From: Owenia fusiformis
Taxonomy: Eukaryota > Annelida > Polychaeta > Sabellida > Oweniidae
DNA: 64,000 nt
Reading direction: 5' to 3'
NCBI GenBank assembly: GCA_903813345.2
Contig: CAIIXF020000006.1
Span: 3,348,001-3,412,000, forward strand
Shown here: positions 1 to 64,000 of the stretch, piece by piece
Layout: each line of letters starts with the position of its first letter
How positions within the stretch are numbered: position 1 is the stretch's first letter
Program-made: the position numbers and the translations under genes
Notes under the pieces: model-generated
Databases searched by the model: none
Seen by the model: the letters and a program-made list of their open reading frames with translations, nothing else
What the model was told of the DNA's origin: nothing

Positions 1-84
1 AGTCAGAATTTACCAATCGATGAATCGTATTTACAGGGTTTGGCGAGTAGTATTCGAGTCCCCAAGTCAATCGTTACTCCACTA

Positions 85-1140
85 TTTATCACTTACTTTA
101 CAGACTAAAATATCTGCTAAATGAAGATAACAAATTGAAAGTATCTACCCTTATTTGTATATGCTGCACAAACTCAATGTACAACATAGTAATATTTATC
201 ACTTACTTTACAGACTAAAATATCTTCTAAATGAAGATAACAAATTGAAAATATCTACCCTTATTCGTACATGCTGCACAAACTCCATGTTCAACATTGC
301 AATATTTATCACTTACCTTAAAGAATTAAATTTCTTCTTAATGAAGATAACAAAATGACAAAATATTTACCCTTATTTGTATATGCTGTACAAACTCCAT
401 GTACAATATTGCAATTTTTATCACTTACCTTACAGACTAAACTATCTTCTAAATGAAGATAACAAATTGAAAGTATCTTCCCTTATTTGTATATGCTGCA
501 CAAACTCCATGTACAACATTATCATATTTATCACTTACCTTACAGACTAAAATATCTTCTAAATGAAGATGACAAATTGAAAGTATCTTCCCTTATTTGT
601 ATATATGCTGCACAAACTCCATGTACAACATTATCATATTTATCACTTACCTTTCAGACTAAAATATCTTCTAAATGAAGATAACAAATTGAAAAAATAT
701 CTACCCTTATTTGTATTCACTGCACAAACTCCATGTACAACATTGTAATATTCATCACTTACCTTTCAGACTAAAATATCTTCTAAATGAAGATAACAAA
801 TTGAAAAAAATATCTACCCTTATTTGTATATGCTGCACAAACTCCTTGTACAATATAGTAATATTAATCACTTACCTTACAGACTAAACTATCTACTAAA
901 TGAAGATAACAAAATGAAAGTATATACCCTTATTTGTAACATTGTAATATTTATCACTTACCTCACAGACTAAAATATCTTCTAAATGAAAATAAAAAAT
1001 GAAAAAATATCTTCCCTTATTTGTATATGCTGCACAAACTCCATGTACAATATAGTAATATTTATTACTTACCTTCAGACTAAAATATTTTCTAACATAG
1101 TAACATTTATCACTCACCTTACAAACTAAAATTTCTTCTA
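85..1140. repeat. Minisatellite, ~112-bp unit, about 10 copies
   Basis: A tandem array in which the phrase TATCACTTACCTTACAGAC recurs near 88, 198, 308, 419, 530, 642, 754, 868, 953, 1064 and 1108. Most steps are 110-114 bp; the last ones are shortened by deletion. Each unit also carries AAATGAAGATAACAAA and TGCTGCACAAACTCCATG. Short open frames inside simply read through the repeats and are not genes. Units differ by scattered substitutions and small indels, so the array is not freshly homogenised. Confidence 0.9.
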
Positions 1141-1642
1141 AATTTATTTTTTATTTATTTTTATTTATCATGTTTTATGTAATACAATAATATATGTAAA
1201 AAGAAAATTTCCAAAAAGGCGACTTTGTTTAACATTATAAGTCGCAGGGTTAATTATAAAATTTTATTTCAAAAAACAAAAAACAATCCAATTGGTGAAG
1301 CAAATTGGTGAATAAATTAAGCATAGAAGGTTTGATAATTGCTGCTAACACTCAGACACTTACACACTTCTGGAGAAAAGAGGCACTAGTTTCAAGAACA
1401 GTTATGTTTGTAGCGTAGTTAAGTTTTGAGCTGCCAAAAAGAAAGAAATTCAATTTCTCTTGTTGGGTCTTAAAATTCTTTTTATAATGGATTTCAAGGT
1501 TATTTAGTTTAAGGATGCAGTACCGGGTCGGTTTTCACGTCTGTTTGCGCAGGTTTGACTTCCGGTTTGAGAAAGCTAGCTCCCAAGAACGTCATTCTCA
1601 CATTTAGTCTTATTCAAAAATTATAGTTTATTTCGATAATGG

Positions 1643-3792
1643 CCCTTAAGAAAAAAGCCATGGTAACCATGGTATTCCATGGTGCGCCCATGGTAATCCA
1701 TGGTTTTCCATGGAAATTCATGGTTTTCCATGTTATTTTCCATGGAAATTCATGGACGCCCATGGTAATCTTCCATGGATATTTACCATGATTTTCCGTG
1801 GTAATTGTTGGTTTGGTAATTGGTTTTTAATGGATGTGTCATGGAAATGTAAAATCAACAATTTTGGTAGGATTTGTATTTACCAAAATCTCCAAAATGA
1901 ATGTTTTGATGATATATCCCAGTTAGACTGAGATTTATCATTGAGAAAAAAGGATGGACATTTCATTTTGAAGGTATAGCAAGAACATTCATCGAATGTT
2001 AGACTCAGCTTACAAATGAGAAAATATGTGAAACAGCAGAGCAGAGAGTAGGCCACAAGATTTCAAAAACAATTGTGCAAAGGTCTTTTGTGTAGATCAA
2101 GACTAGATAGAGATTGCTTATTTTTTTGGCCAAACACTTCTTTCCTTTGAAAAAGAATTAAGTCAAACTAGCCCAAGCTCTGTTTTATTTCAATACTTTC
2201 TTTAATTTTCAGTTTTAAAAATCAATATGAAGTAATTTAAGAAATAAATAACTCATTTTCTTAAATTACATTTCGTACATTTGAGAATACAATCAAAAAC
2301 CATGGTTTCTTTCTTTGAAGTTGAGAAAACTGCAATCAAAAGCCATGGAAGACGGTTGATTGCAATCGAAAGCCATGCTTTTCCATGGTTATTTCTTTGA
2401 TGTTTTGGAAAGTGCAATCAAAAGCCATGGTTTTCCATGATTATTCTTTTGATCTTTTGAAAGTCCATGGTTTTCCATAGGCTATTTGTTTGGTCTTTTG
2501 GAAGCAGAAAATGAATAATACATTATGTTTCTAAATGAACTTCTCCAAATTAAGTCCCATTCAACTTTTATAAGCATATTATCTGAAAAAAGTCCACAGA
2601 AAAGTATATACTTTTACAGAATTTTGACTTGAAATTGAGATGGGGGATTAAACACAAGCCTATGGCTGCAAACTGAAATGTTATACCTAAGTGATAAAAA
2701 TTCAATTTGTCTATGTAAGAATATTATATTTAAAAAGAAGTTGCATGAAGGAAGGGGAGGGGGTTAACAACACCATTTGGCTTAAAACATGAAACATAGT
2801 ATAAGTAATTAGAATTGATTTGTCTTTGAATAGGAATAAATAATCATTTGCATAATTTTTAAATATTTGGTTGCCATTATTCTATGTTAATTAGGTGTCT
2901 TAACTCTCAAATTAATGTCAAAAGATTAATCTCTTTACAACAGATTATAAGAGTTCATTTGCATAATTCTTAAATATTCTGATCTTATTTATATATGATA
3001 ATCTTACTCTTTCTAATGCTCCCTCTTCAGTAATTATTATTGTCTGTGAGTGTAGACAGTGCAAGTCAAAAACTCATTGTTGATCAAATAAAACCAAATA
3101 GGATTTACTCCAAGTAAAAATGTTTATTCAGTCTGCAATAAGGGAATCCAGTGAACTGATTTTATCACTTATTTTGTCTTTTTTTACATAAGTGCCAAAG
3201 TTAAATGATAGCAAATCCCAGCAAACAAATTATTACTTTTAATTGTGGGGTCAAATCATCAATTAAAAAAATATTAAGTAAACAGTTCTTTGTCATATGA
3301 CACTATGTACAGAATGTACTAAACATATATTCAGATTGTAAAAACATGGTTGTATTTCAGGCCCGAAACCAGCTTTTGTCAAGAAGGTTGACTTTCTCAA
3401 AGATTTTGGGGTGGGGGGGTCATATTCTTTTATCTATGATTAATGAGACTAATTCTCAATCCAGCTTGGATTCATTCGTTAAAATATTGATTCAATTTTG
3501 AAGATTTTGGTAAAAACAAAACCTGCCAAAATTGTTGATTTTACAACTCACTGTGTCATAATTGTGAAAATTGTCAAAATTGCCAAAATTGTTGATTTTA
3601 CAACTCAAGTGTCATGGTAAAAACATGGCATGTTCATGAAAAAACAATTACCAAACCACCAATTACCACGGAAAATCATGGTAAATATCCATGGAAGATT
3701 ACCATGAAAAACCATGAATTTCCATGGAAAACCATGGATTACCATGGACGCACCATGGAATACCATGGTTACCATGGCTTTTTTCTTAAGGG
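1643..3792. mobile_element. Foldback/MITE-like element with CCATGG-rich terminal inverted repeats
   Basis: The left end (about 1643-1905) and the reverse complement of the right end (about 3480-3792) are the same sequence. Both start CCCTTAAGAAAAAAGCCATG, continue through a run of CCATGG palindromes with TGGTAATCCATGGTTTTCC and TTTACCATGATTTTCCGTGG, and end near GTAAAATCAACAATTTTGG. The ~1.6-kb interior has no long open frame and no transposase, so the element is non-autonomous. No target-site duplication is evident beside the CCCTTAAG ends, and the superfamily is unknown. The palindrome-rich arms produce shadow ORFs at 1710-1931 and 3614-3995. Confidence 0.8.
2290..2500. repeat. Short CCATGG-containing tandem repeat inside the foldback element
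   Basis: Three to four diverged copies of a ~60-bp phrase read roughly as CAATCAAAAGCCATGG followed by TTTTCCATGG and TATTTCTTTGATNTTTTGGAA. The phrase echoes the CCATGG arms of the enclosing element, so the interior may have grown from arm sequence. Confidence 0.55.
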
Positions 3793-4322
3793 AGTGTTTC
3801 CAGAAAAGAATTAAATTGCAAACATTTTATCAAGCATATTTTATCCCTTTCACTTTTATGGGAAAACTTGTTCTTGAGTCGCAATTAGTGGATACGAAAA
3901 CCAGGATTCGAAAGGTGCCAGCTCTATTGAAAACTCAAAAAAGTAAAAAGATTCATTTTGGGTGGGTAACACTATCCCATTGTGGTCTATTATAAATGTT
4001 GTATTGGTTAATTCTGCTACAGTCTTCCAAGTATCTGTAAACATGAGAGTGAAAAAATGTAAAACTGTAAACTTAATATATTTTCCTCGAAGACAAGATA
4101 TATTAAATCATCGGCACATCTATGTAATATACAAGAATTATTTATGCTTTATGTGTTAATTTTTTAACAGGGCTTTACACATTGTAATTTTGACCATGGT
4201 TAACCTAATGAATATTGAATACATGATGATGATAAATGTAATATTAATCAGGGGAATATTATAATATTGGAATTTACAAACTTCTGATTCCATACAATCA
4301 CTTCATTCTGACATTAAGTGAC
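3793..4322. other. Non-coding spacer
   Basis: AT-rich sequence between the foldback element and the minus-strand exon candidate at 4329. Only short frames are present and none has convincing splice borders. No repeat was recognised. Confidence 0.4.
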
Positions 4323-4328
4323 ACATAC

Positions 4329-4465
4329 CCCAAAACTTGCATTCTTCAGCCCTTCCAACATGAGAGCCCATTTGTTGGCAAATCCCGCCTGGCATATTCT
4401 ATAATGCTGTTTTAGCATAAGATCCACTCTCCAGTCTTCTCGGTCTTTGATGTGCACTTTCTTTG
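4329..4465 (-). CDS. Putative internal coding exon, unidentified gene
   Basis: On the minus strand a frame of about 45 codons ends exactly at a GTATGT donor (plus-strand ACATAC at 4323-4328). It reads with a balanced, globular-looking composition, including DREDWRVDLMLKQHY and CQAGFANKWALMLEG. The 3' border is clear. The acceptor is not: the frame meets a stop near 4470 and the AGs there lack a good pyrimidine tract, so the start is approximate. I do not recognise the family. It could belong to the same minus-strand gene as the exon candidates at 30.7-43.5 kb or to a separate one. A decayed coding repeat is the main alternative. Confidence 0.4.
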
Positions 4466-4469
4466 TCAC

Positions 4470-6066
4470 AAGTTACACCCCTTGAGTTCTTAGAAATGGT
4501 GAAATCTACCATGCTTACATCATTCAATGTCAATCAGTGTAGTCATCTCACCAATGATGTTTCTATCTGCCATATCTCTACTGTGAACCAACACTCCTTT
4601 CCTTTATATCAACACCCTTTTATGGTCCTTATAAACTGTATAAAGAACAATATACAAAATAAGAGAGCTACCCCAAAAATATATATTTTGTATATTCTAA
4701 TAGGTAATGCATAAATGAGACATATTGCACTTCTGTTTTGTAGAAGCATTTCATGTCTCTAAAATTAAGTTGTAATTTTGTCTCTTCAAACTATCAAATA
4801 GTAATGATTGTTTTTCTTTGGTAGAAGTGTACACTATTCCAGTCAGCACAATTAACATTAGATTTTATGATTTGCATAACCATAACATAAATGACATATT
4901 TAACATACCATGTGTTACACCCTGGTGTCAATCATGTGATTCACTCAAATGGTCTAAAAGATTGCCCAGAGAGTTTGTGATTGTGACAGTTGTCATATTC
5001 ACAAAATGAATACATGCATCTATTACATGTGCACTTTGAAAGATGGCATGTTCAACATATATTTCAGTTGCAAAATTAATTTGTTTATCCTTTTGTTGAT
5101 AATATAGGTGTCATTGTGTGAGATTATTTTAGACAGGCAAATGAGAACTATGGTATGTAAAATAAATCCAAGTGATGTCATTATGTGAAATTAACATACA
5201 AAATTACATCTTAAAGTGTGATTTTAAAAATTGATTATCAACTTGGAAAATAAACTTTGATTTGAAAATGAGAGTTCAATCCTTTTAATGATTTCAATAA
5301 GGTGTTTGCAAGGACATTACAAGCCATTCAAATGACAAAATGAAAGTACTGTATAATGATTACTGTTACTGACATTGATGTCAAATGTCAATAATAAAAA
5401 ATAAGGTTTAGGAAACATAAATAACAATATATGTAAGCACTTCTCACTCTCAATTTTCAATGCTTTTCCGTTTTTAATAAGGTTATATCATAATGAGATA
5501 AAGAGGGGGATGTCCCCTTTTCTATTTCAATGAAATTGGACAATATTTCATCAGCCATCTAATTCATTTTTCGGATTTTAAGGGATACTGGCATGATTTT
5601 TGTTAAGATTGTTTCTAATGCTTTATTCTCCTTATCCCTCCTAATTTCATCTAATATCCATTTATGTTCATTAATTCCTTGCAATTTGTGAAACTGTATA
5701 ATTCATTTTTATAATTTTTGTGTCTGGATCTATTTGTAAATTATGTTTTTGTTATTGTTGGTTTGTGTTGTTAATTTGGTTTTATTTAAATTATTGTATT
5801 TCTTGACTGTTGACTTGTATGTATTCTGATAACAAGTGGGCCAACTTGTTCATTAAAGTTCACACACTCTAGTGAAACTACTAATACTATGTAAAACTTA
5901 TTTATTTCTGAGTTATATGCTTCTTTGGATCCATTTTGAGAACATAATATATATTTGCTAGGTACGGTAGTAAAACATAATAAAGTTGTAGCCTGATCAA
6001 CACAATGAATACACAAAAATATTTTGAAATTGTACTACTACATCAGCTGTTTGGGTTGCTATGGAT
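4470..6066. other. Non-coding AT-rich region with weak exon-like minus frames
   Basis: No repeat was recognised. A minus frame at about 5560-5705 reads a charged, helix-like peptide (for example HKWILDEIRRDKENKALE) after a possible TATACAG acceptor and ends at a stop. It could be an exon of the gene with the 4329 exon, but nothing else supports it. Confidence 0.3.
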
Positions 6067-6070
6067 TTTG

Positions 6071-6083
6071 GTTGCTAGGTGAC
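6071..6083. promoter_or_regulatory. X-box (RFX-type) motif candidate
   Basis: GTTGCTAGGTGAC fits the RFX consensus RYYNYY-N-RRNRAC exactly and, being quasi-palindromic, fits on both strands. A second half-site-like GTTGCTATGG lies about 15 bp upstream. It sits 2 bp before an ATG that opens a short frame ending in a GTAAGG donor. RFX sites near transcription starts are typical of ciliary genes. A 13-bp degenerate motif can occur by chance. Confidence 0.35.
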
Positions 6084-6084
6084 A

Positions 6085-6133
6085 ATGCCAAGTGATCGAG
6101 GGAATTTCATCTATACTCAAAGCAAAGAAAATG
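6085..6133 (+). CDS. Putative first coding exon downstream of the X-box
   Basis: ATG at 6085 opens 16 codons (MPSDRGNFIYTQSKEN) plus one base, followed by a consensus donor GTAAGG at 6134. The evidence is the combination of promoter-like motif, ATG and donor within 65 bp. No downstream partner exon was found, the peptide is not recognised, and short frames with a donor arise by chance, so this is tentative. Confidence 0.25.
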
Positions 6134-6139
6134 GTAAGG

Positions 6140-7917
6140 GAAACTAAATACAAGATAAATACACCAGTTGAAACTCTAGCAGAAACAACTGTGATTTATC
6201 AAGTGCTAAAGCCTGCAAAGAGTGTTATAAGGCTAAAAAATGAGGTGCTAACGGGTTCACTGAGTGTTTCCAGACTACAGTTTTGAAGAGGACTGGCCTG
6301 AATAAAAAACATAATGTTTGTAAAGCAATATACTGGCTAATTGCAATCTTGATTGAAATTAGAGGCACTGTCATATAGTTCAAGGGTCATATCAAGAGTT
6401 TTGATATAATTCACAAATATAATATTTTTAATCTAAAATGCAATTTTTCTTATATTTTGCAATGCTGAAAATAATAAAAATACTTTACATATGATAACCA
6501 GTAAAACATTTTTATTTTTCCTCTGGGACATTTTCCTTCCTCAGATCCTGGATTTTTAATTGAAAAACAATATAAAAGAAAGTCTTGATTTCAACAAAAA
6601 CATGATTTAAATCTCCCCCCAGATGTATTCCATTTCTCCAACCCATCTGAGACTTCATTAATTCTTTGAACTCATTTTCTCATATCAAAATATCTCCTTG
6701 AACTCAGTCCCTAAACTCTTATCCATCTGGCCAATTTCAACATGGTAATTTAAACTTGTGTTTTGGTGATATTTTAAGACTTCTGCGGCTAGAGTGTTGA
6801 CAGGTATATCCACAACATGTAACTGGTAAACTTCTTTAATCCACTAATCCCTGAAGAATTTAAATAGGGTTTCCCCTCAGATTTTGATTATTTGAGGTGT
6901 TTAACAGTGAAACTGATTCTGAGTTGTAGAATTTTGTTATCATTTCTGTAAATGTTGAAATAACATATGAAGATGAAGATGAAGTTACAAATGTAGAAAT
7001 CATACATGAGCTCTTTATGAATTTATTCTAGTAGGAATATTTTCAAGCATTTCATACTGAGGCCTATTTTAATCGTAAGACCAAATATGGAATAATATGT
7101 ACATCCTTACGCAATGATACAACAGCAAAATACAAAATACTGTTGTTGGAGAAATGATACATAAAATGATGCATAAATGGTACAAATGTTTGAATGGAAT
7201 CAGAAGATGGGTGTTAATAGGATTATCAGACAGGGATACACAAAAAATATATGTGCCTGGTAGAAGTGATCATGTGGAAAATATTCAAGATGCCATTAAT
7301 CACTTACCATAGAACTGAAGGATTTAACACAAATAATCAAACAGTTAGCATAGTCAAGCATAAAAGGTGAAAGTGGAGAAATAAGCAATGAATAATTGAA
7401 TGAATAACCCAAGAAAGTTTATGTAACTATACAGAAAGCTGCATAATAGCATAAACAAGCTACATTCTTCTGAGCAAGTATTCCAATTAACAAAACCCTC
7501 CATGCATAAAATAAAGATTTTAATACAGCTAAATACATGGAATTTTTACAAAGGAACAACCAGAGGATATCATAAATTCTGTGAACTGGTTAGAATAATT
7601 GGTTACATGCTGAATCAGAAATGACAGCTCCGATTAATGTTACACATAGAAAACCAGACTTTGATGAATGAACTTATTACATTATTCCAAATGAAAAGAA
7701 GTTGCATCTTCCAATACAATAAGCGCTTGAGCACACAGCTTTTCTTACAATCCAGGCAAGCTGATGAAACAACAGGAATTGGAATTGAAATATAACACTA
7801 CTTTGAGGGAACAATCATCAAAAGGTAAGCAATAAATGGAACCAATAATAATGATGAGGTTCTTGTATGTGTTCTGATTAGTTTTTTATATCACTTATGG
7901 ATTTTTTGTTTTTCACA
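6140..7917. other. Non-coding region
   Basis: AT-rich, with many short frames interrupted by stops between 6950 and 7850. It may include a decayed coding repeat, but no recognisable motif survives. No tandem or inverted repeat of note was seen. Confidence 0.35.
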
Positions 7918-7921
7918 TTAA

Positions 7922-8463
7922 TCACTGCTACCCACCTAATTACACAGACGTATCGTCGGTGTATCATGGCGGAACTTCCTCCGGGACTAGGTTTTGGTAA
8001 GATTTTTTTATTTCCCGATTTACACCTACTTATAAGTCACGTTGTGGATAATAATTTGGCTCGAAGTTAAGGAAGATAGTCTAGTTTGAGAATGTGTCGA
8101 TGGTTTTAGGTTTTATATGTTAACAAAGACACAATTCACGTATTTAGTCCCTCGCTTTTCTTACACTGACGATCGGCATTAATATTGCCAATATTACACT
8201 GATATTGGTCGTTCGTCAGTGTAAGAAAAGCGAGGGACTAAATACGTGAATTGTGTCTTTGTTAACATATAAAACCTAAAACCATCGACACATTTTCAAA
8301 CTAGACTATTTTCCTTAACTTCGAGCCAAATTATTATCCACAACGTGACTTATAAGTAGGTGTAAATCGGGAAATAAAAAAATCTTACCGAAACCTAGTC
8401 CCGGAGGAAGTTCCGCCATGATACACCGACGATACGTCTGTGTAATTAGGTGGGTAGCAGTGA
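7922..8463. mobile_element. Near-perfect hairpin MITE in a TTAA target (piggyBac/Kolobok-like)
   Basis: Two arms of about 250 bp are almost exact reverse complements around a ~40-bp centre. Outer ends are TCACTGCTACCCACC and its complement, flanked on both sides by TTAA (7918-7921 and 8464-8467). TTAA duplications are typical of piggyBac and Kolobok superfamilies; the ends do not decide between them. Only a few mismatches separate the arms, which implies recent formation or gene conversion. Each arm contains the same ATG-to-donor segment, listed separately in the findings. Confidence 0.88.
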
Positions 8464-8469
8464 TTAATA

Positions 8470-8934
8470 CAGGCACATGAGTATTATAATGCATTATCCC
8501 TGCTTAATTGTCATGTCAAACTGGTGATACACTACTGTTGCCAAGGTAACAATAATCTGATGCCCTGTTGAGTACCATTTACCTCCAGAGGACTTTCTTA
8601 TACAAAATTTGGTTTGCATAAGTTAAATTACTAACTTGATTACTTACTTAATTTTACTTTCATTACTTCCAAAATAATCCTCATACTGTATGTGTCATAA
8701 TTCTAAGGATGCACATAATATTTGCTTTGAGCATGAACATTTTCTCATTAACATGAATTTCCTTTGTAAGTGACTCATATTTGAGTTTATTAAGGATAAT
8801 TTCCTGACGGTGACAGAACCAACAATTTATTAACCCCTAAGCATCAGAATCCTCAGAATAATATATCTCTTCTAAAAATAGAAAAAAAATTTACCATATT
8901 AACAAATATCTGGGACATCATATTACCCTTATAT
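8470..8934. other. Non-coding spacer
   Basis: AT-rich sequence between the hairpin element and the MITE copy at 8935. Nothing recognisable was seen. Confidence 0.4.
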
Positions 8935-9272
8935 ATCCTGTGCGCAGTCTAGTTATAAACTACCCTCTGCCTAGTATAGACCAGATTACAGTTTAGCAGC
9001 CCCGCCCCGAAGATTGGTGCCTGTGACAGCCCGGCTACAAATCTACAATGCTGATCCTTTCTCAACTAATCAGCAAAGTGGAAGGAACACACGCTAAATA
9101 CATGCTAATTTACTAAGCGGGGGTGTCAAAGAAAATGACCATATAGAAAGCTGTCCGGTCTGTATTTCGACTACACACTCTGATTGGCTCTGTGAGATCA
9201 GATATTTATTGTAAACTGAGAGTGAAGATGAAGCTCTCTTTTAAGAAGTGAAGTCGAACGAATGCAAAGAGT
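8935..9272 (-). mobile_element. MITE-like dispersed element, family A (full copy, reverse orientation)
   Basis: Reverse-oriented relative to the copy at 22839-23214. It shares the end related to CAGAGTCTAGTTAAACTACC, the phrase CTAGGCAGAGGGTAGTTTA, a central CTGATTGG-containing stretch and the other end CGAATGCAAAG preceded by GAAGTGAAGTCGAA. It has no coding capacity. Target duplication is not clear for this copy. Confidence 0.75.
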
Positions 9273-11800
9273 AACCCTTAGACTAAGATGCAATCACTAA
9301 AATTCTACTCTTATAGTTTTTTCATGAATTCGGTTTTACCACTGATAAGATATCCATGGCCTCATTAAGTATAGTTTTTTGGGTTTGAGTTCAAATATGT
9401 AATAATGAATGTTATAAGATTTTTCTGTGACATACATACCAAGTTACTTTGAGTACTCCTTGTATTCTGGGCCCCAGTCTCTACTATCTCTGGAAGCTTA
9501 ACTTGACATAGAGAGGGTTTCTTATAGAGCATGACGCATACTAAGGCTTCTGATTAAAAAGGTTTGATCAAAGGTTAAGACATTGAAAGAATATTAAAGA
9601 AGTTCTACTTCAAGGATGCAAAGTGAAACTCAACATTCTACATTTCAACCTTTTTCCAAAAAAAGCTCTTAATACCAAAAAAATATCTACTTAATATATA
9701 ATAGCAATTATGCACATGTAACAGATACATTAATGGAGTGAAAGTAAATATATCTCTCATAAAAAATACTAAAATGAAAACCATGTTCTCGTATGATCGA
9801 CAATGCAGCCTCAAACATTTACCCAGACAATCCCCTAAGGGAACATGCACAATGGGGAACTTTCAGACTTATGAGCTTTTTTAGTCATTTGAGTTAACAA
9901 TAATATTATTACAGTCATCATAGATAAATATCTTAACAATGTGGGTAAGCCAGTTCCCATCTGGGCTATTAACTACTATTGTACAATGAAACCCATCAAC
10001 TGTTATCATAGTAGCCCAGACAATAGAATGTAACATTCATTCAATACTTCACCATACAAAAATAGCTAATAACATGTATAAGTCTTTGAGGAATTGAGTA
10101 TCCATTTTTATTTGTTCATGTTAAGAATATAAACAGGCACATTGAATACTTGTTTTCTAGTAATGGCGTCCATATTACAGATTTGGCAACATCAAAATTC
10201 TTATTCAGCACTTCAACTCTATAAAGTTCACTATGTTGCCAAGCTGTACCAAAAATGTCCTTTGAGATCATTAACAGCTAGGACTAATGTTTTTCTCATC
10301 TATGTTTTCTTCCTACAAGAGATTTACTGTTATGAACTAAATAGTGTGAAGTTGTGATCTCCTATTCAGGATGCAACATTTGCGCCAAATCCAGGAATTA
10401 CTGAATCTTTCAACATTAGGTTGAGGAAACCAATTTAAAAAATTGTCAAAAATTAAATTTTGATCAGAATGTCCAAAATCATTGTGCCAAACCCTGCTCC
10501 AATGACTCAATAAATCGTATGATACCAAAATATCCAATATAAGGTGATCAACAACTCTCTGATTCCATTAAATGTATTTTAAATACATCTCATGCCTTCT
10601 GGTCAGTTCCATCTATAAATTCTCAAAAGTTCAGGGTACTAAATGGGCCAATTACCGTTTTTAGATTTGTGAGGATTTAAGCTTGTTTCAGATAAAGCCT
10701 AGAACAATTCCAATGGTGAAGTGACTCATGGACAATCAATAAAAACTTTTTACATCACAAATAATAATGATGATTGATGGAATGTATCTTGTTCCCGATT
10801 CTTCTCTTGAATGAGGAGCATGATATAGAGATAGTAGAGTGAAAGGCCACAGGACCTAATGTATATGATACACCAAAACACATTTTCAACTTCCAAGATG
10901 ATACATCTGAAACCTCTGAAACCTTCTAAATAAAGATGCACCAATAGTGCAGCCAGAATATAATGTTCTTTCAAGTTCCAGGAAAAAAATCTTAGATCTC
11001 AAAAGTATGACATTCTTCGACTCATATTTAACCTCCCTGATATAAGGATGTGATTTCTCATGATGGAAACTTGAATTCAATGGTGCAAATCACACTTGGA
11101 CAGCAAGTGTGGAACAACTAATTGAACCATTCAATCAATCTGATACTACATTCAAGACCCAATTTCAATAACTCCCAGTTCATCATACTGTTGCTGAGTA
11201 TGGCATTCAATTGCTCAATTATTGGCCGAAATGTCCCAGAAGATCAGATCAAAAAGTATGGGGACAAAAGTAATCATAGAGCCAATTATTTGAACACCCT
11301 TGAAATAAATGAGTTATTGAGTTTTGCCGACTGTATATCCCCATGAGGATTCTAATAAATGAACTGTTTCCAGTTAGTGGTATTCAATGTGAAATAATTC
11401 TACACTAAAGATGGAGGAGATAATCAATCAGCCAAACGGTTTCAGGTATGTGATTTGATATATTTTCTTTTATTAGGTTTTTATTCATATTTGGGGCAAT
11501 ATTCCCTGCCTTTTCTAGTCGCCATTTTGTCTAATAGTCTATGCAGGGGATTCTAATTCTTGCATCAAGTTACTGATTTGATTCCAACAACCAGAATCCT
11601 TGCAATGGTTACAATTCTTACAATACTTAATATTGTGGAAGTCAATGCCAGTGCCATGTATTTGAGCCTGGGGAGGTAGGAAGAAACATTACCTTTTGCA
11701 TTCGTTTGACTTCGCTCCTTCTCCACTCTTTCAGAGCTAGTTGTATATGATGTCACAATAATCAAAATGAGGGAGTATGTACGCATTATATAAAGTTTCA
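9273..11800. other. Non-coding region with possible decayed transposase and small exon-like pieces
   Basis: A minus-strand segment at 9440-9489 lies between a CAG acceptor and a GTATGT donor and stays open (IVETGAQNTRSTQSNL). A minus frame at about 9890-10030 reads VDGFHCTIVV and PDGNWLTHIVK, vaguely like a Harbinger-type DDE transposase. At 11411 an ATG opens 11 codons plus two bases ending in a GTATGT donor. None of these is secure. A partial family-A MITE fragment lies at 11688-11745. Confidence 0.3.
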
Positions 11801-11814
11801 ATAGATATGGGACA

Positions 11815-12200
11815 AGCGAGTTAAGTGAGTGTGCCAATATCTTAAAGTGGCACTAGGTGAGATATGGGACAAGAACCAGTTAAGTGAGTGTGCCAATATC
11901 TTAAAGTGGCACTAGGTGAGATATGGGACAAGAACCAGTTAAGTGAGTGTGCCAATATCTTAAAGTGGTACTAGGTGAGATATGGGACAAGAACCAGTTA
12001 AGTGAGTGTGTCAATATCTTAAAGTGGCACTAGGTGAGATATGGGACAAGAACCACTTAAGTGAGTGTGTCAATATCTTAAAGTGGCACTAGGTGAGATA
12101 TGGGACAAGAACCAGTTAAGTGAGTGTGTCAATATCTTGAAGTGGCACTAGGTGAGATATTGGACAAGAACCAGTTAAGTGAGTGTGCCAATATCTTAAA
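11815..12200. repeat. 59-bp minisatellite, block 1 (about 6-7 copies)
   Basis: Tandem units of 59 bp contain GATATGGGACAAGAACCAGT, TAAGTGAGTGTGCCAATATC and TTAAAGTGGCACTAGGT. The phrase GCCAATATC starts near 11832, 11891 and 11950 and continues at the same step. The block ends where a unit variant GTGTCA meets the inserted element at 12207. Confidence 0.95.
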
Positions 12201-12206
12201 GTGTCA

Positions 12207-12666
12207 CAGGCCTGTTGACTGTCCCGCAATTTGCGTATTTGTCACGCATTTGCTGAAGAATTTGAAGTCACGCCAGTTATTTTTGCGTGACAGAAAATGT
12301 CACGCAAATACGCATTTTACCTGGTAATTGTCAAGCAAAAATATTTCTGTAGAAAAATTTCTAAAAAGGTTCGTCTACACAGCAAAAATACGAACGCCGA
12401 AAAAAAAACGTACGCATTTCGTTCGGACTTTTCACGCGAATCACGCATATGTCACGCATTCCGTTCGAAATTTTTCGTACCTACCTACGAAAAATTTGAG
12501 ATGTTCAAAATTTGGCAAGATGTAATAAAATTTAAACCAAGGTGTTCAAAATTTGGATCAAGTGTTCAGATGCTCTCAGATTTGGACCAAGGTGTCCACA
12601 TTTAGAGGGGAGGTGTTCAACATTGCAAAGTCACCCATGTTCGGTGTTCCCAAGTTGACAGGCCTG
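12207..12666. mobile_element. hAT-like MITE, family B, copy 1, inserted in the minisatellite
   Basis: Bounded by CAGGCCTGT...ACAGGCCTG and flanked on both sides by GTGTCA (12201-12206 and 12667-12672), a variant of the minisatellite unit, so the insertion site is explicit. Internally it has repeated GTCACGCA motifs, a hairpin TTTGCGTGACA/TGTCACGCAAA and a 12-bp hairpin AAATTTTTCGTA/TACGAAAAATTT. There is no transposase. The short open frames inside are shadows. Confidence 0.9.
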
Positions 12667-13022
12667 GTGTCACTAGTTGAGATATGGGACAAGAACCAGT
12701 TAAGTGAGTGTGCCAATATCTTAAAGTGGCCTAGGTGAGATATGGGACAAGAACCAGTTAAGTGAGTGTGCCAATATTTTAAAGTGGTACTAGGTGAGAT
12801 ATGGGACAAGAACCAGTTAAGTGAGTGTGCCAATATTTTAAAGTGGTACTAGGTGAGATATGGGACAAGATCCAGTTAAGTGAGTGTGCCAATATTTTAA
12901 AGTGGTACTAGGTGAGATATGGGACAAGAACGAGTTAAGTGAGTGTGTCAATCTTATCGGGCACTAGGTGAGATATGGGACAAGAACCAGTTAAGTGAGT
13001 GTGTCAATATCTTAAAGTGTCA
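12667..13022. repeat. 59-bp minisatellite, block 2 (about 6 copies)
   Basis: Same unit as block 1, in the same orientation, between the two inserted element copies. Several units share ATTTTAAAGTGGTACTAGG, a variant hardly seen in blocks 1 and 3, so this block has been homogenised locally. Confidence 0.93.
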
Positions 13023-13473
13023 TAGGCCTGTCGACTGTCCCGCAATTTGCGTATTTGTCACGCATTTGCTGAAGAATTTGAAGTCACGCCAGTTATTTTT
13101 GCGTGACAGAAAATGTCACGCAAATACGCATTTTACCTGGTAATTGTCAAGCAAAAATATTTCTGTAGAAAAATTTCTAAAAAAGTTCGTCTACACAGCA
13201 AAAATAGGAATGCCGAAAAAAAAAACGTACGCATTTCGTTTGGACTTTTCACGCGAATCACGCATATGTCACGCATTCCGTTCGAAATTTTTCGTACCTA
13301 CCTACGAAAAATTTGAGGTGTTCAAAATTTGGCAAGATGTAATAAAATTTAAACCAAGGTGTTCAAAATTTGGATCAAGTGTTCAGATTTGGACCAAGGT
13401 GTCCACATTTAGAGGGGAGGTGTTCAACATTGCCAAGTTACTCATGTTAGGTGTTCCCAAGTTGACAGGCCTG
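13023..13473. mobile_element. hAT-like MITE, family B, copy 2
   Basis: Nearly identical to the element at 12207-12666 and in the same orientation. It is flanked by the same GTGTCA (13017-13022 and 13474-13479). The first terminal base is T instead of C (TAGGCCTG). Identical position within the repeat unit shows it arose by duplication of the interrupted minisatellite, not by a second insertion. Confidence 0.9.
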
Positions 13474-13945
13474 GTGTCACTAGGTGAGATATGGGACAAG
13501 AACCAGTTAAGTGAGTGTGCCAATATCTTAAAGTGGCACTTGGTGAGATATGGAACAAGACTGGGTTAAGTGAGTGTGCCAATATCTTAAAGTGGCACTT
13601 GGTGAGATATGGAACAAGACTGGGTTAAGTGAGTGTGCCAATATCTTAAAGTGGCACTTGGTGAGATATGGAACAAGACTGGGTTAAGTGAGTGTGCCAA
13701 TATCTTAAAGTGGCACTTGGTGAGATATGGAACAAGACTGGGTTAAGTGAGTGTGCCAATATCTTAAAGTGGCACTTGGTGAGATATGGAACAAGACTGG
13801 GTTAAGTGAGTGTGCCAATATCTTAAAGTGGCACTTGGTGAGATATGGAACAAGAACCAGTTAAGTGAGTGTGCCAATATCTTAAAGTGGCACTTGGTGA
13901 GATATGGAACAAGACTGGGTTAAGTGAGTGTGCCAATATCTTATT
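13474..13945. repeat. 59-bp minisatellite, block 3 (about 8 copies)
   Basis: Units here carry GATATGGAACAAGACTGGGT and GTGGCACTTGGTGAG, variants confined to this block. About seven successive copies are almost identical, indicating recent local expansion. Confidence 0.95.
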
Positions 13946-16288
13946 ATGCAATTCCATCCGGGTACCAATGTCAGGATTTCAGCAGACAGATCACAATAAG
14001 ATTCACTTACTGATGATGAAAAGCCCATTACTTTGTATCAGTTCATACAGGAACAAGAAGTGACAAATACTGAGTCAGACATTACAATATCTCATGGTAG
14101 ATGCAGCATGGGAAATATAGAGAATCTCAAAGTTGTAGGAGTTACACTACCCTTTGCATTAGTTTGACTTCGCTTCTTACAAGAGACCTTTAACTAGACT
14201 CTGCATGCAGGGTAGGGTTACACCTGAGGGTACAAAGAAAAAACACAAAGATGAATATAAAAACATTGACAACTTAGAAAATAGTGACTTATATGCACAT
14301 TCATTCTGATTTAGTTCCTCTTTTTTGTTCTTTCCTGAACCTTGAACATGCAAACTAAACTACATCACAACTGACCCCATTTGTAATGGGGCCCTGTAAT
14401 TGTGAGAATAGGTTTACTACAGAAAATTGAAGATCAAATTAACATCAGTCATCCATATGAATCAAGATGCAACTTAACAGAATTTCATTAAAATCAGTCT
14501 GAGACAACTAACCAGAGTAATCCTGATTTATTATGAGCAATAAAAGTAATGAGGTATTTGTTATGCATGCATGAAGTAATCAAAGAGCCCAAATGGCAAT
14601 GTTGGTAGTATCATGCATCATTGATGTACTTTTACATGTTTCCGCTTTTCAGATTAATCTCAATTACTTCAATCTGTTTTACATGGCACATTTTTGAATG
14701 ATTTAGAGTAAAGAATTCATACTTCGCAGTTCATTCCATATGGTTCCTAACTATTCAAACTTCAATGATTCCATTATATATCTTGTCTAAAATATTATGG
14801 CCAAGACTTTTATTTACAGGAAAGAATCTTCAGGAAAGAATTAATGTGAGGGAATGTAGGGTAAATCCAAGACATGCATGGATGGGTTAGATAAGCATGA
14901 TTCCCAAAGGAGGATTTATCCCATGAGGCCAAGTACTGATCATGTGATCATTTCAACCAATCCACTATGTGAAAGTGACAATGAATGAAAGATTCTTGGA
15001 AGCAATATACCATTCTTACATGATTCACTCATGACAAACCCTCAATTGATGATGTTACACCATATCATTGAAAAATAACAAATGCTACATGAACCTATAT
15101 TGAATTCTCATTAAAACTGAGCTTATGGCTAAGAACGAATAAGAAGAAAGCTTTTAGTTTTATGAAACAGACTAACTGTGTTTGAAAGTTCTATATTGGC
15201 CTATAATTTTAGGATATTATTCATCTCTGGACGAGTAATGTGTGCTGTAGAAAACAGAACAATAGCAAATACAATGTATATCCTTTATGTTATGAAATAA
15301 TCTTATAGTACCCCCTGATATCGCAGGAATTATAGTCCAATTCGGCTGTGAAAATTGTTTTTACCACTTTAAAGCCCATCACCTTATAAAGTTATTTCTT
15401 GCAACCTTCCAGCAAAGTGTGTCAGCTACTGATATAAGAATCTTGTAATTTTTTCACTTTCCGCATCCAATTACTTTTTCTATCTTGAGTCTAAATAGAA
15501 TAACTTATTTTTGTCCGGCTGGAATCAACAATATCTCAATCATGGATGAATCCAATATTTCTCTGAAAATTAAATCAACACTCAAGGCTTGCTGAGTGAA
15601 AATCTGATTTTCTCTCAAGATCATTCTCTAAATCTAATTATTCAGAAGATCTTCAATTGACAAAATGTCAAGAATTATATTGGAACTCAGTGAAATGGTG
15701 CCCCTGTATGGAATAAGAACAAACAATCTATATTAAACTATTGAAAATAAACAATCTAGTTGAGTTGGCTGATATTTGGTATAAATCCTCCAAGTAAACA
15801 AGTCACATGTTTCAAATGAATTTACTAGGCACTGGTCATTATAATTTTCTTGTGAATCTACAAGTCTGATGTCCACGAAATAAAACCATGTCTTTATTGT
15901 ATAACAACCTCCAAATTGAATTAACAAATAATTATATGATATTTCATATACACCAGATACATCATCTTCTTTGATAAGTATAGTAATTAGATTTCAGTCA
16001 ATTTAAATATACTTTAAGTTGAAAGTGATATTTTATGCAAAATGTTCATATTAGACATGTTAATTTTTCCAATATGACTGTTCATTGTTTAAAGTAGTGT
16101 TAATATTTCACTTTGTTTTTAAGCATGGAAGTCAATTAAATGAGAATAAGATTAGAATATACAGGTTTTACTGTACATAAACATTCCTAGAATTGCACTA
16201 AATGTACTTTAATCACATATTATTGATATTTTGTTATCTTCCACTGACTGGAAAAGTGCAGAATACTTAATCATAAGAAAAAGCCGAT
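13946..16288. other. Non-coding region with one small MITE derivative
   Basis: Mostly featureless AT-rich sequence. It contains the 65-bp family-A deletion derivative at 14149-14213. A 46-nt minus-strand segment at 15383-15428 lies between a CAG acceptor and a GTGATG donor and is open (ADTLCWKVARNNFI), too short to call as an exon. Confidence 0.35.
14149..14213 (+). mobile_element. Family A MITE, internally deleted 65-bp derivative
   Basis: Begins ACCCTTTGCATTAGTTTGAC and ends ACTAGACTCTGCATGCAGGG, the two ends of the 376-bp copy at 22839, with the middle missing. Flanks resemble each other (GGAGTTACACT before, GGGTTACACCT after), consistent with an aged target duplication. Confidence 0.7.
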
Positions 16289-16296
16289 GTTTACAT

Positions 16297-17264
16297 TAGA
16301 GGTGTCAAGTATTAACCGGTTAACCGGTTAACCGCCGATAATGCCTTGACCGGTCTGTGTTTTTATGGGTGGTTAGTTGACCGTGTATAATTCTGTTATT
16401 TCCCGCGCTTATATTGCATGCTAATCTGTTTGGTTTTAAAGTGTCAGTTTCACGTAAGCTACTCATACATGTCATACGTTCAATAACTCCTTACAAACAT
16501 CCAATTAGCAACTTTAATCCCTGCCACATTGCTTTCCCGCGCTTACTTTGCATGTTAATCTGTTTGTTTTCCAAGCGTCAGTTTCATATGAGCTACTTAT
16601 ACATGTGATAGGTCCGATAACTCCTTACAAACATCCAAGCAGCAACTTTAATCCCTGCCACATTGCTTTCCCGCGCTTCCTTTGCATGTTAATCTGTTTG
16701 TTTCTCAAATGTCAGCCATGTGTACTCAACTTATAGGCTAGATAATTCCCAAACATGTAAACATCCAATCAGCATCTACATGTATAATCCCTAAGTTTTA
16801 AACATTTATTCTATTTAATGATTTTACATATTGCAAAACAATTTCATAAATAAATTATATGCATTTTTTAATTCGTCCGTTTTGTTATTATTGTTGTCTA
16901 TCAGCGTCGCCAAAATGTCAAAGCCTCGCTTTGGTTGTGAGAAAATTAAAATCAAAATAAACACTAATCAGCTGCAATTCTCGTTGTTATGGTGCGTTCG
17001 TGGAGATTCCAAGGGTAAAACAGTGTGATAAGTAATTTAGAGGTACCGGTAGTCAGGTAGTGTATGAATAGAATCGAGTAAAGCTTGACGAACGTAAAAA
17101 ATAAACGCCGATATATCATTTTTCCAATTTTTTCAACTTTCAAGATCGAAGATGAAGATTTCATTTGAAATTATCAGTTCAAATTTCCCGCCGGTTAACC
17201 GACTTTAACCGGTAAAAACACCCGGTTAACCGGTTAATGCTCAAGCAGTTAATTGACACCACTA
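16297..17264. mobile_element. hAT-superfamily non-autonomous transposon with perfect 8-bp TSD
   Basis: Ends TAGAGGTGTCAA and (complement) TAGTGGTGTCAA are flanked by identical GTTTACAT octamers (16289-16296, 17265-17272), the hAT signature. Subterminal TTAACCGGTTAACCGG palindromes occur at both ends. A short frame from ATG at 16915 (MSKPRFGCEKIKIKI) is not recognisable as transposase. The interior holds a 134-bp tandem repeat. Confidence 0.92.
16399..16795 (+). repeat. 134-bp tandem repeat, about 3 copies, inside the hAT element
   Basis: TTTCCCGCGCTT occurs at 16399, 16533 and 16667, exactly 134 bp apart. Each is followed by TTGCATG(C/T)TAATCTGTTTG and ACTCCTTACAAACATCCAA. The third copy decays after about 60 bp. 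Shadow ORFs at 16414-16736 read these repeats. Confidence 0.88.
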
Positions 17265-17600
17265 GTTTACATAGAGTACACATTAAACTTTAATCAATCT
17301 ACAAGTAAGTATTCATGTTACCTAATCAATTCTTACTTAAAATGATGAAAACATTGAATGTGAACAATGGATAATAGTGAAATTCAAATTAACATGGAAT
17401 CCTGTTCTCAATTAATTATAATTTGCATTGTAGATGCTTTCTCATCATGCAAATTTTATTTTCATTAAAGGACCTGAGAGTTATTCCACATATAATACCA
17501 TGGGCTTATAAATGGAGATAGCATATGTTAACACAAGTTTTATACAAGGCATTAACATGACAAAATGTCACGACCCACTGCACCTAGTTGCTCGCGATAT

Positions 17601-18433
17601 CACAGGCTGGTATCGAAAGATTTGTCCGCTGTGACGGAGCATGCTATTTTACATAAAAACACTAAGAATGCTTCACGATTTATTTTTTAACTCATATGTT
17701 TCGTTATATCAAAGATAATTACTTATTCCATGCAATGGATATATCATTTGCGTGTAACCTTCACTTCTGTTTGAAGTCCAATAACGCTAGGAGTAAAATC
17801 TATTGAAAACGGCGCCAGAGTATCAAACTCTAAAATGTACCATTTCTTTTTTAACTTTTTAATGGCATGATATAGTGACACGTTAATATTAACATATGTT
17901 TTCAGCAATAACTCTAAATGTATTAATGAGATATTAATGCATTGGGTCTTTTTAATTTTTTTATAAAAAAATAACATTAATATTTGGTGTCCGCTTTGAC
18001 GGAGCATTTTCATAGTTCACATTTGCAACTGCTCCGTCACAGCGGACAAAAAAATTAAACATTATTTTTTATAAAAGAATTAAAAAGACCAAATACATCA
18101 ACATCTCATGTATACCTTCATAGTTATGCTGAAACCATGTGTAAATATTATCGTGTCACTATATCGTGCCATTAGAAAGTTAAGCAAGAAGTGGTACATT
18201 TTGAAGTATGATACTCCGGCGCCATTTTCAATAGCTTTTCTTCCCAGCGTAATTGGACTTCAAACAGAAGTGAAAGTTACCCGCAAATGATATATCCATT
18301 GCATGGAGTAAGTAATTTTGTATGTTATAACGAAACATATGAGTTAAAAAATAAATCGTGAAGTATTCTTAGTGTTTTTATGAAAAATAGCATGCTCCGT
18401 CACAGCGGACAAATATTTCGATACCAGCCTGTG
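17601..18433. mobile_element. 833-bp foldback transposon with paired diverged arms
   Basis: Ends CACAGGCTGGTATCGAAA and its complement are flanked by GATAT on both sides (17596-17600, 18434-18438), a probable 5-bp target duplication. Arms of ~390 bp are reverse complements with moderate divergence. TGTCCGCTGTGACGGAGCA, or a near match, occurs four times, at the outer and inner edge of each arm. Both arms contain a related short open frame (minus strand in the left arm, plus in the right), treated in the findings. Confidence 0.85.
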
Positions 18434-18449
18434 GATATCATTAGTTCAA

Positions 18450-18955
18450 TCTTAAGTCAGATTTGAACTTCTGAGAACTTTTAGATGATTTTGAAAAAAA
18501 AGATACTAATCTTTTTTTTCAAAATCATCTAAATGCAATTTGAAGCAAGATGAAAAATACCTTTTTGACCTTTTTTTACCTTGAGAAGGTCATTGAAGTT
18601 CAAATCTCAAATTTAAAATCAGATTTGAACTTCTGAGAACTTTTAGGTGATTTTGAAAAAACAAAATTGGTCAATTTGAAGCAAGATGAAAAATACCTTT
18701 TGACCTTGAGAAGGTCATTGAATGTCAAATCTTTTTTGACCTTAAGAATGTCATTGACTTCACAGTCAGATTTGAACTTTTGAGAACTTCTAGATGATTT
18801 TGAAAAAAAAATTGTCAATTTGGCGCAAGTTGAAAAAATACCTTTTTGACCTTTTTTACCTTGAAAAGGTCATTGAAGGTTAAATCTACAAATATTAAGT
18901 CAGATTTGAACTTCTGAAAACTTGATGATTTTGAAAAAAAATGAAGTCAGTCTAA
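18450..18955. repeat. ~155-bp tandem repeat with an internal perfect hairpin
   Basis: AGTCAGATTTGAACTTCTGA or a close variant recurs near 18453, 18617, 18763 and 18897. Each is followed by GATGATTTTGAAAAAA and a TTTTTGACC...CTTGAGAAGGTCATTGA stretch. The first unit carries a 24-bp perfect inverted repeat at 18480-18503/18510-18533 around a 6-base loop. The minus-strand frame at 18600-18818 is a read-through of the repeats. Confidence 0.88.
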
Positions 18956-18984
18956 ACAGTATTTGTTAAGTTATTAAAAGTTTT

Positions 18985-19050
18985 AAGATGCCAACCGCCA
19001 ACCACCAACCACCAACCACTGATCACCAACCACCAATCGCCGCCACAAAA
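18985..19050 (+). repeat. CCAACCA-rich simple repeat
   Basis: Degenerate run of CCAACCACCAACCA with CCGCC interruptions. A shorter echo lies near 19165. Confidence 0.7.
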
Positions 19051-19059
19051 AAACAGAGA

Positions 19060-22000
19060 ACATAACAATATGTAACCTCTTTTTGATGGTGAAATAACAA
19101 AGCATTAACATGCAAAATGTCATCACCTGCACTTTGTTATAAATACCACATTACAGATATTGAAAACACCAACAACCAAACACCAACTGCTGCCACAAAG
19201 ATTTGGAGACTAATCAATTTGGAGACCAAAGTCACCACTTGTGGTGGTGACATAACTAGGCAAAAATTGTATCAAATACTCAATCTAATTTAAGCTAAAT
19301 ATATGTTATACTGGAGTGTGCCCTTTGGGTGGTCTATGAAATACTATACATATATTTGATTAAAATTGATTAAAAATTGATTAAAAATAAATTGGATTGA
19401 TTTTGCTCTCTGAAAATGAGCTTAAATTGTTTCCTAGTAGCTAGTACAAATATCTGCAACAATCATCTTTAGATTTTAAACTGAACACAAATTAATTTTG
19501 AAATGGACATAGACATAGTACATGCAGAAAGTGGGCCTAAACCTATATACAAAGTACTTAACTATAGTAAAAGTGGCCATCAACAATATTTTGTGGTGAT
19601 ATATAACCTCTAATTCACTCACAGTTTCTTTATTCAACACACTTCAGAGGTGTAAAAAGTTAACTTGAAGAAAACTTAAAGAACATAAGTATTTGCAAAA
19701 GGAAATGCAAAGTGTTAGAACACATTCAGAACAAATAAAGCAGGGTCCTTCACACTCAAAAAATATAGTCAAAGTGTCACCAAAATTATTCTTATAAACG
19801 TGACAATATTACATAAGTTTATAAAAAATATAATGATATTGATCTTATTTTTCTTTTTTAGTTGTGATCAATTTTATATGGAAATGAAGTAATAATTTGA
19901 GAGAGTAATACTGTTTTTTCAAAACTCAAAAATGTAAAGCCCTTCAAATGTTTTGCCCATATCTGATGTAAAATAATAATAGATAATAGATAATTATTTC
20001 AAAAAACTAAGTATTTTAGAATGTTCAAACCTTTTTGAATGAGACTCATTTTATTGTCATCAGTAAATTTGTTTTTTGCTTAAAGTTATTGACGTAAATC
20101 TTCGTTTTATAATTTTGGTAGTGGAGATATCCTGGCTTCTGTTATTTTTGCAGTCTAAGACTCGAAAAGAAAAAAATCTTATTACATGTCTGTCTGCTAA
20201 AAAGCTGATTTACTTTCATAAAATTACCAAAAAATTAAATTTTTGAAAGAACAGCAATATTTAGCATTTACTCATATTAGCATCATACAATAGGTCTAAT
20301 ACCACAATGGGATGTTGGGGCAAAGATCAGCCAATAGATCAACTTGAGACTATACTAGACCGTCACAAAAGCCTCAATACACGAATATAAAACTAAATCT
20401 TCAATACGGCTGATAACACACGAACAAGACTGAATGCAAATATACTTTTGTCGCAGCGATGTTTGAACATTTTCTAAAACACACTCAAAGAAATAGTTTG
20501 CGCTGCTCATATGCAGTTTTTCTATTGTTTGCTCATAAATCCAATTGGATGATTGTACATTATAACCCTATGCCAGTTATTGGTTCAGATTATCAAGAAG
20601 GCAAATTGTAAAATTACATTATCTCAAGGGGTCTTCCTAAAGAGTAATCCTCAGCTGAATAAGCCACTATTCAGATCCCTTAGCCTGTTCACAAACCGCA
20701 ATATTGCATGATAAAGGACACAGCAATCGAAGCTAATTTGTAGAGGTGGCGAGTTGTAAAAATTGGAACACTCCAGTTAGACAGATCTACAAAATACATT
20801 AACTGTAAAAATTAGAAACAGAAAGATTGTGAACAGCAATATGAGTCAACCTAGCTTGGGTTCAAATTAATAGAACATGGCATTTACAGGGACTTTCAAA
20901 GGGAATTAATGTAACATAGTAAAGCCTGGAATACTTTAATGCTGACAATTAGTTATTAACACATGTCGCTCAACAGTTGATAAATTCAGGTGAGCAATAA
21001 TGTTATTCTCTTTATATTGAAACAGTTGCATGAAATAAAATGTATTTATATTATTAATATGAGTATTTTCATGATACATGTGAATTATCATCAGAAGAAC
21101 TGATAATTAACTATAGAAATAAAAATTATGATCAAAACATGATCCATATAGTTTGATTAATACTCCATTATGATAAAGATCATAAATGATCTAGAGGTTT
21201 ATCAATTCTCACAGATGATAATGTAAAACATATTACTGAATAAATAAAATAATGCAAATGGATTTTACCACTTGATGCAATCATTGAATTATATTTATGT
21301 AAAAGAAAACATCAAGTCAGAATTGCTCGACTTATAATGGGAATGGTAATACTTCAGAAAATAGTAAATAGCCATGATGGAAAAAGCAAAATATATTAGA
21401 GTAAAATTTGAGACAATCTGAGATTCTGAATATAGCTTGTACTTGTCTCTATCTCTTCTAGTCCTTTTTAGAAAGTATGTATAGATATGAAAAATATACA
21501 CAGATATACATGGAATAATTTAAGGTGGGCGCACCTGCTACAATAGCGTTTCCTAAAAAACGTACAACTCCGAAGCCTTATTTAGTCCTGGCTCCATACA
21601 CCTGAGTATATAAGCTTTCCAACGGTAAATAATTTATCCATAAGGTATTTTGGAAATTAAACTTCAAGTTTTTGGCCTTCATGCTGCAGGTCTATAAAGA
21701 ATTTGTAAATATGAGCTGAATACTAGAAAACTGTTGCCATTAGAAATCTAATGCTCCTAGGATATTTTTTCTAATATATCCCATTGAACAAAGAACAATA
21801 AACTATAAAATGGCTTTATGGTTTTAATGGTAATTAGACTGACATAAAGTAGCTGGACAAAAATGGGATGAAAGAAGAGTCTATAATTTTGTAATTTGAA
21901 ACTAAATCAATGATAAAATGGTAGATCCTATAAATCCTATGATTATTATCCTCAATTAGTGTAATTAAGTTCACATTCACTCCATTAATATCTTGAATAT

Positions 22001-22827
22001 TGTACTTTCTAATTTCTATTAGGTTTCTTTATATAGTTCTCATATTTCATATGAAACTCATTTTTGGAATAGCATGATTTAGTTCTGAACAGAAAAAGTT
22101 TTTTTTGGGTGTTGAGATTGAACTATAATAGGAATACAAAAAATGAATAATATTGAGAAATCTAACAATCCTGGAGTCCTTCTAATATTCTCATTTTCAT
22201 ATTCCTTTTTAATCCTTGTCCCTACCTTCACCAATAGTTTGACTTCTCCAAGAATAAGGCTCATGCAAGTACATAATATTATGACATTGAAAGTCATTTG
22301 TTTTTAAGATAATTTGTCCTTCCTATCCACATGTAATTATTCAATTGAGGCATATGACTTAATAAAGCCATTAAACCAGTATTGCTTGCCTCAATTCTGT
22401 GCCTCCTCCCCCTCTGGACTCCCCCATATCATTTACTCAAAGGTGGGTGTTAAGGGGGGGATCACGAGGGCCTTTAGCAAGACTACAATGAAATTTGTAA
22501 AGGGTTTCAGGACACGGGAGAGAGCTTGTTATTAACGCATTTATCATTTTTGTAAGAATACCCAAAGGGACTAATAAATGACATGATATTGATTCTGATT
22601 TACAAAATATTGTAAGAAAAAAGAATTCCTAAATCATTTCTATAGGTTTTTTCCCCATTCAGATGAGAATATAAATTATTCTTGCCTTGGAATACATTTT
22701 CAACTGACACAATGATATTATTTAATTCTTGTAAGAAGGAGAAATATTCCTAGTGTAAACTAGACAAACTATATAGAGATTTAAACAAAGAGATTCTGCA
22801 TTCTGTCAAGCTTTAAGGAAATGTGTC
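19060..22827. other. Non-coding region
   Basis: AT-rich. No repeat family or secure gene was recognised. A plus-strand stretch at 22377-22440 (CAG acceptor, 63 open nucleotides, AAG|GTGGGT donor) could be a small exon but stands alone. Confidence 0.35.
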
Positions 22828-22838
22828 AATATGCTGAT

Positions 22839-23214
22839 ACCCTTTGCATTCGTTTGACTTCACTTCTTAAAAGAGAGCTTCGTCTTCACTCTTTCAAACT
22901 AAAATAAACCTGTGAACTCACTGCGCCAATCAGTGTTCGTCGGCCAAAATTGACCGACGTTCTATATATGGTCATTCCTTCTGACGTCATCGTTGAGCCC
23001 GGAATTGACCAATGACATGCGCATATTTAATAAGAACGCATTTGGCGTGTGTTTCTTCAAGCTCGCTGATTGGTGGAAGAAAGGTCAGCGCGTAGGTCAA
23101 AAGTTATTTATTACGCAAACTGTCATCGGTACCCGTCGTGGGGGCTTGGCTACTAAACTGTAATATGGTCTCTACTAGGCAGAGTGTAGTTTAACTAGAC
23201 TCTGCACGCAGGGT
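22839..23214 (+). mobile_element. MITE-like element, family A, complete copy with 11-bp TSD
   Basis: Begins ACCCTTTGCATTCGTTTGAC and ends GACTCTGCACGCAGGGT. The flanks are the identical 11-mer AATATGCTGAT (22828-22838 and 23215-23225). The length suits Mutator-like elements (usually 8-11 bp) or retroposition, but no A-tail is present. No coding capacity. Related copies lie at 8935, 14149 and about 55499, with fragments near 11690, 31120, 32520 and 37300. Confidence 0.88.
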
Positions 23215-23225
23215 AATATGCTGAT

Positions 23226-26200
23226 TGATGGTAAAAATAGAAATCTTCAATTCAATGTAGTGCCACTTTTCATTTCCTTAGTGCAAATCATGGTATTCAT
23301 GGTAGGGAAAGGGCACATAACATACAACAAAATAGGAAATGTTCCAAGATTCATAAATAACTGACAACTATACGTGGTAGTTGCTCCAAAACTTGAAAAG
23401 GCAACCCGAAATGTAATTCCTTTTGATTTTATCAAAATAAATCATTATATTGCAAATTATTGTTTAAATCAAAAATAAATCAATGGTACAACATTTTCTG
23501 TATTTACTTAGAAGTCATCAAATAACATTTTTTATACAATGCTGTTGCATTAGAATACAAAGCATGTGAACAGTAATATCAGAGTAATATACAATATAGA
23601 ATGTATTTTTATCACATGTGCTAATATCAGATATCTAATCAGATAAATTTCACCCGGAAAATTTCATCATCATTGAATATTTTACTATTAATTAATCCTA
23701 TTAATCCTTAATAATATAGAGATGGTTGATATCCACTGCTGAATAATAAAAATAATATCATTTAGTCATAGGATATCCTCTGTAGGATGTACCTTTTTCA
23801 AACTCTATTCATAATTTCGTTGACCTCATTCATGAGATTTGTTAGTGTCTAAAAGATCAAACTAATATTATTAAACCTTGGTGTAAATAGACATGTTTTA
23901 TCTTTATTAAGATTACTCTTATTGTCACATACAGGTTGATCATATTTATTCATTAAGATTACATTCATAAACCTTGCTGACCACAATGAGCATTTGGTAA
24001 ATTATCATGAAGTAGATTAACCTTAGAACTTACTTATAAATGAATTTGAAGAGTTCTAGTAAAGTCTGCGAGTTACTTTGATTAACTCAAGAAGTAATTA
24101 GTAAATCAATTAGCACAATTTTTGTATTGGTCTTCTGGTACATTTGGGAGAGTATTTGCTATGCTAAAATTCTCATTATGAAGACACTGGCAGGTGTGAA
24201 AGAAATACATATCTGTAAAAGAACAAAACCTAAAAATATGTATAAGTGTTCAAGTATGTTCATTTTACGGATTCAACATCCAAATAATTTATTTTTAAAA
24301 ATTGCAAGATCCCTGTAAGATTTCCAGTCATACCTATACAATTTAAGAGTTCCATACATGTGTGAATACACACTTATTTCAATCATTGTCGTTTCTACTA
24401 TATTCATATCTCACATATTTCTCATTTTAAAAGATGACCTTAACAAGAAGTTTAATCTCTATATACAAGCAAGCATGCTATAGGGACCCCATGTAATCAA
24501 AGTGGCAATAACTGATAAGCTGAGATATGTATACAAGTAGATATACACTATATATCTCCCCTTACACCTAATTATGAACACCATATAATCCCTCATATCT
24601 TCAGGGCCAGGTGAGGAATATACAATATATGCATTAAAGATCAAGTGTCTGTATTAGTCTCTCAATTCAAAAGTTCTTATTAAAAGCAGAATGCATTATG
24701 GCTGCCGAACAACGTGAATTGGTGGAGTTTGTAAAAGCAGCATTTGCAGGAGTGAATAAGGTATATTTTAACAAGTCAAACTCCACTCAACATGTTTGCA
24801 GACCGTTTATTAACACAAGAGCTATCTAGTGTCAAAATATGAGCCTATGCTGAATTGATTGCTCTAGGGTCATGTGGCAAACTTGTTTAACCCTCAAGTG
24901 TGATACAAGACACAAAAGGTGTGAAGAAAAAACACTTTCAAGATTGGCTATGTGTTAAGCAAAGAAACGAAAATTAGCCCTTAGATTAAATTCAACATAA
25001 AATAACCAGTAGGGTACATCATTGTTGACAATATTACACAATTTTTAAAATATTTTGAATTTTTTTCTTTAAAGTTGCTAGTAAATTATACATGGCTCAG
25101 ATAAAATAAAATTTTAGGTGCTTAATGAGCTGTTAACTGAAAAATATAATTAATTTTTTGAAAGGTTGATTGAGGATGCAGTAGGGGAGTCGTGGATCAA
25201 TGCAGGAAATTATATCGCTTAAAAAGAAATCCATCACGAGAATGTCATAATGAATTATTAAACTGGCCAGACTGTTAGGAACAATGATATATTATGTATT
25301 ATGTGTTTATACATTGAAGAATGATCAATGGTGCTAATCAATCTTTATGCAATTATTTCATCTTTCAGTTACATCTAAAATGTGTCTTTCAGCAAAATGG
25401 AATCTCAGGATTAAATATTGAATAAAAAGGAAAGTTGCATGCAGTTTTCTAATGCAAATATTTTCTAACCAATTGAGGAGATGTATAATCTGTCTTCATT
25501 TGCACATAAATTAATTATGAGGCAAGAGCTTCATTGATCACACATTCCAAGATTATTATACATCAGGGCATTGAATAATCGCAGAATATCAGTTTTGGAA
25601 AAAACATGCAGAATGAGGATTTTCTGCAGAACTTCCACTTTTTGTGCGAAAGATAGCAATCTCAATAATTACTTGCAAAATAATAGCAGAATTTACATTT
25701 TTGTGACAAATCCACTGTCAGGATTAGTTTTCATACAGAAAATAGAATAATTTGCGATTGCAAAACAGATCAATATAATTTTAGCTCAATTTTTGAAATA
25801 GCATGTGACATTAAGGTGCTAATCCTCATAGCAAACGTACTTAACTGAAATGGTGCAATCTAACACATTACACAACTCAAACAAAAATCCAAGAAACTCA
25901 TACAAGGCACTCCCTAAACAGTATACCTAAGTGATTATATCACAGCAATACCAAAATTGAAAATGAATAGTATATACTTAATCTTCCACGTATGATACAG
26001 GGAACAAAAACAGCAGATTATCTCAAACATATTTAAAAACTGAAGAAAAGATTGTAAACAAATATTTGCATGCTGAAGTGACCCTGAATTGCAGGAAGTC
26101 AATTCAATGACTTAATTAATTATTTACTTAACAAGGGCTGGCAGGTATGTGTAATTACGCATTGCATTATAGCATGAATCATTAACGATATTGTCTCAAT

Positions 26201-26560
26201 GCAGGTTAAGTTATTGCAATATAACTATCACAATATTAAGATTTTATTATTTTATTTTACAATTAACTTTAGTTCATCATTACATTAGTAGATACACTAC
26301 TACATGAGGACAAACCAATGTGTTAAGGTAAGGCATTAATGGTGATTTGAATATGATGTTAATGGTAATAAAACCATATACTCTATTAAGAGTAAGTCGA
26401 CATTGTCATTGTCTATTTTTCCAATCATTTGGTTTGATCAAAGTTAAAAATAGCAAAGTAATCTCAAAAAACTGAATGCTTCAGATCTTTTTACTTTGTT
26501 CTAAAAGTTCATTTTCTGTGATTTATGTTTGATAACACAGATCACTGATTTGATCATCTT
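23226..26560. other. Non-coding region with one isolated exon candidate
   Basis: AT-rich and without recognised repeats. It contains the ATG-initiated exon candidate at 24698-24760. Nothing else is supportable. Confidence 0.4.
24698..24760 (+). CDS. Putative first coding exon, unidentified gene
   Basis: ATG at 24698 opens 21 codons (MAAEQRELVEFVKAAFAGVN then K) ending in AAG followed by a GTATAT donor. The peptide looks like an amphipathic N-terminal helix and has coding-like composition, in contrast to its surroundings. A phase-compatible partner could be the segment after the strong acceptor near 29865 (CCATTCTATTACAG), which opens in phase 0, but this link is speculative. Family not recognised. 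Confidence 0.3.
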
Positions 26561-26619
26561 TCTTCAAGGAAATCATAATTGGAACAATCCTCAAAGACCT
26601 CAGTCGTTTTAAGGACATG

Positions 26620-29600
26620 GAATGAACCAGCCAGTGACATTATAGTTTATCGCTATACCGATATGTGTTCATTTATCCCTTGTTCATGAGAGTGTTCACC
26701 TAAAAGGTGAAAAAGAAAAGACCCCAAGTAAGTTATCCTGGAATAAAGCAACAGAGGAGAATAAATCTGCATATAGAACTCTTTTGGATCCCAAACTAGA
26801 AGAGTTATATAATGAAATCAACAGTGTTAAAGACGGACTGTCAAAGCTAGATTTAGACATTTTCTTTGAGAAATTAACTCAGATTCTGAAGAGATCTGCT
26901 TTTTCAACTTTTCCTCGAACATGTTTCAAAGGGTATTTAAAGCCATACTGGTCAACACTCTTAAAAGACCTAGTTAAGAAAAAGAAATCAAGTTGGAAAG
27001 ATTGGAAAGATGCAGGAAAACCAAGGAATAATGAAAATGAGATATGCCGGAAATATAGACAAGCGAAAAAAGAATTCCAGAGAGAGCTTCGGCGTGCAGA
27101 ATACGAGTACCAAATACAAATGCAAGAAGAGATTGATTCCGCCTCCGAGATTTCTATGAATTTATTCTGGTCTATAGTGAACAAAAGAAGGAAAACCAAA
27201 CCGACCCCACTTTACATCAGGAGCGATGAGGGGCATGTTCTGACTGATCCAGCCGACATAAGGGAAGAATGGAGGAACTATTTTGCTGGTCTTGTGAAAT
27301 TTAATGAAAATGAGTGTTTCGATAAGGCGTTTAGGGTACATATTGACCAAGAGGTTAATAGAATGCTTTCTTCCAGTGTATTAAATGAGGACACTGCCTT
27401 TAAAGATGAAATAACTGAGCATGAAATGACGTCACTTTGTAATAATCTGTCTAGTAACAAAGCCCCAGGATGGGATGATATAAGTGCCGAACACATTAAA
27501 TATGGAGGAGTCAAGCTAATGAGTATATTAACCATATTGTTTAAATACATCGTTTTAACGGAATACATTCCCCAGAGTTTTAAAACGGGAGTGTTGATAC
27601 CACTTTTTAAAGGGGGTGATAAGGACATACTTTGCAAGGACCACCATCGAGGCATCACACTCATGTGCACGTATATGAAGCTCTTAGAGGGGCTTATGGC
27701 CAAGAGAGGCCAGGAATGCCAGAGTCTTGGAATTCACCGCCCCAAGCATGATCTACAGGGAGTTAATAGAAAAGGATGTTCCAGTCTTCATACGTCATTA
27801 ATAACAAGAGAAGCCATCGCTACTGGACTCGAAAGAGGCAATGACGTCATAATTGTGGGATTAGATATCCAGAAAGCTTTCGATGGGGTATATCATAATG
27901 GGCTACTCTACAAAATGTACGAACAGGGTATCCGGGGAAAGCTTTGGAGGCTGTTGAAAAATGCGTACGAAGGATATACGTGTTCGATACGTGTAAGTGG
28001 GAGCACCACCTTGTCTGAACCCTTCGTAGTGGAGCAATCAGTTCATCAGGGAGGAATTTACAGCATGGAGCTGTATGCGAAATATACTAATGGGCTTATC
28101 CGTGAGATTTGTGACAGTGGCCTAGGATGCTCAATTGGTGGAATCACAACCACAATTCCAACGTATGCGGATGACACTATACTCATTGCATACCACATGC
28201 CTGTCATGCAGAAGCTTCTAAGCATTATTTACCAGTACAGCCTGAGATGGAGATTCAGATTCCACCCAAATAAGTGCAAGGCTGTATATTTCAGTAGAGG
28301 AAGGTCCACTGGGCTAGAAGGAACGTTGTCGATAGGTGGAGCGCAGATACCGATAGTGACCCAAATGGAACATCTAGGACTTCCACTTTGTTCATCAGGT
28401 ACATATGGACAGTTCATTGATGACAGAATAGCCAAAGGACGGAGAGCGGTTAATGCCTATGTTGGAGTAACATCGAGTACTATGAATCCGGCAAACCCCC
28501 TCACTACTTCGAAAATATACTGGTCAATAGCTATTCCATCAATGCTATATGGTTTAGAAATCGTCCCTCTGTCTGATAGTGACTATAACAAACTAGAGGC
28601 TAGTCATAAAATGATTGCCAAAAAATGTCAAGGACTACCAATCAATACAAGTGACTCGGCAGTTCTTGCTCAGCTAGGCTGGAATAACATTAGGTATAGG
28701 GTGAGCTTCATGAAATTAATGTTCATATGGAATCTTCTGGCACTTCCCATTTGGAGCGTATACCGACGCATAACCATTATGCGCATCGTTCAAATATGTG
28801 ACAATAATACAAATGTGCAATCACCGTTACGTGACATCATGAAAACATGCATTAAATATAATCTATATACAAATGTAGTGCAAATGATTAAAACTGCAAG
28901 AATACCAAGTAAAATGCTTTGGAAAAGAACTGTAACGCAAACACTCAAAGAGTTCCATCTGAACGAATGGCACATTAAACTATTAACATATAGAAAACTC
29001 AGCCTATACTCAAATATAGTGATCGAGGTGAAACCAATATCATGGTGGATCATGGCCCGAAAATATCCCAGACTAGTCAAATACTCTCGGCTGATGGTTA
29101 TGTTAATGACAGGTGAAGGAAATCTTCAAGTGAATATAGGTCGCTGGAAAAATACCCCAACCAATGAACGACTATGCAAAATGTGCAAATGTGAAATTGA
29201 AACGTTATCTCACATGTTGCTTGAATGTGAGCCTTTAAATGTGGAACGAACCCCCCTTCTGGATATAATGAGAGAATATGGTCTGACAGATACTACAAGT
29301 ACACATCAGCAGAAGTTGAACTTTATTTTTGACGAGGGACAGATTTTAGACTGCGAGGGACTTATAAGGATAGCACAAAGTGTTTATAAAATGTATAATA
29401 TGCGACCGAAAGAGGATACGTTAATGTAACAAAAATGTATGATCTTAACCCAATGCGGTGAATACCTAGCATGTTATTGTTACTTACACTGTATATTAGA
29501 ATGCAACTAACTGACATCTTAACTGTATATAGATAAAAACTGTAAATTACAAAACTACATAAAATATTGTACAAATGTTGTACTAAATTATACTCTCATA

Positions 29601-29655
29601 CTATGTACTCATCAAAACTGATGGATAAAATAAACATAATAATAACTATCTGTCT
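26620..29655 (+). mobile_element. 5'-truncated non-LTR retrotransposon
   Basis: Comprises the reverse transcriptase frame plus about 220 bp of 3' untranslated sequence. AATAAA is present at 29628-29633, followed by an ATAATAATAA tail. The 5' boundary is uncertain, since stops appear immediately upstream of 26646. No target-site duplication could be recognised. Confidence 0.75.
26646..29429 (+). CDS. LINE reverse transcriptase (ORF2-like), N-terminally truncated
   Basis: An open frame of about 927 codons runs to a TAA at 29427-29429; it has no required ATG at its start because the 5' part of the element is missing. It encodes the polymerase of a non-LTR retrotransposon, which copies its RNA at a nicked genomic target. 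Visible motifs: motif A GLDIQKAFDGVYHNGLL (catalytic Asp at 27864), motif B VHQGGIYSMELY (an unusual variant of the common RQGG..SP form), and motif C YADDTIL (Asp pair at 28170-28175). A C-terminal C-X2-C-X8-H-X4-C finger starts at 29175. The apurinic endonuclease domain normally upstream is absent, leaving at most a broken trace near 26630. The catalytic residues are intact and the frame is unbroken, so the copy is relatively young, but without endonuclease it is unlikely to be autonomous. Clade not assigned. Confidence 0.93.
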   Translation, partial: FIAIPICVHLSLVHESVHLKGEKEKTPSKLSWNKATEENKSAYRTLLDPKLEELYNEINSVKDGLSKLDLDIFFEKLTQILKRSAFSTFPRTCFKGYLKPYWSTLLKDLVKKKKSSWKDWKDAGKPRNNENEICRKYRQAKKEFQRELRRAEYEYQIQMQEEIDSASEISMNLFWSIVNKRRKTKPTPLYIRSDEGHVLTDPADIREEWRNYFAGLVKFNENECFDKAFRVHIDQEVNRMLSSSVLNEDTAFKDEITEHEMTSLCNNLSSNKAPGWDDISAEHIKYGGVKLMSILTILFKYIVLTEYIPQSFKTGVLIPLFKGGDKDILCKDHHRGITLMCTYMKLLEGLMAKRGQECQSLGIHRPKHDLQGVNRKGCSSLHTSLITREAIATGLERGNDVIIVGLDIQKAFDGVYHNGLLYKMYEQGIRGKLWRLLKNAYEGYTCSIRVSGSTTLSEPFVVEQSVHQGGIYSMELYAKYTNGLIREICDSGLGCSIGGITTTIPTYADDTILIAYHMPVMQKLLSIIYQYSLRWRFRFHPNKCKAVYFSRGRSTGLEGTLSIGGAQIPIVTQMEHLGLPLCSSGTYGQFIDDRIAKGRRAVNAYVGVTSSTMNPANPLTTSKIYWSIAIPSMLYGLEIVPLSDSDYNKLEASHKMIAKKCQGLPINTSDSAVLAQLGWNNIRYRVSFMKLMFIWNLLALPIWSVYRRITIMRIVQICDNNTNVQSPLRDIMKTCIKYNLYTNVVQMIKTARIPSKMLWKRTVTQTLKEFHLNEWHIKLLTYRKLSLYSNIVIEVKPISWWIMARKYPRLVKYSRLMVMLMTGEGNLQVNIGRWKNTPTNERLCKMCKCEIETLSHMLLECEPLNVERTPLLDIMREYGLTDTTSTHQQKLNFIFDEGQILDCEGLIRIAQSVYKMYNMRPKEDTLM

Positions 29656-29659
29656 CAAA

Positions 29660-30084
29660 TGCGACTGAAAGCCTGGGACTCGACTGATCTTAGTGTGTAA
29701 TAAAAAAAATTGATAAAATATATCCTGTTATTCAATTATTTAACAGTGAATCAAACTGCTTGATAGTAAAACAAGAAAGCATCTGAAGCTCTATTTGGTT
29801 TTATTCCGCAAATGAATTCTATTCCCCATTAATTCAATCCATCCATTCTATTACAGGGCATCAAAGTACCATGCATTGATTTACTGAATCAAATTTCATA
29901 TTTTTTTCCCACTAAGTAGAAAAATAAGTAGTAATTACTGTGATTTATAACATGGGATTTATTCCCTGGCAAGTAATCATTTCCCAATAGTGCACCTCAA
30001 TATTACATAAATACAAAAAAATATTTTCAATCTCAGAACCCTTTGTGGCTTTGTATTATTCAAACCGCATTATGTTACATTTTA
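29660..30084. other. Non-coding spacer
   Basis: AT-rich. A strong acceptor-like CCATTCTATTACAG ends near 29857, followed by about 20 open codons. No donor was assigned. Confidence 0.35.
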
Positions 30085-30290
30085 ATATGGTATGGTATTG
30101 TATGGTATGGTATGGTATGGTATGGTATGGTTTGGTATGGTTTGGTATTGTTCAGTATGGTATGGCATGATATTGTTCAGTATGGTTTGGTATGGTACAA
30201 CATGGTTCAATTTGGTATGGTATAATATGTTGTGAAGGTATGATATGATGGATTATATGGTCTAGTATGTTTTGGTATGGTATGGCATGG
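30085..30290 (+). repeat. GGTAT pentanucleotide array
   Basis: About 200 bp of TATGG repeats with substitutions, purest at 30085-30150. The overlapping short frames on both strands are artefacts of the repeat. Confidence 0.93.
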
Positions 30291-30711
30291 ACGTATGAAT
30301 ACTCACAGCAGTCTATCAATATAAAAACAATGTAGAAGAAGCACTTTATTCCATTGCAAAAAATCAATGACATCAAAGCATCAAAGCAAACCCTCACTAG
30401 CAATTCAACAATCATAGATCAAATGTGTAGGCCTCCAAGGGGTCTTCAAGAACCTTCTCATTGTACAAAAAACTGTTACTAAAAATCCATTGAAACTCTG
30501 TATATAGAAATTCAACTAAGCATGATGTAGTGTGATATATTTTTCTAAATCAGGAGACTTCATGCCACCTAATGTATGTAGTATCATGTATGAATTCATT
30601 TGGAAGAGTTGTATTCACAATCCATCATATACTAATATGCAACAAGGGATTTCGGAAATAGACACCTGACGTTTTCACTGACAAAAAATGAAAAATCAGA
30701 TCTCTACTCAC

Positions 30712-30790
30712 TAATAGGTCTGTCTCCTCCTCTCAATTTTTCCAAGCTCTTTCAACCAAGTGGTGGATGGAATAATGTACATGAGGGAGC
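30712..30790 (-). CDS. Putative internal exon (B) of an unidentified minus-strand gene
   Basis: 79 nt between an acceptor (TTTCAG; plus CT at 30791-30792) and a perfect GTGAGT donor (plus ACTCAC at 30706-30711). It is open in only one frame: two leading bases, 25 codons reading SLMYIIPSTTWLKELGKIER and on, then two trailing bases. Entering phase 1 matches the exit phase of the candidate at 34012-34095, so the two splice in frame. I do not recognise the protein. Confidence 0.45.
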
Positions 30791-33700
30791 CTGAAATTAT
30801 AAAAGGAAGATCATAGGTAAAAATATAGGGCTCTCATCTTTTATCAGAATTCATAAACAAGGCTTTACACCTATAGATTTCAGAAAGATCAGATCAGTTT
30901 TCATTAAAATCCAAAAGGACTCATCGTATAGGTCAGTTTACTTCTGAGCACAGCTAGGAAAGCTTGTGAATCAAAAAGAGGGTCCAAATTGTAAACTCAT
31001 ATAACTGTCAATGCATGTAAATAACTCAAGAAAGAACATGGGCTGCCCTCTATGTTGAGATTGTTGAATAACCTTCTTTTGTGTTACCCAGTATATGAAC
31101 CTACCCTGAGTATAGTCTTGTCACTAGGCTCTATTTTAAGCGAAGTCAAATGAACGCAAAGTGTGCTACCAGTATATTACTATATTCATCATAGATTTTG
31201 AGGCTTGCGTTCATCTCCTTGAACATGCTTCATCTTACCAGAAGAAAGGTTAGAAAAACACAATTTGAAGATAAGAATAACAAAAATCAGACTGAAGATC
31301 AAGCAAGCAAGAATGTAGACAGATAAACAGCCTTTAAACTTTCATTGGATCAAACAATCTCAAATTGCATGACGATTTATATAAGAATGATATTCAGTTG
31401 TGACTTATTGGTACATAAAGGATGAGAATCAAGGTAGATAATTGGAGAATGCAAGTTTATGCCATCTTGTATTATGAGATCTACAGAAGTAGGTAAATCT
31501 GAGTTGAAACATTGAGGGCAAGATATACAAGTGAAACTAGCCTCCTAGGGTTCAGTTTTACTTCCTAATAAAACAATTGATTACAACTGATACTATCTGA
31601 AAGCAAACCATTCTGGTTGAATAGTTAGTACAAAATTATTATCATCTCATAGAAAAATTGAAGTTTTATGCCTTCATAAGCTTTATTCTGAGATTAAAAG
31701 TAAATGTACTTTTGACTTATTACTTTATATAAAACTACCAGTATATTTTAACTTTCATGGATGGGGGGGGGGGGTAAGTTTCCAATGCATATGTATGAGG
31801 GGATCTTTAAAGCAAATCTTTTGCCACTTGACAATATTTAGCTCTGCCTTATGTACCTCACATTTCCAAGTGAAAGGTAGTAAGGGGTTGTAAGATATAC
31901 AAATATTAGTACCTATGGATGAATATGGGTTGATATATTAGAAATCAATGTTTTAATCCCAAGGGAACTCAGTAAAAATCTTATCATCTTAATACCAGAG
32001 TCAAGATTGTTATGAATACTCCAGTGACCAGATTCATTTCATTTTAGGTACAGGTTGTATGTTGCCTTATATGTATTTATTCCCAGGATATATTGGAAAT
32101 CTCACATTTCAAAAACAAGTCTGGAAATATTGGCCTTATTTTGATTTGACCCAGACACTTTGGTATATTTTAAAAATATTTATAGGCCTGTGCAATTGTT
32201 TTGTCCTGTCTAGTTTTGATTTTGTGGGAATCTTTCTGGTTCATATAGTTTATAGTGATTTATATACTTTTGTTTACGAGGTCGAACTATTTCAAGTTGC
32301 TCATGCTTTTTTGAGTGTGAACCCCCCCCTGGCCAATAAATCTTTCAAAATCATGCAGTTTTTCACCATTCTGAGCACTTTTTAAGTGATTTTGGCCATT
32401 TTTGGACCAAAATTGTCTCAAGTGAACCCCCCTGGAATTTTTCAAAAAGTGAACCCCCCTTAGCAAATCCTGGCTACGGGCCTGTACCAATACCAATACC
32501 ACAGTTCAAAAGGATGTATAAAGCTCTCTTTTGAAGAAGTTAAATCAAACTATCAGAAAGTGTAATTAATTGACCATGTTACTCTTCCTATCTCCCTATA
32601 CTCCCTAATATACTACAGGCATTCCTAAAAAACATCTCAAGTTTTTCACATGTTCTGACTCAGGTTTTAAGTGTTGAAATAGCACTTAAGATTGAAACAT
32701 AACAAATGCTCCATCATAGATACATGGAATTTCAACTGAGAGCACGTAATCTTGCACCAGTACATCATTCTTCCAATGTGTCAACAACACCCTCAATATA
32801 TCTGTCATACAAAGTGATTTACTTACACATATGTATGTCATAACATAAGTTTGCATAAACTAATAAATAATGAATAAAAATCTCCAAACTCAGGGCTCCA
32901 GCCATTACAAACTTTATGGCACTCAACGTGTGTCATTCTGTTGCTAATGTCTATGTTTCTGATATGTTTAAGGGTGTCAACTCAAGAGAGGGAGGGACTA
33001 CTAGCCATACAGCTATAATTGTAAACCCTAAATAATTGAAGAAGTCAATTTTATCTACATTTTTTCAAATGTATCTATATTTTTTCCTTAATCATAGCAC
33101 AATATTCTCTGAGATCCATTTGACAGTACATATCATTTAATTTCACTTCCAAAAATGAAAAAGCTGAAATGATCAACAACTGAAATGTTTCCATTTGTCT
33201 TTTGACTCACAGAAATATATTTTGAAATCCCAAACAGACCCAGCTGTACTATTATCACTCCATTAATTTTAATGTTGGGTCATACAAATCTTCATGCAGT
33301 GAATCTCAGCTACAATTCTATTGGAGAGCAAACTGATGTGTCTGGTAATATAAGTTTGATTGTAGAACTGTTATAAAACAGACCACCCTGCTAGACATTA
33401 TCAAAATGTTATTGGGATCGAGTAATCCCATTTGTCTTCCTTGTTTGACTTGATTATATACAAAGTTTTACTACAAGGTTCTTGTAGTGGTTGTCACTGG
33501 TTGACTAAATCCAGTGATTCTAGGTCTGTAAAAATGCACAGGACAGGCATGATGACAGGCAAATGAGAAAATGTTGGCCAAGATTTTCAAAAGGTGGGTC
33601 CAAGATGGTTCCAACAAAATGGAATACAATAATTGTTGATTTCCTCCCCTTGTCAATTCCCAGGACTGTCTATAGGCGCAGGGAGAGGCTTACAGTTTGA

Positions 33701-34005
33701 ATTATTTCTAAATTTTTTGAAACGTTGGGGAACCAATATTTAAAATTCAAAAATCATTTTAGTAAAATTCTCTAAGAAGAAATGTTTAGGGCAGAATCAG
33801 GCAAGCAGTTTGGTGCAAATTGGAATGTGAGTGCAATGTCCTTGGTGAATGTCATTTTATATGATGAGTAATGGGCTTGGGTGATGTCAACTTAGAATCA
33901 GGCTTACAATTTACCTATAGCCCTGGTTACATGCTTACATAAGATGCATGTCATCATTAGACAACTATCCATTTTCATTAGCATTAGTGATATAAAAGGA
34001 GTCAC
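30791..34005. other. Probable intron between exon candidates A and B; dispersed repeat at 32290-32480
   Basis: Contains a family-A MITE fragment near 31120-31170, a G12 run at 31763-31774, the dispersed repeat at about 32290-32485 and another family-A fragment at 32520-32562. Otherwise featureless. Confidence 0.4.
32290..32485 (-). repeat. Dispersed retroelement-like fragment
   Basis: On the minus strand this begins CAGGCCCGTAGCCAGGATTT and continues with repeated GGGGGGTTCAC and CAAAATCACTTAAAAAGTGC. A weaker relative, with CACCATTTTAGCACTTTTCA, occurs at 44660-44740, so it is a dispersed repeat. The minus-strand frame across it is repeat-derived, not a gene. Confidence 0.6.
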
Positions 34006-34011
34006 ACTTAC

Positions 34012-34095
34012 CCTCTAATGAGTCAACTCCAATTGGGTGTATCTGAGGTGGAGATGTCACATGAATGGTCTTTAGAATTGTGGGTAATGACCTCC
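34012..34095 (-). CDS. Putative internal exon (A) of an unidentified minus-strand gene
   Basis: 84 nt between a pyrimidine-rich acceptor (TCTATTTTCAAG; plus CT at 34096-34097) and a perfect GTAAGT donor (plus ACTTAC at 34006-34011). Only one frame is open: two leading bases, 27 codons including LPTILKTIHVTSPPQIHPIG, and one trailing base. Joining to the exon at 30712-30790 completes a Gly codon and gives a continuous peptide of about 53 residues. Strong splice sites, a single open frame and matching phase together make chance less likely. Protein family unknown. Confidence 0.45.
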
Positions 34096-34104
34096 CTTGA
34101 AAAT

Positions 34105-37100
34105 AGAAAGATTTATGTCAACATGACACCCTGCTAATTAAAGATACAATCCTCATTAAATCAGGAGTTTTAGATTTTCTTCAGAAACAAGAGACATGAA
34201 ACAAAGAAAGATGGCAAGGTACAACATGCACTAAGTGATATTCTCAAAAAATGTACAGATGTTACAGTAACAAAAAATCAGATGAAATACATGGCCTCAA
34301 ATAATTGAGTTGTGGAATCAGTTTCAAGGAATATAATTATGTAATCTAATTAGCAATGCAAATATCACAGGTCTTAATGAATAATTAGGCTAAGCACTAA
34401 TCTAAATCTGTGGTAATCTGCATGAGATATGAGGCCATATGATATAACACCAAAGACATGGAGAGCGAAACTGATGAATTATTTCAACTGGAATTTCCTC
34501 AGATGTCATAGAGGGAATGGTTGTAAATTGAATTGGTTTTTTCTCATTTTTTGTAATTGTATCACTTTTGTGATATCTGAGTCAATAATATAAGAAAATG
34601 AATTTAGCTATTAAAACAGTAAGGTTGCATCCTATCATTAACACTTGTATTTCCTCCAGTCAGAAAATGATGAATTTGTTCAAATATAATTTGTTGATTG
34701 GTTGCTTCATTTAATTTGTCCCCTCTTCCCTTAGTATATTAGGTACCAGGTATAAGGTACATTAGGTGAATGTGAATCATTTTTTTAAGTTATATCTAAC
34801 TTTTGGTACTTTTCCCCAAAATAACTCACAAATTCAGGAAAAATCACTTAATTCAGGATGAATGTCAATAATTTATGGATGGTTTAAAATTTCAGATCTT
34901 GCAAATAAACAAAACATGGTATGTGGCAGGGGTATCCTGCATGGTTTAAGAAAAACAAATCAATAGCATGCAATTGAGCCTGAGAGAAAATAAACAAAAT
35001 CTCCAGCCCAGACCAATGAAATATATCCTGGGAGGAATTTGCCACACTCATGTGTTTCTAATTAAATATCAAGATCTCTAGAGGTTTTCACAAGAAAATC
35101 TACCTTCATTTTATTTTGAAATTCCATGGGAATGATTTTTGTAAAATTTTCAAGACATTTGTTAAGACCAGCAGGATTGCTAAATATTATGATCGAGTCT
35201 CCTGAAAAAATATTCGATATAGATGTATTGCAGCGCATGATTTGGAGAATTGAAAGTTGTTTCTTTTATTTGACAATATTTATTTTGACGCCTAAAGCCT
35301 CCTTCAACAAACAAAATTAATTTAAGAAAATAAAATTTTATTATTTGCCCAAACGCCTGGCTGTTACGTTCATCTTTTGTGACTCTCAGACACAAATAAA
35401 ACTCTGGCAAACATTTCAGTGAGTACAGGTCAGTATGACACGATTGCTTTAAAATTCAACATAAAGCGAAAAAAGATTTGAAAACCAATGAATGGAATCC
35501 CGCCGGGGCAATCTATTGCACCGTAAACATTTAATTAATGTAATGTTTTTGTATTGAAATGAAGTATACTTTTCTTCACACTGTTTTCTTTTCAAGGAGA
35601 CCTCATACAGATCCTGTCTGGAATATAGTGTTGTTTTTGACCACCAGGGGGCTTAAGAATAAATATATCATACAATATGGCATTGTTTTTTGAAAATGTT
35701 TATTCATCAAATTATGTCGAAGAGGGAACAAAGAAGTAATTTGTATTGAAAATAAATTGAGGAGCACGTTATAAAATGCAGTTTTCAGCTGCTCTAGTTT
35801 CTCAGCAAAGGAAGATGATATAACAGTGAAATCAAAACTCATTTATCCTGTTGATCAAATTATCAAATTTTGGTAACAATCAAAGTACAATTATGAACAT
35901 CACTAAATCAGTCACCTGGTAATTTAATCTTGTAGAACTATGCATATTGTAAAATGTTCAAATTAATTTTCAAATAAGAAAATTCCTACAATATGCGCAT
36001 GCACTTAACATCCTTTAATATCACCTCTTTTGTGAATCTCATAGAGAACTATACCAATTCAGCATTATACTGCATGCCAAATTGCAGGTGCTACCTATCA
36101 TAAAACAGTATTCTTCATACATCTACTTCTGCTATCTTTATTTCTTCCAAACTAACCAGCTAAACCATAAAGCATTCAAAAATCTGATGATAGGTCAGTA
36201 AAACATTGAATTGGATACTAGTTTATCAGATATAGTTTCCCCTCTGGGTTTGGTACATATAACATTTGGGTTCTATCAAAGTTGCAATAACCTGAAATTC
36301 TATGACAAATCCATTAAACAAAGCAATACAAGAACAGATGGGAATACATAACACGCAAATGTAGATTATATTAGTATTCAGAAAACAAAAAAATCTGCAA
36401 TTTTTTCAATATTTTTGAACTTTAGCCCTGTCTGAGTAACCTACCATTATGAGGTCTTGGCAATCTCATTAATTATTCCTGTTAAGTTTTCCTCATTTGC
36501 ACACTGATACCCTAGAGCAGAGGGGATCAGGTTAACCCTAGGGATGGGTCATACATAACCATCCCTTGGTCCCTAATTAAACACTACAATCATTGTTAAT
36601 ATGTTATTACTTCAAACTCTGTTTTTTATTTGAATACTAATTTTGTGTCTCTCAATGATACTCTTGTAGAACTTAGTGTAAAACAGAATTTGATCTAATA
36701 TTTTTGTATGTGTAAGTCTTAAAACTGATATAATTCAAACAAAAATGTGTTGCCATTTATCAACCAAATGACTGGTCCCTCTCACACCTCCTGTAGGTTT
36801 GCTGTAATCTGATTGGCTGTTCATAAAACACAGCTGTGAAAACCATCATTAGAGGTGTCATTTCACCAAAGCAGAACCATTTCTCAATTTTACACTTACA
36901 AAGATAGTTCAGCATATCAGGAATAAAAAAATAAACGTGTGTGAAAAAGAAAAACCATCTGTGTTTCTGGATTTAAATTGTGAACCTTAAAGGACTGTAT
37001 GCAATGTATAAACCACTGCAACCAACGTAATAGTTAATGAGGCCATTGATCAAATGGATTTAATTAAGGTAGGTGATGATATTATTTTGATTACCAGTAG

Positions 37101-38340
37101 TGAGCTAATAAGAAAATTGTGGTCTGATATAGTACTCTATCTAATATAGTGCATATAATGTGTATGTTAAGAAGACATCATACACATATGAACATGTTTT
37201 AATTAGGAAACCATTAGTTAACACTAGAAATACAAAGAACCTTTTGTTAACTGTAGATATCTTCCTAGCCTGGGTGTCAGAGCCGTGTACATTGTGTAGA
37301 TGAAACTCTCTTTTAAGGAAGCAAAGTCAAACAATTGGACACCTTATGGAAAGGGTATTATCTAACAAAACCACAAAACTGATAGCATGATTAATAGAAT
37401 TCAGACATAAAGAACTTGAGAAGGATTGTAAGAAAACCCATCATACAATTCAAACTAATAAGAAGTTTTCTGTGAGTTATAACTGAACTGATGGATTTTC
37501 TTCTGATTTATGTCAGTGATAAACAATTGGGAGTTGTGCCATTCCACCAAATGTCAGTTCCAGACACGCTCAATCTATGAATGTAAGCTCTTGGAGCATT
37601 AAGTGGAAGAATTTAGAGTTATGATGAGATAGGTTAATACACCTTGACTTGTCTTTCTATTTCATATGAGGCTCAGTATGAGGTAAATACAAATAGGCAC
37701 ACAATCAAAATACTGACAGATACTATAAGTTTCTCAATACCTTGGAAACACATAATGAGAAGGTCTATCTGGCATTCATTGATGAAAACATTTTTATTTA
37801 CAGTCAGTAAATTGTATAAAACAAATGCTTTCATTGTTGATATAAATGTAAGATTTTCAAAATACTAAATCATTTATGAATATCCAGTAAAATTCAGTCA
37901 GAAAATATCCAGTAGGATTTGAATTTTTATGAATTTTTTGTGAAAATGCAAAAAATGCCTCTGCTATCTTGACATTCTGGCACTTTCTGACATTCAATGA
38001 GTTACACTCAAAAGACATCTGGTGGTACAACCAACAAAGTATATATCTATATGTTTGAATTGAACTTTTTCTATTTTATTTTCACTCTAACTTTTGCAGA
38101 TGGTTTACAATTTTAATGCTGATAATCTTGAATGGCCTTTTATCGGGATTAAAATGTTGAATGAATGATGGCTACTTGTAGGTAAAGCACATGTGCCAAG
38201 CTTGACTATGGTTTGGATTAGATAAAGGCATAATCAAAAAATGACCATAGCTTTATTCAAAGAGTGTCAATGATGTCTAGCTCTTATAAAGAGTGTTTTG
38301 AATATACTGAGATGAAAGATCTGGCATAGAAATGGCAGCA
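34105..38340. other. Non-coding region, probable intron
   Basis: AT-rich. It contains a family-A MITE fragment near 37297-37350. No tandem array or recognisable gene was found. Confidence 0.4.
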
Positions 38341-38346
38341 ACCATG

Positions 38347-38529
38347 TCAAAGTTTAGAGGTCAGAGATACAAACATATGATAACATCTTATCTGATGAAC
38401 CATCTTGTCATTCAGGACATCTCTAACATATGAAATATTGATATCTGATATTCTGACATTGTCAGCCATATCCCATGATCCATCACAAAGGTCATGTGAC
38501 CTCAACTGACCAATCATTTCAAGGAATAG
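38347..38529 (-). CDS. Putative exon of an unidentified minus-strand gene
   Basis: Downstream of a strong acceptor (AAATTTCTTTCAG; plus CT at 38530-38531) a minus frame stays open for 60 codons to a TGA at 38347-38349. It reads LFLEMIGQLRSHDLCDGSWD, MADNVRISDINIS and onward. The composition is protein-like and the acceptor is good. Either this is a terminal exon, or a donor lies inside (GTTAGA or GTATCT are possible). The relation to exon candidates A and B is plausible from strand and order but unproven. Confidence 0.4.
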   Translation of the reverse strand, partial: LFLEMIGQLRSHDLCDGSWDMADNVRISDINISYVRDVLNDKMVHQIRCYHMFVSLTSKL

Positions 38530-40105
38530 CTGAAAGAAATTTAAGGTTTATATGTTCAATTTTATGAAATATATGCATGAGAAATAAAGGATTTGACACC
38601 AAAATCCATTCTTGATTGAATACATAACGATGACAGTAATCAAATCTAAAAATGACATAACCTGATGTATAACAATGAATGCTGAATTGAATGACTCAGA
38701 TTTAAATTATTCCTTTCTAATTGAACTGAGGAAATTGTAGAATGAAACTTATACTGAAGAAAAATATTGGAATTGAAATATCTGAATGACTGTGAATTTT
38801 ATGCAAATAGTTTTAATTGAATGGCTAATAAAATCCACCATCTGTGACACAAATCTAAGTACCAGAAACAAAATGAAAGTAATCTCCCGAATTCTCTCTT
38901 ATCTGATCAATCAGAAAATGTGGCTTTCTAGATTATGAACAAAACTAGATACAGTTCTATTGTGGAACAACAAAATATTTCATGACTTTTTTTTAATGAT
39001 TCATATCGATACAAGAATTTCACTTAGTAGCACTAATTCTAATGCACTTATATGTTAAGTCTGCAAGAGCAAAATTCGGTTCAGATAATTGCTGAATATA
39101 AAGCTTCCAAATCAATAAAATATGTGACAAATACATAAGAGATTAACCAGAGCAAAAACATTTCAAATTCTGACAAAAGTCTTAACTTTGCATTATTTAT
39201 AACTAATATACCAATGGTAAGCTATGACTAATCCCAAGTATGATTAGGTTGCTTTAAATGACATTGAATTTAATTACTGTAGGTTACTTTAAATAAGGTC
39301 GCTTAAATAGTACCTAATGAAGGTCCTGTATGTCTATTTGTATTTTTATATTTTGCCATGATGTATTTTAATTCATATTTTTGAATTTTGTAGTTAGTTT
39401 AGTTCAATTTTTGTTAATTTTGTATTTTGTAGTGATTTTGTATACTGTAGTGACTAATATATCATTGTAATGACATCAAAGAGGCAATAAAAGATAGATA
39501 TACATTTAACTATTTTATAAAACATTAAAAAAACAAATCAAAATTGGAAACTGGATCCAGCATCTCACCCAACCTGCTGTGCACCAATATGCACCAGTTG
39601 ACAATTATCACCAGACTTTGAACAATTCAGACTTGGATTTAAAGATGAAAGGGTGCTCATTAATTATGAAATACGTCTGTTGGTTGATGCCCAAGGTATC
39701 TTTCAAATGAGTTTCAATTTTCATGTTCGACGGTGTGAAATCGAAGAAATATATCTCCATGGCAACGGAATAAAATATCTAAAGAATATTTCAAGAGATT
39801 GTCAAAACATGATGAGAAAATCAAAAAGAATATTCGAAACAAAACTGAAATCAGTGACAAGGGCTCTTCTCTTTTTAATATGAATTTACACCTCGTCAAT
39901 TCTTAACGTTTTTCATACAAAAATGTTCACTATTTATAAATGATTTATGCATTTGGCGGATTCAAACTCTGAAAAGCTCTCTTTTGTGCTCAACTCTGCA
40001 ACTTTAACCTTAAATGTAATAGGTTTTTATTAACGCTTGTAAGGACTCTGCGCTTTGAAAGTAATGTGTGAAAACAGGGAAATAATTAGATGTACCTTGG
40101 TGAAT
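38530..40105. other. Non-coding region; possible retroposon 3' end near 39490
   Basis: A T-rich stretch at about 39300-39500 ends GGCAATAAAAGATAGATATA, like the 3' end of a retroposon or a transcript with AATAAA. No other structure was seen. Confidence 0.3.
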
Positions 40106-40107
40106 TA

Positions 40108-41225
40108 CTGTACTCCGGGTATTGTTCGCGTGCGATTTAATTTCGCTTTGTTCGCGAATGTAGTAAAATCGCGAACATTTATCGTCGCGAAATTTGTCTC
40201 TTAAATCCCATGGGAATTGGCCCTTGACCTTTGATATGTTTCGTTCGGTGTAAAACGTTTCGTTTGTGTTGTTGGGCGATATTTCAAAGAAGGTCTAAAA
40301 TGTCTAACATTTTGAATTGGCTTATTAGGCCAACAAAGGTAAGAACTGTTGACGCTAATGATATCCTACAAATTGAAGTTGAAAAAGCCATTCAATAATA
40401 TTCAAATAAATGCCCTAAACGTGGGTCATTGCCCAGAATTTTTCCAAAAATACAATGCGCATGCGCAAAACCTTGACTTCCGGTTTTTAAAAGTCAATGG
40501 GATTTCCTCAGTTGAAAACTTTTGAACGTTAACAGAACGCGGGACTTTGAAATGGCACCTTAGTCATCTCAGGTTCCTGTAACTAGGTACTAATGCCTAT
40601 CAATCTAACCCACTTTGAACAATCTAGGTGTCACAAATTTTCGGCGAAATAACTTTGAAATAAATTAACAAAAATCACCTATTACGCCATTGAAGTCAAT
40701 GCAAAATGACGTCAAAATGATGAAAGGAGTAAATTTCAACGGTGTGGTAGGAGTAGTAAAATACACGTGGAGCCTTAGTCATCTCAGGTTTCTGTAACTT
40801 TGAAGGTTGATCTGTTTGATTCCGTTGAGATTTGAATCCTCATACCTTTAACTTTTCGGCCAATTTCAAACAAAATATGTTAACTTTTGGTGATATAACT
40901 GGTTCATTACATTGGAATGACGTCAAAATAAAACAAGACAATCTCAGTTTCTATGGCACCGATGTCATGACGTCATATTTATCTTAAGATCTCAAATATG
41001 ACGTCATGTTTAATCAATGAATGACATCTATCGGCTATTCGACCAATTCTGTGCAATGTAATACAAACATTATTCGGATTCTGAACGGGCTGAAATAGCC
41101 AGATACGCATTGATTCACGGTAAGCAAAATGTCATCAACTCAAACCCGCGAAATTAAATAGCCGCGAAATTGCAATTTTGAAAAATCGCGAAATTTTATA
41201 GCGTCGAAATTTACCCGGAGTACAG
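40108..41225. mobile_element. TA-flanked TIR transposon (Tc1/mariner-like ends), 1.1 kb
   Basis: Ends CTGTACTCCGGGTA and its complement are flanked by TA (40106-40107, 41226-41227). CGCGAA-rich subterminal sequence occurs at both ends. The interior has an ATG-initiated segment at 40300-40338 (MSNILNWLIRPTK) ending exactly at a GTAAGA donor, possibly the first exon of the ancestral transposase, and a diverged internal repeat (TTAGTCATCTCAGGT at about 40558 and 40774). A 15-bp inverted repeat of CATGACGTCATATTT lies at 40966-41008. No long frame, so non-autonomous. Confidence 0.85.
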
Positions 41226-41227
41226 TA

Positions 41228-43380
41228 GATAAAAATCATGAAAAATGTATGTTCTTATGTGAACCAAAAAGTTTATTAATAAAATGTAAAAAACAAGGGA
41301 GGCATAATCAGACCCTGGTTAACAAACCTTCATTAAATCGGACCCTAGTTAACTTGAACTCAAACAACAGATCTCAAACCTATAAGTCAAGCTGGGTCCT
41401 TCTTCGTCACTGTCACGTACACACATTCAAAATCAACTGCTACCAAAGTCACTTTCTTTAGATGCAATTTCCTAAAACCCAAGGAATAGGGTTCCCTGTG
41501 GGTTTAATTACTGCTGGGGTATGAAAGAACTGAGTTTAATAAACTTGAGATTTCTTCATTAGATTCACAGTTGGAGATCCGGGTGTTGGGACAATATATA
41601 CAAGTGCAGGGTTCAATCTCATGTACATGTTGAAATGAAGGATACCCTGACTCCTTATTTGTTAATTACACTAAACTCTGAGGGTGTCACATGATTTTGG
41701 TGTTAATGACATCTTATTAATCTCAAATGCAGGTTTTAAGTCTAAATTCAAGGAGTTGGAGTGTGAAATGAATTCTTGTAGATAGGGTCATTTTTCTGAA
41801 GATATATTCTGAGTGAATAGATATTGGCTTATAGACTATAATAGCTATCTCGAAGAATCGTCTCAAATCTGAAGAGTGCATATGGGGTCTTGGTCTTATA
41901 AAGGGTATAAAGTCAGTCATTCATAAACACGAAATACTCATATTGGGTATGAATGATTGTCTGAAGGAGATACTTATTTCAAATCAAAATACAATTTCTC
42001 AACTGAAGTAGGAAATCTATTATCAATGATGTCACCACATGCAGAATTCCCAGTATAATTGCTGTGCATCTTGAATTGTTTAGATATTCTGTAAGGCAAT
42101 GGGTACTCATCCTTGAAAAAGTGAGGTACTAAAAACCAGGTCATACTACCCCAAGCAGCATTCTTTGTAAGGCAAGTGGCAAGTGCTGTATTTGTAGAAT
42201 TAAATGACTTTCTGATGTCATAAAACATTGACATATCATTCCCAATACAAAGACTGATTCAAGCTATTTCACTCACATTGGATTAATCAATTCAACCCAT
42301 TTTTTAAAAAATCACTATTTTTATACCAACTCTAATTTTACCAAAATCTGTTTTAATCAGTGGCACTACAAATTTAGACCTATTCTACCACTTTTTTAGA
42401 AAAATGTTCTTTTTTGCATTCAGGTTTCAGGGTTAAGAAAACAATGTCAGGAGCATTGTGTGTATTCTGACATGTACTGCATGTGGCCAGAGTATTTTAG
42501 TTGGCAATCGGAACATGAAACACAGCATGGATTGGTTGAATTTAATCATATTGTGTCACATAACAGAGGATATGGTTAACTCAAACAAGGGAGTAAAACA
42601 TGGTAAAAAACTGACACATTTAATAGAGATTGACACTTAACTTGAGTGAACATAAAAAAACGCAATTAACACATGAACCCAACAAATATCTAATAAATTA
42701 ATGAAAATGTAAACATTTCAACCTAAACAATTGATAATTCTGTAATAACAATGAAAAATATAAGGGCTCTGCAGAAACAGTATGTGCTCACACCCTGGTA
42801 ATCATACAACTGTGAGCTGTTACACAACACACTCAGTTATAACTCACAATCAGACACTACAACACTGTTGGAAATGAGATAAAAACACCACTTTATGATA
42901 GATAATGAAAACAAAAGCTGAAAGCTTTTTCAAAAATTAGAAATATAAGTGATGTTTCAAATATGCTTCATAGCCTATGATACATTATAACAATATTTTA
43001 TGGTTTATTATTAAGAATTGTGTTTTATCATCTCAATGAATCTTAATGGGCTTTTTGGTATTTTTAACATTAGAAATTATCTACATAAATGTATACACAG
43101 TTAAATCTATGTTCCTATATCATTGGTTGAAATTTAAGATAAATCACACTTGTGATTTCATCACTTCTTAGTACATTTAGGTATTTAAATTATATCAGAT
43201 AATAATATATGTGAACAAGTAACATCAATTATATAATTGTGTATTTTGATAAAGTACATGATGTTCTCTTGCTGTGTGCTAATTGATCAATTATAAGCCC
43301 TTGGCTAAAATGGGAATTATAATTATGATGAAAATCAAAACACTACCTTTCATCCTAGCTTTTTGTGTCATATGACAAAA
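41228..43380. other. Non-coding region
   Basis: AT-rich. A minus frame at 41974-42234 (86 codons) has protein-like stretches (SMTWFLVPHFFKDEYPLPYR) but no secure splice borders. A TTTATT at about 43004 (AATAAA on the minus strand) could serve as poly(A) signal for the exon at 43381-43493. Confidence 0.35.
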
Positions 43381-43493
43381 CTACAGGAGGCCATGCTCAT
43401 GTGCATCTTGCACTTCACTAATAGGTACCATTCTTTGTTGTGAAGACAATTTGTCAGTTTGTAAGGCAGATGGAACTAGATTTGGCCTCCATG
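43381..43493 (-). CDS. Putative terminal exon of a minus-strand gene
   Basis: After an acceptor ATTCATACAG (plus CT at 43494-43495) one minus frame is open: two leading bases, then 36 codons reading WRPNLVPSALQTDKLSSQQR, MVPISEVQDAHEHGLL, then TAG at 43381-43383. The other two frames stop quickly. A minus-strand AATAAA lies about 375 bp downstream. The last codons could instead be cut by a GTAGTT donor, making it internal. Protein not recognised. Confidence 0.4.
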
Positions 43494-43499
43494 CTGTAT

Positions 43500-44870
43500 G
43501 AATCTAGAAAGTAAAACATGGAAATATATGTAGTATAGCTAAGAAAATGTTGTTCCAAAATTATGAGATATAAATATGAATGAATTTGCTATACAAAATG
43601 TTGGCGAAAATGTTTAGAATGTTTTAATATCAGTTGAAACACTATAGGTGTCTGAAATGCAGTGACCTGTCATACTGAAAACATTTTATGAATAGGAACA
43701 ATTCAAAAAAATATGAGCCCAAAATTTGGAAAGAATTATATGAAACTATGGTGATATACACAATGTTGGATTAATAAAATTCAGTATAACTTATTTCAGG
43801 AAACTTGTAAAAATTGTTCATACTGATATCTTTTTGAAGCCCAGCATTTGGTACAAGGGGCTGATAAGCTTCAATGATTTTCTGTCTAGGCTAAAAATTT
43901 AATAGGCTCAAGGTGTCAAAGTATGACATGTAAAATGATAGTATCCCTTTGGCTCTTTTGTTGAGACCTTGTTAGAAATGTTGTATGAAACATGTAAAAA
44001 CCCTACCAAAAAATCATTAAAATTCCATGGACATTTCTCGTTTTTTCATAAATTCTGAAAAAAAGTTACGATCTTTTTATGTTTTTACTACTTTCATGAA
44101 ATACTTTTTCCTACTGTTGAGAATTTCTCTGTTGAACTCTTCAGCTTTCTTGCAATTTTCAGAAAATTGTTTGACCCTTATTAAAGTTTTGCAAGAAACA
44201 TGAATAGACTGAGGGATGCCATATTCTATATAGTGCGTTTCATAGTATGAAGGCCTATTCACATGTACCGAAAATAGTAAAGCAAAATATGAACCAAGCT
44301 AGAGTTGATGGATAAACAAAGGAATATGGATTTACAACCACATTTTCATATTTTTCATTATCAAAAATGGATAATTCGAAAACATGAGAAAAAGGTATTT
44401 TTGCTTATTATTTATTAATTTGGAAATTTGTCTAATGATTCTAACTCTAGACAATAAAAAGTGGCATTTTTCAATACAGGTTGTTCATATTAGACCTTCT
44501 AACTCAGTTGAAATGTGATTGACATGGAAATAAATTGTTGAAAATAAAGTAATGTAAGTGATCTCAGTACTAGACAATGTATGTTTAATATGTTTATAGT
44601 TTACTGTATCATCATCATATCATCTATAATTCTGTCAACAATCATATCAAATATAACAGGTTTAAACCCCCTAGAAAGTTTTCACCATTTTAGCACTTTT
44701 CAAGTAATTTGGGTCAAAATTGATGCCATAGTAAATTGCTCATCAGAAATCAAAAATTAGTGTCAATGATACACCTGAATTCTGCATGTAAATTGTATAA
44801 TCTGAGCATTTAGTCAAAATTATTAAATCAATCTAAGAATATCAATGATCTCTGATTGTCTGATCATTCA
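43500..44870. other. Non-coding region
   Basis: AT-rich. A minus frame at 44077-44262 is open and fairly protein-like (PSYYETHYIEYGIPQSI) but its borders are unclear. A fragment related to the 32290 repeat lies at 44660-44740. Confidence 0.3.
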
Positions 44871-44876
44871 GTAATA

Positions 44877-46356
44877 CACACTACCCTACCACGTGACCAC
44901 GTTTAAAAGGGAAACAGGGTACAGCTAAGTTGCAAATGGAGGACGTGGGTTTAATTCCATATTTCTGAACGTAAAATACATTTTACATTTATTTTTAGTG
45001 TTCTACCAGACATAGAATTGATTCATCAAGCAGTTTGTAGAATATTGTTGGCAAAAAACCACTATAGGCAAAGATAGATAATAGTGGGCGCAGTGAAGCA
45101 AAACTTAATGCAATACACGATACATTTCAGTAAATCTGTCAACGTACAGGGAGCATGTAAGTTTCCCTTCGAAAATGTTACATTGATATGTAACAAAACC
45201 CCAGTAAACTGTTATTTAAACTGCTTGTCATCGTGTTATATGTGGATACGTTTTCCAGTATGTTATTCAACTGTACTTTTGTGAATTAATTGTTTTTCTA
45301 AAATCTTAAGATGCAAAATAGTCGTCCCAGAAATGTATCTTTACTTCGCCGTAAGGCATAACATATTGTGAAACATTTTTCCTCTTGTCACAAGGAGGAT
45401 AATGTTTGTTTCGAGGTGTCTTGTGATGAGCGTTTCATGATTAAATGCAAAATCACTGGAGCAGATACCATCCAAAAACATCTGACATTCAACACGTCAT
45501 ATAAGACTACATCGATCTGGTATCAGTTTTTTTACAATAATAGAGAAATACGACGTCATATCACCTCTACAGCAAATCGTGAAGATAAAATGTCGTGGCA
45601 TGATGGTATTTTGAACAAACTATTTTAAATTATCGTTTATTTAGGACGGTAGTGAATTAGACCATTCAAGGGGTTATATAGAAAGATTTTTTACATGTAG
45701 TTCACGCAATTTTAATTATTCTAAATAGCGGATAGTCATTAATCCTGATAGCCAATAGTCATTTATCACTTACGTGTTTATATTTAATTTCGTTATTTTA
45801 TTTCAATTTGATACCCTAGTAACACGTATAATCTAGCGTTCTTGTTAATTTAATGACTAAAATGCATTTACGACCTGAAAGCCCGTGTCTAAATGTACTA
45901 AATAATGTTTACTTTATTTGGAATAAATAACAATTGATGACACTTCAGAGCATCAACAGGCGGGTATTATTTTCACTGTTTGCAACGTAAATATACATGA
46001 GATCGGGACATAGTATATGTCTGTATAATCAGCTTACTTTCTCGCTCCCTGTACTATTGAACAATTTACATTCCTTGTACCCTGTATTGATCAACTTTTG
46101 CAGCTGTGTACCGTGTACTATGACATATCAAATCTTTTAAAATTTAAAACGATATTATTTACATTATTTCTTCAACTATCATATAACTTGGGACATGGAC
46201 TTCACTATTGCACCACTGAAGTTCAGCGAATAGCAATATTGACTCACTCCGAGCACCAAACGTATTAACCTTTTCACTAAGCAGTCGATATACTCAAAAG
46301 CGACCTGATTGAAAGCCAAAATATTCGCGCATGCGCTATCGAGGTAGGGTAGTGTG
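44877..46356. mobile_element. TIR transposon, 1480 bp, upstream of four-jointed
   Basis: Ends CACACTACCCTACC and its exact complement are flanked by the hexamer GTAATA on both sides (44871-44876, 46357-46362). The interior is less AT-rich than its surroundings and contains frames without ATG (45084-45284, 45368-45628) that may be transposase remnants; no catalytic motif is recognisable. Near the right end lies CGCGCATGCGC, an NRF1-like palindrome. Superfamily not assigned. Confidence 0.8.
46326..46336. promoter_or_regulatory. NRF1-like palindrome
   Basis: CGCGCATGCGC matches the NRF1 core (GCGCATGCGC), a common metazoan promoter element. It lies within the right end of the TIR element, about 0.9 kb upstream of the four-jointed ATG. 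A promoter role is inferred only from position. Confidence 0.3.
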
Positions 46357-46362
46357 GTAATA

Positions 46363-47251
46363 GTACATCAATATCTTTCTGTTGATATGGTTAGTTGAGA
46401 TTAGGAAAACTTATATCACAGACAATTCCAGTTGGATATGGTCAAGTGGCTTATATGATCTTCATTTGAATGAAGAATGATAGACCAAAATGAATAATGA
46501 AGAAGAATACAAAGATGAATGGACAATTGGTCAAGAAACACCATGACATGAAGTTGAAGTTTAAAGATCAGACAGCCAGATGTTGACTGATAATGAAAAG
46601 AATTCAACAACTAAGCAAATCAAATTCCCCTTTATTAGTTTAGTTTGTCTAATTAGTCTGATTTAATATTCCAAGAGAAAAACATAGAACCTTTGAATTG
46701 AAGAAACCAGCGATATCGTGATACTGTGGCTCGTGTGCTATAAGGCTAGTAAAGTGGGATCATGGTTTAAAAAGAAATGACAGAAAAACAGATTGGTTTT
46801 GTTCACAAACTGAATAAGTCTTACTGGCCTCATCAATATTGAATTCATACTTATTCCTTTACTTCTACATTACAACCCTACAAATTGTAAATATTTCATT
46901 GCAGAAGAATCTGTCAGATATGTAGATCAAGAAGATAGTGAATATTCCTGTAATATTACACATTTTCTCCAATCATTTTTTCTAACATGCAAATACAGCT
47001 TGAGTAAATATCAAAATATCGTAATATCAAATTATTCTTATATTTTCAGGAGATGTGAAGTTTACTTGCGCATAGGTGGTGCAGCCATTTGGACAAGTGC
47101 TATCTGGTTCTTAACACAATAGAACATAAACATGATAGAATTAACATTCAGTTGAATATCTTATGCTATGTAGAAGTCCAATTCATAATATGGTATCTCG
47201 AAGTTAAATTCCTAAAATGCCATAGTTTTGTCTTAGTGAAGCGAGTCAATT
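46363..47251 (+). other. Upstream region of four-jointed
   Basis: AT-rich sequence between the TIR element and the start codon, presumably containing the promoter and 5' UTR. A TATTTTCAG acceptor-like site at about 47049 may mark a 5' UTR exon. No TATA box was convincingly placed. Confidence 0.4.
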
Positions 47252-50200
47252 ATGACACAATTTAGAGTGAAGAAGAAGCGAACACTTTGTGTTATTGTCG
47301 TGACAACATGCCTGCTAGGATTTGTTGTCTTGCTGTCAACCATCAAGGATCAGACATCCCTTAATGTAGGAAGTGACTATGATCTGCGGTATGATATTGA
47401 TGGAGCTGATATCGTTAGTGACGAGCTGTACCAACAACATAATAATCAATTTGAGATGAATATAGAAAGTGGATTTAAACACATCGAGAGGAAACCACAA
47501 GCTCACATTGAACGGAACTCTAACCAATATAATGATGCAAGAAATGGTTTCAGGGACAACACAGATGATGCAAACCTAAGTGAGGATTACACAAACCCTG
47601 ATTATGACATGAATGTAAAACTGAAGAAAATTGGAGAGGCCTCTGAGGAGGAAGATGATGACGAAGATGATGATGATATTGTAGCTGAAGATGATGAAGA
47701 TGATGGCTACTATGACAATACAAATGAAAATGCAGTATTTAAGTCTGATGACTTTGATATGCAAAATTATAGAAAATTCTCAAATATGGAGAATGGTGTT
47801 GTTAAAATGAACCAAGAGCAAAGCCAAGATTCCATTGTTAATGACAGACTTTTGGCAGATTCCCTTAATGTTAAACTTGAGAAACCTGTGCAATACAACA
47901 AAATAATCCCACAAGATCTTAAACATAGTGCAGTCAAACAAGATAGTAAGTCACGGACTAAATGTGCAGAAGGTAAACCCTGTGTTACTATTAAAACCAC
48001 TGAAAGATCTCATAAGCCAATACAAAAACATACAAAAGCACTAGATGCAACTGAAAAATCAAGGATAGGGTTAAACCCACAGACACAAATTCCTGCCCAG
48101 CCAGGCGTAAAGGAGCTCCCTTTAGAGGCCCCAATTTTGAACAGTCAGAAGGAGTCACTGCAGAATACATTAATGAGCCCCATACCAGAGAGGATGGCAC
48201 CAAATGTCAATGATAGCAATGTAACTGTCCGTAGCAATATGGGGATTCCAATTGTAGTTCAAGGAGTATTCTGGTCTGATGACCTTCTGCAGTATGTACC
48301 AAAAGGTAAGCATTTGTTTTTTTCCCTGATCAATAAGCAGTTTTTAATTTGTTAAGATATTGCTGAAAGCCATTACACTTGGAAAAGGAATTTCTTTGCC
48401 AAATTCTCCACCTACACTCTACAGTCAGGTTGCATCATTACAATATTGCTCTGTTCATAACAATAATTCTGTGTCTGACAATTTTGGCAATTTGGCTAAA
48501 AATGTCATTGACTGATTGCTGAGTACCTGAATAAACATATCTCTCTCCAGCCATTCACAGGAGGTATAGACAATCCCACAATCCTTTGCATCTCTATCAA
48601 TCAGAACTTAAACAAAATGAAAAATATACATGCAGCCTATACACTTGTACTTAATTATCCATTTTATGAATAAAGTATCAGTTATCCATGCAAAAACGCA
48701 TTAAAGATCCAGCCCACTAACTTTCCATGTTCAATTGAAAAAGACAATCATGTATCTCAGAAATCTTGCTATGAATTCTGGGTAGATATGAGCATTGCCT
48801 TTATGTTTTTAGGATACTGAATGTTTTCTTTGAGATTTCCTCCCAGTTGGAATTCATCAATCTTCTCCCTAAATTAGAAAAGGTGTCAAAATTAGTTTCA
48901 TCTTTCTCCACATATTGTTAAGGCTTTAACTATTTGACTCAAAACCTTGACTTTTGACAGTTGAAAGAAGTATACTAATAATGTGCTAGGATTGGTGGGG
49001 AGTTTATCTTCAACTTTGCATTTTCTCTACTCCTGAGTTAAGAATTGAATGAATTCTACATTCATCAACCACCAGAATGTAATTTAAATGTGAAATATTG
49101 CAAAATAATTATATACTATTCTGGTTATATCCTGAATCTAGCATAGAAATAGACCCTTATAGATCTAACAAGAATTGACTTGCGTGCAGATTTTGATTTT
49201 CTGATCCTGTTCTATTATGGCATACACTGGGCTATTAATTGAACTAAAATCAGTTACCCCTATGATATGATGTATAATTATGAAAAACATTTACTGAGGT
49301 ATTGTCACTTTGTATTGTGAAACTCTCACGATTTAAAACTTTAACTTTCATCAAAATGTAATTTACCAATCTCGTGTGAATGCCTCAGATTTAGATGGAA
49401 CATCAATTCTAATATCTTCCACCTTTCAGTCAAAACCCAAAGGTGAAATTAATGAAAATTATCAAAAGCTAATTTCAGAACCCAGGATGCATGGGGTGAG
49501 AGGGTTATACTTAGATGTTTACATGAAGAGGGATCGAAAAAGAATCGCCTAAATGTGATGTGCACCCAACTGTTATTATGGGCTATGTATTATTCTCATG
49601 GCGCCAAAACGACTGGCTCACATGTCATTTTCTGCTCAAAGGTGTTATGATAAATGACATTATACCTGAATAATTGTTTGCATCCCTTAAATACAACTCC
49701 ATTCCAATTTCATGAAATTTCTCAATTAAAATCCCATAAGCATTGATTTCTCACATTTTAGTTAAATTAAAACCATAACCTAAGAAAATGTTTCAAAATT
49801 TGAATCAAAAGATTCCATATGTTTTCACAGGCTTTCTCTCAGGAAAGGATGATCTAAAAGGACACATTTGGATGATGAGGCTTGCCTCAGGATATAGCAT
49901 ATGTCTGTTGCTAGCATAGAGCACATCCAACCATCTGTAATGCATACAAAATTGAGACATACTGTGTATTTTTCTGAACATCCGATGTGAACACATAATT
50001 AAAGATCTCACGAAAAACTCAACCGATGTTTCCAGAGGAATATTAACTAAAATAATTCAAAAAAAAGAATGATGCAGATAAAGGAATCTTCACATTTTTT
50101 CAGTTCTATTTGAAATATTGTTGTCAGGAAATTCCAACAAATCCTACTTTTTAAAGAGAAATGATTCTAATATGTATAGTTTGAGTAAAGGTTTACTTTT

Positions 50201-53200
50201 TCCCCAACAGAGAGGTAACAGTGTATGAATAAACCAATAATCCAATTCTTCTAAGTCTTCAAAATGTCAGCAAACAATGAAAATCGATAACTCTTTTTAA
50301 GTAAGGCCAGAATAACACTTACTCCAATCATTAAAGGTGACATTTTACATTTGATGTGTCACACTTAACACATTTTGACTGTTAAACACATTTCAACTGT
50401 TTAGCACATTTCATCCATTTGTTTACCAGTGACACTAATTTTAAAGGGACCTTAAAGGGGCAACAAGGACTGTTGAGAGAAAATTCGAATTTTTTTATTT
50501 TTTCTGAGCTATCAGGTCAATATTTGGCTTAATAAACTATCAATTTCAGCATTAAGAAGTGTAAATTCAGTTCAAAGCTTCTGTAAAGGGAGTCCCACCA
50601 CGTTTCAAGAGGAATATCAGCTGAAATAAGTTCATCTAGGGGGTTTCTTTGTAGATGATAAAAATATATGTTAGTCTTGATGAAACATCCAAAGCTAAAT
50701 ATATTTTGACACTGGTCGATGATTGTTGAATTTCTCATTGTTGCACCTTTAAGAGAAAAACTGACACAAGACTTTTTTATTTTTTCTAAAATCAAGAAAA
50801 CAAGTCTGGCATCTAGCTCACTGTTGCATTAATGCAGTAGTTTCAAATACAGATTTGTGTGCTGTCTCTGGCTCATATGTAAGACTAATGAGGTTTTCCA
50901 AAGGTCTACTAACAGCCTATAAAGATGTGCCATAATGAGTTTCTATCTTTCTCCATTTCTTGATTTACTTGAGAATTTCCTAACTTACTCATACATGCCT
51001 CGAGTAATGAGCTGTCTAACACCTGGCCAAACCTTGAATGACTGCTGAAATTCTACTTTCAACTGTCAAAATACTTTATGATCCAGACACCAAAATATTG
51101 GTTGAAGCCTGATTAGTTTTGCAATATGGTCAATGCTCTGCTTCCGGATTGTAGATTTTCACAGCAATCTAAGTTTGGAAAATTTGTTTAATTCTATCTT
51201 TGTTACTAATATCATGGTGGTGATAATATTGATTAGTGCAGGCCGTCCAACTGTCCCCCAATTTATGTAATTGTCACACATTTGCTGGAAAATTTGAAGT
51301 CACACCATTTTTTTGCGTGACAGAATATGTCACGCAAATATGCATTTTACCTGATTATTGTCAAGGAAAAATATTCCAGCAGAAAAACTTCAAAAAAGTG
51401 ATCGCCAATACAGCAAAAAAACAAATGCCAAAAAACGAACCCATTTCGTTCAGAATTTTCACGCTGATACCGTATATGTCACGCATACTCCTCAAAATAT
51501 TTCGTACCAACCCCCAGATCAAATGTTGCCACTTGATCCATTGATATCAAATGATAAATATTCCAAAGCATACAATATGATAATAAGGCATGAGTTGAGA
51601 TATGATCTGAGACAATAAATCTGCATGTTCAGAAAGATAACTGTGACCTTAACACTTAATGTTTCATTTCTGGTAACCAATCCATACTTTTCTACCTTGT
51701 GTTAGGGAACTAATCAGGTGCACAGGGGGAGGGGGGGGCAAACTGTTAAACCAGTGCATTCTTCATTCATATGACTATGGTGACCCAAATTAATTAATAT
51801 TAAAACATGTTTCACTTGATACTTAAATATATTACCAAATGTATTTGTTCATGTATTTCATCACCCCCTTGCACGAGATACTCCCTTTGTGATCCACTTT
51901 CAACAACAAACACGATCAACACATGCCAAACAGATGAGAACACTCTAAAAAGAACAGTTCAAATATATACCTGAAAACTGAACACAGATCTGAAACCCAG
52001 AAATAAGATATTAAATGTTTACTACTAGTGAACTGAGTTAAACTGTAGAAATGACAATGAATTATTTAACTACATTTGCATATTCTTTTATTTTCTAAAA
52101 TTCGTTTATATATTGATTTATATATTAACATGTTGAAGCTGAAAAAAATGCTTGAAAGATAAAACATAAAAAAATTGTTAATATTTTATCAGTTCATCCC
52201 CAGGGCTCTGCATTAGATTGAACATTGGGAACATCTTTCAGTATATCTACTCTATAGTTGCATGGTTGGTGTTGCAGTTGTCCTGGAAATGTCTAAAAGG
52301 TGAAGTGTTGACTGGCATAAGGACTGCCTAATTGCAGTGAACACACTCTTGTTGCAATTCATTTACACCTTTCCCACTTATAGCTAACCATGTGGTTTCC
52401 TTCTCTCCCTGTAGATCTTGATGAGGTTATTTAGAGGTCTATAAACTATGATGATTCTCTCAACCCCCCCCCCCCCCCGCCTCTGTATTCGGCTTTAGAG
52501 ATTTCTGTTTCATGAATATTGACTATTCTTTTTTATAAGCAATTTTTTATTTAGCTTTTAGTATCTAATAGATTATTTACCTCATCGAATGTATTCATAG
52601 CCATTAGCCTGGTAATAATCTGTGATAAAACAGGTTTACTTGACATCCTAGATTTTTATATTTTTCTAATTTATGATTTATGAACTCTATATATATTTCC
52701 AGGACCAAGTAAGCAAGATACTGAGACATTTGTGAAGAAGGTCCAACAAATACATGTCAAAGACATCAAACCTTCAACATGGGACCGCTGTGGTCGTGAT
52801 AAAAACAAGTTTGTGATCCTCGAAGACGGCACACAACTGTGTGTGAGATATAGAGCACCACATTCAAAACTAGTCAAAGGTAGGAATATTTTGAGTTCAA
52901 AATACATTTTGAGGTTTAATGTATAGAAGTAGAAAAGCAATATTTCAAGTACAACACAATCATCCAAGAAATAAGTAACCAGATTAGTCTTCCTTCCCAA
53001 ACCTCTCAATTATTCTCAACATTTCGCAACAATTGTTTTGTGCTGAAAATTCGTCCATAGTATAACTTGGTCAATTTTATCCATCATGGTATTCCACATG
53101 ACTGAAGGAATATACAACTGTAACTCCGATCCCAGATAGCTAAAATGTTGGCATACCAATGTGCCATCTATTAAATATAAAATACTTCATTTTTGTCTTC

Positions 53201-54613
53201 AGGTGAAGTGTTGTCATTTTATTTAGCCAAGTGGTTAAAACTTGACAATGTCCCAATCACCGTTCTATCAACTGTAGACAACACATCACCTCAATGGAGG
53301 GGCCATAATATTACTTCTCTGGGCTGGCAAAAGGGGGAGCCAGCAGCTCTAATACAGTATATAGACAACCTTAATATATTACAAAGGTGAGGAAATATTT
53401 ATAATACATTATCTATATCTTAAGAATAAAAATAAGATATATTACAAAATAACAATCGCATAAACCAGTATTAAGAGATATGTAATTGGTAAAGGGGAGA
53501 ACATGATACAATTCTATGTTTAGTGTAAGAAAAGTCTTATTCAACATAAAAAAATTAAACAGATTGTGTGTTGTGTTGTTAAACAAAAATCTTAAAAATA
53601 TATATATGACATATTGTTCAAAATTCAGTATAAGACTGATGCTTAATTTCAGATCTCGAGTGAAAATCCCAGACCAGCTACTAAAAGCTTATGAAACTGG
53701 GAGCATATTAGACAGCAACAGTTCTCTCATGACCAGCCTTAGGGTTGAGGAGCTCATAGAATTGATTCAGTGGACCCAGATGATCATCTTTGATTACCTC
53801 ACTGGGAACTATGACAGGTAAGTCTAACACAATGCACGGTTGTGTAATGATTTTAAGATCTTTTGCTCATAATGCTAAAATGTAAACGACCTTTTACTTG
53901 GCCTACATTAACTTTTTATATAACATAATTACATGTGAAAAACATTTTTACTTTCATATCAACCAGTTTCTGATGATTTCTTTATTGGTCAGATATCTAT
54001 TCCAGAGATAAAATGTATATCTAATGTGTTTAATGGGATATCAAGTACAAATATATGCTTGGAAGTAGGTGAATAGATTTAATCCTGGACTTGGAACTAC
54101 ACAAAATGTACTTACTGCATAACTAATCTATTATCTGTAAGGAAGCTATCATCTTGACCATCACTCATGTATCTCATCCTTCCATATATTTTCAGGGTTG
54201 CGAGTATGCAAGATGGAGCTGAAAAAGAAAACAAACCCAAAATTATGCATGATAATATGAGGAATCTCCGTAAAAACTGGAAGACTGGCAAACTTTGGCT
54301 TATAGATAATGAATCAGGGATGTTTGATGGATATGAACTATTATATTTAGGCGACCAAAATTCCAGGAGATTTTTAAAATTTCATAAAGAAATGCTAGAA
54401 TCAATTTGTATTTTTGACAAACATATGGTGACTGCTATTGAAGAGCTCCTCAAACATGACCAGCCACAAATAGTTTTGGAAAGTTTTGCCCAAACCCATG
54501 ATCCATTATACAAGACAGTTGAGGCAAAATTAAAAATAAACCATTTAGCGGAACATTTTAAAGACCGTCTAAAGGAAGTTTATAATTGGGTAAAAAAGTG
54601 TCAAAAAAGGTAG
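47252..54613 (+). CDS. fj: Four-jointed (FJX1-type) Golgi Ser/Thr kinase, five exons
   Basis: Joined exons 47252-48305, 52703-52879, 53203-53386, 53653-53817 and 54196-54613 give 1998 nt, 665 residues plus TAG, in frame throughout. Every intron is GT-AG. In the family, Four-jointed is a type II Golgi protein that phosphorylates Ser/Thr in Fat and Dachsous cadherin domains, tuning planar polarity and growth. The start gives a basic tail (RVKKKR) and a signal anchor at about residues 11-31. A long variable stem follows, with an acidic run near 125-150. The conserved domain starts near GVFWSDDLLQYVPKG. Further matches are WDRCGRDKNKFV, EDGTQLCVRYRAPHS, GEVLSFYLAKWL, FDYLTGNYDR (518-527) and LIDNESG with the Asp-Asn-Glu kinase triad at 564-566. 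The catalytic residues look intact. The C-terminal helical part ends KKCQKR. Human FJX1 is intronless, so the introns are notable. Confidence 0.95.
48306..52702 (+). other. fj: Four-jointed intron 1
   Basis: 4.4 kb between donor GTAAGC and acceptor ATTTCCAG. It carries a truncated family-B MITE copy at about 51239-51510, G-rich and C15 runs (51726-51740, 52464-52478), and otherwise AT-rich sequence. Minus frames at 49805-50011 and 50529-50795 are short and lack splice support. Confidence 0.85.
51239..51515 (+). mobile_element. Family B MITE, copy 3, truncated and diverged
   Basis: Starts CAGGCCGTCCAACTGTCCCC and follows the 12207 element through GCGTGACAGAATATGTCACG and CATTTTACCTGATTATTGTC, then fades after TTTCGTACCAACC. 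The right terminal repeat is missing. Confidence 0.8.
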
Positions 54614-55495
54614 CAGAAAAATATCTACCAACATCAAAAATAAATATCAAGGTGCTAGTTCAAATCTCATTTAAGGTTGTAAATGTTACATATTATATTC
54701 ACCACTGCCAAAATGCTTTCAAAAAGATGCCATATAAACTAAACATGAGGTTTTATCTAACACATTGAATATTTTTAGAATTCTAGTCCCAAAATCTTAA
54801 CCATGCATGCAGGAAAGCTGCATCTTGAATGCCCCTCATAATCATAGCATGGAAACTGAATTTATTAACAACAGTAATATATGAGGGGCCAGGGGAAGGT
54901 TTATCAGGATAAGTGTGACTCCCCAAAATGTAAGATTGTAACAAAGTGTTACTCACTAAAATATGACACCCTCAGAAACATTAGTATATTAGTTTTGATA
55001 TCTTATATTTATTGTGAAGTATAAGAATTCATAACTTATATACAAAGATTTAACAAGATAAGACAAAAAACTTTACAATTTCATGATGAGTTCTTTTTTC
55101 ATGTTCATGAGTGGTATATCTATATTGATTAGCAAGAATATTATATCATAATCTACATGTGATTAATTTATTGACAGCAGCCCAAGAAAGAAATCTCAAA
55201 TATTTGTCATTATGTTTATGATATTGTGCTATTAGATCATGATGATCTTTAAATGTAAATCGTTGTTAATTCATATAGTGTTATTTAAAGATGCACTCTA
55301 AATATCCTAAAGTGAGGTTTGATATTACTTTTTCATATCAGTTCATTTATTGTTGTTTTAACGTTTGAATTATAATCCCTTTCAAAATCAGCTGTTTATA
55401 CAGAAATTAAATATATAAATAAATGACAGTAAAACCTGGATATCTGAACACCTTATTTATCATAACACCTCTAAATATGGACACTACTATAGTTC
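54614..55495 (+). other. 3' flank of four-jointed
   Basis: AT-rich 3' untranslated or flanking sequence. AATAAA-type signals occur near 54640 and 55418, and which one is used cannot be told. A short frame at 54586-54768 overlaps the end of the gene and is a shadow. Confidence 0.5.
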
Positions 55496-55498
55496 AAC

Positions 55499-55798
55499 TT
55501 CACTTCATGTTCACTCTTTCAGTTTACAAAATAACTCACCAAGCCATTCAGAGTATGTTGTTGAAATACAGTAGACTTTCTATGTATATGGTCATTTCCA
55601 CCGATGTGATCGCATAGTAAATGAGCACACAATATAGCATGTGTTCCTTCGAGCTCACTGATTGGTTGAGAAAAGATCAGCGGAAGGTTTGAAATGATTT
55701 ATGACCTAGGCTGCAACTGGCATAGGCGGGGGGTTACTAAACTGTAATTTTGTCTGTACTAGGCAGAGGGTAGTTTATGACTACACTGCGTGCAGGGT
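55499..55798 (+). mobile_element. MITE-like element, family A, diverged copy
   Basis: Matches the 22839 copy over CACTCTTTCA, GAGCTCACTGATTGGTTGAG, GTACTAGGCAGAGGGTAGTT and the end CTGCGTGCAGGGT. The left end is eroded and no target duplication is evident. Confidence 0.7.
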
Positions 55799-56494
55799 AT
55801 TGGATATTAACACTTTTTGGTCTCATTTTTAATCTGCTAGACTCCTATGTTGGAAAACCTTAAAATATGAAGACCTCGCAATCTGAACATTTTGGACAGT
55901 CCCATTGGTGATCAGATAAAACAGGTTTCACTTTACACTGATTTTCTTATTTCAAGTGAGGATAAATCTGAATGTTTTCATGAAATCATGCTAGTTATGT
56001 GGTGAACAATATGTAACGAATTCTTACCTATCATTATGGTCTGGTAAATAATTTCTAGATGTAAATAGGTGAAAAAAGTATTATTTATGGAAATAAATGT
56101 TAAATTATTGATAATAAAAATAAAATACATGTTTGTCCTTTGTATCATAAAAAGGATAATTTCACAGTGTAATGAATGAAGCTGTGAAATCATGCCCATA
56201 CAAAACCTGAAGCCTAGAATCGACTGATTTAACTGTATATCTGGAATGTACTCTGATATGATGTATTCCCCGATGTAATTCACAACTTTGCCATTAGATG
56301 GCACTTCAGGTTCCAGCATGTAGATCCGAAATATTTTTATTACTAATAAGTAAAAACTGTGATAGTCAACTCAACTTCAATAAGGCGAGGTACAAAGCCA
56401 TTGATACAGATCTTGAAAAGAACACATGCAGGCAGGATTGGTCCATCTGCACCTTATATAGTTCCAAAACGTATATAGGTCATGTAAGCGTCTG

Positions 56495-57143
56495 CCCTGT
56501 CAACCCTAACGCAATAAACGCATTTGCTGGAAAAGTTGAAATCAGGCATTAATTTTGCGTGTACGATAAAATGTCACGCAAATCACACATTATGTTGATG
56601 TTTAAATAAATCTGATTTTCATATATCGCTGATACAGTAAAAAAAAACAACGGCGAAAAAACAAATGCTTTAAGTTCAGACTTTTCACACGAATTCTGTA
56701 TATGTCACGCATTTGGTTCGAAATACTGTATAAGTGGTATTTAATCCGAGTGGTTAATTTTCCGAATGGTCAAATTTCATCATTTTCCTAATTTTAATTT
56801 TCCTAATGACAAGAAACCTCCCATTGGATAACATTATAAAGACAATATTTCCGACATTTACTTTTCCGAACCTGGCAAAAATTAGGAAATAGGAAAATTA
56901 AATGATTAGGCAAAATTACCACTTATACAGTACGTGTTAATGTCACGCATTTCCTTCGAAAAATTGTGAACCTACCCCAGTTGACAGAGTTTTTAATCGT
57001 GAGCGTCAGCGAGTGGAAAAAATTGAGGTGGCCACTATTTTGACCAAGATGTTCAATTTTGGACCAAGGTGTCCACAAATTGAAGGAAGGTGTTCAACAT
57101 TTGTAAGTCACTCATGTAAGGTGTTCCCAAATTGACAGGCCTG
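56495..57143 (+). mobile_element. Family B MITE, copy 4, diverged and interrupted by another MITE
   Basis: The left end is degraded (CCCTGTCAACCC). The right end ATTGACAGGCCTG is intact at 57131-57143. Internal GTCACGCA repeats, GGACCAAGGTGTCCACA and GGTGTTCAACATT match the 12207 copy. A separate TA-flanked element sits inside at 56726-56930. Confidence 0.8.
56726..56930. mobile_element. 205-bp TA-flanked MITE nested in the family B copy
   Basis: Ends CTGTATAAGTGGTA and its complement are flanked by TA (56724-56725, 56931-56932), suggesting a Tc1/mariner-type transposase. The interior is rich in TTTTCC/GGAAAA. Nesting shows it is younger than the family B copy it interrupts. Confidence 0.85.
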
Positions 57144-58500
57144 AAGCATTGAAAAGCCAACTAAGTTATATATTCCTTTCCTCAATCGATTCTAAACATC
57201 AGCAGAAACGTTCTCCCAATGGCCAAAAAGATGCGGCTGTCTCAAATATACATTTCTGATGGTGTAAGAATCGATTGAGGTAAGCCGAAGGTGTACATGG
57301 CTAACACCATTATATTTTTACTTGAAATATAACGGAGGCGGCTATCTAACGTTCCCAATTACAACTAAATTAGTAGATACCAAAGACCAAAGAAAAATGA
57401 TAATCTTTTTGATCTTTATATTTATGATGGGCACCCCAGTAACGCTGTGTGTGAGTTTTATTGTCCACCGTTTTCAAATCTCCCCATTAAATGGTTTTTA
57501 AACTCACCTTTCTTCAAAACCAAATGCATAAAATTGTGTGTGCTTCATTCGATTCAGCTACAATACATAATTTTGCTGAATTTTGAACTTTTTCACAAGG
57601 AGGATTGGCTCCCAGGATCGAAACTCGATATTTTCCAACAATGAAAACGTCGAAATGTCGTTATTTTCTGAAATTAAAACCGACTATAAATTCAAAATAA
57701 ACAGTTTAAAAGATTCGAACCAATATCTCGATCGTTTCTTGTGAGTTTTGGAATTTTTCGTTTGGAAATAGTGTGACGATCCTTCAGATTACTTTGAGCA
57801 TGGTAATGGAATTGCCTTGAAGGATTGTCACTTTGTTCAACTTTTTGCTCTTCACTTTATCAATTGTGCTTTTAGTTACTCAATATTTAAAGAGTTATAA
57901 AATAATTTAAATTCTGTAAAAGGCTAGTCAGTATTTCTACTTTGGCTATACTCTTAAAGTATGGTTAGAGTTTAATCATTTTACTCTATATTTATATTTA
58001 TTTTTACTAACCTTCTCTTGTGTTTTTAATGTAATATTATTTACAGGATTAATGTCAACATATATATATTTTGTTCATAATAAGACTTTAATGTGAATGT
58101 TTTAGGCCCAGTTTCATGTTTAATGTTATGTTACAAACTTTTTAGAAAGGGCAGTTGTCTGGGTTTGTTTCAAAATCCAAAGTGAGGCTTATTAAGCTTG
58201 ATTTAAGTAAATAAGCACGATTTAAGTGAATTGTCTTTTTCTGTGCTTTTATGATTCGAATTCAAGCCGGCCAGACATGGAAAACATTTTGTGGAATTTT
58301 AAACATTAAATCGTCATTAAAATTGGATATTTATATTGCCGCAGATAAACCAACTTAGGTGTACGAGAATTGGTAAAGGTAATTGACTTGATCTAATTGT
58401 ATTTTTGCAGAGTTTTAGTCTTTGAAAAGAAGTATCTGTACACTTGACTTTTTCCTTAATTTTATTTATTTGCCTTGTGAACATCACATGTTTAAATTGT
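57144..58500. other. Non-coding region with a small 14-bp inverted repeat
   Basis: CCTCAATCGATTCT (57180-57193) and its exact complement (57267-57280) flank 73 bp. The rest is AT-rich without recognised content. A short plus frame at 57447-57644 is unsupported. An inverted repeat linking 58271 with 59005 begins here. Confidence 0.45.
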
Positions 58501-58502
58501 CC

Positions 58503-58772
58503 CAGGGATTGTTAAGGAACATTTGACAAGGTTAACACAAGGTTACACGCAGAGTTTTTGTCTTAAAGAACCTATGTAACTTATTAACTAGCGTCGAAAT
58601 CAAGTTCCCAGGGTTCCTTGAAACCTCTTATACAACATTCCCACAGGGAATCGTTTAGGAATATTTGACAAGGTGTACGAAAAGTTACGGTCTTTACGAA
58701 CCTTATGTAACTTGCTCTAAACCAGTCAACTGCAAATTCCAGGGGTTCATAGACACCTCTATACGACATTCC
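58503..58772 (+). repeat. Diverged tandem duplication, ~130-140 bp unit
   Basis: Two successive copies share ATTTGACAAGGT, a GTTAC-containing stretch, TATGTAACTT, a GGGTTC-containing stretch, ACACCTCT/AAACCTCT and ACATTCCC. The minus-strand frame across it is a shadow. Confidence 0.65.
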
Positions 58773-59005
58773 CCCCCCCCATCCAGTTTGGGACTGTATT
58801 TAGTTTGTTCACAGGGTAAATTTTATTGATACACTAGAAATACTCCTTTCTATATTTAAATTCTGGGTAATTTAAAGGTGAAATCCCGGGCTTATGGGAC
58901 CATTATCAAACAACTGATCATTGAAGTACTTTTAAGGGTCATGGTCATTCGAACCCCATTTTCGGAATTAATACACCCCCTCCCCTTCTAGTTTTCCATG
59001 TCTGG

Positions 59006-60080
59006 TCTAATTCTATGTTAACCACATTCTAATTCATTATAGATACTAGAATACTTTTAAAATACTGTTTCTCATTTGTTTGCCAATTGTACCATATTCT
59101 GATAGTGGCAAAATGATGTCCCACTTTTCATGTGAGTAGTATAGAGAGCTGATTTCAACCCCACCAGGGATTATATAAAATTGCACTGTTGAGTTACATT
59201 TTTGGGAAAAGACACATTTTAGGCTTTGTTGCAAATTGTTTAACTGAACTTCCATTAGCTGTGCTGTTTTATGCATGTTTGGTTTGAGAGATTATTTACT
59301 TGATATACCATCTCGGCAGTACTGAATTGTGTAATGTTTCTGTAGATTAGTAAATAGAAATAGAGTCGTTTTTATACATTATATGAAAATCCACAGAATA
59401 TCACTTGTTGTGTTCGATTATTTATATATATGTTAGAAAATTCCCCTTTCATTTTATCTGAAGTAGATTCTGGATTCAAAATAGATTCCGACTAAATTCC
59501 AGGTGACTTAAGTGATACTAACATTCAAGCAACAAGCTTTATCTTAGCTCATATTTGCTAAGGGCTTCTTTGAATAACAATCACTCACAATAAGTCATAC
59601 ATATATTTTCCCAGAAACTATGCAATAGTGCAAAGCTAAAGTACAATCGAGGATCTTACTTTCTTATTTAACCTTTGTCTTATTGAGAATATTAGTGAGA
59701 ATTTCATTCACCCTGGTTCCAAGTCGTTACCTCAAACATCATTTACTTCCAATGTTTTCTTACTTGCTTGTTTAAATGGTGTACAAGTAATATTATCCCC
59801 TGATGAGTTTGACAGACTCTTGATTTGAAATAGCCCTACTTTAATTCTTACAAAATCTCCCATTTTAAGTGTGAACAGTGAGCTTTATATACAGCTCGAA
59901 GTCCATTGTAGCCCCCAGTGGCTAAGACTTCTACCTGGTTATACTCACACCCTAACATTATACTTATTTGATACAACTGAACACTGGGCACATTCAGAAT
60001 CTGGAGTCTGTTGCCATTCGCCTTTATGAGATAAACAACTTACATTGAAAACTGACAAATCTTACTTAGTCTATATTCAG
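59006..60080. other. Non-coding region upstream of the Gag gene
   Basis: AT-rich. If the Gag gene belongs to an LTR element, the 5' LTR would lie around here to 60400. No TG...CA-bounded repeat can be confirmed because the partner LTR is not in the window. Confidence 0.35.
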
Positions 60081-60087
60081 ATTTTGT

Positions 60088-60215
60088 TATCCCGTAATTG
60101 TTTTCCCGAAATTGTCCCACGTCATCCCAATTATTTTTATCCCAGAATTTATCCCTAAATTTTTATCCCTAAATTTATCCCTAAATTTTCATCGCAAAAT
60201 TTATCCCAATTTGAT
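60088..60215 (+). repeat. Degenerate TTTATCCC-type tandem repeat
   Basis: About ten imperfect repeats of a TTATCCC(T)AAATT-like phrase at roughly 10-16-bp spacing. Confidence 0.65.
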
Positions 60216-60354
60216 CCAATTTTGTTATGATACTGTGAACACGGATGTTGTTCAAATAAATAGGGATACACATTTCAACTTTTACTTGAACTTGTCCCGA
60301 AACTAAGTTAATGAAAACATCAAATCAAACTATTGATTCTTAGACTGTATTCTG

Positions 60355-60395
60355 TTTACGACCCCCAAACCACGCTACCACACGAGGGTCGTGAC
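60355..60395. other. Short inverted repeat before the Gag gene
   Basis: ACGACCC and GGGTCGT flank about 20 bases, followed by GACAGAAATGGTGGCCATTG. In LTR elements this position often holds the LTR edge and primer-binding site, and TGGTGGCC could begin such a site, but no tRNA match can be confirmed. Confidence 0.25.
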
Positions 60396-60527
60396 AGAAA
60401 TGGTGGCCATTGTGGTGTGATGTAATACTTGACGTATTGACCCAAGCCCAGTTTTACGCCATTCCTTACATTTATGCTAATTTGCACTCATTAATATTCA
60501 AAGCGGGATCATTAACTGTAATCAACA

Positions 60528-63500
60528 ATGTCGGAAAAGTCGGACATCTTTAATCTCGCAAAGCGCACCCCATTACACGTGTCCGAATCCACTGAAAGAC
60601 CCTTATCTAGCCAAAAATCGCAGGCGGAAGCTTTTGACACTATTAGCCCCGGGTGGTTTGATGATTCTGAAGTTGTATTGGGCCATCAACACCTTAATGA
60701 ACAAGAGTTGAAATTGGCTCAAGACAATACACTTCCACTTGAATCATCAGCAACTACACCACCCCAAATAAAGAGACCATCTTTTAAGGTTTCTCCGCCT
60801 GTCAAATTGCCACGCATTCCTAAATTACTGTTAGATAGGCCTAGACCACTTCCAAAGGGTAGGTTGTTTAATCCCCTGCTTAAAATGGTTAAGCAGGATA
60901 CTAAAGACCCAAAAAGTGACTTGAATTTGGTATCTTCAAAAAATGGTGAAAAAAGTGTGAGTAGTAGAGGTGGGGCATATGAACCCCCCATAGCTGGTGC
61001 ACCTGGGTCCCTTGAAAAGGAAACCTTGATGGGTGCTTATGGGGGAATGCCATCTAAAACACCTCCTTTAAAGCCTCTTCCAGCCTATGGAACAAGAGCT
61101 ACTGCTAAACAAGCTTTTTCACCCCTCAGTTTAGCCCCCTATCTGAAAACGGATTTTGGGACTAAAGATCAAAGAGTTTTACACCCTAAGTATGAAAGGA
61201 AACGTGATTCTCAAATTGCTCAGTCCTCTGAATTGCAAAAGCCATTGGATAAACTGTCGACAAGGGGAACATTCCAATTTAGAAAACCCTTAGATGTCCA
61301 AACACACCCTCATGCTTACTCTGGTAAGCCGTCCAGTGCATCTACTCATACAGCTGGTAGAAAGTCTGGACAGGGTTTAATGACATCCACAAAGGTTTCT
61401 ACTCATGGAAAATCTGCAAGTCATGGCAGTTTTTCTGATTCAAACCCCAGCAAACATTCAATGCATACTTTTCCTCTATTACCAACTGCGAATCGGAAAA
61501 ATGAGCCACAGAGCTGGCCAAACAAACTTCATTCCTCTCCATTTAGACCCTTACTTCCCCCAATTAAGATAACTGACATTCCCAGATTTAGACCAAAGAC
61601 CCCAGATTTCTCTCATTCCCGTGATTTGACACTGAAGTCCCCAATTAATGTCAAACAAGAGAGAAAAGATAACTATACAAAGCCAAACTATGATTTGTTA
61701 GGTCATTCTAGCAAAATGGGAGTAGTAAAGGATGTGCAAGTCAACTACCAGGTTCCACCCCTTCCTCCGGTGCTACCAGTACCTCATGAGAGTGACATGC
61801 TCCAGGAAGCATATGGGAGTGAACTGTTAAAACAGACTTTGCAAAGCTCTTTACTGATCCCATCTGATAGAATACCACTCTCAATGTGTAATGACCTTAA
61901 ATACACAAGAGGTTTGCCTAAAGAGGCACTATCAGCTGATGAGTCATATGATCTCAACAGGGATTTCCAGCTTCCAAATGTCCCTAAAGTAACAAAAGAG
62001 ATTACTCAATTAAGTGAACCTAACAAGTTGAAACATGCTGAATTTTTAACTGAGCAGACTGTCCCATACTCGGATATTAAGTCTAAAAGTTATGAATGTA
62101 TGCATCAACCCGAAAGTACCCTTTGTAGACAAGATTTAAAGAGGCCTAATGATAGAGTTTTATGTGAATCTAGTAAATCCCCTCCTTGCAAAATCCAAGT
62201 TGTTGATAAATCTGATATGTTCAGTTTATCAGACAAATCATCTCAAAGCACTGAGTTTTCTGCCAATTGCAGACAGACATATTGTCTACCCAAAAGTGTG
62301 GATCAAACCTATGATTCAGATTTGGAGACATGTTCATGGCTTGATGGTCAAATACCTGGCTATAACAGAAGTGCAATGCCCTCCTATGAGATATCAGCCC
62401 AGGATGCTAGTAGTGTGTGCACACCTTGTCAAAACTTCCCCTTCAAACAGAGGGTAAATAAGGATTATGCTAGATCCTCTGAAGCTGAATCACTATTCCC
62501 CTCTCCAGAATATGAAACAGCTGTTGACTTTTCTGACCCAGATTATGTAGAAAATAGTATGAAATGCCCATCTTACTATGCAAAAACTAGACAAAGGCCA
62601 GCTTGCTGCATGAACAATTCTGATGAATATGAATCTGCTATGGAAAATAGTTTACCTCCCCTTAGATCTACAGTTATGAGTAGATCAAAAGTGAATCCAT
62701 GTTTCCCTGGTCTCTACAAACAGATTGAAAAACCCAATGATCTGTTTATATCCAGTCCTAATACATCTGATCAGGAATCCTATACTGGAGTTGAAAAGCA
62801 AAGAAGAGGTAATTCGTTTTCTAGAAAGGAAATGAAAGCACCACTTTTCAATGGAAGGTGCAGTCTCTCTGCTTTTCTTATCCAATTTAGACTTGTCTCT
62901 AACGTAAATGGTTGGACAGATGAAGAATCTGCCATCTTTATGGTGAGGAGTCTTGAAGGAGAGGCTGTCAATGTTTTAGATGATTTGGATGATGAAGACC
63001 TGGCAACCTTAGCTAGTATCATAAATGTCCTGAAAATTAACTATGAACCCCCTGAACAAAGTAACCATGCCCGTGCCGAGCTTAAACATAAGTTCAGGGG
63101 CACCAATGAGCCTCTTGAAAAGTTAGCCCATGATATAAGAAAATTGTCAAGACAAGCTTTTGGGAAGTCAAGCATGTCAAAGAAGACAATTGATGACCTA
63201 GCTACACAGGCCTTCATTGATGCTTTGAATAATGAAGAACTGGAATCCAAGCTTTCTTTTTATAACCCTAAAACCCTCAATGAAGCTCTTACCATGGCTT
63301 TACAATATGAGGCTTTCTTCAAGGGAAGAAAGAAAAGACTTGAAAGTTTCCAAGACCCTGGTATATTTGCTACTCCAACTCCTGTTCAGGTTAACTCATC
63401 TACCCCATTATCTCTTTCTGAGAATGATGTGATGGAAATAGTTGAGCAAAAGATAGAGGCTTTAGCCAGAAATCTGACTCGATCTATAACAAGGGGAAAA

Positions 63501-63680
63501 CCTGATTCCAAACTGAAAAGAAAATACTGTAAAATATGTGACTCTGGAAGTCATTCAGTATTTGATTGTACCAAAAGACATCCAAACTCCAAAGTTCCTG
63601 GAGCCACAGTATGCTTCTATTGTGCCCAGGACACCCACTGTGTAAATGCCTGCCCCTCCCTTAAGGGTAGGTTAAGTTAG
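60528..63680 (+). CDS. Ty3/Gypsy-type Gag protein, 1050 residues, intact
   Basis: A single uninterrupted frame from ATG at 60528 to TAG at 63678-63680. The C-terminal part is a retrotransposon Gag: a capsid-like domain at about residues 765-930, opening KAPLFNGRCSLSAFLIQFR and containing NGWTDEESAIFMVRSLEGEA. Two canonical C-X2-C-X4-H-X4-C zinc knuckles follow, at 1001-1014 (CKICDSGSHSVFDC) and 1029-1042 (CFYCAQDTHCVNAC). Gag assembles the RNA-containing particle and the knuckles bind RNA. The first ~750 residues are Pro/Ser-rich, apparently disordered and much longer than in typical Gag proteins; I recognise no domain there. No protease, reverse transcriptase or integrase follows in the remaining 320 bp, and all frames after the stop close quickly. 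It may be the gag of an element whose pol lies beyond the window, an internally deleted copy, or a domesticated gag gene. Confidence 0.88.
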   Translation: MSEKSDIFNLAKRTPLHVSESTERPLSSQKSQAEAFDTISPGWFDDSEVVLGHQHLNEQELKLAQDNTLPLESSATTPPQIKRPSFKVSPPVKLPRIPKLLLDRPRPLPKGRLFNPLLKMVKQDTKDPKSDLNLVSSKNGEKSVSSRGGAYEPPIAGAPGSLEKETLMGAYGGMPSKTPPLKPLPAYGTRATAKQAFSPLSLAPYLKTDFGTKDQRVLHPKYERKRDSQIAQSSELQKPLDKLSTRGTFQFRKPLDVQTHPHAYSGKPSSASTHTAGRKSGQGLMTSTKVSTHGKSASHGSFSDSNPSKHSMHTFPLLPTANRKNEPQSWPNKLHSSPFRPLLPPIKITDIPRFRPKTPDFSHSRDLTLKSPINVKQERKDNYTKPNYDLLGHSSKMGVVKDVQVNYQVPPLPPVLPVPHESDMLQEAYGSELLKQTLQSSLLIPSDRIPLSMCNDLKYTRGLPKEALSADESYDLNRDFQLPNVPKVTKEITQLSEPNKLKHAEFLTEQTVPYSDIKSKSYECMHQPESTLCRQDLKRPNDRVLCESSKSPPCKIQVVDKSDMFSLSDKSSQSTEFSANCRQTYCLPKSVDQTYDSDLETCSWLDGQIPGYNRSAMPSYEISAQDASSVCTPCQNFPFKQRVNKDYARSSEAESLFPSPEYETAVDFSDPDYVENSMKCPSYYAKTRQRPACCMNNSDEYESAMENSLPPLRSTVMSRSKVNPCFPGLYKQIEKPNDLFISSPNTSDQESYTGVEKQRRGNSFSRKEMKAPLFNGRCSLSAFLIQFRLVSNVNGWTDEESAIFMVRSLEGEAVNVLDDLDDEDLATLASIINVLKINYEPPEQSNHARAELKHKFRGTNEPLEKLAHDIRKLSRQAFGKSSMSKKTIDDLATQAFIDALNNEELESKLSFYNPKTLNEALTMALQYEAFFKGRKKRLESFQDPGIFATPTPVQVNSSTPLSLSENDVMEIVEQKIEALARNLTRSITRGKPDSKLKRKYCKICDSGSHSVFDCTKRHPNSKVPGATVCFYCAQDTHCVNACPSLKGRLS

Positions 63681-63695
63681 CTTTTAAGCTAACTT
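63674..63695. other. 10-bp perfect hairpin spanning the Gag stop codon
   Basis: AAGTTAGCTT and AAGCTAACTT separated by two bases. The TAG stop (63678-63680) lies in the left arm. It may be an RNA stem at the end of gag or a coincidence. Upstream, GGGTAGGTTAAG could also serve as a splice donor. Confidence 0.5.
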
Positions 63696-64000
63696 GCATG
63701 AATGTATCTGTATAGTAAGTCCAAGCCACCACAGGTACATCATATCCTTCCAAAAAAAGTGGCTGGTGAAACCATATGTGTTTGATGTGAATGTAAGAAA
63801 AAAAACTAATTTTGTTTTTCTTAACTGAAGTATCCCTGTCCCATTCCTGATGTTTCTCATCTTATGTCTACCAGATGTCCTGAGCTGTTGAAGCTTTGAT
63901 TCCTGATAAGCTTAAACTACAATGCTCAGTGGTAGTGATGACATGACCATAGCAGAGCATTATTTGATTGTCAATATGTTCTGGATTACCAGTGACCTGC
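63696..64000 (+). other. Sequence after the Gag gene to the window end
   Basis: All three forward frames contain several stops and no pol motif is visible. A pyrimidine-rich tract ending TGTCTACCAG at about 63874 could be a splice acceptor. Confidence 0.4.

Follow-up and report, generated by a model that had tools for sequence, protein, structure and literature searches.

Two copies of a short transposable element occupy the same position in two units of a 59-bp minisatellite in Owenia fusiformis, and the arrangement is best explained by a single insertion into one variant unit of an array that already existed, followed by duplication of a block of about 816 bp. Judging from the sequence, we give this reading a probability of roughly 80%. 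The locus lies within a 64,000-nucleotide stretch of contig CAIIXF020000006.1 (the window), and the array parts, elements, target-site duplications, and family copies described below are all on its forward strand.

The minisatellite extends from approximately 11801 to 13943 with a period of 59 bp and is interrupted by two insertions, as determined with TRF and a table of its units. TRF scores of 733, 584, and 863 at period 59 indicate that the array is not due to chance. Its period and its 21 units, including the two interrupted units and partial units at the edges, place it among minisatellites, which are built of tandem units of 10 to 100 bp. We named the units L1 to L7, M1 to M6, and R1 to R8. 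The left part (11801..12206; TRF and unit table) contains L1 to L7, with the first element, E1, in L7. The middle part (12667..13022; unit table) consists of the remainder of L7 and M1 to M6, with the second element, E2, in M6, and the right part (13474..13943; TRF and unit table) consists of the remainder of M6 and R1 to R8. Units L1, M1, M5, and R8 fall short of 59 bp. R2 to R6 are identical to one another and, together with R8, form a second sequence type. R7 (13840-13898) is a mosaic in which a type-A centre lies within a type-B unit, a hint of conversion inside the array. When one 59-bp unit was folded, the z score was -1.76, and 9 of 200 shuffles were as good, which is suggestive at most.

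The two elements were delimited by sequence comparison. E1 (12207..12666) is 460 bp long and has the ends CAGGCCTGTTGAC and GTTGACAGGCCTG, and the second copy, E2 (13023..13473), is 451 bp long; the original prediction had put both at about 455 bp. Their full-length alignment contains 11 substitutions among 450 aligned bases (439/450 identical), a divergence of about 2.4%, along with a 10-bp stretch found in E1 only and one 1-bp indel. Terminal inverted repeats are present, with CAGGCCTGT at both ends of E1, and of the first 13 bases 11 recur in inverted form at the opposite end; the first base is C in E1 and T in E2. The interior holds two imperfect palindromes of 27 and 30 bases (81% and 87%). 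The longest stop-to-stop frames encode 104 amino acids in E1 (12291-12602) and 141 amino acids in E2 (13144-13569), the latter running into the array. Folding as single-stranded DNA, applied to E1, gave a z score of -2.44 with 1 of 100 shuffles as good; that this fold is stronger than those of the other 99 shuffles is suggestive only.

The original prediction had assumed that the inserts are mobile, and two relatives elsewhere in the window support this assumption. One diverged copy (C51; 51239..51512) retains the left end, while its right end is lost or unrecognised; it is 78% identical to E1 and E2 (81.8% over the 269 bp aligned by BLAST). An older copy with both ends (C56; 56492..57143), identified by BLAST and alignment, is 69 to 70% identical to them and carries a nested insert of about 210 bp. 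This nested element, at about 56726-56932, has the inverted ends TACTGTATAAGTGGTA. The presence of C51 and C56 within 64 kb indicates that the family is dispersed. C56 is flanked by AAGCGT and AAGCAT, which agree at five of six positions, whereas for every other flank length between 2 and 10 no more than 3 positions match. With the length of 6 already set by E1 and E2, the probability of so close a match arising by chance is 19/4096 under equal base frequencies. The 6-bp duplication is thus matched at 6/6 positions in E1 and E2 and at 5/6 in C56 (C51 being without a right end), and the C56 flanks lend it support.

These elements are short, have no transposase coding capacity as judged by frame length, carry terminal inverted repeats, are dispersed, and are associated with a target duplication of fixed length. 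On the basis of this anatomy, the relatives C51 and C56, and the C56 flanks, we classify the family from its sequence as a dispersed, short, non-autonomous DNA transposon (MITE) with CAGGCCTGTYRAC ends and a 6-bp target duplication. Elements of the hAT superfamily produce 8-bp target duplications. We rejected a hAT assignment for E1 and E2, as the 8-bp flanks match at just 3 of 8 positions in both and at 0 of 8 in C56. A first pattern scan of viral contigs gave one match, in L001, where the inspected region (8700-10100) had no element around the motif and looks like phage coding sequence. A 16-mer from the second pattern scan occurred in 21 stretches of the viral contigs, two further pattern scans of these contigs produced no match, and when the copies were compared with 22 viral loci by BLAST, the matches listed (23 for E1 and 7 for E2) were all just 16 to 22 bases long.

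E1 and E2 lie at the identical position of the unit and in the same orientation, each between two GTGTCA hexamers. Flank comparison places these hexamers at 12201..12206 and 12667..12672 around E1 and at 13017..13022 and 13474..13479 around E2, so that the span of 12201 to 13479, the shared unit position, and the flanking GTGTCA of the original prediction were all exact. After subtraction of the element and one hexamer, L7 and M6 are each exactly 59 bp long. The target position is retained in 18 uninterrupted units (L1 to L6, M1 to M5, and R1 to R7; R8 stops short of it). It reads GTGGCA in 12 of the 18, the sequence previously proposed as normal for the unit, and GTGGTA in 4 of the 18, with a 1-bp deletion in M1 and a rearrangement in M5. 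GTGTCA was found at this position in none of these 18 units, and both interrupted units, L7 and M6, have it. Because GTGTCA is confined at the target position to the interrupted units, the variant appears to mark one ancestral target unit. Given that the element sits in one unit of an in-phase series in which 19 of 21 units are without it, the insertion would have taken place after the array existed. GTGTCA also occurs at a different position of the unit in L4 to L6, M5, and M6 (at 12008, 12067, 12126, 12945, and 13001, respectively), and M6 therefore contains it twice, 10 bases apart.

From this anatomy, the 6-bp duplication, and the common phase, all of which are directly visible, we infer a single insertion event. 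The original prediction had named in advance two findings that would speak against it, differing insertion points and an element divergence far above that of the flanking units, and neither was found. The insertion points are identical, and the elements differ at 11/450 positions compared to 4/117 in the adjoining units (Fisher P = 0.52), the latter being a small flank sample of 117 bases from the pairs L7-M6 and M1-R1. Five of the 11 substituted sites could be polarised by C51 and C56 siding with one copy, with E2 changed at sites 1 and 218 and E1 at sites 10, 429, and 436. Sites 429 and 436 were polarised by C56 only (C51 is poorly aligned there), and the remaining six are ambiguous or have one outgroup. 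The polarised sites indicate that changes fall on both copies. The interrupted units L7 and M6 themselves differ at 3 of 59 sites, including a C/T site that marks one unit type.

The same position could instead have been hit twice, if members of the family had a target preference and inserted independently in two units. The dispersal of the family in the window is compatible with this, as is the site specificity of some DNA transposons, with Dada given as an example in the portion of the literature consulted (PMC3706591). Nevertheless, to arise independently, the second insertion would have had to hit the same one of 59 bases, and both events would have to share the same phase, orientation, and rare variant. 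The sole other two-ended copy in the window, C56, sits at a different hexamer (AAGCGT/AAGCAT), so this one copy gives no sign of a fixed target. The second-position GTGTCA carries no inserted element in any of the five units that contain it (L4 to L6, M5, and M6), and C51 and C56 are far more diverged than E1 is from E2. We regard two insertions as very improbable. Under the history originally proposed, a single insertion followed by duplication with neighbouring units, the duplicated block corresponds to the spacing of the copies: the starts of E1 and E2 are 816 bases apart, equal to the element plus six units. Summed over five positions, the M units are at a distance of 17 from those left of E1 and of 38 from the R units, a contrast that is partly one of types, as the R units mostly belong to the second sequence type. 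GTGGTA is present in L3 and M2 to M4 and the C-to-T variant in L4 to L6, M5, and M6, and neither appears in any R unit that retains the position. In both blocks the GTGGTA units come before the T units. However, unit order was not significantly conserved in a permutation test, in which 18 of 120 M orders were as good or better by both measures, and pooled shuffles of unit order gave 0.43 and 0.61. A block duplication is therefore suggested by the site identity, the target variant, and the shared unit types, not by unit order, and the order of the units and the three differing sites require later gain, loss, or conversion of units.

This absence of significant order conservation, like the mosaic unit R7 with its hint of conversion in the array, would also suit a second copy that reached its place through gene conversion or through template switching among the units, without tandem duplication of a block. 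We consider this unlikely, as the left block alone has two variants in common with the M units, as if the neighbours had travelled with the element. It is about equally doubtful that the assembly placed two haplotypes of a single array, one element in each, end to end and that no chromosome has the block duplication. A join of this kind would leave an identical arrangement in the sequence. A divergence of 2.4%, that between E1 and E2, is plausible between alleles of many invertebrates that outbreed, and haplotype misjoins commonly fall in tandem arrays. When the flanks (11000-11802 and 13944-14800) were compared with the window by BLAST, no second copy was found except for short repeat pieces, which argues weakly against a misjoin, given that one confined to the array would also leave single flanks.

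Under the preferred reading of one insertion and one block duplication, a MITE with CAGGCCTGTYRAC ends would have entered one unit of the pre-existing array once. The target unit would have carried GTGTCA in place of the GTGGCA of most units, and the hexamer would have been duplicated on insertion. A block of about 816 bp, consisting of the element and six units, would then have been duplicated in tandem. Unequal exchange and replication slippage are the usual route for minisatellites, and one of them, acting between homologous units, is the most likely source of the duplicated block. The two copies would subsequently have gathered separate changes while nearby units were gained, lost, or converted, as the unit types suggest. 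Breakage could have been favoured by hairpins within the element. The element itself looks like a passenger of array growth. As expected from the original prediction, the locus records an order of events in which the insertion follows the origin of the array and precedes the duplication of the block, and dates neither. A more far-reaching proposal seems to us a long shot: the elements would represent a previously undescribed group of DNA transposons of animals, marked by CAGGCCTG ends and target duplications of 6 bp, and their palindrome-rich interior would have helped to bring about the duplication of the block.

The window contains several other repeats and open frames. A second family of MITE-like elements, dispersed and with TACCCTTTGCATTCG ends, is found at 22838-23215, 8940-9274, and 55503-55800. 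Its copy at 22838-23215 is flanked by the 9-bp repeat ATATGCTGA, which we take to suggest a MULE-type element. By BLAST, end pieces of this family lie on both sides of the minisatellite (11690-11720 and 14148-14214). An origin of the array by growth within a copy of this second family was rejected as not convincing, as the lowest P values among 20 comparisons past the end matches were 0.03, 0.043, and 0.043, and on the left side no comparison with this family beyond the first 47 bases gave P < 0.2. Two long palindromes detected by BLAST, 7917-8468 (94.8% self-complementary) and 17596-18439 (86.9%), are perhaps elements of the fold-back type, and a 110-bp tandem array of about 7.7 copies occupies 83-938. 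An open frame at 26646-29429 encodes a reverse transcriptase domain (Pfam RVT_1, E = 6.3e-16) and is LINE-like. The frames at 47240-48355 and 54158-54613 recall, on our presumption, exons of a Four-jointed-like kinase gene; Pfam matches to them were all below the curated cutoffs and sequence searches of the PDB returned none, giving no support for this identity. The frame of 1,052 codons at 60522-63680 has, in our reading, a gag-like look and a cysteine-rich end, and its Pfam match was far below the cutoff. A tRNA scan and an Rfam scan at the gathering threshold found nothing in the window.

A transposon in a tandem array acts as a natural tag that fixes one event and whose duplicates reveal later array growth. 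Here one window contains the tag together with its target duplication, the unit as restored, and independent copies of the family, and because these four features are visible together, the order of array, insertion, and duplication can be argued from sequence. The locus offers a clean case and may serve as a marker of array turnover.

MITEs that contain tandem repeats were reportedly described from the clam Donax trunculus by Satovic and Plohl in 2013. They resemble the present locus in that a MITE is physically joined to a tandem repeat; judging by the title of that work, however, the repeats are within the MITE, while here the MITE is within the array. In the part of the literature that our search covered, we found no direct twin of this capture of a MITE by a minisatellite. 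From the sections consulted of earlier reports (PMC2581405, PMC5615363, and PMC6947457), it is well known that transposons and MITEs can lie within tandem repeats or behind them, and the sections consulted of PMC3411249 and PMC6947457 deal with tandem repeats that are located in transposons or derive from them. In Messor ants, the mariner element Mboumar and the MITE IRE-130 are found in satellite DNA; as at our locus, a DNA transposon or MITE is associated with tandem repeats, and a role in their evolution has been proposed (PMC2581405, in the sections consulted). That case involves a long heterochromatic satellite and the TA target duplications of mariner, in contrast to the 21-unit, 59-bp minisatellite and 6-bp duplication described here.

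As far as the consulted portion of the source goes, IS3EU and GingerRoot share 6-bp target duplications with E1 and E2 and have TA..TA ends, occasionally TG..CA in GingerRoot (PMC10045372). The target length would fit IS3EU, but we rejected this assignment because the ends of E1 and E2 are CA..TG instead of TA..TA. Dada elements, according to the corresponding part of their description (PMC3706591), produce target duplications of 6 to 7 bp, lack terminal inverted repeats in their U6 and U1 families, and target small RNA genes. They are similar to E1 and E2 in target-duplication length and in their insertion into multicopy sequence, but this assignment was also rejected, as E1 and E2 have a terminal inverted repeat and their target is a minisatellite. 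Set beside these systems, the locus is an ordinary meeting of two known processes and not a new mechanism.
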